From Kribbia dieselivorans NBRC 106261 (GTDB lineage Bacteria > Actinomycetota > Actinomycetes > Actinomycetales > Dermatophilaceae), in the NCBI RefSeq assembly GCF_001552435.1, contig NZ_BCRE01000034.1, positions 1-50,854 on the forward strand: 50,854 nt of DNA. Direction: 5' to 3'. Positions within the stretch are counted from its first letter, which is position 1, and every line of letters begins with the position of its first letter. The translations under genes and the position numbers were made by a program. The notes under the pieces were generated by a model. That model did not search any database, was not told the DNA's origin, and saw only the letters and a list, made by a program, of their open reading frames with translations. Positions 1 through 50,854 of this stretch are shown piece by piece.

Positions 1-2
1 TC

Positions 3-323
3 CTCGAGGCCACCACCGAACTCGAGGAGATCGGCGGGCAACCGTTTGCCGACTCCGCCGCGCGCGAGTTGGCCGACACCACGCTGGGCGCCGACTGGGC
101 GTTGCCGGCGGGGCTGCCCCCGCGGGCACTCAAGGTCATCCGCCTCGCCTCGACCATCTCCGCGATGGCGGATCTCGGTGCCCGCGTGCCCGATGGCGCC
201 CTCACGTCGTCGAGATCGTGGGCCCGGTCGACGGCACTGCGCCGGCTGCACCGCGAGGCCGAGCACACCCTGGCCGAGGCGACCAACGCCGCAACGGCGA
301 GTCTGGCCGGCTGGCGCGGCTGA
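3..323 (+). CDS. C-terminal part of an unrecognised protein (5' end outside window)
   Basis: The frame is open from the first bases of the window and stops with TGA at 321-323, so about 106 C-terminal residues of a longer protein are visible. They are largely helical and rich in Ala, Arg and Leu, with no catalytic motif, membrane segment or metal-binding cluster I can name. The coding frame, codon use and a following gene that starts at its own -10 box support a real gene rather than chance. I do not recognise the family; the upstream sequence is needed. Confidence 0.55.
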   Translation, partial: LEATTELEEIGGQPFADSAARELADTTLGADWALPAGLPPRALKVIRLASTISAMADLGARVPDGALTSSRSWARSTALRRLHREAEHTLAEATNAATASLAGWRG

Positions 324-347
324 CCGAGCCGGACGAACCGGCCCTAG

Positions 348-353
348 TAGGGT
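348..353 (+). promoter_or_regulatory. -10 box TAGGGT for a leaderless ABC ATPase mRNA
   Basis: TAGGGT ends 7 nt before the ATG at 361, so transcription would begin at or next to the start codon. No Shine-Dalgarno sequence is present. Confidence 0.6.
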
Positions 354-360
354 CGAACAC

Positions 361-1167
361 ATGAGTGACGTCCTCGCCTTCGCCGGGGTCACGGTCCGAC
401 GTGGCGCCAACACCCTTCTGGACGACGTGTATTGGGATGTCGAGGAGGGGCAGCGATGGGTCATCCTCGGGCCCAACGGGGCCGGCAAGACGACGCTCCT
501 GCAGGTGGCCGCAACCCGCATGCACCCGACGTCCGGGGTCGCCGGCATCCTCGGTGAGGTCCTCGGCGCGGTCGATGTCTTCGAACTGCGGCCCCGCATC
601 GGCCTGTCCAGCGCGGCGCTGGCCGAGCGGATCCCGCGCGGCGAGCTGGTGCGCGACGTCGTCGTCACCGCGTCCTACGGGCAGATCGGTCGGTGGCGCG
701 AGAACTACGAGTCCCTCGACCACGATCGGGCGACCGAACTCCTCGAGGCGATCGGCGCCGCGCATCTGGCCGATCGCACCTTCGGCACCCTCTCGGAGGG
801 GGAGCGCAAGCGGGTGCAGATCGCCCGGGCGCTCATGACCGACCCCGAGTTGCTGCTGCTCGACGAGCCGGCCGCCGGGCTCGATCTGGGCGGCCGGGAG
901 GACCTCGTCGCGCGACTGTCCGCGATCGCGGCGGACATCTACGCTCCGGCCCTCGTGCTCGTCACCCACCACGTCGAGGAGATCCCGCCGAACTTCACCG
1001 ACGTGCTGCTCATCCGTGAGGGGCGCATCGTCGCGCAGGGCCCGATCGAGGTCACCCTGACCGAGGAGAACCTCGGTGAAACCTTCGGGATGCCCCTGGA
1101 GTTGAACAAGCACGGGGATCGCTACTCCGCTCGTGCTCGTCAAGGAGGAGATCATGGAATGGCTTGA
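361..1167 (+). CDS. ABC transporter ATP-binding protein
   Basis: A 268-residue ABC ATPase. Walker A GPNGAGKTT lies at about residues 37-45, the signature LSEGERKRVQIARAL at about 144-158, Walker B LLLLDEP directly after it, and a switch His in VTHH. A longer upstream ORF exists, but the ATG at 361 is preferred: it starts the ABC fold at the right place and sits 7 nt after a TAGGGT box. No permease or binding-protein gene is adjacent, so its partner and substrate are unknown. It could be a stand-alone ATPase of the ModF/PhnC-like type. Its 3' end overlaps the following nfeD-like gene by 14 nt, which suggests co-transcription. Confidence 0.9.
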   Translation: MSDVLAFAGVTVRRGANTLLDDVYWDVEEGQRWVILGPNGAGKTTLLQVAATRMHPTSGVAGILGEVLGAVDVFELRPRIGLSSAALAERIPRGELVRDVVVTASYGQIGRWRENYESLDHDRATELLEAIGAAHLADRTFGTLSEGERKRVQIARALMTDPELLLLDEPAAGLDLGGREDLVARLSAIAADIYAPALVLVTHHVEEIPPNFTDVLLIREGRIVAQGPIEVTLTEENLGETFGMPLELNKHGDRYSARARQGGDHGMA

Positions 1168-1639
1168 TGACAATCTGTGGCTGGCGTGGCTGGCCGTGGC
1201 GCTCATTCTCGGCGCAATCGAGACCATCACCATCGACTTCGTCTTCCTGATGATGGTCGGAGGAGCGCTCGCCGGGGCGATCGCCGCGGCGTTCGGTCTA
1301 GGGATCCTGGCGCAGGTGCTCATTGCCGTCATCGTGGCGCTGCTGCTGCTCTTCTCGATCCGCCCGCTGATCCGGCGGCAGCTGTCGTCGGACAGCACCG
1401 ACCACCAGATCGGCTCCAAGAGCGTCGTCGGTCGGATCGCCCGCGTCGTCGTGACGGTCACCGAGGTCGACGGCCGCGTCAAGCTCGACGGTGAGACGTG
1501 GAGCGCCCGCACGCCCGACGACGATCCGCCATGCGAACCGGGCGAGGAGGTGCGTGTGCTGCAGATCGACGGGGCGCACGTCATCGTCACCAAGGACCTC
1601 CAGCGCGCTCCGGAGGAGCCCACCACACCGTCGGCCTGA
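1154..1639 (+). CDS. NfeD-family membrane protein
   Basis: A 161-residue protein with about three hydrophobic helices in residues 1-75, followed by a soluble C-terminal beta domain (VVGRIARVVVTVTEVDG onward) typical of the NfeD OB-fold. The ATG at 1154 is chosen over an upstream in-frame start because a strong AAGGAGG Shine-Dalgarno sequence lies 6 nt before it, inside the end of the ABC gene. NfeD proteins pair with SPFH/stomatin proteins in membrane microdomains, and such a gene follows directly. This is the short form, without the ClpP-like protease domain found in long NfeD proteins. Confidence 0.85.
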   Translation: MEWLDDNLWLAWLAVALILGAIETITIDFVFLMMVGGALAGAIAAAFGLGILAQVLIAVIVALLLLFSIRPLIRRQLSSDSTDHQIGSKSVVGRIARVVVTVTEVDGRVKLDGETWSARTPDDDPPCEPGEEVRVLQIDGAHVIVTKDLQRAPEEPTTPSA

Positions 1640-1688
1640 CCGCCAGACCTGACCGCAGGACCAACCAACCCAGGGGGAATCGCCCACC

Positions 1689-2822
1689 ATGGAACCCGTA
1701 TTGATCTTCGTTCTGGCGCTGATATTGCTGGCGCTGGTCATCCTCTTCCGGACCGTGCGGATCGTGCCGCAGCAGACGGCGCTGATCATCGAACGACTCG
1801 GCCGCTACGACCGCACCCTCGAGGGCGGCATCCACCTGCTCATCCCGTTCGTCGACAAGGTGCGCGCGGAGGTCGACCTCCGTGAGCAGGTCGTCTCGTT
1901 CCCGCCGCAGCCAGTGATCACCTCCGACAACCTCGTCGTCAACATCGACACGGTCATCTACTACACGGTCATCGACGCCAAGTCGGCCGTGTACGAGATC
2001 GCGAACTTCATCCAGGGCATCGAGCAGCTGACGGTGACCACCCTGCGTAACGTCATCGGTTCGCTCGACCTCGAACAGACCCTGACCAGCCGTGACCAGA
2101 TCAACGCGCAGCTGCGTGGTGCCCTGGACGAGGCGACCGGTCGGTGGGGCATCCGCGTCAACCGGGTCGAGCTCAAGGCGATCGACCCGCCGATGAGCGT
2201 GCAGGAGTCGATGGAGAAGCAGATGAAGGCCGAGCGTGACCGGCGCGCGGCCATCCTCAACGCCGAGGGTGTCAAGCAGTCGCAGATCCTCACGGCCGAG
2301 GGTGAGAAGCAGTCGCAGATCCTGCGGGCCGAGGGTTCGGCCCAGGCGCGGATCCTCGAGGCGCAGGGTCAGGCGCGCGCCATCGGCCAGGTCTTCGGCG
2401 CCATCCACCGCGGCAAGCCGACGCAGCGTCTGCTGGCGTACCAGTACCTGCAGGTGCTGCCGCAGATTGCCCGCGGCGACTCGAACAAGATGTGGATCAT
2501 CCCCTCGGAGCTGACCGAGGCGCTCAAGGGCATCGGCAACGCGCTGGGTCAGCCCAGCAAGGCGGACGAGGAGCTCGACGGCGACGAGTGGGTCGAGCCG
2601 GAGGTCGGTCAGGACGAGGACGTGCTCGGTGAGACGGCGCTCATGGACCCGGGTGAGGCACTGCGCCAGGCCCGCGCCGAGGCCGAGCGCTGGACGGATG
2701 AGGCCAGCGAGCACGCGGCCCCGCAGAAGAGCCAGCAGCCGCCGATCCAGCCGACGGCGGACACCCCGCCGCTGCCGCCGCAGCACCAGGCTGGGCCGGG
2801 GGAGCAGCCGCCGCAGCCGTAA
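1689..2822 (+). CDS. SPFH/band 7 (stomatin-like) membrane protein
   Basis: A 377-residue protein with an N-terminal membrane anchor (residues about 4-22), then an SPFH/PHB domain (VPQQTALIIERLGRYDRTLE onward) and a long helical region with repeated AEGEKQSQIL-type segments that form the flotillin-like coiled coil. The last 60 residues are a Gln/Pro-rich tail that looks disordered. A GGGGG-type ribosome site precedes the ATG. Members scaffold lipid microdomains and assemble into large membrane cages. The neighbouring NfeD protein is the usual partner. QmcA/stomatin type is the closest assignment. Confidence 0.9.
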   Translation: MEPVLIFVLALILLALVILFRTVRIVPQQTALIIERLGRYDRTLEGGIHLLIPFVDKVRAEVDLREQVVSFPPQPVITSDNLVVNIDTVIYYTVIDAKSAVYEIANFIQGIEQLTVTTLRNVIGSLDLEQTLTSRDQINAQLRGALDEATGRWGIRVNRVELKAIDPPMSVQESMEKQMKAERDRRAAILNAEGVKQSQILTAEGEKQSQILRAEGSAQARILEAQGQARAIGQVFGAIHRGKPTQRLLAYQYLQVLPQIARGDSNKMWIIPSELTEALKGIGNALGQPSKADEELDGDEWVEPEVGQDEDVLGETALMDPGEALRQARAEAERWTDEASEHAAPQKSQQPPIQPTADTPPLPPQHQAGPGEQPPQP

Positions 2823-2831
2823 GGTGTGCGG

Positions 2832-3608
2832 GTGACACCGCTCGAAGCCGTACTGATCATCCTCGCCGGGATCTGGGCGGGGACCATCAACACCATCGTC
2901 GGTTCCGGCTCGTTGGTGACGTTCCCGACCCTGCTGTTTCTGGGGATCCCGCCCGTGACCGCAAACGTGTCGAACTCCATCGGCATGCTCGGCGGGGGAC
3001 TGACCGGGTCGTGGGGCTATCGCCGCGAACTGGCGGGCACGTGGAAGCGGTTGCTGACCCGTCTGGTGCCGTGGTCGTTTGCCGGTGCGGTCATCGGGGC
3101 GTTGTTGCTGCTGATGCTCCCCGAAGAGGCGTTCTCGGTCATCGTGCCGGTGCTGATCCTGCTGGGCATCGCGCTGGTGATCTTCGGCCCGCGGCTGAAT
3201 CGATGGGCCCGGGGGCGACACTCCGATGACCAGGCGCACGAACCGATGTGGCACCGCGTGGCCCTGGCTGGTGGATTGACGCTGGCCGGGATCTACGGCG
3301 GCTACTTCGGAGCCGCGCAGGGCGTCATCCTCATGGGGTTGCTGTCGGTGCTGTCGTCCGAACCGCTGCAGCGCCTCAACGGCTGGAAGAACATCCTCGC
3401 GCTGACGGCCAACCTCGTCTCGTCGGTCGTCTTCCTCATCGTCGCGCCGCAGCACATCATGTGGGACGTCGTGCTCTACCTGGTCATCGGCACCCTGATC
3501 GGCGGGTTCATCGGTGCAGGCGTGGGGCGGCGTCTGCCCGACCCGATCCTGCGCGCGGTGATCGTCGTCGTCGGCCTGCTCGGGATCGCCCGGCTGGTGT
3601 TCGGCTGA
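2832..3608 (+). CDS. TauE/SafE family permease (putative sulfite/sulfonate exporter)
   Basis: About 258 residues with eight predicted membrane helices and the family hallmarks GxxxGTINTIVGSGS near the N terminus and GGYFGAAQGV in the middle. The family transports anions such as sulfite or sulfoacetate by an unproven mechanism; the substrate here cannot be read. GTG codons at 2826 and 2832 are both possible. I prefer 2832 because an AAGG element lies 7 nt upstream of it. The stop codon overlaps the next ATG by one base, so the two genes are probably translationally coupled. Confidence 0.85.
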   Translation: MTPLEAVLIILAGIWAGTINTIVGSGSLVTFPTLLFLGIPPVTANVSNSIGMLGGGLTGSWGYRRELAGTWKRLLTRLVPWSFAGAVIGALLLLMLPEEAFSVIVPVLILLGIALVIFGPRLNRWARGRHSDDQAHEPMWHRVALAGGLTLAGIYGGYFGAAQGVILMGLLSVLSSEPLQRLNGWKNILALTANLVSSVVFLIVAPQHIMWDVVLYLVIGTLIGGFIGAGVGRRLPDPILRAVIVVVGLLGIARLVFG

Positions 3609-4429
3609 TGCCGATCGAGATCACCGACCCGACCGACGAGCGGCTGCGCGACTACGTCGGGTTGACCGATGTCGCGTTGCGCCGCGTCAGCGAGCCCGCG
3701 TCGGGGCTGTACATCGCGGAGTCCGAGAAGGTCATCCGGCGGGCGTTGGGAGCCGGGCATCGACCGCGCTCCTATCTCATGGCGCGCCGGTGGCTGACGG
3801 ACCTCGTGGACATCGTCGAGGCCGCCGAGGCCGATGGTGTGCCGGTGTATGTCGGTGAGCACGACGTCATCGAGCAACTCACGGGCTTCCACCTGCACCG
3901 AGGTGCACTGGCCTCGATGCACCGGCCCGAACCGCGCTCCGTCAGTGAATTGCTCGAGGCCACCGGTCAGAGCTCGTCTCGGTCGCGGATCGCCGTTCTG
4001 GAGGACTTGGTCGATCACACGAACGTCGGCGCGGTCTTCCGGTCGGCCGCGGCGATGGGCGTCGATGCCGTGCTCGTCACGCCGCGCTGCGCCGATCCGT
4101 TGTATCGCCGGTCGATTCGGGTGTCGATGGGCACGGTGTTCCAGGTGCCGTGGACGCGGATCGAGCCGTGGCCGAGCGGTGTCGCCCAGCTCAAGGACGC
4201 GGGGTACGTCGTGGCCGGCATGACGCTGGCCGACGACGCGATCCCGCTCGATGAGCTGGTGGCCCAGGATCACCCCAAGCTGGCGCTCGTCTTCGGGACC
4301 GAGGGGGACGGGCTCTCGAGGCGGACCTCGGAGGCGGCGGACGTCCGCGTGAAGATCCCCATGGCGGGCGGCGTCGACTCGCTCAACGTCGCCGCGTCCT
4401 CCGCCGTCGCGTTCTACGCCACGCGGTAG
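3608..4429 (+). CDS. TrmH/SpoU-family RNA 2'-O-methyltransferase
   Basis: A 273-residue SPOUT methyltransferase. The N-terminal substrate-binding domain is followed by the three knot motifs: NVGAVFRSAAAMG (motif 1), LVFGTEGDGLS (motif 2) and IPMAGGVDSLNVAASSAVAFY-type ending (motif 3). These enzymes transfer a methyl group from S-adenosylmethionine to a ribose 2'-OH in rRNA or tRNA. The exact target nucleotide cannot be set from sequence. The ATG overlaps the stop of the permease gene. A perfect long palindrome lies just downstream. Confidence 0.9.
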   Translation: MPIEITDPTDERLRDYVGLTDVALRRVSEPASGLYIAESEKVIRRALGAGHRPRSYLMARRWLTDLVDIVEAAEADGVPVYVGEHDVIEQLTGFHLHRGALASMHRPEPRSVSELLEATGQSSSRSRIAVLEDLVDHTNVGAVFRSAAAMGVDAVLVTPRCADPLYRRSIRVSMGTVFQVPWTRIEPWPSGVAQLKDAGYVVAGMTLADDAIPLDELVAQDHPKLALVFGTEGDGLSRRTSEAADVRVKIPMAGGVDSLNVAASSAVAFYATR

Positions 4430-4441
4430 CCCCGACACCCG

Positions 4442-4500
4442 CCGAGGGAACAATATTGGCGACCTAACGGCGCGTTAGGTCGCCAATATTGTTCCCTCGG
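4442..4500. terminator. Perfect 28-bp palindrome between convergent genes
   Basis: Arms 4442-4469 and 4473-4500 are exact reverse complements around a 3-nt GCG loop. The element lies between the rightward methyltransferase and the leftward PEBP gene, so a bidirectional terminator is the natural reading. It lacks a clear T-tract and has an AT-rich middle (CAATATTG) that is unusual for this genome. Confidence 0.7.
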
Positions 4501-4520
4501 TGAGGGGTGGGGGAGGTCGG

Positions 4521-5072
4521 TCAGGCCTTGACCTGGTAGAAACCGGTGATGATCGCGCGGCCGAGGGTGTGCATCGTCATGTTGAACGCCGCCTGACCGG
4601 CCGGGGTGGTTTCCGGCAGGCCCATGTCGTCGGTGTCCAGCGCATGCACGACGAACTGGTAGCGGTGCGCGATGTCCCCGGCCGGCGGGGCGCAGCCGCC
4701 GTAACCGCGGGTGCCGAAGTCACTGCTGAGGTGGTACGCGCCCTGGGGCAGGTCGGCGTCGCCGGGCGTGCCCGCGCCGGCCGGCAGGCTCGTCACGTCG
4801 GCGGGGATACCGACGACGATCCAGTGCCAGAACCCGCTCGGCGTGGGGGCGTCGGGGTCGAAGCAGGTGACCGCGTAGCCCTTGGTGCCTTCCGGAGCGC
4901 CGGACCAGGTCAGCGCAGGGGAGGAGTTGCCACCGTGCAGCCCCCAGCTGTTGAAGACGTGGTCCTCGGGCAGGTTCGCGCCATCGGTGAAGGACGGGCT
5001 CTCGACGGTGAAGCGCGGCACCTCGGGCAGGTAGTCGTAGGGGTTCGGTGCTTCTGGTCGTTCAAGGCTCAT
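4521..5072 (-). CDS. YbhB/YbcL-family PEBP-like protein
   Basis: A 183-residue protein of the phosphatidylethanolamine-binding / Raf-kinase-inhibitor-like fold. Visible hallmarks are DPDAPTPSGFWHWIVVGIP in the centre and GYGGCAPPAGD followed by HRYQF, which form the anion-binding pocket. No signal peptide is present, so it is probably cytoplasmic. The role of bacterial members is unclear. The ATG follows a TAGGGT box by 6 nt and has no ribosome site. The gene is convergent with the methyltransferase gene and separated from it by the 28-bp palindrome. Confidence 0.9.
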   Translation of the reverse strand: MSLERPEAPNPYDYLPEVPRFTVESPSFTDGANLPEDHVFNSWGLHGGNSSPALTWSGAPEGTKGYAVTCFDPDAPTPSGFWHWIVVGIPADVTSLPAGAGTPGDADLPQGAYHLSSDFGTRGYGGCAPPAGDIAHRYQFVVHALDTDDMGLPETTPAGQAAFNMTMHTLGRAIITGFYQVKA

Positions 5073-5078
5073 GGCCCG

Positions 5079-5084
5079 ACCCTA
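5079..5084 (-). promoter_or_regulatory. -10 box TAGGGT for the leaderless PEBP gene
   Basis: Read on the minus strand, TAGGGT ends 6 nt before the ATG at 5072. This implies a leaderless transcript. Confidence 0.6.
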
Positions 5085-5136
5085 GCGGCCCGACTCGCGG
5101 CCGTGGCAGGGGACCGTGATGTCTGTGACCGGCGGC

Positions 5137-5583
5137 TCAGCCGACGAGGCGGCTCAGGAGTCTCGTGAGCTCGGCCGCGGGGTCGCCGGTGACGCCGCCG
5201 TGCACCGGTCCGGGCTGCACGACGGTCGAACGCGGAGCGCTGATCCACCCGAAGCGCTTCACGGCCGGACCGAGGTCGGGCAGGCCGCGTCCGGTCTCGC
5301 TGCGGCATACGGCGCAGACGATCTCCAGGGCTGCACGGACGGCGTCGAGGTCGATGTCCGGGAAGGCGGCGCGCAGGCGGGTCTCGTCGACGGTGAACGC
5401 CGCGTCGAGGAAGTCGCTCTCCTGGGAGTGCAGCACGACCCCGACATTGAGGAACTCCTCGCGGTCGACGCGTGGCACTGCGCGCAGCACGACGTACTGG
5501 TAGGGGTGACCGACGTCGGTGGACCGGGCGACGTTGGCGACCGGACGATGCTCCGTCGTGGTGCGGGCGATGATGTTGCTCAT
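5137..5583 (-). CDS. DUF3037 protein
   Basis: A 148-residue protein. The segment YQYVVLRAVPRVDREEFLNVGV and the following AAFTVDE region match my recollection of the DUF3037 family. No catalytic residues are known for it. Its ATG overlaps the TGA of the HipA-like kinase gene (ATGA, 4 nt), so the two are translationally coupled and probably act together. Because the overlap fixes the start, I am fairly sure of the N terminus. Function is unknown; the pairing with a HipA-like kinase is the main clue. Confidence 0.8.
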   Translation of the reverse strand: MSNIIARTTTEHRPVANVARSTDVGHPYQYVVLRAVPRVDREEFLNVGVVLHSQESDFLDAAFTVDETRLRAAFPDIDLDAVRAALEIVCAVCRSETGRGLPDLGPAVKRFGWISAPRSTVVQPGPVHGGVTGDPAAELTRLLSRLVG

Positions 5584-6380
5584 CGGGCACCACCGAGGTT
5601 CGTGGGCAACCAGGCCGGCGCGTGATCGAGCCGCATGAGGAGGTGCGTGACATAGGCCTCGCGCACATCGTCAGGTCCCTCGAAACCCGGGGCCGGTTCC
5701 AGCCACTCCTCTGGGACGAGATCGACGATCTCGCGGACGAGGCTCTCGGTGATCTGGCCCGACAGACGGGCGTGCGTGCCGGGCAGGTCCGCCGACAGGT
5801 CGGCGAGGACGTGCTTGGAGGCGTCGAAGGGCTGGTCGGCGAAGCGGGCGGCGTCGGCGCCGCGGGTGGGCCACATGTGGTGGAACCAGAGCGCGGCTCC
5901 GTGGTCGATTGTCCAGACGTGGCCGTGCCAGACGAGCAGGTTCGGGTTCGACCAGGTGCGGTCGACGTTGGCGGTGTACGCGTCGAGCCAGATGACCGCG
6001 TCGGCCTCGGCTGCGGTGGCCGGGGTGGAGCCGTCGTAGCCGAAGGAGCCGGGGAGGAAGTCGACGCCCAGGTTCGAGCCGATGGAGGCCGTGAGGAGGT
6101 CCTGGACCTCTTCGTCGGCCTCGTACCGGGCGATCTCGCGGCGCACGTCGATGGTGACGAGTCGCGGGACGCGAATGTCCAGGCGGCGGGCGAGTTCGCC
6201 GACGAGCACCTCGGCGACGAGGACCTTCAGGCCCTGGCCGGCGCCGCGGAACTTGACGACGTACATGCCCAGGTCATCGGCCTCGAACAGGCCGGGCATG
6301 GAGCCGCCCTCGCGCAGGGGGAGGGCAAAACGGGTGGCTCGTACCGCCTCAAGGGAGGTCGTGGCGGGAGCATCGGGCAC
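5580..6380 (-). CDS. HipA-like kinase-fold protein
   Basis: About 266 residues. The fold is suggested by MYVVKFRG (nucleotide-binding Lys), a following VLVGELARRL helix, WLDAYTANVDRTWSNPNLL (catalytic Asp/Asn loop) and WTIDHGAALWFH (metal-binding Asp), the arrangement seen in HipA-type kinases. It is shorter than full HipA and carries no HipB antitoxin neighbour; DUF3037 takes that place. An ORF extends upstream to 6464, but the GTG at 6380 is preferred because it lies 7 nt after a TACGCT box and the upstream extension is not kinase-like. The substrate is unknown. Confidence 0.75.
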   Translation of the reverse strand: MPDAPATTSLEAVRATRFALPLREGGSMPGLFEADDLGMYVVKFRGAGQGLKVLVAEVLVGELARRLDIRVPRLVTIDVRREIARYEADEEVQDLLTASIGSNLGVDFLPGSFGYDGSTPATAAEADAVIWLDAYTANVDRTWSNPNLLVWHGHVWTIDHGAALWFHHMWPTRGADAARFADQPFDASKHVLADLSADLPGTHARLSGQITESLVREIVDLVPEEWLEPAPGFEGPDDVREAYVTHLLMRLDHAPAWLPTNLGGAR

Positions 6381-6387
6381 GAGGAGC

Positions 6388-6393
6388 AGCGTA
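6388..6393 (-). promoter_or_regulatory. -10 box TACGCT for the leaderless HipA-like gene
   Basis: On the minus strand TACGCT ends 7 nt before the GTG at 6380. There is no purine-rich ribosome site, which supports a leaderless start. Confidence 0.5.
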
Positions 6394-6494
6394 TCCGAGC
6401 CGATCGGGGTGGCCCGATTTGGCGTGAGACCGGGGGCGGGTGCTACTGTTTCCCTTCGTCGCAAGGGCCCAACCGGACCCGAGCGATGCGCCCT

Positions 6495-6580
6495 GTCCGG
6501 GTGGCGGAATTGGCAGACGCGCTAGCTTGAGGTGCTAGTGCCCTTTATCGGGCATGGGGGTTCAAGTCCCCCCTCGGACA
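6495..6580 (+). tRNA. tRNA-Leu (anticodon GAG)
   Basis: An 86-nt class II tRNA. The acceptor arm is GTCCGGG paired with CTCGGAC (one G-T pair), discriminator A at 6580. The anticodon stem is CTAGC/GCTAG with loop TTGAGGT, giving anticodon GAG. A long variable arm (TGCCC/GGGCA) follows, as expected for leucine. The T arm is GGGGG-TTCAAGT-CCCCC. No CCA is encoded. Confidence 0.96.
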
Positions 6581-6588
6581 CGAACGAG

Positions 6589-6628
6589 ATGGTCCGTGAC
6601 CAGCGAGAGATCGCAGGTCACGGACCAT
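6589..6628 (+). terminator. Terminator hairpin after tRNA-Leu
   Basis: A 13-bp stem (arms 6589-6601 and 6616-6628) continues, after an A-A mismatch, into GCGA/TCGC closed by a GAGA tetraloop. It is followed by the T-rich stretch TCGTCGTTTCTG. Confidence 0.75.
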
Positions 6629-6682
6629 TCGTCGTTTCTGGGGCTGCTACATGTGCATGGACGGCGCACCTAGGACCCAGTG

Positions 6683-6713
6683 GGGGTAGACTTTCACCAT
6701 CAGGGGTAGAAAG
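6683..6713 (+). promoter_or_regulatory. Candidate vapBC promoter/operator
   Basis: GGGGTAGA occurs twice, at 6683-6690 and 6703-6710, exactly 20 bp apart. CTTTC (6691-6695) and GAAAG (6709-6713) form an inverted pair across the same stretch. TAGACT at 6687-6692 could serve as -10. Autoregulation by VapB through such repeats is typical, but the site itself is inferred. Confidence 0.4.
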
Positions 6714-6722
6714 GGTTTAGTA

Positions 6723-6986
6723 ATGGGGCTGAACATCAAGAATGAGCGCGTGCACCGCCTCGCGCGCGAGGTCGCACGCCGGACGGGTGCCACCCAGACG
6801 GGGGCCATCGAGGACGCGCTGCAGCGCCGCCTCGATGAGTTGGAGAAGTCCGAGGGCGATGCCGCGCGGCGTGCCAGGCTCTGGCGTCTCATGGACGAGA
6901 TCGAGTCGGGGACGACGGACGCAGACCGGGCCGAGACACGGCGCGTGATGGACGAGATGTACGACGACCACGGGCTCCCTGCGTGA
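6723..6986 (+). CDS. vapB: VapB-type antitoxin
   Basis: An 87-residue, charged, mostly helical protein that begins MGLNIKNERVHRLAREVARRT, the Rv0623/PSK-type VapB DNA-binding and dimerisation region, followed by a C-terminal tail that would wrap the toxin. An AAAGGG ribosome site lies 6 nt before the ATG. The stop overlaps the GTG of the toxin gene by 4 nt. The protein should bind and neutralise the neighbouring PIN toxin and repress the promoter; candidate repeats lie just upstream. Confidence 0.88.
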   Translation: MGLNIKNERVHRLAREVARRTGATQTGAIEDALQRRLDELEKSEGDAARRARLWRLMDEIESGTTDADRAETRRVMDEMYDDHGLPA

Positions 6987-7375
6987 TCGTCGACACCTCA
7001 GTACTCGTCTGTATCCACGAGGGTGAGCCGGAGGCTCGGCGCTTCTTGGATATCCTGCTTTCGGCGCCGTCCGTCCGGATCTCCGCTGGCACCCTCCTCG
7101 AGACAGACATCGTCCTCGATTCGCGCCAGCCCTTGCGAATCTCTCGGCAGCTGGATCGGCTGGTGACCGATCTTCGTCTCGAAGTCGTCCCCGTCGACGA
7201 GGCGCACGTGACTGTGGCCCGCGCGGCCTACCGGGACTTCGGCAAGGGGTCTGGGCATCCGGCAAGACTCAACTTCGGCGATTGTTTCGCCTATGCCCTG
7301 GCGGCACTGACGGGCGAGCCCCTTCTGTTCCTGGGTGACGACTTCACGCACACGGACGTGCTGCCCGCACTGTGA
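6983..7375 (+). CDS. vapC: VapC-type PIN-domain ribonuclease toxin
   Basis: A 130-residue PIN-domain protein with the acidic cluster Asp4, Glu40, Asp100 and Asp119/120 expected for Mg-dependent RNA cleavage (MIVDTSVLV, SAGTLLETDIV, LNFGDCFAYALA, FLGDDF). All catalytic acids are present, so it should be active. VapC toxins usually cut tRNA or rRNA; the target here is unknown. The GTG start overlaps the antitoxin stop (GTGA). A strong terminator follows. Confidence 0.92.
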   Translation: MIVDTSVLVCIHEGEPEARRFLDILLSAPSVRISAGTLLETDIVLDSRQPLRISRQLDRLVTDLRLEVVPVDEAHVTVARAAYRDFGKGSGHPARLNFGDCFAYALAALTGEPLLFLGDDFTHTDVLPAL

Positions 7376-7376
7376 C

Positions 7377-7418
7377 GATGTGCCCCTGATCCGCAGGTAC
7401 GCGGGTCAGGGGCACATC
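7377..7418 (+). terminator. Terminator after vapC
   Basis: An 18-bp stem (arms 7377-7394 and 7401-7418, one G-T pair) encloses a 6-nt loop AGGTAC and is followed by TCCTTCTG. Confidence 0.75.
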
Positions 7419-7441
7419 TCCTTCTGATGGAACGCGGGCGC

Positions 7442-7559
7442 TCACGCCCAGATGTACTCCTCGGCGATCGGTGATCTGCGGCGGGGTGCCGCCGGCCGAC
7501 TCGCCGAAGGCCTTCATCGCGTCGATGTGCGACTGCATGCTGTCCGGCGCGTCACCCAC
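7442..7559 (-). pseudogene. Possible gene remnant
   Basis: A minus-strand frame gives about 30 protein-like residues (GDAPDSMQSHIDAMKAFGES, then AGGTPPQIT). Removing one base there would continue it as IAEEYIWA and stop at 7442-7444. It has no upstream part and no identified family. It may be the frameshifted tail of a lost gene or chance coding in GC-rich DNA. Confidence 0.25.
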
Positions 7560-7745
7560 GGGAAGAGTTGGCGCGGCGGAGGTCCGCGATCGCCCCGCGA
7601 GGTGACCGCTCGACGCTCCGTTGCCTAAAGGCGAAAGATTTTTGCCTCAAGGCCTTGCCTACGGGTCGTAGATTATCTAGCGTTTGGGTGGCCACCCTGT
7701 AGCAACGGGGCTCAGGAGCGGCACTCAACGACGAAAGGTCATCCC
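7560..7745 (+). promoter_or_regulatory. Control region of the catabolic operon
   Basis: This is the end of the 370-base gap between vapC and the first SDR gene; the gap otherwise holds only the terminator and the possible remnant. It becomes AT-rich from 7621. TTGCCT occurs three times (7621, 7642, 7655), the first two followed by an AGGC half that makes small inverted repeats. TAGATTATCTA at 7669-7679 is a perfect inverted repeat, and its TAGATT can be read as -10. The mRNA leader would be about 60 nt. Confidence 0.55.
7665..7679 (+). promoter_or_regulatory. Candidate TetR operator, copy 1
   Basis: GTCGTAGATTATCTA. Its first 11 bases recur exactly, inverted, at 17057-17067 between the tetR and reductase genes, and its last 8 bases recur at 17071-17078. 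It overlaps the likely -10 box, as expected for repression. Confidence 0.5.
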
Positions 7746-8570
7746 ATGGGTCGACTCAACGGCAAGGTCGCGTTCATCACCGGGGCAGCCCGCGGGCAGG
7801 GGCGCTCACACGCCGTCCGCCTTGCGGAGGAAGGCGCGTCCATCATCGCGATGGACATCTGCGCGCAGATCCCCACGGTCTTCTACCCGATGGCCACGCC
7901 CGAGGACCTCGCCGAGACCGAGCGCCTCGTCAAGGAGGCCGGCGGCCAGATCGTCACCTCCATCGGCGACGTGCGCAACTACGAGGACGTTCAGGCCGCC
8001 CACGACCTGGGCATCGAGCGGTTCGGCAAGGTCGACATCGTCGTGCCGAACGCCGGCATCATGCCCGTCATCGACCAGGGCAATCAGCGCCAGGCCTGGC
8101 ACGACGCCATCGACGTCCTCCTCACCGGCGTCTGGCACACGCTGGACGTCAGCGTCCCCGGCATGATCGAGCGCGGCAACGGCGGGTCCATCGCGATCAC
8201 CAGCTCGGCAGCCGGCCTGACGAGCATCGGCCTGAACGTCTTCCCGGGCCAGACCGGCTACACGGCGGCCAAGCACGGCGTGGTCGGCCTGATGCGCCGC
8301 TACGCCAAGGAACTCGCCCCGCACTTCATCCGCGTCAACACGATCCACCCCACCGGCGTCAACACCCCGATGGTCGCCAACGCCGAGTACGGCGCGTTCC
8401 TGCAGGCCAACCCGGACGTCATGAACGACGAGTCCTACAAGAACCCGATGCCGGTGGAACTCATCGAGGCGGTCGACATCAGCAACGCCATCGTCTTCCT
8501 CGCCTCCGACGAGGCCCGGTACATCACCGGTGTCACCTTCCCCGTCGACGCCGGCTACAACGTCCGCTGA
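7746..8570 (+). CDS. Mycofactocin-coupled SDR-family oxidoreductase
   Basis: A 274-residue short-chain dehydrogenase. The cofactor loop TGAARGQGRSHAVRLAEEGA (about 12-31), the insert after DIC around residues 38-60 (FYPMATPEDLAET) and the tail FPVDAGYNVR are features of the mycofactocin-dependent SDR group, whose bound NAD is re-oxidised by mycofactocin rather than exchanged. The catalytic residues are Ser153/154, Tyr172 and Lys176. Known relatives oxidise alcohols such as carveol. AAAGG lies 9 nt before the ATG. It is the first gene of the catabolic operon. No mycofactocin biosynthesis gene is in the window. Confidence 0.88.
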   Translation: MGRLNGKVAFITGAARGQGRSHAVRLAEEGASIIAMDICAQIPTVFYPMATPEDLAETERLVKEAGGQIVTSIGDVRNYEDVQAAHDLGIERFGKVDIVVPNAGIMPVIDQGNQRQAWHDAIDVLLTGVWHTLDVSVPGMIERGNGGSIAITSSAAGLTSIGLNVFPGQTGYTAAKHGVVGLMRRYAKELAPHFIRVNTIHPTGVNTPMVANAEYGAFLQANPDVMNDESYKNPMPVELIEAVDISNAIVFLASDEARYITGVTFPVDAGYNVR

Positions 8571-8590
8571 CCGCAGAGAGCGAGACAACC

Positions 8591-10078
8591 ATGAGCACCA
8601 CCACCGCCACTGCAGGCGTTGAGATCACCGACCGCGAGCAGGTCTTCATCGGAGGATCGTGGGTCGAGTCCGCGGGGAACGACTGGACCGATCTCATCGA
8701 CTCCTTCACCGAACAGCCCGCCGCGCGCGTGCGCCTGGCCACCCCCGAGGACATCAACCGCGCCGTGGCTGCCGCGCGTGCCTCCTTCGACGCGGGCGTG
8801 TGGGCCAACACGCCCATCGCCGAGCGCGCCGACGTGCTCGACGCCATCGCGGACCGCCTCGAACAGCGCATCCCCGAGCTGACCCAGATCGGCGTGCTCG
8901 AGGTCGGCGTGCCGGTCTCGGTCAGCACCCAGGTCCAGCAAATGTCGGTCGGCCTGTTCCGCAACGTCGCCCAGGTCGCCCGCGAGTTCGTCACCAGCGA
9001 GGACCGGACCCGCACCGACGGCGGGGTCAGCCGCATCGTCAAGGAGCCCGTCGGCGTCGTCGGCGCGATCATCCCGTGGAACGGCCCGGTCGGCACCATG
9101 GCCTTCAAGGTCGCTCCGGCCCTGGCCGCAGGCTGCTCCGTCGTGCTCAAGACCGCCCCCGAGGCGCCGCTGTCACCGTCGGTCTTCGCCGACGTGCTCG
9201 GCGAACTCGTCGCGGAGGGGCGCATCCCCGAGGGCGTCATCAGCGTCCTGTGCGCCGACCGCGAGGCCTCCGAGGCACTCGTGACCAACCCCGACGTCGA
9301 TCACATCACCTTCACCGGCAGCACGGCGACCGGGCGGCACATCATGTCGCTGGCCGCCGACCGGGTCGCTCGGGTCTCCCTCGAACTGGGCGGCAAGTCG
9401 GCCGCGATCATCTTGGACGACGCCGACCTGAACCACGTGGCGGCGTCACTGCCGATCGGCAGCTGCATGCAGTCCGGCCAGGGCTGCGTGCTCCTGACCC
9501 GCGTCCTGGTGTCCAAGGCCCGGCACGACGAGGTGGTCGCCGCGCTCGTCCAGGCCTACGGCGCGCTGCCGATGGGTGACCCGAACCAGCCACAGTTCGT
9601 CCTCGGCCCGCTGGCGTCCAAGCGACAGTACGACCGCGTCATGGGCTACATCGACATCGCCAAGGAAGACGGCGCCTCGGTCGTCCTCGGCGGCGGCCGA
9701 CCCGAGGACCAGCCGACCGGTTTCTTTGTCGCGCCGACGCTCCTCGACAACGTCGACCCCAACGCCCGCGTCGCCCAGGAGGAGGTGTTCGGCCCGGTCG
9801 TCTCGATCATCACGTATGAGGATGAGGACGACGCCGTGGCCATCGCGAACAACTCGATCTACGGGCTCTCCGGAGCGGTGTTCACCGAGGATCTCGAGCA
9901 CGGCCTCGAGGTCGCCGGTCGCATCCGTACCGGCACGGTCAGCGTCAACTCCGCGACGATGGACTTCACCCTGCCGTTCGGTGGGTACAAGCAGTCCGGT
10001 CTGGGCCGCGAGGGCGGCCCGGAGGGTCTGGAGGAGTACTTCCAGACCAAGACGGTTCACCTGCCGATGGCCCGCTGA
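8591..10078 (+). CDS. NAD(P)-dependent aldehyde dehydrogenase
   Basis: A 495-residue aldehyde dehydrogenase of normal length. Visible are PWNGPVGTMAFKVAPALAAG (about 162-181, cofactor and oxyanion region), FTGSTATG, the general base Glu265 in LELGGKS, the nucleophile Cys299 in SGQGC, and the late motifs EEVFGPVV and PFGGYKQSGLGRE. It oxidises an aldehyde to a carboxylic acid, and its place after an alcohol dehydrogenase suggests it takes that enzyme's product. The aldehyde is not identifiable. It follows the SDR gene by 20 nt and is clearly in the same operon. Confidence 0.93.
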   Translation: MSTTTATAGVEITDREQVFIGGSWVESAGNDWTDLIDSFTEQPAARVRLATPEDINRAVAAARASFDAGVWANTPIAERADVLDAIADRLEQRIPELTQIGVLEVGVPVSVSTQVQQMSVGLFRNVAQVAREFVTSEDRTRTDGGVSRIVKEPVGVVGAIIPWNGPVGTMAFKVAPALAAGCSVVLKTAPEAPLSPSVFADVLGELVAEGRIPEGVISVLCADREASEALVTNPDVDHITFTGSTATGRHIMSLAADRVARVSLELGGKSAAIILDDADLNHVAASLPIGSCMQSGQGCVLLTRVLVSKARHDEVVAALVQAYGALPMGDPNQPQFVLGPLASKRQYDRVMGYIDIAKEDGASVVLGGGRPEDQPTGFFVAPTLLDNVDPNARVAQEEVFGPVVSIITYEDEDDAVAIANNSIYGLSGAVFTEDLEHGLEVAGRIRTGTVSVNSATMDFTLPFGGYKQSGLGREGGPEGLEEYFQTKTVHLPMAR

Positions 10079-10092
10079 GGTCAGAAGCTCCC

Positions 10093-10833
10093 ATGTCTGA
10101 TGCACGAGTGGCCGTCGTCACTGGCGGCGCGACCGGAATCGGCGCGGCGATCGCCCTTCGCCTCGCCCAGGACGGTCATGCCGTGGCGGTGAACTACGCC
10201 CACAGCGAGGCTGCCGCCGACCAGCTCGTGCACCAGATCAAGGCCACTGGCGGCCGCGCGATCAGCGTCCAGGCCGACGTGTCCGATGCCTCCCAGGCCG
10301 CCCGGTTGATCGACCGGGCGGCCGAGGGGCTCGGCGCTCCGCCAACGATCCTCATCAACAACGCCGGGCTGTTTCGCCCAGGCTCGGCCCGACGCATGCC
10401 CCCGGCCGCGTGGGACCAGATCATCGGCGTCAACCTCAACGGCGCGTTCTACTGCACCCACGCCGTACTCCCGGCGATGTACGAGAACGGCTGGGGGAGA
10501 GTCGTCTTCCTCGGCAGCCCCAGCGGCGGTCGAGCCATCTCACCGGGAACGTCGGCCTACGCCGCGGCCAAGGCGGGTCTGGTCGCCCTGACCCAGGTAT
10601 TGGCCATCGAGGCGGCCGGGCGCGGTGTCACGGTCAACACGGTGATCCCCGGCTTCGTCGACACCGCCATGACCCAGGACGGTGACCGCGAGAACACCCT
10701 GGCCAACGCCTGGCCACAGATCCCACCGTCCGCGATCGCCGACACCATCGCCCATCTGGTCAGCGACCGTGCCGCCTACGTCTCCGGCGAGCAGGTCGGA
10801 GTCTGGCTCGGCGGGCCGGGCATGACGGCATGA
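10093..10833 (+). CDS. SDR-family oxidoreductase (FabG-like)
   Basis: A 246-residue classical SDR. TGGATGIGAAIALRLAQDG binds the nucleotide, NNAG follows at about 95, and the catalytic set is Ser in GSPSGG with Tyr and Lys in SAYAAAKAG. The loop after the second strand has NYAHSE, which favours NADP over NAD. Unlike the first SDR it lacks the mycofactocin insert, so it probably exchanges free NADP(H). It may reduce or oxidise a hydroxyacyl or ring-hydroxyl intermediate. It starts 14 nt after the aldehyde dehydrogenase stop. Confidence 0.88.
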   Translation: MSDARVAVVTGGATGIGAAIALRLAQDGHAVAVNYAHSEAAADQLVHQIKATGGRAISVQADVSDASQAARLIDRAAEGLGAPPTILINNAGLFRPGSARRMPPAAWDQIIGVNLNGAFYCTHAVLPAMYENGWGRVVFLGSPSGGRAISPGTSAYAAAKAGLVALTQVLAIEAAGRGVTVNTVIPGFVDTAMTQDGDRENTLANAWPQIPPSAIADTIAHLVSDRAAYVSGEQVGVWLGGPGMTA

Positions 10834-10882
10834 GTTCACGAGTGCACGAGCACCACGAGAAACACCAACGAAAGGGTAGGTA

Positions 10883-12163
10883 GTGGCGGGATATTCGATG
10901 CTGAAGGACCTGAGGGTCATCGAGGTCGCCCAGTTGGCCCCGTCGTCGGTCGGCGGGCACCTCGCCGACCTGGGCGCGGAGGTCATCAAGGTCGAGTCCG
11001 GCCCGGTCGGCGACGGCGTGCGCGTCGGGGGTTTCCAGGCCGTCGGTGGCCCCGACGGCCCGGCTTTCATGCACCTGCGCTGGAACCGCGGCAAGAAGAG
11101 CATCTGCCTCGACCTACGCACCGACGTCGGGCGCGCCGCGTTCCTCGACCTGGCCAAGGAGGCCGACGTCGTCATCGAGGGCCTGCGCTCCGGATACCTC
11201 GAATGGCTCGGCATCGGCCCCGAGGTGCTCGCCGAGGTCAACCCGAAGCTCGTCTTCTGCGGCATCAGCGGCTACGGCGCGGGCGGCCCCTACAGTTCGC
11301 TCGGCTCCGGCGGACCGGTCTTCGACGGCTACGCCGGGCTGCGCGACGTGGAACTGCCGGACGACGCTCCGACCCGCGGCATGGCCGGCGGCACCGCCCC
11401 GACCATCGGCATGTACGCCATGGGCGCTTACGGGGCCATGGCCGTGCTCGCCGCCGTGCACGAGGCCCGCAACACCGGCCGCGGCCGCAGCGTCGAGGTC
11501 AGCGGCGTCGACGTCACCGCCAGCTGGATCCCCGACCAGATCGACGCCACCCTCAACGTCGGCCGCACAGTCCAACGGCCCGGCTGGCTGCCCGACGGGC
11601 GCCTGCCGGACTGGCCGCGCCTGGAGGCCTACCGCACCAAGGACGGCGGCGCGATCCTCTTCGTCGCCCACGTCGAGAAGTTCTGGCGCACCTTCTGCCG
11701 TGCCGTCGGCCGTGAGGAACTCGCCGACGTCGACCTGATGACGATCGACGAGGGCACCGTCGAGCGCGGCGAATATGTCTGGAGCCAACTGCGCGAGATC
11801 TTCGCCACCCGAACGCGCGCGGAGTGGATGGAGATCTTCCAACAGCACGACATCGCCGGCGGGCCGGTCAACACCGTCGCCGACCTCATCGTCGACCCGC
11901 ACTTCACGGCCCGGCGCAACACCTACCGGAGCACCGTGCGCGGCGTCGATCTGGACCTCATGGTCTCGCCGGTCCGGGCCGCGGGCGAGGAGTTCGCTCC
12001 AGCCCCGGCCCCCGAACTCGGCGCCGACACCCGCGACGTCCTGGCCACGATCGCCGGCTACGACGAGACCGCCATCCAGGCCGCCGACGCCACCCCCGCA
12101 TCCACTCAGGTCGGTACCGACGCCGACCGCACGTCGAACAACCCCGTCAAGGAGCACGCATGA
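10883..12163 (+). CDS. CaiB/BaiF class III CoA-transferase-like protein lacking the usual Asp
   Basis: A 426-residue family III CoA-transferase fold: LKDLRVIEVAQLAPSSVGGH at the N terminus, WNRGKKSICLDLRT, CGISGYGAGGPY and TGRGRSVEVSGVD. In this family a catalytic Asp lies 21 residues before the Thr of TGRG; here that position is Met177 (TIGMYAMGAYG), so the usual acyl-enzyme chemistry may be absent. It may be the non-catalytic half of a heteromeric transferase, as in BbsE/BbsF-type enzymes, or bind CoA esters only. GTG start with AAAGGG upstream. It overlaps the ligase gene by 4 nt (ATGA). Confidence 0.85.
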   Translation: MAGYSMLKDLRVIEVAQLAPSSVGGHLADLGAEVIKVESGPVGDGVRVGGFQAVGGPDGPAFMHLRWNRGKKSICLDLRTDVGRAAFLDLAKEADVVIEGLRSGYLEWLGIGPEVLAEVNPKLVFCGISGYGAGGPYSSLGSGGPVFDGYAGLRDVELPDDAPTRGMAGGTAPTIGMYAMGAYGAMAVLAAVHEARNTGRGRSVEVSGVDVTASWIPDQIDATLNVGRTVQRPGWLPDGRLPDWPRLEAYRTKDGGAILFVAHVEKFWRTFCRAVGREELADVDLMTIDEGTVERGEYVWSQLREIFATRTRAEWMEIFQQHDIAGGPVNTVADLIVDPHFTARRNTYRSTVRGVDLDLMVSPVRAAGEEFAPAPAPELGADTRDVLATIAGYDETAIQAADATPASTQVGTDADRTSNNPVKEHA

Positions 12164-13686
12164 TCATCAACGACCTCGTTCGCTACTGGGGCCGCACTCG
12201 CCCCGAGCATGAGGCCATCGTCTTCGAGGACACCGTCCAGACGTGGCAGGAGCTCGACGCCGTGTCGGACTCCCTGGCCCGCGGCCTGGCCGCCAACGGG
12301 ATCGTCAAGGGCGACCGCGTCGGCATCCTCATGCGCAACCGTCTCGAGACGGCCGCGCTCATGCTCGCCGCGCTCAAGGCCGGCGCGATCTGTGCTCCGC
12401 TGAACTTCCGCCTCGCGCCGCCCGAGCTGGCCGGCATGATCGCCGACTGCACGCCCAAGATCATCGTCGCCGAGGGGGACTTTGCCGCGCTCCTGTCGCA
12501 GGCGCGAGAGCAGTCGGAATTCGAGGTCTTCACCACCGAGCCGACCGACCACCGCCCGTACGCCGACCTGCTCGTCGAAGCGGGCGACGCTCCGCACATC
12601 GACGTCGTCGAGGACGACGTGGCCTTCATCTGCTACACCTCCGGCACGACCGGAGTGCAGAAGGGCGCGATGCTCACCCACAAGAACATCCTCTCGGTGG
12701 CCCAGTCCGCCGTGCTCGCCACCGGCCTGACCGGGCGCGACCGCGTCCTGGCCGCCGCGCCGCTGGTCTACACCGGCTCCGGCATCTCGGTCTTCATGCA
12801 GTTCGTCGTCTACCCCGGCGCCACGATGATCCTGTGCGACTTCAACCCCGACAGCGGCCTGCAGGCCATGGAGAAGCACAAGGTCACCGCCACCACCCTG
12901 GTGCCGGTCATCTACGAGCGCATGGCGATGATGCCGGACTTCGCCACCCGCGATGTGGCGCAGTTCAACTTCGCCGGTGCGGGCGGCGCTCCGGTGCGCC
13001 CCGACCTGCTCGAGACCTACCGCAACCGCGGCCTCGTGCTCACCCAGGTCTACGGCCTGACCGAGGTCGCCGGCCTGGCCACGATGATGCGCTACGAGGA
13101 CGCCGTCTCCCGCCCCGGCTTCGCCGGTCTGCCGCTGCTCGGCACGGAGTTGCGCATCGGCGAGCCCGGCAACTGGGCCGCGCCCGGCGAGGTCGGCGAG
13201 ATCCTCGTGCGTGGCCCGCACGTCATGAAGGGCTACTGGAACCGCCCCGAGGCCACCGCCGAGGTCATGGTCGACGGCTGGCTGCGCACCGGTGACCTCG
13301 GCCTGCAGGACGAGCAGGGGTTCCTCAAGCTCGTCGACCGCAGCAAGGACATGCTCATCTCCGGTGGTCTGAACGTCTACCCGGCCGAGATCGAGCGCGT
13401 CCTGGCCGGTGTCGAGGGCGTGCAGGAACTGGCCGTCATCGGCGTGCCGGACGAGACCTGGGGCGAGGTGCCGATGGTCGTCTTCAACACCCAGGGCGAC
13501 GCCTCCGAGGTCGCCGCGCGACTGCACGAGGCCGCCGCGGCGAACCTGGCCAAGTTCAAGCAGCCCAAGTCGGCCGTGGCCGTCGACGGCCCGTTGCCGC
13601 GCACGTTCTCCGGCAAGCTCGCCAAGCCGCTGCTGCGCCAGCAGTTCCCGGCGCGCCCCGACTCCGCCATCTCCCTGACCCACTGA
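12160..13686 (+). CDS. AMP-dependent acyl-CoA synthetase/ligase
   Basis: A 508-residue adenylate-forming enzyme. The P-loop YTSGTTGVQKG is at residues 159-169, QVYGLTEVAG in the middle, then GWLRTGDLG, the hinge DRSKDMLISGGLNVYPAEIE and the catalytic C-terminal Lys486 in PRTFSGKLAK. It activates a carboxylic acid with ATP and CoA. In context the acid would be the product of the aldehyde dehydrogenase. The length and the NVYPAEIE hinge resemble medium/long-chain and aryl-acid ligases; the substrate is unresolved. The start is fixed by ATGA overlap with the upstream gene. Confidence 0.92.
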   Translation: MIINDLVRYWGRTRPEHEAIVFEDTVQTWQELDAVSDSLARGLAANGIVKGDRVGILMRNRLETAALMLAALKAGAICAPLNFRLAPPELAGMIADCTPKIIVAEGDFAALLSQAREQSEFEVFTTEPTDHRPYADLLVEAGDAPHIDVVEDDVAFICYTSGTTGVQKGAMLTHKNILSVAQSAVLATGLTGRDRVLAAAPLVYTGSGISVFMQFVVYPGATMILCDFNPDSGLQAMEKHKVTATTLVPVIYERMAMMPDFATRDVAQFNFAGAGGAPVRPDLLETYRNRGLVLTQVYGLTEVAGLATMMRYEDAVSRPGFAGLPLLGTELRIGEPGNWAAPGEVGEILVRGPHVMKGYWNRPEATAEVMVDGWLRTGDLGLQDEQGFLKLVDRSKDMLISGGLNVYPAEIERVLAGVEGVQELAVIGVPDETWGEVPMVVFNTQGDASEVAARLHEAAAANLAKFKQPKSAVAVDGPLPRTFSGKLAKPLLRQQFPARPDSAISLTH

Positions 13687-13697
13687 AAGGACACGAC

Positions 13698-14870
13698 ATG
13701 GAGACCAACCAGCACGTCCTCGACCAGCTGGTCACCTACATCCGCGACAACACCACGCACCTGGCCGACTCGGAGCTCCGCGTGCCGGTGTCGAACTTCA
13801 TCGACGACGACCACGCCGCCCGCGAGCGCGCGCTCATGCGCACCAAGCCGCTCGTCGTCGCGCATCACTCCGAGCTGCCCGATGCCGGCGGCTTCATCAC
13901 CCGTGACGTGCTGGGCTCGCCGCTGCTCATCGTGCGCCAGCGCGACGGCAGCGTGCACACGAGCCTCAACGTGTGCCGCCACCGCGGTGGTCGCGTCGAG
14001 CAGGCCGAGTCGGGCAAGAAGCGCGCGTTCACGTGTCAGTACCACGGGTGGACCTATGACCGCGACGGCTCGCTGACGCACATCCCGTACTCGCAGTTCT
14101 TCGAGCCGCTCGACCGGCTCTGCCACGGTCTGTTCGCCGTGCACACCGAGGAGCGCCACGGGTTCATCTGGGTCACCCTCGAGCCGGGGGAGAACCCCAT
14201 CTCGGTCGCGGACTTTCTCGGTGCCGAGGTGGAGTCCCGGTTGAGCCAGTTCAACTACGAGAACTCCCTGCTCGTGCTCGACAAGGAGTTCACCCTGCCG
14301 GTCAACTGGAAGCTCGTCGTGGACGGTGCGGTCGACAGCCTCCACCCGAAGTTCCTCCACCCGACCGGTGTGGGTCGGCTCATCGCGACGAACACCTGCG
14401 TCGTCGACGATCTCGGGCTGCACATGCAGTCGTTCACCCCGAGGGTCAAGCTCGAGACGAAGGTCCAGGCCGGTGAGGAGAACATCGAGGGCTTCTACCG
14501 TCACGTCGGGTCGGCCGTGTTCCTGTTCCCGAACGTCAACGCCGCCATCACGCCCGACCACGTGGAGTTCTGGACGACCTGGCCGTCATTGACCACGGCC
14601 GGTGAATGCACGATCCGCATCCGCTTCCTCGCCGACCCGGACACCTACGACGAGCGCATGGCCGAGCGGCTGCGGCGTTCGTGGGAGATCCTCGAGGAGG
14701 CTGCCACGAAGGAGGACTGGCCGATGGAGGAGACGATCCAGACCAACTCCCTGGCCGTCGCCGACTCGACCTACCTGTACGGGCGCAACGAGGCGGCTCC
14801 GCAGCACCTCCACCGGGTGCTGGACGCCGAACTCGCCGCCCAGGCGGCCACCGCGGGCGCCGGTCGCTGA
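13698..14870 (+). CDS. Rieske non-haem iron oxygenase, alpha subunit
   Basis: A 390-residue ring-hydroxylating oxygenase. The Rieske 2Fe-2S ligands are Cys93 and His95 (CRHRGG) and Cys113 and His116 (CQYHGW). The mononuclear iron site has Asp213, His216 and His221 (DSLHPKFLH), matching the DxxHx4H pattern. No beta-subunit gene is present, so a homo-oligomeric enzyme of the phthalate/vanillate-oxygenase kind is likely. Electrons should come from the flavin/2Fe-2S reductase at 17104. It could hydroxylate a ring or remove a methyl group. GAAAGGA lies 8 nt before the ATG. Confidence 0.93.
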   Translation: METNQHVLDQLVTYIRDNTTHLADSELRVPVSNFIDDDHAARERALMRTKPLVVAHHSELPDAGGFITRDVLGSPLLIVRQRDGSVHTSLNVCRHRGGRVEQAESGKKRAFTCQYHGWTYDRDGSLTHIPYSQFFEPLDRLCHGLFAVHTEERHGFIWVTLEPGENPISVADFLGAEVESRLSQFNYENSLLVLDKEFTLPVNWKLVVDGAVDSLHPKFLHPTGVGRLIATNTCVVDDLGLHMQSFTPRVKLETKVQAGEENIEGFYRHVGSAVFLFPNVNAAITPDHVEFWTTWPSLTTAGECTIRIRFLADPDTYDERMAERLRRSWEILEEAATKEDWPMEETIQTNSLAVADSTYLYGRNEAAPQHLHRVLDAELAAQAATAGAGR

Positions 14871-16354
14871 TGGACAGCGGGCTGCCGCTGCGCGGACTGC
14901 GGGTGCTGGAGTTGGTCGGTGATCTGGGCGGCTCCGCCGGGCGCCTGCTCGCCGATCTCGGTGCGGACGTCGTCCGCGTCACCGATCCGAGTGCCCCGCA
15001 GCGGCAGCCCATGGCGGAGGTCAGCACCTGGCTGCGAGAGATGACCCACGCCAACAAGCGTGGCGTGACCCTGGCTGCCGGCGACGCGGACGATGAGGCG
15101 ACGCTGGTCGCCCTGATCGCCGAGGCCGACATCGTCCTCGATGGTCGGGCCGGGCAGACCGGGCACCCGGGCACGGGGGCGATGGCCGGAGCGCCGTCGG
15201 GCCCGGTTGTCGTGACGATCCGGCCCTTCGACCCAGCCGGGCCGTTGGCCGACCTGCCCGCCACGGAGCACCTGCTCAGCGCCCTGGCCGGTCTGGTCGC
15301 CCACACCGGCGCGGAGGAGGAACCGGTCCTGCCGCCGGTGGGGCTGGCCGAGGGGCTGATCGGGGCGCACGAGGCCCGAGCTGCACTCCACGGGCTGCTC
15401 ACGCTCGTCGAGACCGGCCGCGCCCCGACGGTCGACGTCATCGCCGTGGACGTGCTGGCCGCGGCGGTGGCACGCGCCGCGGAGCAGGAGAGTGTGGGCA
15501 TGGAGAGCACCGACACTCCCGCGACGATCGGCGACATCCTGCGCGAGGGCACCGGGGTGCAGTGGGAACCGGCCGAAACATTCCCCGACCTGGCGCGGCG
15601 CCCGGTGGCCGTTCCCGGGCCCGTGGCGACCGTCGACGGTGTGCCGATCGGGTGGCGGCACGGCGCTCCGCGTGGTGGTGAGCACCAAGCTGAGGTCGTG
15701 GGGGAGTGGCTCAGCGACGCCGTGGCCGCCGAGGGCCGTACCCCCTGGTCGAGGCGCGCGACGACGAGCACCCAGCCCATCACGCCTCCGTCAATCGATC
15801 GCGACCAGGTCGACCCGGCGACGCTGCGGGCGCGCAGCGGCGTGGCCGACCTGTGGCGCCGACCCGGGGTGCCGGTGCGACGCATCGACCCACCACTGGG
15901 CTATCCCGGTGATGTCATCGAGGTGCTCATCGACGTGCTCGTGTCCGCAGTGGCCCTCTCCGATCGACCCGAGTCCGACATCCGCGTGCGGAGCGTCGAT
16001 GTGGTGCGCAGCCATCTTGGCGGGCATCTCGCGGCGGAGTCCCAGATACCCGGCATCGCCGAGGCCGAGGGCAATCTCGCGGTCGGTGAGGCACCGTCGG
16101 GGGTGTTCCCGTGCGCACACGGGCGATTCTGCGTGGTGTCGATCCGAGACGACGCGGATTGGGCCGCGCTGTGTCGGGCCGTCGGGCGTCCGGAGTTGGC
16201 CGACCACCCGACCCTGGGTACGACCCCGGGGCGGTTGGCCAACCGCGCGGCCGCTGCCGGTGTGCTGACGCAGTGGTTGCTGCGCCGCGATCCAGAGGAG
16301 GCCATCGCCAGCCTGCAGGCGCACGGTGTGCCCGCCGGGCTCGTGGCCGGTTAG
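14870..16354 (+). CDS. Degenerate CaiB/BaiF CoA-transferase-like protein
   Basis: A 494-residue protein. Residues 1-200 resemble the N-terminal part of family III CoA-transferases (LRGLRVLELVGDLGGSAGRL, ANKRGVTLAAGD). Glu161 (GLAEGLIGAHEAR) aligns with the catalytic Asp. A divergent stretch follows at about 200-330, then a second transferase-like part (RRIDPPLGYPGDVIEVLID, LADHPTL, LQAHGVPAG). It ends abruptly at AGLVAG, where relatives continue for some 30 residues. It looks like a shrunken two-domain protein. The ATG overlaps the oxygenase stop (TGATG) and the stop overlaps the tetR stop. It may partner the upstream transferase-like protein. Confidence 0.75.
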   Translation: MDSGLPLRGLRVLELVGDLGGSAGRLLADLGADVVRVTDPSAPQRQPMAEVSTWLREMTHANKRGVTLAAGDADDEATLVALIAEADIVLDGRAGQTGHPGTGAMAGAPSGPVVVTIRPFDPAGPLADLPATEHLLSALAGLVAHTGAEEEPVLPPVGLAEGLIGAHEARAALHGLLTLVETGRAPTVDVIAVDVLAAAVARAAEQESVGMESTDTPATIGDILREGTGVQWEPAETFPDLARRPVAVPGPVATVDGVPIGWRHGAPRGGEHQAEVVGEWLSDAVAAEGRTPWSRRATTSTQPITPPSIDRDQVDPATLRARSGVADLWRRPGVPVRRIDPPLGYPGDVIEVLIDVLVSAVALSDRPESDIRVRSVDVVRSHLGGHLAAESQIPGIAEAEGNLAVGEAPSGVFPCAHGRFCVVSIRDDADWAALCRAVGRPELADHPTLGTTPGRLANRAAAAGVLTQWLLRRDPEEAIASLQAHGVPAGLVAG

Positions 16355-17010
16355 GCCTGGGCGGAATCCGTCGCGACCACGCGCGACGCCTCCGCCGTGG
16401 AGATCACCGCACCGCGCAGGAACGCCCGGATCGCGTCGGCGAAGAGCTCTTCCGGCGTGCGCTGGTTCGCGGTCACGGCGGCGCTCAGGTGAGGCTGCTC
16501 CTCCTCCGTCACGTTGACGAAGACCCGGGCCCGACTCGCCGGGTCCATCATCGCCTCGGCCGTGGCCGCCCCGACCGTCAACCGCTCGAGGCCGTTGAGC
16601 ACGAGCGCCAGATCCTCCGGTGGCACGCCGTGCTCGGTGAAGTAGCGCGCGGAGTGCTCGTAGGCGCGGGTCAGCGTGTCACGCGGGGGATAGCGCGACA
16701 CGATCGGAGCGGCGTTCTCGTGCCGCAGGATCGCCCGCCGGGTCTGCAGCGACGCCGCCACCGCCCACTCCTGCCAGGTGAGGTCCTCGGAGAACGGCGT
16801 GGCGTCGACCTCCTTGAGGATCGCGCGGGAGATCTCGGCGAGGAGTTCGTCCTTGTCGGCGAAGTGGTAGTACAGCGAGGGCGCGCTGACGTTCATCTTC
16901 TTCGCCAGCCGCGGCAGGCTGAACTGGTCCAGGCCCTCTTCGTCGATGAGCGCGATGGCCTGTTCGACGGCGCCTTGACGGCTGATGAGGGGGCGAGTGG
17001 GGCGAGCCAC
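16351..17010 (-). CDS. TetR-family transcriptional regulator
   Basis: About 219 residues. The N-terminal helix-turn-helix is seen as QAIALIDEEGLDQFSLPRLAKK followed by MNVSAPSLYYHFADKDELL. The rest is an all-helical ligand domain. I prefer the GTG at 17010 because GGAGAGG precedes it, although the ORF runs to 17049. It faces the reductase gene across a 93-nt intergenic region and is convergent with the CoA-transferase-like gene. It is the likely repressor of the cluster, released by a pathway compound such as a CoA ester; this is inference from location and from the shared motif. Confidence 0.88.
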   Translation of the reverse strand: MARPTRPLISRQGAVEQAIALIDEEGLDQFSLPRLAKKMNVSAPSLYYHFADKDELLAEISRAILKEVDATPFSEDLTWQEWAVAASLQTRRAILRHENAAPIVSRYPPRDTLTRAYEHSARYFTEHGVPPEDLALVLNGLERLTVGAATAEAMMDPASRARVFVNVTEEEQPHLSAAVTANQRTPEELFADAIRAFLRGAVISTAEASRVVATDSAQA

Positions 17011-17056
17011 GGGAAACGTCCTCTCCGAATGGTTGACCTGTGGTGCCAACCGATCT

Positions 17057-17078
17057 TAATCTACGACAGATAGATAAT
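17057..17078 (-). promoter_or_regulatory. Candidate TetR operator, copy 2
   Basis: On the minus strand ATTATCTA (17078-17071) is followed by GTCGTAGATTA (17067-17057). Both blocks also occur, overlapping, at 7665-7679 in front of the first SDR gene. Located here, the site could control both tetR and the divergent reductase. Confidence 0.5.
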
Positions 17079-17103
17079 GTGAGAGTCCCGGAGGAAAATC
17101 GAC

Positions 17104-18075
17104 ATGGTGGTATCCGAGAGCCTCGTGGGCAACACCGACATCATCGACGTTGACGTCGTCGATCGGCAGCAGCCCGCGCTGGATGTTGTGCGTCTCACGT
17201 TCGCGCGTGCCGACGGCGGTGAGTTCCCCGAATGGGAGCCGGGCGCGCACATCGACATCCTGCTCGACGATGACACGGTGCGGCAGTACTCGCTGTGCGG
17301 CGATCCGGCCCGCCGGGATGCGCTGACCGTGGCGGTGCTGCGCGAGCCGGCCGGGCGGGGTGGGTCGGCGCGTGTTCACGACGAGCTCGTCGAGGGTGTC
17401 CGCACGCGGCTGCGCGGGCCCCGCAATCACTTCGAGCTGGCCGCGGCGGCGCGCTACGTCTTCATTGCCGGTGGTATCGGGATCACCCCGATCATGGCCA
17501 TGCTGCGCTCCGTGGCGGCGACCGCCCCGGACGCGTGGCACCTGTACTACGGCGGCCGTTCGCAGGCCAGCATGGCCTTCGCCGACGAACTCGCCACTGA
17601 GTTCGGCGATCGGGTCACGCTCGTGCCGCAGGACGTCGCCGGTCTGCTCGACCTCGCCGGGGTCGTCGCCGACGCCGGCGACGCCGAGATCTACGCCTGT
17701 GGCCCCGAGCCGATGCTCGTCGCCTTGGAGGATGTCTGTGAACGGGCGGGGCGACCGGCCCCGCACCTCGAGCGGTTCGCGCCGAAGGAGATCGACGAGT
17801 CCGACAACCGTGACTTCGTCGTCGAGATCGCGTCGACGGGGCAGCAGTTCCCCGTCGACGCGAAGACCAGCGTCCTGGACACGCTTCTCGCCAATGGGAT
17901 CTCCATTCCGTTCTCCTGCACCGAGGGCACGTGTGGCACGTGTGAAACGGAGGTCTTGGACGGGGAGATCGAGCATCGGGACTCGATCCTCACCGAGGAT
18001 GAACAAGCCGCCGGCGACGTCATGTTCGTGTGCGTCTCGCGCTGTCGGTCCGCAGTCCTGAAACTGGATCTGTGA
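17104..18075 (+). CDS. FMN/2Fe-2S oxygenase reductase (phthalate dioxygenase reductase type)
   Basis: A 323-residue three-domain reductase: flavin-binding RQYSLCG (about 60-66), nucleotide-binding GGIGITP (123-129) and YACGPEPM (198-204), and a C-terminal plant-type 2Fe-2S domain with Cys272, Cys277, Cys280 and Cys310. The order flavin, NAD, iron-sulfur is that of VanB and phthalate dioxygenase reductase, which serve Rieske oxygenases lacking a separate ferredoxin. It should pass electrons from NAD(P)H to the oxygenase at 13698. A GGAGG site precedes the ATG at 17104. It is transcribed apart from the main operon, divergently from tetR. Confidence 0.93.
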   Translation: MVVSESLVGNTDIIDVDVVDRQQPALDVVRLTFARADGGEFPEWEPGAHIDILLDDDTVRQYSLCGDPARRDALTVAVLREPAGRGGSARVHDELVEGVRTRLRGPRNHFELAAAARYVFIAGGIGITPIMAMLRSVAATAPDAWHLYYGGRSQASMAFADELATEFGDRVTLVPQDVAGLLDLAGVVADAGDAEIYACGPEPMLVALEDVCERAGRPAPHLERFAPKEIDESDNRDFVVEIASTGQQFPVDAKTSVLDTLLANGISIPFSCTEGTCGTCETEVLDGEIEHRDSILTEDEQAAGDVMFVCVSRCRSAVLKLDL

Positions 18076-18145
18076 TCCGGCTAGGGTCGAGGTGAGTCGG
18101 CGACGCGTCGACTCGGGGAACAACGACACGAAGGACGGCACTCAC

Positions 18146-18796
18146 ATGTCTCGGATCACGGTCATCGGCGGTCACGGCAAGGTCGCACTTCGACTCATCC
18201 CGCTGCTGGTTGCCGGCGGTCACGAGGTGACCGCCTGGGTGCGCAATCGGGACCACGAGGCGGAGGTCGCCGAGAAGGGGGCCACGGTCGAGGTCGCCGA
18301 CGCCGAACTCATGGACGTGCCGGCGATGACGGCGCTGCTGCACGGCCAGGACGCCGTGGTCTGGTCCGCCGGGGCCGGGGGTGGCAACCCGCACCGCACC
18401 TTCGCCGTCGACCGCGATGCGGCCATCCGCTCGATGCAGGCGGCGATGCACGCGCAGGCTCGCCGGTACGTCATGGTGAGCTACTTCGGTGCCGGGCCGG
18501 AGCACGGTGTGCCCGAGGGCGACTCGTTCCGCGCCTACGCCGACGCCAAGGCTGCCGCCGATACGCACCTGCATGGCACCGACCTCGACTGGACGATCGT
18601 CGGGCCCAGTGGCCTGACCGACGAGCCCGGCACCGGGCGGATCACCGTGGGCGACCCGCGGGGGAGCCGGACCGTGCCCCGCGACGACGTCGCTGCGGTC
18701 ATCGCCGCCGTGCTGGCCGACGAGACGACGATCGGCCGCACGATCGAGTTCAACACCGGCGAGACGCCGATCGCCGAGGCAATCCACCTCGGCTGA
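18146..18796 (+). CDS. NAD(P)-binding protein, atypical SDR type
   Basis: A 216-residue Rossmann protein beginning MSRITVIGGHGKVALRLIPL, with an NAD(P) loop GGHGKVA, an aspartate-containing second strand region, and YVMVSYFGAG in the centre. It resembles the atypical SDR group that includes NmrA/YwnB-like flavin or biliverdin reductases. No specific substrate can be given. A GTG at 18092 is in frame, but the ATG at 18146 starts the fold and has GAAGGA 8 nt upstream. A TAGGGT box at 18082-18087 would give a leader of about 50 nt. Confidence 0.85.
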   Translation: MSRITVIGGHGKVALRLIPLLVAGGHEVTAWVRNRDHEAEVAEKGATVEVADAELMDVPAMTALLHGQDAVVWSAGAGGGNPHRTFAVDRDAAIRSMQAAMHAQARRYVMVSYFGAGPEHGVPEGDSFRAYADAKAAADTHLHGTDLDWTIVGPSGLTDEPGTGRITVGDPRGSRTVPRDDVAAVIAAVLADETTIGRTIEFNTGETPIAEAIHLG

Positions 18797-18804
18797 CGCA
18801 CCCG

Positions 18805-18906
18805 GGGGTCCTTGCCAGCGCGTGGGATACTTCGCGGTTGCCAGGACGCTGCGGGGTCCTCGCCAGCGCGCGGGATACGCCGCGCTTGGCAGGACCGTGG
18901 GACCCC
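18805..18906. repeat. Two tandem copies of a 43-bp hairpin-forming repeat
   Basis: Copies at 18805-18847 and 18853-18895 (48-bp period) match at 37 of 43 positions and share GGGATAC at the loop. Copy 2 folds into about 14 bp with two single-base bulges (GTCCT, GCCA, GCGCG paired with their complements). GGACCCC at 18900-18906 could also pair with GGGGTCC at the start of either copy. This occupies much of the 227-base gap between the flanking rightward genes. It may terminate transcription or be a dispersed palindromic repeat. Confidence 0.6.
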
Positions 18907-19023
18907 TGACCGACCCTGACGTGTCACCAGGGCCACACTCGGGCGTTCCCTGACAGATGCGGCGGGGTTCTCTCCCTAGGCTGGACCTATCGCGGCTCGG
19001 GGGAGTCGCACCACGGAAATGGG

Positions 19024-19674
19024 ATGACGATGAGCGACACCGACCCGAACGAACCCACCCCGCAAGACGGACCTGCTGCCCCGCCGCCGGCCCCGCCCGC
19101 CCAGCCACCGGCCCCGCCGGCGTACGGGGCGTACCCGCCTGCCGCGCCCGCACCGCGCTCCCGTGCCCTCGCCGGCAAGATCATGACCGCGATCGGAGCC
19201 GTGATCCTCGCACTGGGCATCATCGGCAGCATCATCGCGATCGTCGGCGTGGCCCGCACCGGAGCCAGCGTCGCCGACCAGGGCATCCAGACCGTCGAGG
19301 GAAGCGCTCCGCTGGACATCACCGCGGGTGAGACCCGGATGATCTTCGTCCAGGGCGACCCGGCGTCGCTGCCCGACTGCACGGTGACGGGCCCGCAAGA
19401 TACCTCGGTGCCGGTGCAGTCGGTCGGCGACGTCAACATCGACTGGGGCAACACCCACTACACCGGCGTCGGCCGCTTCACCGCGGCTCAGACCGGCACG
19501 CACCTCGTGGTGTGCGACAGCAACGTCGTCATCTCCCCGGATGTCAAGATCGGCGCGTTCGTCGGCGGGATCATCGGCCTGGTGGTCTCGATCCTCGTCG
19601 CCACCTTCGGCGCGCTCCTCCTCATCGCCGGGGTCATCGTCTGGATCGTCCAGGCCAGCCGCCGGCCGGTCTGA
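19024..19674 (+). CDS. Membrane protein with proline-rich N terminus
   Basis: A 216-residue protein of unknown function. Residues about 10-46 are almost all Pro, Ala and Tyr. A membrane helix follows at about 55-76 (IGAVILALGIIGSIIAIVGV), then an extracytoplasmic beta-rich domain with two cysteines (ASLPDCTV and HLVVCDS) that could form a disulfide, and a second membrane helix near the C terminus. Proline-rich tails plus two helices are common in actinobacterial envelope proteins. A second ATG at 19030 is an alternative start. Confidence 0.75.
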   Translation: MTMSDTDPNEPTPQDGPAAPPPAPPAQPPAPPAYGAYPPAAPAPRSRALAGKIMTAIGAVILALGIIGSIIAIVGVARTGASVADQGIQTVEGSAPLDITAGETRMIFVQGDPASLPDCTVTGPQDTSVPVQSVGDVNIDWGNTHYTGVGRFTAAQTGTHLVVCDSNVVISPDVKIGAFVGGIIGLVVSILVATFGALLLIAGVIVWIVQASRRPV

Positions 19675-19686
19675 GACCCGGGACGT

Positions 19687-19692
19687 TAGGGT
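19687..19692 (+). promoter_or_regulatory. -10 box TAGGGT for the leaderless M20 peptidase gene
   Basis: TAGGGT ends 7 nt before the ATG at 19700. Confidence 0.6.
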
Positions 19693-19699
19693 GCCGGGC

Positions 19700-21034
19700 A
19701 TGACGGAGACGATCGCCACGTCCATGCCCGGCCCCGAGGACGAGGTCGTCCGCCTGTGCCAGGAGCTCATCCGGATCGACTCGACGAACGACGGCACCAA
19801 CTCCGGACCGGTCGAGGAGAAGGCCGCGGCATGGGTCGTCGAGCGGCTTCGCGAGGTCGGGCTCGACCCGCAGACCTACGAGCGGGTGCCTGGCCGACCT
19901 AGCGTCGTGCTCCGCCTCGAGGGCGAGGACCGCACCCGGCCGGGGCTGTGCCTGCACGGGCACCTCGATGTCGTGCCCGCCAACGCCGCCGATTGGCAGG
20001 TCGATCCGTTCTCTGGCGAACTGCGCGACGGCTGTATCTGGGGTCGCGGCGCGGTCGACATGAAGGACATGGACGCGATGATCCTCGCGATCGTGCGTCA
20101 CCTCGCTCGCACCGGCACGAAACCGCCGCGCGACCTCGTCATCGCGTTCTTCGCCGATGAGGAGGCCGCCGGCACGTACGGAGCGCAGTGGCTGGTCCAG
20201 GCGCACCCCGAACTCTTCGACGGGGTCACCGAGGCGATCAGCGAGGTCGGCGGGTACAGCGTCACCCTCCCCACCCCGTCGGGCACCCCCAAGCGGGCCT
20301 ACCTGCTCCAGACCGCGGAGAAGGGACTGATGTGGGTCACCCTGCGCGCCACCGGTCGCGCCGGGCACGCCTCGGTGCCCTCCGCCGACAACGCCATCAC
20401 CCACCTGGCGCAGGCCGTCGCCCGGATCGCCGCACACCCCTGGCCGGGGGAGTACATCGAACCGGTCTCCCGGTTGCTCGCCGACCTGGGGCGGATCACC
20501 GGCCTGGATCCCGACACCGACCTCGACACGATCCTCGGGCACCTCGGCGGTGCCGGAGGCTTCGTCCGGGCCACCCTGGCCGACACGGCCGTGCCCACGG
20601 TGCTCTCCGGTGGGTACAAGCACAACGTCATTCCGCAGGAGGCCACGGCCAAACTCGACGGGCGCTTCCTGCCCGGTCACGAGGAGGAGTTCCTCACGAC
20701 GCTCCGGCAATTGGCCGGGGAACACGTGGAGGTCATCATCGAGACCCAGGCGCCGGCCGTGTCCGCGCCGGCCACCGGGTCGCTCATCGACGCCATGGCC
20801 GCGGCGGTCCACGCCGAGGATCCCGACGCCGAGATCCTGCAGTACTGCCTCTCTGCCGGGACCGACAACAAGTCCCTCTCCGTGCTCGGGATCGCCGGGT
20901 ACGGTTTCGTGCCCCTCCGCCTGCCCGAGGACCTCGATTTCGGTGGCATGTTCCACGGCATCGACGAGCGAGTTCCAGTCGACGCGCTGCTCTTCGGCAC
21001 ACGCGTTCTGGCTCGGCTCATCGCCACCTGCTGA
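19700..21034 (+). CDS. M20-family metallopeptidase
   Basis: A 444-residue zinc-dependent exopeptidase or deacylase. Metal ligands are seen in LHGHLDVVP (His and Asp), GRGAVDMKD (bridging Asp), FADEEAAG (catalytic Glu pair) and a late FHGIDER His. A dimerisation lid domain lies in the middle (KGLMWVTLRATGRAGHAS). The family includes ArgE, DapE, carboxypeptidase G2 and dipeptidases; nothing here fixes the substrate, and general M20 peptidase is the safe call. The start is set by the TAGGGT box; a much longer upstream frame is a shadow. Confidence 0.9.
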   Translation: MTETIATSMPGPEDEVVRLCQELIRIDSTNDGTNSGPVEEKAAAWVVERLREVGLDPQTYERVPGRPSVVLRLEGEDRTRPGLCLHGHLDVVPANAADWQVDPFSGELRDGCIWGRGAVDMKDMDAMILAIVRHLARTGTKPPRDLVIAFFADEEAAGTYGAQWLVQAHPELFDGVTEAISEVGGYSVTLPTPSGTPKRAYLLQTAEKGLMWVTLRATGRAGHASVPSADNAITHLAQAVARIAAHPWPGEYIEPVSRLLADLGRITGLDPDTDLDTILGHLGGAGGFVRATLADTAVPTVLSGGYKHNVIPQEATAKLDGRFLPGHEEEFLTTLRQLAGEHVEVIIETQAPAVSAPATGSLIDAMAAAVHAEDPDAEILQYCLSAGTDNKSLSVLGIAGYGFVPLRLPEDLDFGGMFHGIDERVPVDALLFGTRVLARLIATC

Positions 21035-21074
21035 TTGGACCGGTATCCCCGTGTCGCTCAGCGCCGCAGGCCGA

Positions 21075-21080
21075 TACCGT
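21075..21080 (+). promoter_or_regulatory. -10 box TACCGT for the acidic-protein gene
   Basis: TACCGT ends 6 nt before the ATG at 21087. Confidence 0.5.
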
Positions 21081-21086
21081 AGCCCC

Positions 21087-21458
21087 ATGACCGCTGACCC
21101 GCGCGCCGCACTGAACACGTTCATCGCTGCCTTGGAGCGACACTTCGAAGCCTCCGTCGGACGTAACGGCGAGGAGGACCCGCGGGTCCTGGCCGCGTAC
21201 GAAGAGGTGGCCGATGCCTTCGAGATCTACGACGACGCGCTGTTCGAGGCGTACGGCGAGTCCACCCCGCTGGACATCTTCACCGAGGATGGGGAGGACG
21301 ACGACCTCGATCTCAGCGACGACGATGACGACGACGATCTCGACCTGGACGACGAGGACGACGACACGCAGACCTACGGCGGCCTGGACGCCGAGGACTA
21401 CGACGACGAGGACGTCGAAGGCGACGACGGCGAGGAGTCGGGCGACGCCGCCCGCTGA
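21087..21458 (+). CDS. Very acidic protein of unknown function
   Basis: A 123-residue protein. Residues 1-65 form a plausible small helical domain (ALNTFIAALERHFEASVGRN). The second half is almost only Asp, Glu and Leu, including DLSDDDDDDDLDLDDEDDD, and is probably disordered. The frame, a leaderless start signal and similar actinobacterial genes I recall near uppP support it as real. Possible roles are binding of basic proteins, cations or DNA-binding partners, but nothing in the sequence decides this. Confidence 0.75.
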   Translation: MTADPRAALNTFIAALERHFEASVGRNGEEDPRVLAAYEEVADAFEIYDDALFEAYGESTPLDIFTEDGEDDDLDLSDDDDDDDLDLDDEDDDTQTYGGLDAEDYDDEDVEGDDGEESGDAAR

Positions 21459-21572
21459 CGAAACGACGCTCCGCCACTCACAGGCAGGGCACAGGTGGCG
21501 AGCAGATTCGTCTCGGGAAAGCCGTGGCAATATGACGGACGGCCGTTTCCATCCCGGACGTGAAGGACCCCT

Positions 21573-22430
21573 GTGGATCTCTCCTATTTCCAAGCCGTCG
21601 TTCTTGGCATCGTCGAAGGGCTGACCGAGTTCCTTCCCGTGTCATCCACCGGGCACCTGACCATCACCGAGAAGTTGCTCGGCATGCAGGTCGATGACCC
21701 GACCGTGACGGCCTACACCGTCATCATCCAGATGGGTGCCATCGTGGCGACCTTCATCTACTTCGGTCGCAAGATCGCTCGACTGTTCATGGCGTGGGTC
21801 AAAGGTCTGCGCGACAAGGAGTACCGCTCCCACTCGGATTGGTCGCTTGCGTGGGCGGTCATCGTCGGTTCCCTGCCGGTCGGGCTGGTCGGCTACTTCG
21901 GTCAGGACTACATCACCGGCCCATTCCGCAGCCTGTGGGTCGTCGCCGGCGCGCTCATCCTGTGGAGCCTCGTCATGGTGTACGCCGAGCGCCGCCATGA
22001 CGCACTCGCCGCGGCCGGAGCGCAGCGCGGCGAGAACGGCGTCACGCTCAAGGACGGTCTGATCATCGGTCTGGGTCAGTGCTTCTCGCTCATCCCCGGC
22101 GTCTCCCGCTCCGGCGCGACGATCTCCACCGCCCTGATCCGCGGCATCGACCGCGTCACCGCCACCGAGCTGTCGTTCTTCATGGCCATCCCGGCCCTGA
22201 CCGCCGGCGGTCTGTTCGAGGCCTACCAGACCCGCGCCGACCTGGCCAATGTCGCCATGGGGCCGATGATCGTCGGCATCGTCGTCGCGTTCATCGTCGC
22301 CTACGCCTCGATCGCGTGGCTGCTGCGCTTCGTCGCGCACAACTCGCTCATGGCCTTCGTCTGGTACCGCGTGGCCCTGGGCGTCGTGCTGTTCATCGCC
22401 CTGGGTGCCGGCTGGCTCTCGGCCACCTGA
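21573..22430 (+). CDS. uppP: Undecaprenyl-diphosphatase
   Basis: A 285-residue BacA/UppP family membrane enzyme. The active-site segments are EGLTEFLPVSSTGHL (about 10-24) and PGVSRSGATIS (about 170-180), with some eight membrane helices. It dephosphorylates undecaprenyl diphosphate so that the lipid carrier can be reused in cell-wall synthesis; extra copies confer bacitracin tolerance. The start is GTG at 21573 (GTG GAT CTC) with AAGGA about 8 nt upstream. Its 3' end faces corA across a 40-nt gap with no convincing terminator. Confidence 0.95.
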   Translation: MDLSYFQAVVLGIVEGLTEFLPVSSTGHLTITEKLLGMQVDDPTVTAYTVIIQMGAIVATFIYFGRKIARLFMAWVKGLRDKEYRSHSDWSLAWAVIVGSLPVGLVGYFGQDYITGPFRSLWVVAGALILWSLVMVYAERRHDALAAAGAQRGENGVTLKDGLIIGLGQCFSLIPGVSRSGATISTALIRGIDRVTATELSFFMAIPALTAGGLFEAYQTRADLANVAMGPMIVGIVVAFIVAYASIAWLLRFVAHNSLMAFVWYRVALGVVLFIALGAGWLSAT

Positions 22431-22470
22431 TCACTCGACGATCTCGACTCCGGCGTCGCCACCGTGCTCC

Positions 22471-23478
22471 TCACAGCCAGTGGCGGCGCCGGAGCATGCG
22501 GTAGATCCACCCGCACATCACGAGGATGAACGCCAACGTCACGAAGTACCCGTACTGGAACGGGTGCCCGTTGATGTCGACGGAGGCGCGCAGTTCGGGC
22601 ATGTTCTCGAAGTTCATCCCATAGATGCCCGCCACCATCGTCGGCACCGCCGCGAGCGCCGCCCACGCCGCGATCTTGCGCATGTCCTCGTTCTGCTGCA
22701 CCTGAACCAGGGTCAGGTGGGCCGAGAGGATGTCGCTGAGCAGGTTGTCGTGGTTGCTGGCCTGGTCCACCGCCAGCAGCAGGTGGTCGGAGACGTCGGC
22801 GAAGAGCCGTCGCAGCTCCGGGTCCTCGACGCGCGAGTCCTCACCGGCGAGTTCGAGCAGCGGCCGCGCCAGCGGCCCCGCCGCGTGCTTGTACTCGAGG
22901 ATCTCCCGCTTGAGTCGGTAGATCTCCTCGGTCTCTACTGAGCGACCGTCGGCGAACACCCCGACCTCGATCTCGAGCAGGTCGTTCTCGACCTCCCCCT
23001 CGATCTCCAGGTACGAGTCGACGAGGGCATCGAGCACGCCGTGGAGCACGGCGAACGGACCGCGCCGCAACAGGTGCGGCGTCGCCTGCAGGCGTTGCCG
23101 CAGCCCACCGAGCGGATGCACCTCGCCGGAGCGAACGGTGAGCACGTAGTTGTCCCCGACGACGACCTTGATGACGCCGCTCTCGATGTCCGATGACCGC
23201 TCGACGTACTCCAGGCTCGTCATCACCGCCACGACGGTGTTCTCGTAGTAGTCGATCTTGGCGCGGGCTCGCCCCGGGTCGGCGATGTCCTCGAGGGCGA
23301 GGGGATGGAGGTCGAGTTCGGTGCGCACGAACGCGAGTTCCTGCTCGTCGGGGTCCTTCAGACCCAACCACAGAAAATCCGTTGGGCGACCGGCGGAGCG
23401 CAGTGTCGCCAGTGAGTCGCTGAGGTCACCACATTCGTGACGTTCGCCGTTGAGGTAGGTCGCCTTGTCCACGATCAC
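22471..23478 (-). CDS. corA: CorA-family magnesium/divalent cation channel
   Basis: About 335 residues. The signature YGMNFENMPEL, between two C-terminal membrane helices, is the CorA selectivity motif. The large N-terminal cytoplasmic domain contains the expected long helices (VENDLLEIEVGVF, LRRLFADVSDHLLLAVDQ). It should form a pentameric Mg/Co channel. The ORF extends to 23610, but the GTG at 23478 is preferred: the family begins around here, and CACAAT lies 6 nt upstream. It is transcribed divergently from the phosphatase gene at 23531. Confidence 0.9.
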   Translation of the reverse strand: MIVDKATYLNGERHECGDLSDSLATLRSAGRPTDFLWLGLKDPDEQELAFVRTELDLHPLALEDIADPGRARAKIDYYENTVVAVMTSLEYVERSSDIESGVIKVVVGDNYVLTVRSGEVHPLGGLRQRLQATPHLLRRGPFAVLHGVLDALVDSYLEIEGEVENDLLEIEVGVFADGRSVETEEIYRLKREILEYKHAAGPLARPLLELAGEDSRVEDPELRRLFADVSDHLLLAVDQASNHDNLLSDILSAHLTLVQVQQNEDMRKIAAWAALAAVPTMVAGIYGMNFENMPELRASVDINGHPFQYGYFVTLAFILVMCGWIYRMLRRRHWL

Positions 23479-23484
23479 CGGGCC

Positions 23485-23490
23485 ATTGTG
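23485..23490 (-). promoter_or_regulatory. -10 box CACAAT for corA
   Basis: On the minus strand CACAAT ends 6 nt before the GTG at 23478. It is weaker than the TAGGNT boxes. Confidence 0.4.
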
Positions 23491-23518
23491 CCGCCTGCCG
23501 ACGTTCGGCTCGACCGCG

Positions 23519-23524
23519 TAGGCT
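23519..23524 (+). promoter_or_regulatory. -10 box TAGGCT for the histidine phosphatase gene
   Basis: TAGGCT ends 6 nt before the ATG at 23531; leaderless start. Confidence 0.6.
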
Positions 23525-23530
23525 GCCGCA

Positions 23531-24256
23531 ATGGCTACCTGCATTCTGTTGCGCCACGGTCGATCGACGGCCAACACCGCCGGGGTGCTGGCGGGGTGGA
23601 CTCCGGGCATCGCCCTGGACGATCACGGCCGTGATCAGGTGGCCGAGGTCGCCGGTCGGTTGGCCGGCGTGCCGATCTCCCTCGTCGCGGCCAGCCCCCT
23701 GCAGCGGTGCCAGGAGACCGCGGCCGTCGTGGCCGATGCGCTGCGCGTCTCGATCGAGTCGTTCGATGGTCTGGGCGAGTGCCATTACGGAGCGTGGACC
23801 GGTCGCCCCTTGAAGGATCTCGCCACCGAGGAGTTGTGGCGCACGGTGCAGGACAACCCGCACGACGCGGTCTTCCCGTCCTCGCCCGAGCACCGCGGAG
23901 AATCGTTGCGCGAGATGTACGACCGGGTCACCACGACCGTGCGAGACCTCGATGCCCGGGTCGAGGCCGAGTTCGGCGAACACGCCGTGTGGATTGCCGT
24001 CTCGCACGGCGATCCGATCAAGTCGGTCGTCGCCGACGTCGTGGGCACCGGTCTGGGCGGGTTCCAGCGCATCCACGTCGACCCGGCCTCGGCCACGGTG
24101 GTGCGCTGGGCTGGGCATCGCTCAATGCTGTTGCGCTGCAACGACACCGGCCGTTCGCTGGACAGTGTGGTGCCCCGTCGGCCCTCCGGCGGCGAGGCGG
24201 CCCGCGAGTCGGTGGCCCGCCCCGGTGATGCCGTCGTTGGCGGCGGCGCGGGCTAG
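23531..24256 (+). CDS. Histidine phosphatase (MSMEG_4193-type phosphomutase-like)
   Basis: A 241-residue member of the phosphoglycerate mutase-like superfamily. The catalytic RHG is at residues 8-10 (ILLRHGRSTAN), the acid-base Glu in LGECHYGAWTG, and the second catalytic His in VSHGDPIKSVV. The group found next to mshC in actinobacteria has been annotated as a putative phosphomutase; phosphatase activity is equally possible. The C-terminal 40 residues are low-complexity. It heads a run of same-strand genes reaching mshC, each with its own leaderless start signal or close spacing. Confidence 0.88.
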   Translation: MATCILLRHGRSTANTAGVLAGWTPGIALDDHGRDQVAEVAGRLAGVPISLVAASPLQRCQETAAVVADALRVSIESFDGLGECHYGAWTGRPLKDLATEELWRTVQDNPHDAVFPSSPEHRGESLREMYDRVTTTVRDLDARVEAEFGEHAVWIAVSHGDPIKSVVADVVGTGLGGFQRIHVDPASATVVRWAGHRSMLLRCNDTGRSLDSVVPRRPSGGEAARESVARPGDAVVGGGAG

Positions 24257-24259
24257 GGT
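24254..24259 (+). promoter_or_regulatory. -10 box TAGGGT for the DUF3090 gene
   Basis: TAGGGT overlaps the stop of the preceding gene and ends 7 nt before the ATG at 24267. Confidence 0.6.
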
Positions 24260-24266
24260 CGGTTTC

Positions 24267-24782
24267 ATGAGCGTCGTCGACTTCGACCCGCCGGAGCGCT
24301 TCGTGGCCGGCACCGTCGGACCGCCCGGACAGCGGGTGTTCTTCCTCCAGGCCTCCGACTCCAAGCGCACGGTCTCCGTGTCGCTGGAGAAGGAGCAGGT
24401 ACGCCTGCTCGGCCAACGACTCTCCGATCTGGTCGGCCGACTGCCCGAGGCACCGGCCATCGACGAGGCCGCGAAGGTCCTCGTCGACAACGACCCGCTG
24501 ACCTCGCCGATCGAGGACGAGTTCCGGGTCGACACGCTGGCCCTGTCGTGGGACCAGTCCAGACACGTCATCGTGGTCGAGGCGTTCGACTCGGATCCGG
24601 AGGAGACCGCCGACGCGGGGGTGCAGTCGCTGCGGGTCACGCTCTCCCCACGCCACGCCCTGGCCTTCGCCCGCCGGTGCGACAGCGTCGTGCGGGCCGG
24701 GCGACCCAACTGCCCGTTCTGCAGCCTGCCGCTGGATCCGCAGGGTCACATCTGCCCACGCGCCAACGGGTACCGGCGCTGA
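24267..24782 (+). CDS. DUF3090-family protein
   Basis: A 171-residue protein. It begins MSVVDFDPPERFVAGTVG and has a central VFFLQASDSKRTVSVSLEK. It ends with CPFCSLPLDPQGHICP, an apparent zinc-ribbon remnant with three cysteines and a histidine. The family has no proven function. It occurs in actinobacteria between the histidine phosphatase and the SCO1664-type gene, as here, which suggests a shared unknown process near mycothiol synthesis. The start is placed by the TAGGGT box. Confidence 0.88.
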   Translation: MSVVDFDPPERFVAGTVGPPGQRVFFLQASDSKRTVSVSLEKEQVRLLGQRLSDLVGRLPEAPAIDEAAKVLVDNDPLTSPIEDEFRVDTLALSWDQSRHVIVVEAFDSDPEETADAGVQSLRVTLSPRHALAFARRCDSVVRAGRPNCPFCSLPLDPQGHICPRANGYRR

Positions 24783-24811
24783 GCGGGCCGCCCACCGCCG
24801 ACCGCGGCTCG

Positions 24812-25600
24812 ATGCCTGACGTGGACCTCACCGCGCTCCTGACCCACGGGACCCTCACGGTCGTGGGTCGGTTGGTCGACGCCTCCAATCTCGCCCTCCT
24901 CGTCGACGTCGCCGGTGACGGAGCGTCGTGCCGCGCCATCTACAAGCCCGAGGTCGGGGAGAAGCCGTTGTGGGACTTCCCGACCGGGGGACTGGCCCGT
25001 CGGGAGCGTGCCGCGTGGTTGGTCTCGGCGGCGGGTGGATGGCAGATCGTCCCGCCGACCGTGCTGCGCTCCGGCCCGTATGGCGAGGGGTCGGTGCAGG
25101 TGTGGATCGGGGAGGACCCGCAGGAGCCGTGTCCCTCACCGGTGGAGGTCGTGGCCGCCGACCGCGTGCCGGACGGCGTCATTGCGGTGCTGTCGGGGGA
25201 GGACGAGCAGGGCCGACCCGTGGTCGTGACCCATGCCGACGATCCTCGGGTCGCGGCGGTCGCGGTGTTCGACGCCATCATCAACAACAGCGACCGCAAG
25301 GGCGGGCACCTGCTCGACCACGACGGGCACCTGTGGGGCATCGACCACGGGGTGTGCTTCCACGCCGACGACAAACTGCGCACGGTGCTGTGGGGGTGGG
25401 CCGGCGAACCGCTGCCGGCGGCCGAGGTGCGCCGGCTGACCGACCTCGACGGGTGGCTGCGGTCGACCGACGATCTGGACGACCTGTTGACGGTGCCCGA
25501 GGTCTCCGCCCTCAAGGCGCGGGTGGCGCGACTGCTGCGTACGGGGGCCTTCCCGGTGCCGTCGGGAGACTGGCCGTCGGTGCCGTGGCCGCCGTTGTGA
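24812..25600 (+). CDS. SCO1664-family protein (kinase-like fold)
   Basis: A 262-residue protein. The kinase-like signs are ASCRAIYKPEVGEKPLWDFP (nucleotide-binding Lys), AVFDAIINNSDRKGGHLL (catalytic Asp/Asn loop) and HLWGIDHGVCFH (metal-binding Asp). The same arrangement is seen in PI3/4-kinase-like and HipA-like proteins, so ATP-dependent phosphorylation is plausible but unproven. The ATG at 24812 lies 30 nt after the DUF3090 stop. It precedes mshC and belongs to the conserved set phosphatase - DUF3090 - SCO1664 - mshC. Confidence 0.85.
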   Translation: MPDVDLTALLTHGTLTVVGRLVDASNLALLVDVAGDGASCRAIYKPEVGEKPLWDFPTGGLARRERAAWLVSAAGGWQIVPPTVLRSGPYGEGSVQVWIGEDPQEPCPSPVEVVAADRVPDGVIAVLSGEDEQGRPVVVTHADDPRVAAVAVFDAIINNSDRKGGHLLDHDGHLWGIDHGVCFHADDKLRTVLWGWAGEPLPAAEVRRLTDLDGWLRSTDDLDDLLTVPEVSALKARVARLLRTGAFPVPSGDWPSVPWPPL

Positions 25601-25611
25601 TGAAGCGCCGC

Positions 25612-25617
25612 TAGTCT
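25612..25617 (+). promoter_or_regulatory. -10 box TAGTCT for mshC
   Basis: TAGTCT ends 6 nt before the GTG at 25624, which favours that start over the in-frame GTG at 25618. Confidence 0.55.
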
Positions 25618-25623
25618 GTGTCG

Positions 25624-26871
25624 GTGAAGACATGGCCGCAGACCTCCATCCCCGAACTCCCTGGGACCGGAGTCCCGCCCCGCATCTTCGATACCCCGTC
25701 CGGCACCGTCCGGCCCGTGGACGCCGGCCCGACCGCCACGATGTATGTCTGCGGGGTCACGCCGTACGACACCACCCACCTGGGCCACGCGGCCACCTAC
25801 GTCACGTTCGACATCCTCAACCGGGCGCTGCGCGATGCCGGTCACGAGGTGCGTTACGTGCAGAACGTCACCGACGTCGACGACCCGCTGCTCGAGCGGG
25901 CCACGCGCGACGGGGTGCACTGGACCGATCTCGCGCGCGATCAGATCACGCTCTTCCACGAGGACATGACCGATCTGGCCGTGCTGCCGCCGGAGCACTA
26001 CGTCGGTGTGGTCGAGGCGATGCAGCTCGTCATCGACGCGGTCGACGCCCTCACGGCCGCCGGAGCGACGTACGCGGTGGCCAACGACGACACCTGCCAC
26101 GGCCCGGACCTGTACCTCGACCTCGCGAAGGCCTCCACGCTGGGGTCCGTCAGCCAGTGGTCGCGGGAGGACATGCTCGGTGTCTTCGGCGAGCGCGGCG
26201 GCGACCCGGGTCGGCCGGGCAAGCGCGACAAGCTGGACCCGCTGCTCTGGCGGGCTCAGCGCGATGGGGAACCCTCCTGGGAGGGCGGCGATCTCGGCCC
26301 GGGGCGGCCGGGGTGGCACATCGAGTGCACCGCCATCGCGCTGCACTTCCTCGGGAAGTCCTTCGACATCCAGGGCGGTGGGGCCGACCTCGTGTTCCCG
26401 CACCACGAGATGTCGTCGGCGCAGGCCGAATGCCTGGGCACCCACCCGTTCGCCCGTCGGTTCGTGCACCAGGCGCTGCTGTCGTACGACGGACACAAGA
26501 TGAGCAAGTCGCGCGGCAACCTCGTGCGCGTCTCCCAGTTGCGCGCGCAGGGGGCCGACAGCGTGGCCATCCGGATGGCGCTGCTGCGCCACCACTACCG
26601 TACGGAGTGGGAGTGGGTGGACGCGGACCTGACGAACGCCGAGTCCGCGTTGGCGCGGTGGCGGCAGGCCGTCTCGGTCAACACCGCTCCGGACGCCGAG
26701 GCGCTGCTCGTCGATCTGCGCGCGGCGATCGCCGACGATCTTGACACCCCGAAGGCCCTCGCCGCGATCGACCACTGGGTCGACACGTGTCTGACCTCCG
26801 GCGGGCACAACCCGACCGCTCCCGGTCTGGTGGCCCGCATGTGCGACGCCCTGCTGGGGCTGCGCCTCTGA
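25624..26871 (+). CDS. mshC: Mycothiol cysteine ligase (Cys-GlcN-Ins synthase)
   Basis: A 415-residue enzyme derived from cysteinyl-tRNA synthetase. It has CGVTPYDTTHLGHAATYV, combining the zinc-site Cys and the HIGH-like motif, GWHIECTAIAL with FDIQGGGADLVFPHHE (zinc and substrate site), and KMSKSRGN. The anticodon-binding domain of CysS is absent, and the N terminus IFDTPSGTVRPVDAG is MshC-like. It ligates cysteine to glucosaminyl-inositol in mycothiol synthesis, the actinobacterial counterpart of glutathione. The maleylpyruvate-isomerase-like protein at 37732 belongs to a family with mycothiol-dependent members. Confidence 0.96.
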   Translation: MKTWPQTSIPELPGTGVPPRIFDTPSGTVRPVDAGPTATMYVCGVTPYDTTHLGHAATYVTFDILNRALRDAGHEVRYVQNVTDVDDPLLERATRDGVHWTDLARDQITLFHEDMTDLAVLPPEHYVGVVEAMQLVIDAVDALTAAGATYAVANDDTCHGPDLYLDLAKASTLGSVSQWSREDMLGVFGERGGDPGRPGKRDKLDPLLWRAQRDGEPSWEGGDLGPGRPGWHIECTAIALHFLGKSFDIQGGGADLVFPHHEMSSAQAECLGTHPFARRFVHQALLSYDGHKMSKSRGNLVRVSQLRAQGADSVAIRMALLRHHYRTEWEWVDADLTNAESALARWRQAVSVNTAPDAEALLVDLRAAIADDLDTPKALAAIDHWVDTCLTSGGHNPTAPGLVARMCDALLGLRL

Positions 26872-26935
26872 TCCTGCGGGATCCCGGTCGGGAGTGCCCA
26901 GGTCTGGGGTGCTCCCGTCGGGCCGCTCGGTGGGC

Positions 26936-27811
26936 CTATGACCGGGCGGTCGGCGGTTCCTTGCCGCCGCTGTCATCGTCATGCCGGCGCAGGTACCGCT
27001 CGAACTCCTTGGCGATGGCGTCCCCGCTGGCCTCGGGCAGCCCGGCGGTGTCCTGAGCCTGTTCCAGGGCCTCGACGTACTCGTGCACCTCGTCGTCCTC
27101 GTTGGCCAGCTCGGTGATCGTCGCCTCCCACTCCTGGGACTGCTCGACGAGGTCGAGGCGGTCGATGGGCACCGCGATGAGCCGCTCCAGCGTCTCGATG
27201 AGCGCGAGCACCGCCTTCGGGCTGGCGCCGTGCCCGGCGTAGTGCGGCACCGCCGCCCAGCTGGAGATCGCCGTGATCCCGGCCTGCACGGCCGCCTCGG
27301 CGATGACCCCGACGATGCCGGTGGGTCCTTCGTAGCTCGCCCGGTCGAGGTCGAAGCGATGCACCGTGGCCTCGTCGTCGGCGTACGACGTGACCGGGAT
27401 CGGCCGAGTGTGCGCGACGTCGGCCATGAGCGCGCCGAGCAGGATCATCGTGTCGGCGCCGAACTCGGTGGCGAAGGAGATCAGTTCGAGGGCGAAGGCG
27501 CGCCACCGGAAGGACGGCTCCACGCCGCGCACGAGGATGAGATCACGGGGCAGGTCCGGGTGCTGCACCACGTGGATCCGGGTGGTGCGCCAGTGGATGC
27601 GCCGTTCGCCGTTCTCGGTGTAGACCCGCGGGCGATTGACCTGAAAGTCGTAGTAGTCCTCGGGGTCGAGCACGGCCACCGGTTGGGCGTCCCACAGGTC
27701 GGCCATGTGCTCGACCACCCCGGTGGCCGCTTCGCCGGCGTCGTTCCAGCCTTCGAAGGCGAGGATCATGACCGGGTCACGCAGCTCTGGCACATCCTCG
27801 ACTTCGATCAT
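26936..27811 (-). CDS. PAC2-family protein
   Basis: A 291-residue protein of the proteasome-assembly-chaperone 2 (PAC2) fold. Marks are LRDPVMILAFEGWNDAGEAA at the N terminus, a central LILVRGVEPSFRWRAF, and AVPHYAGHGASPKAVLALIE. The ATG at 27811 is 7 nt after a TAGACT box; the ORF upstream of it is a shadow of the divergent gene. In eukaryotes the fold helps assemble proteasomes. In actinobacteria it lies near, but not inside, the Pup-proteasome cluster, and its role is unproven. About 60 nt with an imperfect hairpin separate its end from mshC. Confidence 0.88.
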   Translation of the reverse strand: MIEVEDVPELRDPVMILAFEGWNDAGEAATGVVEHMADLWDAQPVAVLDPEDYYDFQVNRPRVYTENGERRIHWRTTRIHVVQHPDLPRDLILVRGVEPSFRWRAFALELISFATEFGADTMILLGALMADVAHTRPIPVTSYADDEATVHRFDLDRASYEGPTGIVGVIAEAAVQAGITAISSWAAVPHYAGHGASPKAVLALIETLERLIAVPIDRLDLVEQSQEWEATITELANEDDEVHEYVEALEQAQDTAGLPEASGDAIAKEFERYLRRHDDDSGGKEPPTARS

Positions 27812-27818
27812 GTTCTCG

Positions 27819-27824
27819 AGTCTA
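27819..27824 (-). promoter_or_regulatory. -10 box TAGACT for the PAC2 gene
   Basis: On the minus strand TAGACT ends 7 nt before the ATG at 27811. Confidence 0.6.
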
Positions 27825-27837
27825 TGCGCGCCACGCC

Positions 27838-27843
27838 TAGACT
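27838..27843 (+). promoter_or_regulatory. -10 box TAGACT for the HAD phosphatase gene
   Basis: TAGACT ends 7 nt before the ATG at 27851. Only 13 bp separate it from the identical, opposite box of the PAC2 gene. Confidence 0.6.
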
Positions 27844-27850
27844 CCCTGAC

Positions 27851-28564
27851 ATGCCCGAGATCGACGTTGCCGCCACGATGTCCCCCGCCACCTCGGGTGG
27901 CCCGGCCCGCCCAGCGGCCGTGCTGTGGGACATGGACGGCACGCTCGTCGACACCGAGCCGTACTGGATCAACGCCGAGCGCGAACTCGTCGAGGGCGCG
28001 GGCGGGGTCTGGAGCGACGAACTGGCCCACCAGCTCGTCGGCAACGACCTCATGGTGTCGGCGCGGTTCATCCTCGACAACTCACCGCTCGAGATGGATC
28101 CGGTCGACGTCGTCGAGGCCCTGCTCGCCCGTGTCATCGACCAGGTGCGCGGGCACGTGCCGTGGCGTCCCGGCGCGAAGGAACTCCTCGAGGCCCTCCA
28201 CGCCGACGGAGTCCCGTGCGCGCTCGTGACGATGTCGTGGCGCTCCCTGGCCGAGGCGGTCGTCGAGGCCCTGCCGGCCGGGTGGTTCGTCGCCCTCGTG
28301 ACCGGCGACGAGGTCACCCACGGCAAGCCTCACCCGGAGCCCTACCTGCGCGGCGCCGAGGTGCTCGGCGTCGCGCCGGGCTCATGTGTGGCCCTCGAGG
28401 ACAGCCCCACCGGCGTGCGCTCGGCCACCACGGCGGGAGTGCCGACGATCGCGATCCCGCACATCGTCGACATCCCCGTCCTGCCGGGCTCCGTGAAGGT
28501 CCCCACCCTCGTCGGTCTGACCCCGGCCGACCTGCTGCCGACCGTCGCCGGCGCCCACATCTGA
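27851..28564 (+). CDS. HAD-superfamily hydrolase (beta-phosphoglucomutase/phosphatase-like)
   Basis: A 237-residue HAD enzyme. Motif I is WDMDGTLVDTEPYWINAE (nucleophile Asp and acid-base Asp), motif II lies in ALVTMSW, motif III includes the Lys of HGKPHPEPYL, and motif IV is ALEDSPTGVRSA. The helical cap after motif I makes it a subfamily I member, like phosphoglucomutases and sugar-phosphate phosphatases; a substrate cannot be given. The start lies 7 nt after TAGACT. Its 3' end is convergent with the nuclease gene, separated by 22 nt. Confidence 0.9.
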   Translation: MPEIDVAATMSPATSGGPARPAAVLWDMDGTLVDTEPYWINAERELVEGAGGVWSDELAHQLVGNDLMVSARFILDNSPLEMDPVDVVEALLARVIDQVRGHVPWRPGAKELLEALHADGVPCALVTMSWRSLAEAVVEALPAGWFVALVTGDEVTHGKPHPEPYLRGAEVLGVAPGSCVALEDSPTGVRSATTAGVPTIAIPHIVDIPVLPGSVKVPTLVGLTPADLLPTVAGAHI

Positions 28565-28586
28565 CCCGAATCGACCGGTCCGGACG

Positions 28587-29432
28587 TCAGTCGGTCGGGC
28601 CGTCCGGCACCCCCGTCGCCGCCGGATCCACCGCCAACTCGGCGGCGTGATCGGGCAGCGGCGGGGGAGTGCCACCCCACTCCGGACAGAACTCGCGGAA
28701 GTCGCACCAGTCGCACAACCGCGAACGACGCGGCCGCCAGTCACCGGACTGCGCCGCGCGCGTGATCGCCTCCCAGACCGCCTTGACGTTGCGTTCGATG
28801 CCGCGCAGATCGTGCTCGTCGGGCTGGTAGCGCACGATCTCGCCGTTGCCGAGGTAGACCAGCTGCAGCATGGCCGGGATCCGCCCGTGCAGCCGCCACA
28901 GCACGAGGGCGTAGAACTTCATCTGGAACAGCGCCTTGGCCTCGAACAACTCCGAGGGAGACCGGCCAGTCTTGTAATCGACGACCCGCATCGCTCCGTC
29001 GGGGGCAACGTCGAGTCGATCGACGAAACCGCGCAGGACCAGCCCGTCGACGTCGGCCTCGACGTACAGTTCCCGCTCGGCCGGCTCCAGTCGCGTCGGA
29101 TCCTCCAAGGTGAACCAGCGCCGCACGAGCGCCTCGGCGTCAGCAAACCACGTCGCCTCGTCGAGCGCCTCGTCATCGAGGATCATCTGGGCGAGCTCCG
29201 GCTCCTCCTCGACCATCCGTGCCCACTCGGGGGCGAGCAACTCCACCGCCGCGGTCGGGGTCCGCTCACCGGCGGGCAGGTCGAACAATCGCTCCAGGGC
29301 CGCATGCACGAGCGTGCCCCGCGCGGCCGCCGGGCTCGGTGCCGTCGCGAGTCGATCGATCACCCGGAACCGGTACAGCAGTGGGCACTGCTTGAAATCC
29401 GCCGCGCGGCTGGGGGAGAGGGCCTTGACCAT
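28587..29432 (-). CDS. RecB/Cas4-like PD-(D/E)XK nuclease with Fe-S cysteines
   Basis: A 281-residue nuclease of the RecB C-terminal family. The active-site core is VLRGFVDRLD and MRVVDYKTGRSPSE (Asp and Lys). Cys16 (ADFKQCPLLYRF) together with the late cysteines of LCDWCDFREFCPEW forms the four-cysteine iron-sulfur clasp known from AddB and Cas4. It is likely a single-strand exonuclease in DNA repair; no CRISPR locus is nearby. The start is the ATG at 29432, 7 nt after TAGATT. An equivalent gene is common near metH and the proteasome genes in actinobacteria. Confidence 0.9.
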   Translation of the reverse strand: MVKALSPSRAADFKQCPLLYRFRVIDRLATAPSPAAARGTLVHAALERLFDLPAGERTPTAAVELLAPEWARMVEEEPELAQMILDDEALDEATWFADAEALVRRWFTLEDPTRLEPAERELYVEADVDGLVLRGFVDRLDVAPDGAMRVVDYKTGRSPSELFEAKALFQMKFYALVLWRLHGRIPAMLQLVYLGNGEIVRYQPDEHDLRGIERNVKAVWEAITRAAQSGDWRPRRSRLCDWCDFREFCPEWGGTPPPLPDHAAELAVDPAATGVPDGPTD

Positions 29433-29439
29433 GCCTGCC

Positions 29440-29445
29440 AATCTA
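29440..29445 (-). promoter_or_regulatory. -10 box TAGATT for the RecB-like nuclease gene
   Basis: On the minus strand TAGATT ends 7 nt before the ATG at 29432. Confidence 0.55.
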
Positions 29446-29456
29446 GGTGGGACGAC

Positions 29457-29492
29457 CGACAACGCCCGGCGGCCATCCACCGGGCGTTGTCG
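29457..29492 (-). terminator. Terminator after metH
   Basis: A perfect 13-bp stem (29457-29469 with 29480-29492) around a 10-nt loop lies just past the metH stop codon and upstream of the nuclease -10 box. Confidence 0.7.
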
Positions 29493-29515
29493 ACTGAACG
29501 GATACCGAGCGCAGT

Positions 29516-33253
<3,738 letters not shown>

Positions 33254-33259
33254 CGGGCC

Positions 33260-33265
33260 AGTATC
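33260..33265 (-). promoter_or_regulatory. -10 box GATACT for metH
   Basis: On the minus strand GATACT ends 6 nt before the ATG at 33253. There is no room for a regulated 5' leader. Confidence 0.45.
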
Positions 33266-33276
33266 GCAAAGCGGGA

Positions 33277-33282
33277 TAGGGT
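33277..33282 (+). promoter_or_regulatory. -10 box TAGGGT for the site-2 protease gene
   Basis: TAGGGT ends 6 nt before the ATG at 33289. It is 11 bp from the opposite metH box. Confidence 0.6.
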
Positions 33283-33288
33283 CGAGCC

Positions 33289-34383
33289 ATGTCATCTCGC
33301 GACCCCGGCGCACCCCGAGGCCTGCGACTGGGCAGCCTGCGTGGGGTCCCGGTCTATCTGGGGTGGACGTGGCTGATCTTCGCGGCCGTCGTCATCGTCA
33401 TCGTCGGGCAGTCGTTCGGCGGTGGTGGCCTCCTCGGCTACCTCGTCGGGCTGGGCTACGCCGTGCTCCTGCTGGTCACCGTCCTCGTGCATGAGGCGGC
33501 ACACGCGCTGACCGCGCAGTGGGCAGGTCTGAAGGTGTACCGGGTGGTGGCCGACCTGTGGGGCGGGCACACGACGTACGAACCGGGCAACGCCGGGCCG
33601 GGCAAGTCCGCGCTCATCGCCGCCGCCGGTCCCTTGGCCAACGTCGCCCTGGGTTTGATCGCCCTGGCGGTGCTGCCGCTGATGCCCAACGGAGTCGCGC
33701 GGTATCTCGTCGGTGGGTTCGCCTTCCTCAACTTCATCCTCGCCGCGTTCAACCTGCTGCCCGGTCTACCGCTGGACGGCGGGCAACTCGTGCAAGCGCT
33801 GGTCTGGCGCGTCACCGGCGACCGCAACATGGGCCTCATCGTCGCCGGGTGGACCGGACGCCTCGTCACCCTCGCCGTGCTGGCCGCGTGGGTGCTGGTG
33901 CCGCTGGCCCAGGGACGCCAGTTGGACACGTCCATCATCTGGGTCGTCCTCATCGGGATGTTCATGTGGTCCGGGGCGACGATGGCGATCAAGCAGGGCA
34001 CCGTGCTCCGCCGGGTGGGGAAGGCCGCACTGGGCCAGGTCATGACACCGGCGGTGGCGATCCCTTCGGATCTCAGTGTGGCCCGGGCCATGACGGCACC
34101 CGGCGTCCCCGTCGTGCTCGAGGGGCTGGGTCGCCCCTACGCGCTGCTCGACCAGAACGCCGTTTCAGCCGTGCCCGAGCACCTGCGCGACACCACCCCG
34201 GTCACGGCGGTCAGCACGCCGCAACCGCTGGGGTGGGTGGTCGAGGCCGACCCCGCCCAAGGCGTCGAACAGGTCATCCCGGCCCTGCAGGGCGAGCCCA
34301 ACGTCGTCGTCGTGACCCAGCACGGCCACGTCGTCGGCCTGGTCACCGTCGGCGACGTCAACCGCGTCATCTCCGGGCGATGA
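33289..34383 (+). CDS. Site-2 protease family (M50) membrane metalloprotease
   Basis: A 364-residue intramembrane protease. The zinc motif HEAAH is at residues 68-72, and the third ligand lies in [11 protein letters not shown] (Asp163). About six membrane helices fill residues 25-235. The C-terminal third is soluble, with a degenerate CBS-like layout ([17 protein letters not shown], then [19 protein letters not shown]). Such proteases cut membrane-bound regulators; the substrate is unknown. The gene is leaderless and lies before trmI and the proteasome genes, a common actinobacterial order. Confidence 0.9.
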
Positions 34384-34424
34384 CCCGACCCGCGCGGCGC
34401 GACCGCCATCGGCCGGACCTGGCC

Positions 34425-34430
34425 TAGACT
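34425..34430 (+). promoter_or_regulatory. -10 box TAGACT for trmI
   Basis: TAGACT ends 8 nt before the ATG at 34439. Confidence 0.55.
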
Positions 34431-34438
34431 CGCCCGTC

Positions 34439-35503
34439 ATGGCTGACACCGGATCCGACCTGCGCCGCGGCCCGTTCCGTGGGGGGGACCGGGTGCAACT
34501 GACCGACCCCAAGGGGCGGATGCACACCATCGTGCTCGCGGCCGGCAAGCAGTTCCACACCCACCGCGGCCACATCAGGCACGACGACCTCATCGGCCAG
34601 CCCGACGGGTGCACCCTGACCGGCACCGACGGCACCCAGTTCCTCGCGCTGCGTCCCCTGCTGGCCGACTACGTCATGTCCATGCCCCGGGGTGCGGCGG
34701 TCGTCTACCCCAAGGACGCCGGTCAGATCGTCACGATGGCCGACATCTACCCCGGCGCCCGCGTCGTCGAGGCGGGAGTGGGGTCGGGCGCGCTGTCGAT
34801 GTCGTTGCTGCGGGCCGTGGGGGAGACCGGATCGCTCCACTCGTTCGAACGTCGGGCCGACTTCGCCGAGATCGCGAAGGAGAACGCCCGCTCCTTCTTC
34901 GGCACCGACCACCCGTCGTGGACGGTCACCGTCGGAGACCTGGTCGAGGCCCTGCCCGACGCGGTCGAACCAGGCACGGTCGACCGGGTCGTCCTCGACA
35001 TGCTGGCTCCGTGGGAGTGCCTCGACGTCGTCGCCGATGCCCTGGCCCCCGGCGGCGTGGTCATCTGTTACGTCGCCACCGCCACCCAGCTCAGCAAGGT
35101 GGCCGAGACGATGAAGGCGCGCGGCTGTTGGACCGAACCCCACGCCTGGGAGACCTTGCTGCGGGACTGGCACCTCGAGGGCCTGGCCGTACGGCCCGCC
35201 CACCGGATGCACGGGCACACCGGCTTCCTCATCACCAGCCGCCGCCTTGCACCGGGGCACACGCCGCCCCTGCGCAAGCGCCGCCCGGCCAAGGGCGCCT
35301 ACGGGGAGGCCGCGGGCGACGCTCCGTCGAGCGACCCCGAGGCCGCCGAGCAGGCCCGACCGGTGGCGCCGAACATCCCCGAGGGACCCATGGCTGTGCC
35401 CGATGAGGACTGGACCCCGGAGGCCCTCGGGGAACGTGTTACCTCACCGAAACGTACGCGCAGGATCATTCGAGACATGGGAATCGTTGTACCTCAGGCA
35501 TGA
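34439..35503 (+). CDS. trmI: tRNA (adenine-58-N1)-methyltransferase
   Basis: A 354-residue TrmI-type enzyme. The SAM-binding motif is RVVEAGVGSGALSMSLLRAVG (about 105-125), and the catalytic-site segment is VDRVVLDMLAPWECLD. The N-terminal beta domain (GDRVQLTDPKGRMHTIVLAAG) contacts tRNA. It methylates adenine 58 of tRNA as a tetramer. Homologues are about 280 residues; the C-terminal extension of roughly 80 residues (basic, then Pro/Glu-rich, ending in a basic IRDMGIVVP) is extra. It precedes arc, as in mycobacteria. Confidence 0.93.
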   Translation: MADTGSDLRRGPFRGGDRVQLTDPKGRMHTIVLAAGKQFHTHRGHIRHDDLIGQPDGCTLTGTDGTQFLALRPLLADYVMSMPRGAAVVYPKDAGQIVTMADIYPGARVVEAGVGSGALSMSLLRAVGETGSLHSFERRADFAEIAKENARSFFGTDHPSWTVTVGDLVEALPDAVEPGTVDRVVLDMLAPWECLDVVADALAPGGVVICYVATATQLSKVAETMKARGCWTEPHAWETLLRDWHLEGLAVRPAHRMHGHTGFLITSRRLAPGHTPPLRKRRPAKGAYGEAAGDAPSSDPEAAEQARPVAPNIPEGPMAVPDEDWTPEALGERVTSPKRTRRIIRDMGIVVPQA

Positions 35504-35545
35504 CAACCCGACACTGGGTTGAGTGCAGCACCCCAGGAGGACGAG

Positions 35546-37240
35546 ATGGACGAGCAGCCCAGGGAGCCCCGCTTCCCCGGCGCGGAGGGCGCCGATGAGC
35601 GTCGCCGTGTCCTGGAACTGGAGAGCAAGCTTCGCCACGCCGAGTCGAACCTGTCCACGGTGGCGCACCAGAACGAGCGTCTGGTCCGCACCCTCAAGGA
35701 GGCGCGCGAGCAGATCACCACGCTGCGCGGCGAGGTCGAACGACTCAACCAACCGCCCTCCTCCTACGGTGTCGTGGTCGAGGTGCACGACGACGGCGGC
35801 GTCGATGTCCTGGTCAACGGACGCAAGATGAACCTCAACGTCGCTCCGGGGTTGGATCGCACCGACCTCGTCGTCGGGCGTGAGGTCCGGCTCAACGACG
35901 CCATGACGATCGTCAGCACCCACGGCTGGGAACGTGCCGGCGAGGTCGTCACCGTCAAGGAGCTCCTGGGCACCGACCGGATCCTCGTCACGGCCCGCAC
36001 CGACGAGGAGCGCGTCGCCCGGCTGTCCCAACGACTCCAAGACGCCCCGGACGGCGACCGGGTGCGCATCGGAGACGCCGTCCTGCTGCAGACCCGCACG
36101 GACATCGCCCACGAGCGCATTCCCAAGGCCGAGGTGGCCGACCTCGTGCTCGAGGAGGTCCCCGACCTCCACTACGAGGACATCGGGGGGCTCACCGGGC
36201 AGATCGAGCAGATCCGCGACTCCGTCGAACTGCCGTACCTGCATGCCGACCTCTACGCGCAGCACCACCTCAAGGCACCCAAGGGCGTGCTGCTCTACGG
36301 CCCGCCCGGCTGTGGCAAGACGATGATCGCCAAGGCCGTCGCGGCGTCGTTGGCACGCAAGGTCGCGCAGCGGGACGGGCGGGCGGATGCGACGGCCTAC
36401 TTCCTCAACATCAAGGGACCCGAACTGCTGAACAAATACGTCGGCGAGACCGAGCGGCACATCCGCAGCGTCTTCACCCGGGCGCGGGAGAAGTCGGACG
36501 CGGGCACGCCGGTCATCGTCTTCTTCGACGAGATGGACTCGCTCTTCCGCACCCGCGGCTCGGGCATCAGTTCGGATGTCGAGACGACGATCGTGCCCCA
36601 GCTGCTCTCCGAGATCGACGGGGTCGAGGGTCTTGAGAACGTCATCGTCATCGGGGCCACGAACCGGGAGGACATGATCGACCCGGCGATCCTGCGGCCC
36701 GGGCGGCTCGACGTGAAGATCAAGATCGAACGCCCGGACGCGGCCGGGGCCCGGGAGATCTTCACGAAGTACCTCACCCCGGAACTGCCGTTGCACAAGC
36801 GCGAGGTCGACGAGCACGACGGTGACCGGCGGAGCACGGTCGACGCCATGATCGAGGCCGCCGTCGAGCGGATGTACTCGACCTCCCGGGAGAACGAGTA
36901 CCTCGAGGTCACGTACATCAGCGGGGACACCGAAACGCTGTACTACCGCGACTTCACCTCCGGCGCGATGATCCAGAACATCGTCGACCGGGCGAAGAAG
37001 TTGGCGATCAAGGACCTCATCACCTCGGGTGAGGAGGGGCTGACCACCGCGCACATCCTCGACTCCGTGCACGCCGAGTTCAAGGAGTCCGAGGACCTGC
37101 CGAACACGACGAACCCGGACGACTGGGCGCGGGTCTCGGGCAAGAAGGGCGAGCGGATCACGCACATCCGCACGCTGGCCGGGGCCAGTGACACGGTGCC
37201 CGGGGTGCAGGTGCCCGGCGCGACGGGGCAGTACCTCTAG
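35546..37240 (+). CDS. arc: Proteasome-associated AAA ATPase ARC/Mpa
   Basis: A 564-residue unfoldase. An N-terminal coiled coil ([20 protein letters not shown]), which binds Pup, is followed by a double OB region, then the AAA domain with Walker A GPPGCGKT (about 252-259), Walker [10 protein letters not shown] (about 323-331) and the SRH near [19 protein letters not shown]. The C terminus ends GQYL, whose penultimate Tyr docks into the proteasome alpha ring. The ATG at 35546 is chosen because AGGAGG lies 5 nt upstream; an in-frame TTG at 35519 is weaker. It threads pupylated proteins into PrcBA. Confidence 0.96.
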
Positions 37241-37246
37241 ACGGCG

Positions 37247-37651
37247 TCAGGAGCGCCGAACCACCAGACTCGCCAGCAGGCGCCACCCGATCAGGGTGGC
37301 GCCCAGGAACAGCGTGGCGACGATGACGAAGGCGACGGCCGTGCCGTCACCGGAGACGCGCCGCAGGAGCATGCCGCCGACAACCGTGACCAGCCAGACG
37401 AGCCACGCGTGACGCATCAGCACGGGCCAGACCTGCCACAGGGCCCGCGCGGCGAGCCATCCCAGGCCTAGCGCCACGACGAAGGGCCAGGCCGTGTCGG
37501 CGACGCCGCCGAGGGTGAGCCCCTCGGCATGTGAGGCTCGACCGACGAGGGCGAAGACGACGACGCAGACGAGGTCGATGAGCAGGGCCCAGCCGGGTGT
37601 GGCCGCGCTGCGTCGGGGTCGTCGGGTCGTCTCGGTCGCTGCGCTGGTCAC
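37247..37651 (-). CDS. DUF3054-family membrane protein
   Basis: A 134-residue protein with four predicted membrane helices (ALLIDLVCVVVFALVG, WPFVVALGLGWLAARALW, WLVWLVTVVGGMLL and VAFVIVATLFLGATLIGW). The family is widespread in actinobacteria and has no known role. The start is GTG at 37651 with GAAGGA upstream. It lies on the opposite strand, its stop only 6 nt from the arc stop, and so separates arc from dop. Confidence 0.85.
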   Translation of the reverse strand: MTSAATETTRRPRRSAATPGWALLIDLVCVVVFALVGRASHAEGLTLGGVADTAWPFVVALGLGWLAARALWQVWPVLMRHAWLVWLVTVVGGMLLRRVSGDGTAVAFVIVATLFLGATLIGWRLLASLVVRRS

Positions 37652-37718
37652 GGCGGGGGTCCTTCACTCGGTTCCATCACGTTTCGCCAACTCTATGGCC
37701 ACTGCCGCGAGGCTGGGC

Positions 37719-37724
37719 CAGACT
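37719..37724 (+). promoter_or_regulatory. -10 box CAGACT for the isomerase-like gene
   Basis: CAGACT ends 7 nt before the ATG at 37732. It deviates at the first base from the TANNNT pattern. Confidence 0.4.
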
Positions 37725-37731
37725 GCCCACC

Positions 37732-38349
37732 ATGGACCCACGCACGATGTTCCTCGACTCCGCAGACGCCGTCACCGAACTCGTCGGCCGCATCCCCGAA
37801 GACGACTGGACCGCCCACGGCCTCGGCGACTGGGACCTGCGCGCCCTGGTCGGCCACACCTCTCGGGCCATCACGACGGTCGCGGACTACGTCGCGAAGC
37901 CCGCGCCACGGATCGATTGCGACTCGGCCGTCGGCTACTACCTCGCCCTGGCGCACCTGCCCCATGAGGACGCGGCCGCGATCACCGCGCGCGGGGTGGA
38001 GGCAGGCCGTCAGATGGGTGCCGACCCGGTCGGTCACTACCACGCCGCGATCGCGCGCACCCGCGCTGCCCTGCAGCACGTGCCCGACGACGACTTCGTG
38101 CTGACCACGCTGGCCGGGGGCATGCGGTTGCGCGACTACCTGCCCACTCGGACGTTCGAGCTCATCGCGCACGGCTATGACATTGCCCGGGCCACCGGGC
38201 TGGCGTTCACCCCACACCCGGACGCCGCGGCCGAGACGGCGGTGCTGGCCGCGCGGATCGGGGTCGCGCAGGGCTACGCCGAGCCGGTGATCGCCTCGCT
38301 CCTCGGCCGGGGTGGGCCGGGAGATCGCAGCGTCCTGGTACGCATGTGA
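37732..38349 (+). CDS. Maleylpyruvate isomerase-like (DinB-fold) protein
   Basis: A 205-residue four-helix DinB/MDMPI-type protein. DWDLRALVGHTSRA near the N terminus gives the first metal-binding His; FELIAHGYDIARATG gives a second His with Asp. This family includes the mycothiol-dependent maleylpyruvate isomerase and many thiol-dependent enzymes of unknown substrate. The presence of mshC in the window fits mycothiol use. Its link to the neighbouring dop gene is unclear and may be only positional. Confidence 0.8.
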   Translation: MDPRTMFLDSADAVTELVGRIPEDDWTAHGLGDWDLRALVGHTSRAITTVADYVAKPAPRIDCDSAVGYYLALAHLPHEDAAAITARGVEAGRQMGADPVGHYHAAIARTRAALQHVPDDDFVLTTLAGGMRLRDYLPTRTFELIAHGYDIARATGLAFTPHPDAAAETAVLAARIGVAQGYAEPVIASLLGRGGPGDRSVLVRM

Positions 38350-38370
38350 CGAACCGGTGCCCGGGCGGCC

Positions 38371-38376
38371 TAGGCT
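38371..38376 (+). promoter_or_regulatory. -10 box TAGGCT for dop
   Basis: TAGGCT ends 6 nt before the ATG at 38383. It would drive dop-pup-prcB-prcA as one leaderless mRNA. Confidence 0.6.
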
Positions 38377-38382
38377 GAGAAC

Positions 38383-40023
38383 ATGTCCGCCCTTCCCGTC
38401 ACCTCCACCGACCACGACCTCATCGTGGCCGGTGCCGGCGTGCGACGGGTCATGGGCATCGAGACCGAATACGGCATCTCGGTTCCCGGCGCCCCGCACG
38501 CCAACGCCATGGTCCTCTCCGGACGCGTCGTGCGGGCCTACGCCGCCCAGGAGCAGGTCGAGGCGGCCCGTCCGCGCTGGGACTACTCGAACGAATCTCC
38601 GCTGCATGATGCGCGCGGATTCGACGTGCCGCGCGGCGCGGCCGACCCCAGCCAGTTGACCGACGTCCCGGCCGACGACGACGACATCACGCTGGCCAAC
38701 GTCGTGCTCACCAACGGCGCGCGGCTCTACGTCGACCACGCCCACCCTGAGTACTCCTCGCCCGAGGTGACCTCACCGCGTGCCGGGCTGATCTGGGACC
38801 GGGCCGGGGAACGGATCATGCAGCAGGCCGTACGCGTCCTGGCGCAGCAGCCGCCGGGGATCAACCTGTACAAGAACAACATCGACGGCAAGGGAGCGTC
38901 GTACGGCACGCACGAGAACTACCTCGTCAAGCGGTCGGTGCCGTTCGAGACCCTCGTCGCCGGTCTACTGCCGTTCTTCGTCGCCCGCCAGATCTACTGC
39001 GGGTCCGGCCGGGTCGGGCTCGGCCCGGCCAGCGAGCATGCCGGCTACCAGCTGACCCAGCGGGCCGACTACATCGAGCGCAAGGTCGGTCTCGAGACGA
39101 CGCTCCGCCGCCCGATGATCAACACCCGGGACGAACCGCACGCCGATCCGGAGGTGTGGCGCCGACTGCACATCATCATCGGCGACGCCAACCACGGCGA
39201 CGTCCCGACGCTCCTCAAACTGGGCACGACCGCGCTCGTCCTGGGCATGATCGAGCACGGCACGCTCGGCGAGCCGCCGACGCTGCGCCACCCGGTGACG
39301 GCGTTGCACGCGGTCAGCCGCGATCCCTCCCTGGCCGCCAAGGTCGAGCTCGCCGACGGCCGGTTCGTCACCGCACTGGACCTCTGCGAGTTCTATCTGG
39401 AACGCTCCACGGCACACGTCGCCGCGCGGCAGGGGAACGCGATCGACCCGGACACCGCCGAGGTGCTCACGCAGTGGGAGCGGGTGCTCACCACCCTGCG
39501 CTCCGACCCCGCCCGCGCGGCCGCCGACGTCGACTGGATCGCCAAACTCGTGGTGCTGGAGCGCTACCGTGCCAGGCTCGGCGACGGCCCTCCGGTGCCA
39601 TGGGACCACCCGCGGCTGCGCGCCATCGACATCCAGTGGTCCGACGTGCGCCCCGACAAGGGGCTCTTCCACGTGGCGGCCGCGCGCGGCATGACCCGGC
39701 TCGTCGACGACGCCGCGGTCGAGGCCGCGGTGACCACCCCACCGGAGGACACCCGCGCGTGGAGTCGCGGGTCGGCGATCCGGGCCACCGGGCCGGACGT
39801 CGTCGCGGCCTCGTGGGAGTCGGTCAGTGTCTACGACCGCGCCGCCGACCGGGTGCACCGCCTGGAGCTGCCCGACCCGTTGGGCCACACCCGGGCGCTG
39901 ACCGATGCGGCGCTGGCCGGCAGCGCCAGCGGCGCCGAGGTGTTGGCCCGCTGGTCGACGCCGCGTGCCACCCCTGACGATCAACCCGAGAACCAACCGA
40001 CCACGGAGAAGGAGAAGCCATGA
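38383..40023 (+). CDS. dop: Pup deamidase/depupylase
   Basis: A 546-residue carboxylate-amine ligase-fold enzyme. The ATP/metal site begins [12 protein letters not shown] and includes YVDHAHPEYSSPE. Unlike PafA it has the insertion loop after VRAYAAQEQ (about residues 50-95, DFDVPRGAAD-like), which marks Dop. It deamidates the C-terminal Gln of Pup to Glu and also removes Pup from proteins. The Pup gene here ends in Gln, so Dop is needed. The stop overlaps the pup ATG (ATGA). The C-terminal tail is Gln/Pro-rich. Confidence 0.97.
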   Translation: MSALPVTSTDHDLIVAGAGVRRVMGIETEYGISVPGAPHANAMVLSGRVVRAYAAQEQVEAARPRWDYSNESPLHDARGFDVPRGAADPSQLTDVPADDDDITLANVVLTNGARLYVDHAHPEYSSPEVTSPRAGLIWDRAGERIMQQAVRVLAQQPPGINLYKNNIDGKGASYGTHENYLVKRSVPFETLVAGLLPFFVARQIYCGSGRVGLGPASEHAGYQLTQRADYIERKVGLETTLRRPMINTRDEPHADPEVWRRLHIIIGDANHGDVPTLLKLGTTALVLGMIEHGTLGEPPTLRHPVTALHAVSRDPSLAAKVELADGRFVTALDLCEFYLERSTAHVAARQGNAIDPDTAEVLTQWERVLTTLRSDPARAAADVDWIAKLVVLERYRARLGDGPPVPWDHPRLRAIDIQWSDVRPDKGLFHVAAARGMTRLVDDAAVEAAVTTPPEDTRAWSRGSAIRATGPDVVAASWESVSVYDRAADRVHRLELPDPLGHTRALTDAALAGSASGAEVLARWSTPRATPDDQPENQPTTEKEKP

Positions 40024-40202
40024 GTGAGCAGGTGCACGGCCACGGCGGCCGGGACGACAACGACGAGATCGACGACGCCGGCCAGGTCCAGGCGAGCACG
40101 ACCGACGACTCCCTCGACGACGTGCTCGACGAGATCGACAACGTGCTCGAGTCCAACGCCGAGGAGTTCGTCGCCGGGTTCGTCCAGAAGGGCGGCCAGT
40201 GA
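40020..40202 (+). CDS. pup: Prokaryotic ubiquitin-like protein Pup
   Basis: A 60-residue, acidic, mostly disordered protein. The helical ARC-binding segment is [20 protein letters not shown], and the C terminus is FVQKGGQ. The final Gln must be deamidated by Dop before PafA can attach Pup to lysines. Length and ending are typical. It overlaps both neighbours by 4 nt, so dop, pup and prcB are translationally coupled. Confidence 0.98.
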
Positions 40203-41017
40203 GGAGCACATCGGGGCGACTGCCGGAGGCCTTCCTCGCCACCGGCTCGTCCTCGTTCACCGAGTTCCTCGGCGGACAGGCCCCGCATCTGCTGCCGTCG
40301 GGCCGACCCGTGCCGGCCGGACCGATCGACGCTCCGCACGGCACGACGATCGTGGCGCTCGCGTACGAGGGCGGGGTGCTCCTGGCCGGTGACCGCCGGG
40401 CCACGATGGGCAACATCATCGCCAACCGTGAGATGGAGAAGGTGTTCCTCACCGACGTGTACTCGGCGGTGGGCATCGCCGGGACCGCGGGCGTGGCGAT
40501 CGAGGTCGTGCGTCTGTTCCAGGTCGAACTGGAGCACTACGAGAAGATCGAGGGCCTGATCATGTCCCTCGAGGGCAAGGCGAACCGGCTCGCGGCCATG
40601 ATCCGCGGCAACCTCGGCCTGGCCATGCAGGGCCTGAGCGTCGTGCCGCTCTTCGCCGGGTGGGACACCGACGCCCAGTTCGGCCGGATCTACTCCTACG
40701 ACGTCACCGGGGGCTGCTACGAGGAGCACCACCACCACAGTGTGGGCTCGGGCTCGCTGTTCGCCCGCGGAGCGCTGAAGAAGCTGTGGCGCCCCGGTCT
40801 GGATGCCGACACCGCCACGCGCATCGCCGTCGAGTCGCTGTATGACGCGGCCGACGACGACTCGGCCACCGGCGGACCGGACACCATGCGTCGGATCTTC
40901 CCGACCATCGCGCTCATCGACGGCGACGGAGCGCGGTTCGTCGACCAGGTCGTCGTCGCCGAGCACGTCTCCGCGCTGGTCGCGGACCGACACGGCAACC
41001 CCGGAGGTGCCCCGTGA
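40199..41017 (+). CDS. prcB: Proteasome beta subunit
   Basis: A 272-residue N-terminal-nucleophile hydrolase. A 48-residue propeptide ends at DAPHG, and the mature enzyme begins with Thr49 ([11 protein letters not shown]). The catalytic Asp and Lys follow in [11 protein letters not shown]. Seven subunits form each inner ring of the 20S particle. The GTG at 40199 overlaps the pup stop, and its own stop overlaps the prcA GTG, so pup, prcB and prcA should be made together. Confidence 0.97.
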
Positions 41018-41688
41018 CCGCAGGCATGCCGATGTACGTCTCGCCCGAACAACTGATGAAGGACCGGGCGGACTTCGCGCGCAAGGGCATCGCCCGCGGG
41101 CGCGCGGCGGTGGTGATGCAGTACGACGGGGGCATCCTGTTCGTCGCGCACAACCCCTCCCGGGCTCTGCACAAGATCTCCGAGATCTACGACCGGATCG
41201 GGTTCGCCGCGGTGGGCAAGTACAACGAGTTCGAGAACCTGCGCGTGGCCGGCGTGCGGTGGGCCGACCTGCGCGGCTACTCCTACGACCGGGTCGACGT
41301 CACCGCCCGGGGGTTGGCCAACGCCTACGCCCAGACGCTGGGCACCGTGTTCACGCAGGAGGCGAAGCCCTACGAGGTCGAGATCGTCGTCGCCGAGGTC
41401 GGCCAGACCCCGGCCGGTGACCAGATCTATCGCCTGACCTACGACGGCTCCGTGACCGATGAACACGGGTACGCCGCGATGGGGGCCGGGGCCGACCAGA
41501 TCGAACAGGGATTGGCCGATCAGTGGCGCGAGACGCTCACCCTCGAAGAGGCCGTGCCCACGGTCGCCGGGCTGCTCGGTGAGGGACTGCCGGCGGGGGA
41601 GTTCGAGGTGGCGGTCCTGGACCGATCCCGCCCCCGACGCACCTTCCGGCGCATCAGCGGAGCGTCGTTGGAGGCGTTGATCGCCTAG
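41014..41688 (+). CDS. prcA: Proteasome alpha subunit
   Basis: A 224-residue alpha subunit. The N terminus [21 protein letters not shown] forms the gate and H0 helix; there is no catalytic Thr. [17 protein letters not shown] is the core strand region, and the outer surface binds the ARC C terminus. Homologues often end in a longer acidic tail; here the protein stops at ALIA. The stop TAG is shared on both strands with the convergent coiled-coil gene (CTAG, 41685-41688). Confidence 0.97.
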
Positions 41689-42695
41689 GACTGGGCCGGC
41701 TTGCCACTCTGTGTGGGTGTGCCACCGGCGGCGGGTTGGGCCGCGGCGTCGTCCTCGACGAGGATCGCCTCGGCCATCTCCGCTGCCCCGACGGAGCCAA
41801 GCATGTTGCGCACGCTGGAGAGCTGCGCCTGGATCGCATCGCGGCGAGCGCGAGCGGCCTTGACCTCGCGATCGGTGTCCCGGCGCATGGACTCGGCTTG
41901 TTCGCGGGCCGTCGTCAACAGGCTGTCGGCCTGCTTGCGGGCATCGGCGACAATGTCCCGGGACTCGGTGACCGCGCGTTCGTGGGCGGCGTCGGCGTCG
42001 GCGGTCAGGGCGGTGATCCGTTCCTGGACGTCGTGGAGGCGCTGCTGGTGGTTGACCATCTGCTCCTCGAACTCGCGCTGTGCCCGCTCCTGCCGCTCCG
42101 AGATCTCCGACTCGTAGGCCGAGGCGGTTTCGGCAGCCTTGGCGCGGGTCGACTCGGTGAGCGCCTCGGACTCCTCCCGGACGGCGCGGGCCTCGGTCTG
42201 GGCCTGCTCGACAAGGGCGGACGCCTGCTGCTGGGCGGTCTCGACGAGGTGGGTCGAGTCCGACTCGGCCTTGCGCTTGAGTTCGTTCGCGAAGTGGGTG
42301 GCGCGCTGACGCATGCTCGTGGCATCGGCCTGCGCCTCCTGGCGCAACCGCACCGACTCCTGCTCGGCCACCTGTCGCATGCCGTCGGCCTCCTCCTCGG
42401 CCAGCGTCAGGATCTTCGAGACCCGCTCACCGAGGGCGTTGAACGTGACCTCACCACTGCCCTCCTCGGTGGCCCGCTTCAACTTGGCCTCCAGCGAGGA
42501 GATGCGCACATCGCGCTCCATGACCTTGTGCTCGAGGTCGGAGAAGGCCTTGCGCAACCGGGTCAGCTCACCGGTCCGCTGCTCGAGATCGTGCACCCGC
42601 CCCTGCAACTCCTGTTCGACCTGCTTGAGGTGCTGCTCGACCTCGGCCGGGTCGAAGCCGCGAAGCACAACACGGAACTGGGGCTCATTGACCAT
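41685..42695 (-). CDS. DivIVA-domain coiled-coil protein
   Basis: A 336-residue protein. It begins with a DivIVA-like segment ([20 protein letters not shown]) and continues as near-unbroken coiled coil to about residue 300, rich in Glu, Gln, Ala and Arg, ending in a short disordered tail. Such proteins organise poles, septa or cytoskeletal scaffolds in actinobacteria. It lies antisense between prcA and pafA, which are otherwise neighbours in the pathway. The ATG at 42695 is 7 nt after CACAAT; the longer ORF is a shadow of pafA. Function is unknown. Confidence 0.85.
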
Positions 42696-42702
42696 GTCCG
42701 TG

Positions 42703-42708
42703 ATTGTG
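42703..42708 (-). promoter_or_regulatory. -10 box CACAAT for the coiled-coil protein gene
   Basis: On the minus strand CACAAT ends 7 nt before the ATG at 42695. The same hexamer is used before corA. Confidence 0.4.
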
Positions 42709-42749
42709 GCAGAGATCGAGGGGAGCCCTCCACTTGGCGACCGGCCGAC

Positions 42750-42755
42750 TAACGT
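42750..42755 (+). promoter_or_regulatory. -10 box TAACGT for pafA
   Basis: TAACGT ends 6 nt before the ATG at 42762. Confidence 0.5.
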
Positions 42756-42761
42756 GTTGGC

Positions 42762-44159
42762 ATGGACCGGCGGATCATGGGCATCGAGACCGAGTACGGC
42801 ATCACCGCCGTCGCCGACGGCAATCGCGCCCTGACCCCCGACGAGGTGGCTCGCCATCTCTTCCGCCCGGTCGTGCAATGGGGTAGGTCGAGCAACATCT
42901 TCCTCGAGAACGGAGCGCGGCTCTATCTCGATGTCGGGTCGCACCCCGAGTACGCGACGGCCGAGTGCGACACGGTGCACGATCTGCTCATCCAGGATCG
43001 CGCGGGCGAGGCCATCCTCGCCGATCTCGCCGAGCAGGCCCAGACGCGGCTGCGGCAGGAGGGCGTCGTCGGCCAGGTGTATCTGTTCAAGAACAACGTC
43101 GACTCGGCCGGCAACTCGTACGGATGTCACGAGAACTACCTCATCCGCCGCGACAGCGACTTCGCCGGGGTGACCGAGGCGCTCCTGCCCTTCCTCATCT
43201 CCCGGCAACTCATCTGCGGTGCCGGTCGGGTGGTGGCCTCACCACAGGGCGCCCGGTGGGAACTCAGCCAACGGGCCGGTCATGTGTGGGAGGGCGTGTC
43301 CTCGGCCACGACGCGCAGCCGCCCGATCATCAACACCCGTGACGAGCCGCACGCGGACGCCGAGCACTTCCGGCGGATGCACGTCATCGTCGGGGACTCC
43401 AACATGACCGAGACGTCGACGATGCTCAAGATCGGCACGGGGCACCTCGTGCTGCGCCTGCTCGAGGCCGGAGCACCGGTACGCGACCTCACCCTGGACA
43501 ACCCCATTCGTTCCATCCGCGACTTCGCCACCGACCTGACCGGTCGACGCACCGTGCGGTTGGCCGGCGGGGGAGTGGTCAGCGCCCACGACATCCAGTC
43601 GGAGTACTACCAGCGGGTGCGCGACTTCGTCGACCGGGAAGGCAGCGCCGATCCGCTCACCCCCACGATCCTCGATCTGTGGGAGCGCACCCTCAACGCC
43701 CTGGCCGCCGACGACCACGCCGCAGTGGCCACCGAGATCGACTGGATCATGAAGAAGCGCATCATCGACGCGTACATGGCCCGCCACGACCTCGACCTGG
43801 CCGACCCACGCGTCTCCGAAATCGACCTCGCGTTCCACGACATCAACCCGGCCCGCGGCGTGCACCGCCTGCTCGAGCGCTCGGGGAAGGCCACCCGCCT
43901 GACCACCCCGGAGGAGGTCGAGACCGCCCGGACCGTCCCGCCGCAGACCACGCGGGCGAGGTTGCGCGGCCGGTTCCTCGCGGCGGCGCGGGCCGGTGGC
44001 GCCGACGTCGTCGTCGATTGGACCCACCTGAAGATCAACAACTCCTCCGAGCGCACCGTGCTGTGCACCGATCCGTTCGCCGCGCAGGACCCACGGGTCG
44101 ACCACCTCATCGACCTGGTCACGGACGTCGACGGCGAGCGGTCGCCGGGCATCGGGTGA
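42762..44159 (+). CDS. pafA: Pup--protein ligase
   Basis: A 465-residue glutamine-synthetase-like ligase. [15 protein letters not shown] opens the ATP/metal site and [15 protein letters not shown] supplies the catalytic Asp region; [21 protein letters not shown] and [13 protein letters not shown] follow. It phosphorylates the C-terminal Glu of Pup and joins it to a substrate lysine. It lacks the Dop loop, which separates it from the paralogue at 38383. It is driven by its own leaderless promoter, divergent from the coiled-coil gene. Confidence 0.97.
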
Positions 44160-44202
44160 CCCAGCCCGCGGGCGCCCACACCAACCGTCCAGACTCGACC
44201 GT

Positions 44203-44208
44203 TAGGGT
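44203..44208 (+). promoter_or_regulatory. -10 box TAGGGT upstream of the FKBP lipoprotein gene
   Basis: TAGGGT lies 67 nt before the GTG at 44276, so this transcript should have a leader of about 60 nt with a ribosome site (GAAGG), unlike most neighbours. Confidence 0.5.
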
Positions 44209-44275
44209 GACCGCGAGAGTCGGCCGTTCCGACGCCGACACCGCCATGACGATCCCGACCCGAAGGTGTTCTCCT

Positions 44276-45241
44276 GTGTCTGTACGTCTGTCCCGATCCG
44301 CCCGCATCGCCGCGCTCGCGACCGCTGCCGCCCTGACCATGGCGGCGTGCGGCGGCGGCTCCGGCTCCACGAGCGGTGACGGCGCCCTCAAGTCCGTGAC
44401 CGTCGAGGGGGGCAACGACCAGCAGGCCCCCACGGTGACCATCGCCGACCAGCCCCTCAAGGTCGACGAGACCACCACCTCCGCACTGACCGCCGGCGAC
44501 GGACAGTCGTCGACGGACAAGACCTGGGTCTCCGTCGACTACGTGCTGCTCAACGGCCGCGACGGCAAGGTGCTCGAGGAGACCTACAAGGGCGACCCGG
44601 TGCCGTTCGACCTCAGCTCCTCGCAGCTCATACCGGGGATCAAGAAGTCGCTGACCGGGCAGAAGGCCGACTCGCGGGTCATCTCGGCCGTGCCGCCCAA
44701 GGACGCCTTCGGTGACCAGGGCAACGCCTCGGCCGGGGTGGAGAAGGACGACACCCTCGTGTTCGCGTTCGACGTGCGCAAGGTCCTTCAGCCGCTCACC
44801 AAGGCCGAGGGTGAGACCGTCAAGCCCAAGTCCGGTCTGCCCAAGGTCACCCAGCCCGACGGCAAGCCGGCGACGTTCGTCATGCCCAAGGGCACGCCGC
44901 CGAAGAACACGCAGGTGCAGCCCCTCATCAAGGGTGACGGCGACAAGATCACAAAGGGCGACACCGTCATCGTCAACTACACCGGTGCGCTGTGGAAGAA
45001 CGGCAAGGTGTTCGACAGCTCGCTCAAGGCCGACCGGGGCGCCTTCTCATTCCAGGTCGGCGCCGAGCAGGCGCAGGTCATCAAGGCGTGGAATGACGAC
45101 CTCATCGGACAGACCGTCGGTTCGCGCGTCCTGCTCGTCGTGCCGCCGAAGGACGGGTACGGTTCGACGGGTAGTTCCGACGGGTCGATCAAGGGCACCG
45201 ACACGATCGTCTTCAGCATCGATATTCTCGGCACCATCTGA
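44276..45241 (+). CDS. Two-domain FKBP-type peptidyl-prolyl isomerase lipoprotein
   Basis: About 321 residues. A lipoprotein signal peptide (RIAALATAAALTMAACGGG) has its lipid Cys right after TMAA, so the protein is anchored outside the membrane. Two FKBP-like domains follow: residues about 75-170 (VSVDYVLLNGRDGKVLEETY) and about 220-321 (DTVIVNYTGALWKNGKVFDS to the end). The first is more divergent in its active-site aromatic residues. It should help fold exported proteins. GTG 44276 with GAAGG upstream is preferred; an in-frame ATG at 44246 is possible. Confidence 0.88.
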   Translation: MSVRLSRSARIAALATAAALTMAACGGGSGSTSGDGALKSVTVEGGNDQQAPTVTIADQPLKVDETTTSALTAGDGQSSTDKTWVSVDYVLLNGRDGKVLEETYKGDPVPFDLSSSQLIPGIKKSLTGQKADSRVISAVPPKDAFGDQGNASAGVEKDDTLVFAFDVRKVLQPLTKAEGETVKPKSGLPKVTQPDGKPATFVMPKGTPPKNTQVQPLIKGDGDKITKGDTVIVNYTGALWKNGKVFDSSLKADRGAFSFQVGAEQAQVIKAWNDDLIGQTVGSRVLLVVPPKDGYGSTGSSDGSIKGTDTIVFSIDILGTI

Positions 45242-45273
45242 TCCCGTCCCGCTGACGCACCGAAGGAGACATC

Positions 45274-45660
45274 GTGCCGTTCGACCCCAACACCACCCGC
45301 CCCGAGATCGACTTCCCCGGGGACAACCCGCCCACCGACCTCATCATCGAGGACCTCTGGGAGGGCGATGGCGTGGTCGCCGAGCCGGGCATGGGCATCG
45401 CCGCGCACTACGTCGGCGTCGCCTGGTCCACCGGTGAGGAGTTCGACGCCTCGTGGAACCGCGGCGCTCCGCTCCAGTTCACCGTCGGCGTCGGCCAGGT
45501 CATCCAGGGCTGGGACCAGGGTCTGCTCGGCATGAAGGAGGGCGGCCGGCGCAAGATCACCATCCCGCCCCACTTGGGCTACGGCGACCGTGGGGCCGGC
45601 GCGGCGATCAAGCCGGGGGAGACGTTGATCTTCGTCGTCGACCTCGTCAAGGTCGGCTGA
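45274..45660 (+). CDS. FKBP-type peptidyl-prolyl cis-trans isomerase, cytosolic
   Basis: A 128-residue single-domain FKBP without a signal peptide. Core residues are visible in HYVGVAWSTGEEFDASWNRG, VIQGWDQGLLGMKEGGRRK and PPHLGYGDRGAG, matching the FKBP12 pocket (Trp in QGWD, Tyr in LGYG). It isomerises X-Pro bonds in the cytoplasm. GAAGGAG precedes the GTG at 45274. Together with the lipoprotein FKBP upstream it gives one isomerase on each side of the membrane. Confidence 0.93.
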   Translation: MPFDPNTTRPEIDFPGDNPPTDLIIEDLWEGDGVVAEPGMGIAAHYVGVAWSTGEEFDASWNRGAPLQFTVGVGQVIQGWDQGLLGMKEGGRRKITIPPHLGYGDRGAGAAIKPGETLIFVVDLVKVG

Positions 45661-45681
45661 CCCACCTCACGGTCTTCCGCC

Positions 45682-46716
45682 ATGGCCATACGCAACACTC
45701 CGGATGCCAAGACGGAGCGGCTGATCAGCCTTGCCATGACTCTGCTGGCCGCCCGGCGCCCGCTGACCAAGGAGCAGATCCGGCGGGTCGTCGGCGGCTA
45801 CGTCGGCACCGAGTCCGACGAGGCGTTCGAGAAGATGTTCGAACGTGACAAGGACGACCTGCGGGAGATGGGTCTGCCCCTGGTCACCCGCAGTCTCGAC
45901 GCCTTCCACGACGACGAGTTCGGGTACCAGATCGAACGGGGCTCCTACGCGCTGCCCGAGATCAGTTTTCGCCCCGACGAGTTGGCCGTGGTCGGTCTGG
46001 CGGGCCGGGCCTGGGAGCACACCCGGATGGCGCAGGACGCCGTGGGCGCCCTGACCAAACTGCGCTCCGTCGCCGGGCAGGAGGACGCCGAGGCGTTCGC
46101 CGGTCTGGAACCGCGCTTGCGGGTGCGGGAGGCGGCGTTCGACCCGCTCAAGGACGCCGTCCTCGACCGACGGGCCGTGGTGTTCTACTACCGCTCCGGT
46201 GGCGTCGGTCAGGTCCGCACCCGCCACCTTCAGCCGTGGCGTCTCCTGTCCTATAAGGACCGGTGGTACGTCACCGGCTTCGATCTGGACCGCGAGGAGC
46301 CTCGCGTCTTCCGGCTCTCGCGCATCACCTCCGCGGTCCAACTCGTGGGGGAGACCGGCGCCTACGAGGTCCCGCCGGAGCATGACGCGCGTGCGATGAT
46401 CACGGCGGTGTTTGACACGGCCGACCCGTCCCAGACCGGCACCGCTCGACTGCGGGTACGGCCGGGGCGGGCCACGACGTTGCGTCGTCACGCCACCCTG
46501 ACGGCCGAGGCCACCGGTGAGCCGACCTCACCGGGGACAGCCGGGGACTGGGACGAGATCGAGATCCCGCTGGGGGTCTACCCGAGCCTGGCCGACGAGG
46601 TGACCGCCCTGGGCCCCGACGTCGTCGTCCTCTCGCCCCCCGACCTGCGCGAGGCCGTCATCGCCCGCCTGACCGCCGCGCTCGGCGGGCAGGCCGCCAC
46701 CGAGGAGAGCCGCTGA
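45682..46716 (+). CDS. pafB: WYL-domain transcriptional regulator PafB
   Basis: A 344-residue regulator. An N-terminal winged helix (TERLISLAMTLLAARRPLTKE) is followed by a WYL domain (AVVFYYRSGGVGQVRTRHL to YKDRWYVTGFDLDREEPRVF) and a WCX tail. In mycobacteria PafB and PafC act as a heterodimer that turns on DNA-repair genes independently of LexA. The gene lies 21 nt after the FKBP gene without a clear ribosome site, so it is probably co-transcribed. It overlaps pafC by one base. Confidence 0.92.
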   Translation: MAIRNTPDAKTERLISLAMTLLAARRPLTKEQIRRVVGGYVGTESDEAFEKMFERDKDDLREMGLPLVTRSLDAFHDDEFGYQIERGSYALPEISFRPDELAVVGLAGRAWEHTRMAQDAVGALTKLRSVAGQEDAEAFAGLEPRLRVREAAFDPLKDAVLDRRAVVFYYRSGGVGQVRTRHLQPWRLLSYKDRWYVTGFDLDREEPRVFRLSRITSAVQLVGETGAYEVPPEHDARAMITAVFDTADPSQTGTARLRVRPGRATTLRRHATLTAEATGEPTSPGTAGDWDEIEIPLGVYPSLADEVTALGPDVVVLSPPDLREAVIARLTAALGGQAATEESR

Positions 46717-47696
46717 TGGCCCGACGCAAGCCCGAACCGGCCAACGTGCGCACCGGCCGGCTCATGGCGCTCGTGCCGTGGCTGCTCGATCACCCGGGCA
46801 TCGAGATCAGCGAGGCCGCCGCGCACCACGGGGTCAGCGAGACGCAACTGCGCAAGGACCTCGACCTGCTCCACCTGTGCGGGTACGGCCCCTACCACGA
46901 CGAGTTGATCGACGTGGACTATTCGGACGGCCGCGTCTACCTCTCCAACGCCGAGACGATTCCCAAGCCGCTGGCCCTGGAACGCGACGAGGCGATCAGT
47001 CTCATCCTGGCGCTCGAGTCGTTGACCCCGCTCGAGGAGGACGAGAACGGGCCGGCCCACCGGGCGCTGGCCAAGCTCACCGCGGTGGCGATCCAGCACG
47101 GCGCCGACGACCTGGACATCATGTCCGAGGAACCTCCGGCCGTGCTGACCGAACTGCGCGACGCCATGGCGCGGCACCGTCGCGTGCACCTGCGCTACCA
47201 CTCGCCGGCGCGGGACGAGACGACCGAGCGGGACGTCGATCCGATGCGTCTCGAACGCGTCGACGGGCTCTGGTACTTCGAGGGGTGGTGCCATGTCCAA
47301 CGGGACACCCGGCTGTTTCGGCTCGACCGGATCCTCGCCGTGACCGTGCTCGACGAGGACGGCACGGCCCCGGCCGACGCGCGCCGTCACGACCTGTCCG
47401 GGGGCGCGTTCAGCGGCGCCGAGTACCCGCTGGCCACGCTCCGACTCACCCCACAGGCGGCGTGGGTGGCGGAGTACTACCCGACGGAGGAGCGCGTCGA
47501 CCTGCCCGACGGGTCGCTGCGGGTTCGCCTGCGCGTCTCCGATCCGCAGTGGCTGACCCAGCTCGTGTTGCGCCTGCGCGGCAACGTCCAGGTGGTGGCG
47601 CCGAGCGACCTGCGCGAGGCCGTCATTGCCACTGGGCAACAGGCTCTTGACGCGTATCGGGAGCCGGTCACGCGTTCGGGGCACTCAGGTTTGTGA
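46716..47696 (+). CDS. pafC: WYL-domain transcriptional regulator PafC
   Basis: A 326-residue paralogue of PafB. It has a helix-turn-helix ([22 protein letters not shown]), a WYL domain ([20 protein letters not shown], then [22 protein letters not shown]) and a WCX tail. It is expected to pair with PafB. The ATG overlaps the pafB stop (TGATG), so both proteins should be made in similar amounts. The C-terminal end carries the promoter region of tatA. Confidence 0.92.
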
Positions 47697-47698
47697 AG

Positions 47699-47726
47699 TA
47701 GAGTCGCTGACGGTTCGACCCGTCAG
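47699..47726 (+). promoter_or_regulatory. Candidate tatAC promoter and 5' leader hairpin
   Basis: TAGAGT at 47699-47704 can serve as -10. A 7-bp hairpin follows (CTGACGG 47707-47713 with CCGTCAG 47720-47726, loop TTCGAC) in the leader before tatA. Confidence 0.4.
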
Positions 47727-47751
47727 CTCCACCCTCAGAAAAGGTGTCATC

Positions 47752-48027
47752 ATGCCCAACCTCGGAGCCCCTGAGATCATCGTCATCGCGCTGGTGATCC
47801 TGCTGTTGTTCGGGTTCAAGAAGCTTCCGGACGCGGCCCGCAGCATCGGCCGCTCGGCCCGCGTGTTCAAGTCCGAGATGAACGAGATGAAGAACGAGGA
47901 CGAGGAACGCAACCGCAAGTCCGACGACGGCACCACGACGCGCGCCGTCGAGGGTGGGTCGACCACTGATTCGCCGATCCGCGAGAACAACCCGCGCCCG
48001 GACAACCAGACCGGTCCGGCGGCCTGA
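47752..48027 (+). CDS. tatA: Sec-independent translocase subunit TatA
   Basis: A 91-residue protein with the TatA layout: an N-terminal membrane helix ([20 protein letters not shown]) carrying the FGxKKLP hinge, an amphipathic helix ([17 protein letters not shown]) and a charged, disordered tail. It forms the translocation patch for folded proteins with TatC. AAAAGG lies upstream of the ATG. The tatB gene is not in this window, as is usual where tatB is elsewhere. Confidence 0.95.
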
Positions 48028-48057
48028 CACACGGCACCCATCGGCTGGCGTACACCC

Positions 48058-48864
48058 ATGCTCAAGAAGAGGGACAACCCCGACGGGAGGATGTCGCTCC
48101 AGGACCACCTGCTCGAGTTCCGCAAGCGGCTGATGATCGCCGCCTTGGCCATCGTCCTCGGGTCGGTTGCCGGGTGGTTCCTCTTCGATCCCGTCTACGA
48201 ACAACTCACGTCCCCCATCAAGCTCCTCCAGGAGGAGCGCGGTGCGGGCGCGATCATCAACCTCAACTACGCCGGGATGACGGCCGCGTTCAGCCAGCGC
48301 CTGTCCATCGCGATCTTCGTCGGGTTCATCGTCTCCAGCCCGGTCTGGCTCTATCAGTTGTGGGCGTTCATCGTCCCCGGGCTGACCCGCAAGGAGAAGT
48401 GGATGTCGCTGGCGTTCATCGCCGCGATCGTCCCGCTCTTCCTGGCCGGGTGCTGGTTCGGTTTCATCACGCTGCCGAAGGCCATCACCATCCTCCTCGG
48501 GTTCACGCCCGACGGGGCGGCCAACCTCTCCGAGGCGTCGGCCTACTTCAAGTTCGTCACCCGGTTCATCGTCGTCTTCGGCCTGGCCTGGCTCCTGCCG
48601 GTGTTCCTCGTGGCGCTGAACGTGGCGCATGTCCTGAGCGGCAAGATGATGCTCAGCGGGTGGCGCCCGGCGGTGCTGCTCATCTTCATCGCCGCCGCAA
48701 TCATCACGCCCACGCCGGACCCGTTCACGATGTTCCTCCTGGCCGGGCCGCTCATCGTGCTGTACTTCGCCGCGGTCATCATCGCGCTCATCAACGACAA
48801 ACGTCGATCGCGCCAGGAACCGGAGTGGCTGCACACGAGTGACGACGAGGCCAGCGCGCTCTAG
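48058..48864 (+). CDS. tatC: Sec-independent translocase subunit TatC
   Basis: A 268-residue membrane protein with six helices. The N-terminal signal-binding segment is MSLQDHLLEFRKRLMIAAL (with the conserved HLLEFRKR), and the first periplasmic loop has SPVWLYQLWAFIVPGL. It recognises twin-arginine signal peptides. It lies 30 nt after tatA and 20 nt before the helicase gene, the common actinobacterial order. Confidence 0.96.
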   Translation: MLKKRDNPDGRMSLQDHLLEFRKRLMIAALAIVLGSVAGWFLFDPVYEQLTSPIKLLQEERGAGAIINLNYAGMTAAFSQRLSIAIFVGFIVSSPVWLYQLWAFIVPGLTRKEKWMSLAFIAAIVPLFLAGCWFGFITLPKAITILLGFTPDGAANLSEASAYFKFVTRFIVVFGLAWLLPVFLVALNVAHVLSGKMMLSGWRPAVLLIFIAAAIITPTPDPFTMFLLAGPLIVLYFAAVIIALINDKRRSRQEPEWLHTSDDEASAL

Positions 48865-48872
48865 AAGGCGTA

Positions 48873-48878
48873 TAGGTT
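48873..48878 (+). promoter_or_regulatory. -10 box TAGGTT for the helicase gene
   Basis: TAGGTT ends 6 nt before the ATG at 48885. Confidence 0.55.
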
Positions 48879-48884
48879 GGGCGC

Positions 48885-50854
48885 ATGTCCAGTCCGGCTG
48901 AGCGGTACGCCGCATCTCGACAACGGCAGCAGGCCGACCGCTCCGAGTTGGCCCGCTTCATGGCCGGGTTCGACTTCACCTTCGATGACTTCCAGATCGA
49001 GGCGTGTCGCGAGGTCGAGCAGGGCAAGGGTGTCCTCGTTGCGGCACCGACCGGTTCGGGCAAGACGATCGTCGGCGAGTTCGCCGTGCATCTGGCCCTG
49101 ACCCGGGGGCAGAAGGCGTTCTACACCACTCCGATCAAAGCGCTGAGCAATCAGAAGTACCACGATCTCGTGCGACGTCACGGGGCCGAGAACGTCGGAC
49201 TGCTCACAGGCGACTCCTCGGTCAACGGCGAGGCGCCCATCGTCGTCATGACGACCGAGGTCCTGCGGAACATGATCTACGCGAGTTCCTCGACCCTGAC
49301 CGGGTTGGCGTTCGTCGTCATGGACGAGGTCCACTACCTCGCCGATCGCTTCCGCGGGGCGGTGTGGGAGGAAGTGATCATCCACCTGCCCGAACATGTC
49401 CAGGTCGTCTCGCTCTCCGCGACGGTGAGCAATGCCGAGGAGTTCGGTGACTGGTTGGCCGAGGTCCGCGGCAATCACGCGGTCGTGCTCTCCGAGACCC
49501 GGCCGGTGCCGCTGTGGCAGCACATGCAGGTCGGGCACCGTGACTACGACCTCTTCGCCTACGACACCGCCGCGCCGCGCAAGGACGGCGGTATCCCGCG
49601 GCTCAACCCGGACCTCCTGGAGGCCATCCGACAGGCCGAACGTGCCGCCGGAGACCGATCGAACATGCGCGGGGGACGGCCTGGGCGGCCCGATCGGCGG
49701 GGCGAGTTCGGTCGCGGCCGTGGCGCCCACCGGCCGGCGCGTGGCGGCGGTGGCGATCGTGGCTTTCGCGGTGGCGGCGTGGCGCGGGCCTCGCGCGCGG
49801 AGATCATCGCCCAACTCGACGCCGACGACCTGCTGCCGGCGATCACGTTCATCTTCAGCCGCGCCGGGTGCGACGCTGCGGTCGAGCAGATGCTGGCGTC
49901 CGGGGCACAACTGATCCCCCAGGCCGAAGGAGCGCGGATCCGTCGGCTGATCGAGGAACGCGTCGACGGCATCGCCCCCGAGGACCTGGAGGTGCTCGGG
50001 TACTACACCTTCGTCGAGGGGGCGGTGCGTGGGTTCGCGGCCCATCACGCGGGCATGCTGCCGGTGTTCCGCGAGATCGTCGAGGAACTGTTCACCACCG
50101 GTCGGATCCGCGCGGTGTTCGCCACCGAGACGCTCGCCCTGGGCATCAACATGCCGGCGCGCACGGTCGTGCTCGAGAAGTTGGTGAAGTTCAACGGTGA
50201 GAACCACGTGGACCTCACGCCGGCGGAGTACACGCAACTCACCGGCCGGGCCGGCCGGCGCGGCATCGACATTGAGGGGCACGCCCTGGTGCTGTGGCAG
50301 CGCGGGATGGACCCGGTCCAGGTCGCGGGGCTGGCCTCCACCCGAACCTACCCACTGCGCTCCTCGTTCGCCCCGACGTACAACATGGCCGTCAACCTCG
50401 TCGCGACGGTGGGTCGGGCGGTGGCGCGCGAGACCCTGGAGACCTCGTTCGCCCAGTTCCAGGCCGACCGGTCCGTGGTGGGGTTGGCCACCAGCGTGCG
50501 ACGCAACCACGACGCGTTGGAGGGCTACGCCGAGGCGATGCACTGCGACCGCGGTGACTTCCGCGAGTACGCCGAGATGCGTCACCGGCTGGGCCAGTTG
50601 GAGAAGGAGGGCGCCAAGAAGCGCACCGCGACCCGGCGCGCTGAGGCGGCCGTCAGCCTGGAGAACCTCGAACCCGGCGACGTCATCCGGATCCCGACCG
50701 GACGACTCTCCGGCTGGGCCGTCGTCGTCTCGAATCCGCGGCCGCGACCCGGCCAACTGCATTCGCCGGCGGTGGTCACCGAGAACCACCAGTTCCGGCA
50801 CCTGACCACGCAGGACCTTCCCGAGCCGATCTCCGCCACGACGAAGCTGAGGCT
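48885..50854 (+). CDS. helY: Ski2/Mtr4-like DEAD/DEAH-box helicase (HelY type), 3' end outside window
   Basis: At least 656 residues, with no stop before the window ends. Visible are the Q-like region FDDFQIEACREVEQGKG, Walker A APTGSGKT (about 54-61), PIKALSNQKY, the DEVH box, SLSATVSNAEEF, TETLALGINMPARTV and QLTGRAGRRGID (motif VI). An Arg/Gly-rich linker at residues about 262-300 (RGGRPGRPDRRGEFGRGRG type) separates the two RecA-like domains. HelY-type enzymes unwind RNA or DNA; the Mtr4/Ski2 kinship favours RNA work. It follows tatC, as in mycobacteria. Confidence 0.93.
   Translation, partial: MSSPAERYAASRQRQQADRSELARFMAGFDFTFDDFQIEACREVEQGKGVLVAAPTGSGKTIVGEFAVHLALTRGQKAFYTTPIKALSNQKYHDLVRRHGAENVGLLTGDSSVNGEAPIVVMTTEVLRNMIYASSSTLTGLAFVVMDEVHYLADRFRGAVWEEVIIHLPEHVQVVSLSATVSNAEEFGDWLAEVRGNHAVVLSETRPVPLWQHMQVGHRDYDLFAYDTAAPRKDGGIPRLNPDLLEAIRQAERAAGDRSNMRGGRPGRPDRRGEFGRGRGAHRPARGGGGDRGFRGGGVARASRAEIIAQLDADDLLPAITFIFSRAGCDAAVEQMLASGAQLIPQAEGARIRRLIEERVDGIAPEDLEVLGYYTFVEGAVRGFAAHHAGMLPVFREIVEELFTTGRIRAVFATETLALGINMPARTVVLEKLVKFNGENHVDLTPAEYTQLTGRAGRRGIDIEGHALVLWQRGMDPVQVAGLASTRTYPLRSSFAPTYNMAVNLVATVGRAVARETLETSFAQFQADRSVVGLATSVRRNHDALEGYAEAMHCDRGDFREYAEMRHRLGQLEKEGAKKRTATRRAEAAVSLENLEPGDVIRIPTGRLSGWAVVVSNPRPRPGQLHSPAVVTENHQFRHLTTQDLPEPISATTKLR

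Follow-up and report, generated by a model that had tools for sequence, protein, structure and literature searches.

Among the closest described systems is the ibuprofen degradation pathway of Sphingomonas Ibu-2, encoded by ipfABDEF(HI), in which, according to the accessible part of the source (PMC10004696), a CoA ligase acts first, the thioester is then oxygenated by a Rieske enzyme and an SCP-x step follows. For the SDRs of family TIGR03971, the available text of PMC5264612 describes a non-exchangeable NAD and turnover through mycofactocin, and counts 3sx2 among these enzymes. Here we describe a locus of Kribbia dieselivorans NBRC 106261 in which genes of both kinds stand together, within a window (the whole stretch of DNA analyzed, contig NZ_BCRE01000034.1) of 50,854 nucleotides. 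We consider it probable that the operon in the window, together with its TetR and reductase genes, forms half of a catabolic regulon for alcohol degradation under TetR control, the other half of which would lie on contig C200 of the same genome.

Profiles were scanned against the ten proteins of 7746-18796 (Table 1). Genes 1-7 occupy 7746-16354 on the plus strand, and a convergent TetR gene and then the reductase gene lie 3' of them. The initial annotation had given the same order and identities, which the profile matches uphold for genes 1-6, the TetR regulator and the reductase, but not for gene 7 as a CoA-transferase. The gaps from gene 1 to gene 7 are 20, 14, 49, -4 (ATGA), 11 and -1 nt, and for this reason the seven genes likely form one operon, as had been proposed from their spacing; of the several ATGA overlaps claimed, one is a true ATGA (genes 4/5), the other junction being TGATG. 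For genes 1-6, 8 and 9, the family matches extend over most of each protein, and the base composition is of the coding type. The open reading frame listed for gene 5 (11824-13686) starts too early, and the ligase spans 12160-13686.

Table 1 Features of the operon and its flanking regulatory and reductase genes (positions in the window).
Feature	Position	Strand	Basis or remark
Predicted operator site 1, TetR-type palindrome, 3 mismatches	7655-7675		70 bp 5' of gene 1
Gene 1, mycofactocin-type SDR alcohol dehydrogenase (TIGR03971)	7746-8570	+	364.5 bits versus cut-off 300
Gene 2, NAD(P)-type aldehyde dehydrogenase (ALDH)	8591-10078	+	PF00171 full length
Gene 3, classical SDR, FabG / acetoacetyl-CoA-reductase / 3-hydroxyacyl-CoA dehydrogenase-like	10093-10833	+	Profile matches, homologues
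Gene 4, intact CaiB/BaiF (class III) CoA-transferase	10883-12163	+	PF02515 1-366 of 366
Gene 5, AMP-forming acyl-CoA ligase	12160-13686	+	Profile matches; start overlaps gene 4 (ATGA)
Gene 6, Rieske non-heme iron oxygenase, alpha subunit only	13698-14870	+	Metal-ligand columns, fold, tree
Gene 7, remnant of fused double CaiB-type CoA-transferase	14870-16354	+	Two partial domain stretches, alignment, poor model
Gene 8, TetR-family regulator	16351-17049	-	Profile matches; Nocardiaceae homologues
Predicted operator site 2, 2 mismatches	17057-17077		TetR-reductase intergenic region
Gene 9, phthalate-dioxygenase-reductase-type flavin/NAD/[2Fe-2S] reductase	17104-18075	+	PF00175, PF00111

Gene 1 passes the curated TIGR03971 cut-off, and 3sx2 is the solved chain nearest to it. 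The same genome contains mftA, and in a survey of mftABCDE the genes mftB, C, D and E scored above cut-off on contig C57, which stops soon after mftE. The mycofactocin link, for which a check for mft genes had been suggested, is thus borne out. By its score and its kinship to 3sx2, gene 1 is a clear member of the carveol-dehydrogenase-type mycofactocin SDRs as these are presented in the available text of PMC5264612; in contrast to them, it is here coupled to an aldehyde dehydrogenase, which makes carveol, a secondary alcohol, a less likely substrate than a primary alcohol. Homologues of gene 3 (57-60%) adjoin a ligase gene in the related loci L007 and L017 and an SCP-x thiolase gene in L010, and lie near both in L008.

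Gene 4 covers its family profile from end to end and retains the active-site Asp column of class III CoA-transferases. Gene 7, previously called a second CoA-transferase, does not bear out that name. An alignment with six fused double CoA-transferases (about 780-820 aa) shows that it has lost most of the C-terminal half of the first domain, the beginning of the second domain and roughly 80 residues at the C terminus, so that two partial stretches stand in place of any full-length domain, and its predicted model is poor (mean pLDDT 56.9 versus 92.3 for gene 6). Alignment and model together indicate that gene 7 derives from a fused double CaiB-type CoA-transferase and is what remains of it after internal deletion and C-terminal truncation.

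The residues C93, H95, C113, H116, H216, H221 and D340 of the gene 6 product are invariant in an alignment of 21 rows; these columns are the Rieske Cys/His pairs and the 2-His-1-Asp iron ligands. Its predicted model matches Rieske oxygenase folds, the nearest in VIA-align including CntA and stachydrine demethylase (Z about 35). Since the Z values of CntA, TPADO and salicylate 5-hydroxylase differ by no more than about 1 unit, the fold gives no preference for one class of substrate. Gene 9 matches 2pia (4.2e-51), and the reductase parts of self-sufficient P450s score higher (6kbh, 4.4e-70; 6laa, 5.3e-69).

Gene 6 belongs to a clade of seven tree rows (support 99/100) found in six genomes of two phyla, Actinomycetota and Pseudomonadota. 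A ligase gene and a gene 4 homologue are present at all five other loci of this clade but at none of 19 loci that carry Rieske genes of other types, and in each of the five other genomes the best genome-wide match to gene 4 shares its locus with the Rieske homologue. Close homologues of genes 1, 2 and 9 occur at none of these five loci, and a C200-type Rieske gene is present in all six genomes. No homologue of gene 6 at E<=1e-40 was found in 146 relatives, and the Rieske matches in plasmid records (950) are only remote, all under 60% with 30.2% in the first row; the SDR matches listed from plasmids, at least 5,000 records, are likewise remote, with 55.8% in the first row. The gene set has apparently been imported. 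The most closely related locus, found in Streptomyces NWU339, is split up by transposase genes; the main paper found under that strain name, as far as its accessible text goes, is a genome note on cellulolytic strains.

These data bear on a different order of reactions, in which the Rieske enzyme and its reductase would first make the alcohol by methyl oxidation, genes 1-2 would oxidize it to the acid and activation would come last. The tsaMBCD genes for toluenesulfonate encode just such a Rieske protein, reductase, SDR and ALDH, and many monooxygenases and demethylases combine a single-subunit Rieske enzyme with a reductase of the phthalate-dioxygenase-reductase type; CntA and stachydrine demethylase are among the nearest folds. 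The tie in the fold comparison weakens this last point, however, and gene 6 travels with the ligase and gene 4 but not with close homologues of genes 1 and 2. We thus regard oxygenation as the first step as somewhat unlikely, and prefer a regulon in which the alcohol is oxidized and activated before oxygenation.

The extension of this regulon to contig C200 is suggested by a candidate operator, the 21-bp palindrome TAATCTAYG-N3-CRTAGATTA. A perfect copy lies on C200 between an acetoacetate-CoA ligase gene and a ligase-Rieske-acetyltransferase operon; site 1 of the window has just one good half. At <=3 mismatches the pattern, which was derived from the very sites then retrieved, occurs at three places in the 3.29-Mb assembly (the two window sites and C200), and the reversed pattern at none. 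At <=4 mismatches no copy was found in 20 shuffles of the window or on the fetched stretches of C102, C24, C35, C36, C116, C98, C57 and C43. The two promoter regions of the window share an exact 11-bp word found in the window only at those two places, with a third place at one mismatch (shuffle expectation 0.07 places at <=1 mismatch), whereas no random stretch (n=1,946) has more than 9 bp in common with the second promoter region. C200 was first tested with a pattern of 15 bases, which had no match there at <=3 mismatches, and its palindrome was afterwards spotted by eye.

In other genomes, the fetched loci do not contain the exact 11-bp word, and a search of 18 loci for AT-rich palindromes found none. 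In 8 of 47 related loci, operator-like sites were observed at 14 places no more than 200 bp in front of a gene matching the ligase or the Rieske protein, compared to 0 to 5 places for 21 control patterns; the loci with sites are close relatives. At <=5 mismatches, one control pattern out of seven was commoner than the operator in the related clusters (33 versus 31), though mostly inside genes. Similar operators occur in L018, L023, L028 and L031, and in Nocardiaceae relatives of C200 they precede the same ligase and Rieske genes. As expected for a single TetR regulon, the same operator, in a pattern taken from these sites, is present at every unit and rare elsewhere. Gene 8 is the probable repressor and would bind this operator. 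The suggestion that the operon is an entry module continuing elsewhere is strengthened by the shared operator, which ties it to C200. Among 395 other sampled genomes of the phylum, none has a C200-type Rieske gene at E<=1e-100; sampling with gene 4 and gene 1 likewise gave no second genome among 395 others, but scoring there took in only the few best candidates of each genome, which makes this absence approximate.

Eleven Nocardiaceae loci (L006, L011, L015, L018, L023, L028, L031, L038, L040, L046, L056) carry homologues of gene 1 (80-85%) with adjoining gene 2 homologues (69-76%), a TetR gene related to gene 8 (43-50%) and reductase homologues. Large clusters that hold relatives of genes 1-2 are found in Rhodococcus, Nocardia and Aldersonia, and looser kin in Gordonia and Mycobacterium. 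The Nocardiaceae C200-type Rieske clusters resemble our system in genes 1 and 2, TetR and reductase and, in most, a fused CoA-transferase and a ligase. They differ by adding GNAT and acyl-CoA dehydrogenase and, where the locus extends enough, SCP-x, DUF35, TLP1 and enoyl-CoA hydratase, and by a Rieske protein of about 33-36% identity to gene 6. L018, the sole locus annotated in full, and several others include SCP-x thiolase, DUF35/ChsH2, acyl-CoA dehydrogenase and enoyl-CoA hydratase genes. The cluster is thus not isolated, and its operon is best seen as a reduced and recombined form of a wider cluster family, for which no substrate was found. In Kribbia itself, whose assembly is split into 310 contigs, PF22691 has one strong match, an SCP-x-like thiolase on C102, and two weak ones; the C102 stretch is unmatched at 1e-8 by the L018 SCP-x protein, and this thiolase is non-orthologous. 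One marginal DUF35 match, within a 1,776-aa frame on C98, was taken as spurious.

The ligase, Rieske and SCP-x genes of these relatives match ipf, and the accessible part of PMC10004696 also reports an acyl-CoA synthetase, a Rieske protein and an enoyl-CoA hydratase of Patulibacter as ibuprofen-linked. The pathway might therefore serve arylalkanols and arylalkanoic acids, with Rieske enzymes dihydroxylating the ring of the CoA ester. We find this unlikely: the ten proteins scanned at the locus include no Rieske beta subunit, ferredoxin or ring-cleavage enzyme, and neither a mycofactocin-type SDR nor an acetoacetate-CoA ligase is among the ipf genes named in that text. A decaying, imported patchwork whose complete pathway is gone would agree with the cut-down gene 7, the SCP-x and DUF35 cleavage genes of relatives that were not found here, the absence of gene 6 from the sampled relatives and the transposase-interrupted Streptomyces locus, but is improbable given the family matches and coding-type composition of genes 1-6, 8 and 9, the kept metal-ligand columns and the operators, one of them perfect.

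Our best reading remains a single TetR regulon with single-subunit Rieske enzymes and mycofactocin-type entry, in which an alcohol would pass through acid and CoA thioester to Rieske oxygenation; the gene identities support this logic, already put forward in the initial annotation. Genes 1 and 2 would oxidize a primary alcohol to the acid, and the ligase (gene 5) or the CoA-transferase (gene 4) would make the CoA thioester. Gene 6, with electrons from gene 9, would hydroxylate the thioester, as in ipf, or the acid just before activation. The new hydroxyl would be converted to a ketone by gene 3, and a second oxygenation would be performed by the ligase-Rieske pair of C200. Acetoacetate would be one product, recovered by the acetoacetate-CoA ligase of C200, and cleavage of the 3-oxo product, for which relatives have SCP-x thiolase/DUF35, would here need another thiolase to stand in. 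As substrate we tentatively favor a branched or alicyclic, isoprenoid-like primary alcohol over an aryl-alkanol, which ranks behind it as a weaker possibility.

Our fullest proposal is doubtful as a whole: that two single-subunit Rieske enzymes act successively on CoA thioesters from one alcohol in a previously undescribed pathway, with mycofactocin entry and one TetR regulon, and that the Rieske/CoA-transferase/ligase trio moved between Actinomycetota and Pseudomonadota. If true, oxygenation would replace acyl-CoA dehydrogenase and hydratase steps for substrates beyond ordinary beta-oxidation, and mycofactocin-dependent alcohol oxidation would gain a catabolic role. To our knowledge, Rieske chemistry on CoA thioesters is known only from ibuprofen-type pathways, and it would be extended to single-subunit enzymes. 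A defined operator, a regulator and two oxygenase-ligase pairs would give a testable handle on a widespread actinobacterial cluster family.

As the initial annotation had stated, no described pathway with exactly this set was found: the open-licence literature, as far as accessible and with most subscription papers outside its scope, holds no gene-for-gene match. The tert-butanol / 2-hydroxyisobutyrate pathway, which also combines a CoA ligase with dehydrogenases for alcohol and aldehyde, was rejected: its set is different, with the large/small MPD dehydrogenase and a thiamine-dependent lyase (PMC7176365, available text), and no lyase was among the proteins scanned. For tetralin degradation, pimelate activation is the role proposed for ThnH, a CaiB-type protein (PMC6563040, available text), and the thn gene set does not match. 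Steroid degradation lacks support, the ligase scoring 269 bits versus the steroid-24-oyl-CoA synthetase cut-off of 750.

With ipf, as described in the accessible part of PMC10004696, the present system shares a CoA ligase acting first, a putative Rieske oxygenation of the thioester and, in its relatives, the SCP-x step; ligase and Rieske alpha genes stand in one operon, both as genes 5/6 and as the C200 pair. It differs in its single-subunit Rieske enzyme (no two-subunit form with ferredoxin among the ten proteins of 7746-18796), PDR-type reductase, entry through a mycofactocin-type SDR and ALDH, and CaiB-type CoA-transferase, and in having SCP-x and DUF35 at neither locus (for SCP-x, the operon proteins scanned and 7.5 kb of C200). 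The dit clusters for abietane resin acids likewise contain a CoA ligase, a Rieske alpha subunit, SDRs, a sterol-carrier-like protein and a thiolase, but have a beta subunit, a ferredoxin and a ring-cleavage dioxygenase, and the available text (PMC12628601) does not name a mycofactocin SDR. In our best reading, the logic of the regulon would thus have its precedents in ipf, with ligase, Rieske enzyme and SCP-x in succession, and in the similar kit of dit.

The arrangement of nine genes proposed by the initial annotation is confirmed, and the observation stands, with more coherence than that first reading could show: the operon and a second locus on another contig of the same genome (C200) form a predicted two-locus regulon, and with it come an apparent cross-phylum oxygenase/CoA trio and an apparently dead second CoA-transferase. 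The enzyme families are all known, and the novelty here lies in the combination and in the predicted regulon.

Gene 1 is a TIGR03971 SDR (364.5 bits against a cut-off of 300) whose nearest PDB sequence is 3sx2, a structure of that family in which, according to PMC5264612, an insertion covers the buried NAD. It is followed by an aldehyde dehydrogenase (gene 2), a FabG-like SDR (gene 3), a complete CaiB-type CoA-transferase (gene 4) and an AMP-forming ligase (gene 5), which starts at 12160 rather than 11824. Gene 6 is a Rieske alpha subunit: its alignment shows the metal-ligand columns expected of one, and its predicted model is confident (mean pLDDT 92.3). Gene 9 is similar to 2pia, phthalate dioxygenase reductase (4.2e-51), and more so to the reductase portions of two self-sufficient P450s. 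Neither a Rieske beta subunit nor a separate ferredoxin was present among the ten proteins scanned between 7746 and 18796. A search of the genome was consistent with the suggested mycofactocin link: mftA lies on a further contig (C57) with mftB, C, D and E alongside, each above its own cut-off, so the objection that the genome might lack mft genes does not apply.

Locations of the features discussed (L-numbers denote loci from the genomes compared)
Feature	Sequence	Coordinates or length	Strand
DUF3037 gene and HipA-like kinase gene	window	5137-6464	-
Rv0623-like antitoxin-type regulator gene	window	6723-6986	+
Operon, genes 1-7	window	7746-16354	+
TetR, gene 8	window	16351-17049	-
Reductase, gene 9	window	17104-18075	+
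Alpha/beta hydrolase, acetoacetate-CoA ligase, ligase-Rieske-acetyltransferase-like operon	C200 (L084)	7,536 bp	
Mycothiol-synthase-like GNAT acetyltransferase	L084	7058-7534	
Mycothiol-synthase-like GNAT acetyltransferase	L018	8792-9787	
Fused CoA-transferase	L018	12640-15078	
Operator-like site, 3 mismatches	L053	18523-18543	
Operator-like site, 4 mismatches	L009	6872-6892	
Nearest relative of the Rieske/CoA set	L002 (Streptomyces sp. NWU339)	2532-21151	

Just before the operon (5137-6986), the DUF3037 and HipA-like kinase genes adjoin the Rv0623-like regulator gene, a possible toxin-antitoxin neighbourhood.

Gene 7, initially read as a second CoA-transferase, does not bear out that description: it matches PF02515 in two pieces only, a result obtained twice, and lacks segments found in six homologues (L002, L018, L030, L038, L054 and L057), each of them a double CoA-transferase fusion some 780-820 residues long. 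Of domain A, gene 7 retains about 195 residues, with 44% identity across 194 columns when aligned to the Streptomyces copy; of domain B it retains about 175, with 58% across 180 columns. Much of what lies between these stretches is missing, as are about the last 80 residues. The predicted model is poor (mean pLDDT 56.9), and worst at residues 206-251 and 262-346; because the alignment is thin there, the model is consistent with a non-folding remnant rather than proof of one. As for the fused proteins, the active-site column holds Glu in domain A of all six compared, and Asp in domain B of five (L030 has Glu), which suggests one active and one inactive half.

The window contains the word GTCGTAGATTA exactly twice, once ahead of gene 1 and once in the stretch separating gene 8 from gene 9, and 1,946 random 185-bp stretches have at most 9 bases in common with the latter region. 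A 15-base pattern found no match on C200 with up to three mismatches; on reading, a similar palindrome with perfect 9-3-9 symmetry was seen upstream of the C200 operon, between it and the acetoacetate-CoA ligase gene. Across the whole assembly, TAATCTAYG-N3-CRTAGATTA occurs with up to three mismatches at three places, C200 (0), 17057 (2) and 7655 (3), and a reversed-pattern control at none. Since the pattern was derived from the very three sites it recovers, the finding is that no other place in 3.29 Mb resembles them.

On C200, the alpha/beta hydrolase is 50% identical to a Rhodococcus counterpart, the acetoacetate-CoA ligase scores 766.7 bits against TIGR01217 (cut-off 520.9), and the operon consists of a ligase gene, a Rieske gene and an acetyltransferase-like gene that is truncated where the contig ends. 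The C200 Rieske shares 31% identity with gene 6, and its sister in the tree is that of Nocardioides daejeonensis (support 100/99). Locus counts here refer to the best 79 of 145 confirmed stretches from a pattern-led search, among which the GNAT acetyltransferase accompanies a C200-type Rieske at 41 of 51 loci.

With up to five mismatches allowed, 47 loci from the actinobacterial clade of C200 type gave 31 operator-like places. Of these, 19 precede a cluster-gene match by no more than 400 bp, 4 are within genes and 8 are elsewhere. In L016, L023, L024, L026, L028 and L031 such a site precedes the ligase match by 50-69 bp; in L018, L023, L025, L026, L028 and L031 one falls between the Rieske gene and the GNAT gene. 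With up to four mismatches the pattern has 10 places against 0, 1, 4, 4, 0, 0 and 0 for seven control patterns; at five, one control exceeds it (33 against 31). Position is what sets the pattern apart: 14 of its places, in 8 loci, precede a ligase or Rieske match by no more than 200 bp, compared with 0 to 5 for each of 21 control patterns. When any cluster gene is counted and the limit is 400 bp, the figures are 19 and 0 to 9. The loci that carry these sites are close relatives and hence not independent. The L053 and L009 sites, which could be linked to no known cluster gene, are possibly extra regulon members.

A Rieske tree built from 95 rows places gene 6 in a clade with Streptomyces NWU339 (75%), Sphingopyxis HIX, Solimonas terrae, Cupriavidus IDO and Pelomonas KK5 (two copies) with support 99/100, some branches, including Sphingopyxis, being long and the tool warning of long-branch joins. 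Among the best 79 of 145 stretches, all five other gene-6-clade loci carry a ligase and a gene-4 homologue (45-66%); the corresponding counts are 43/51 and 1/51 for C200-type loci, 4/4 and 1/4 (Gordonia asplenii, 62%) for a second Rieske type, and 0/19 for both genes at loci of other types. The best genome-wide gene-4 match is the copy in the Rieske locus in the five other gene-6-clade genomes; Gordonia asplenii also carries a match, and Rhodococcus zopfii has none at E<=1e-40. A C200-type Rieske is found in all six gene-6-clade genomes: on C200 itself, on another contig in NWU339 (L007), and within the gene-6-type locus in four Pseudomonadota, that of Pelomonas being assigned by locus gene matching, not by the tree.

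Neither gene 6 nor anything as close as the C200 Rieske was found in 146 relatives at E<=1e-40, and 395 other phylum-sampled genomes, with the top few candidates per genome scored, gave no C200-type Rieske, gene 4 or gene 1 (E<=1e-100, 1e-100 and 1e-110). Import accounts for this most simply. The operon is a mosaic, since genes 1, 2 and 9 look Nocardiaceae-like and genes 4-7 resemble the NWU339 set. In NWU339, transposase genes separate the Rieske/CoA parts; several of IS240, IS110 and other DDE types interrupt and flank this nearest-relative set, which therefore looks mobile.

Our guess at the substrate class is a primary alcohol, because the aldehyde dehydrogenase directly follows gene 1, with a branched skeleton, because of the acetoacetate-CoA ligase. 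The Gordonia asplenii homologues of genes 4 and 5 have a flavin monooxygenase gene and a lipase-like gene nearby. Homologues of gene 3 stand beside a ligase gene in L007 and L017, beside an SCP-x gene in L010 and near both in L008, which suggests that gene 3 would form a 3-oxo thioester that is then cleaved. No orthologous SCP-x was found in the Kribbia dieselivorans genome, and DUF35 gave only a marginal match within a 1,776-residue frame; a thiolase on contig C102, adjoining SDR- and crotonase-like genes, could serve as the cleavage enzyme. Gene 6 would act downstream of the ligase, a placement drawn from the relatives' kit of ligase, Rieske, SCP-x, DUF35 and reductase, which fits the logic of ibuprofen degradation (ipf), where, according to PMC10004696, the ligase comes first, the oxygenase acts on the thioester and SCP-x takes off the side chain, and which also resembles the resin-acid (dit) clusters described in PMC12628601.
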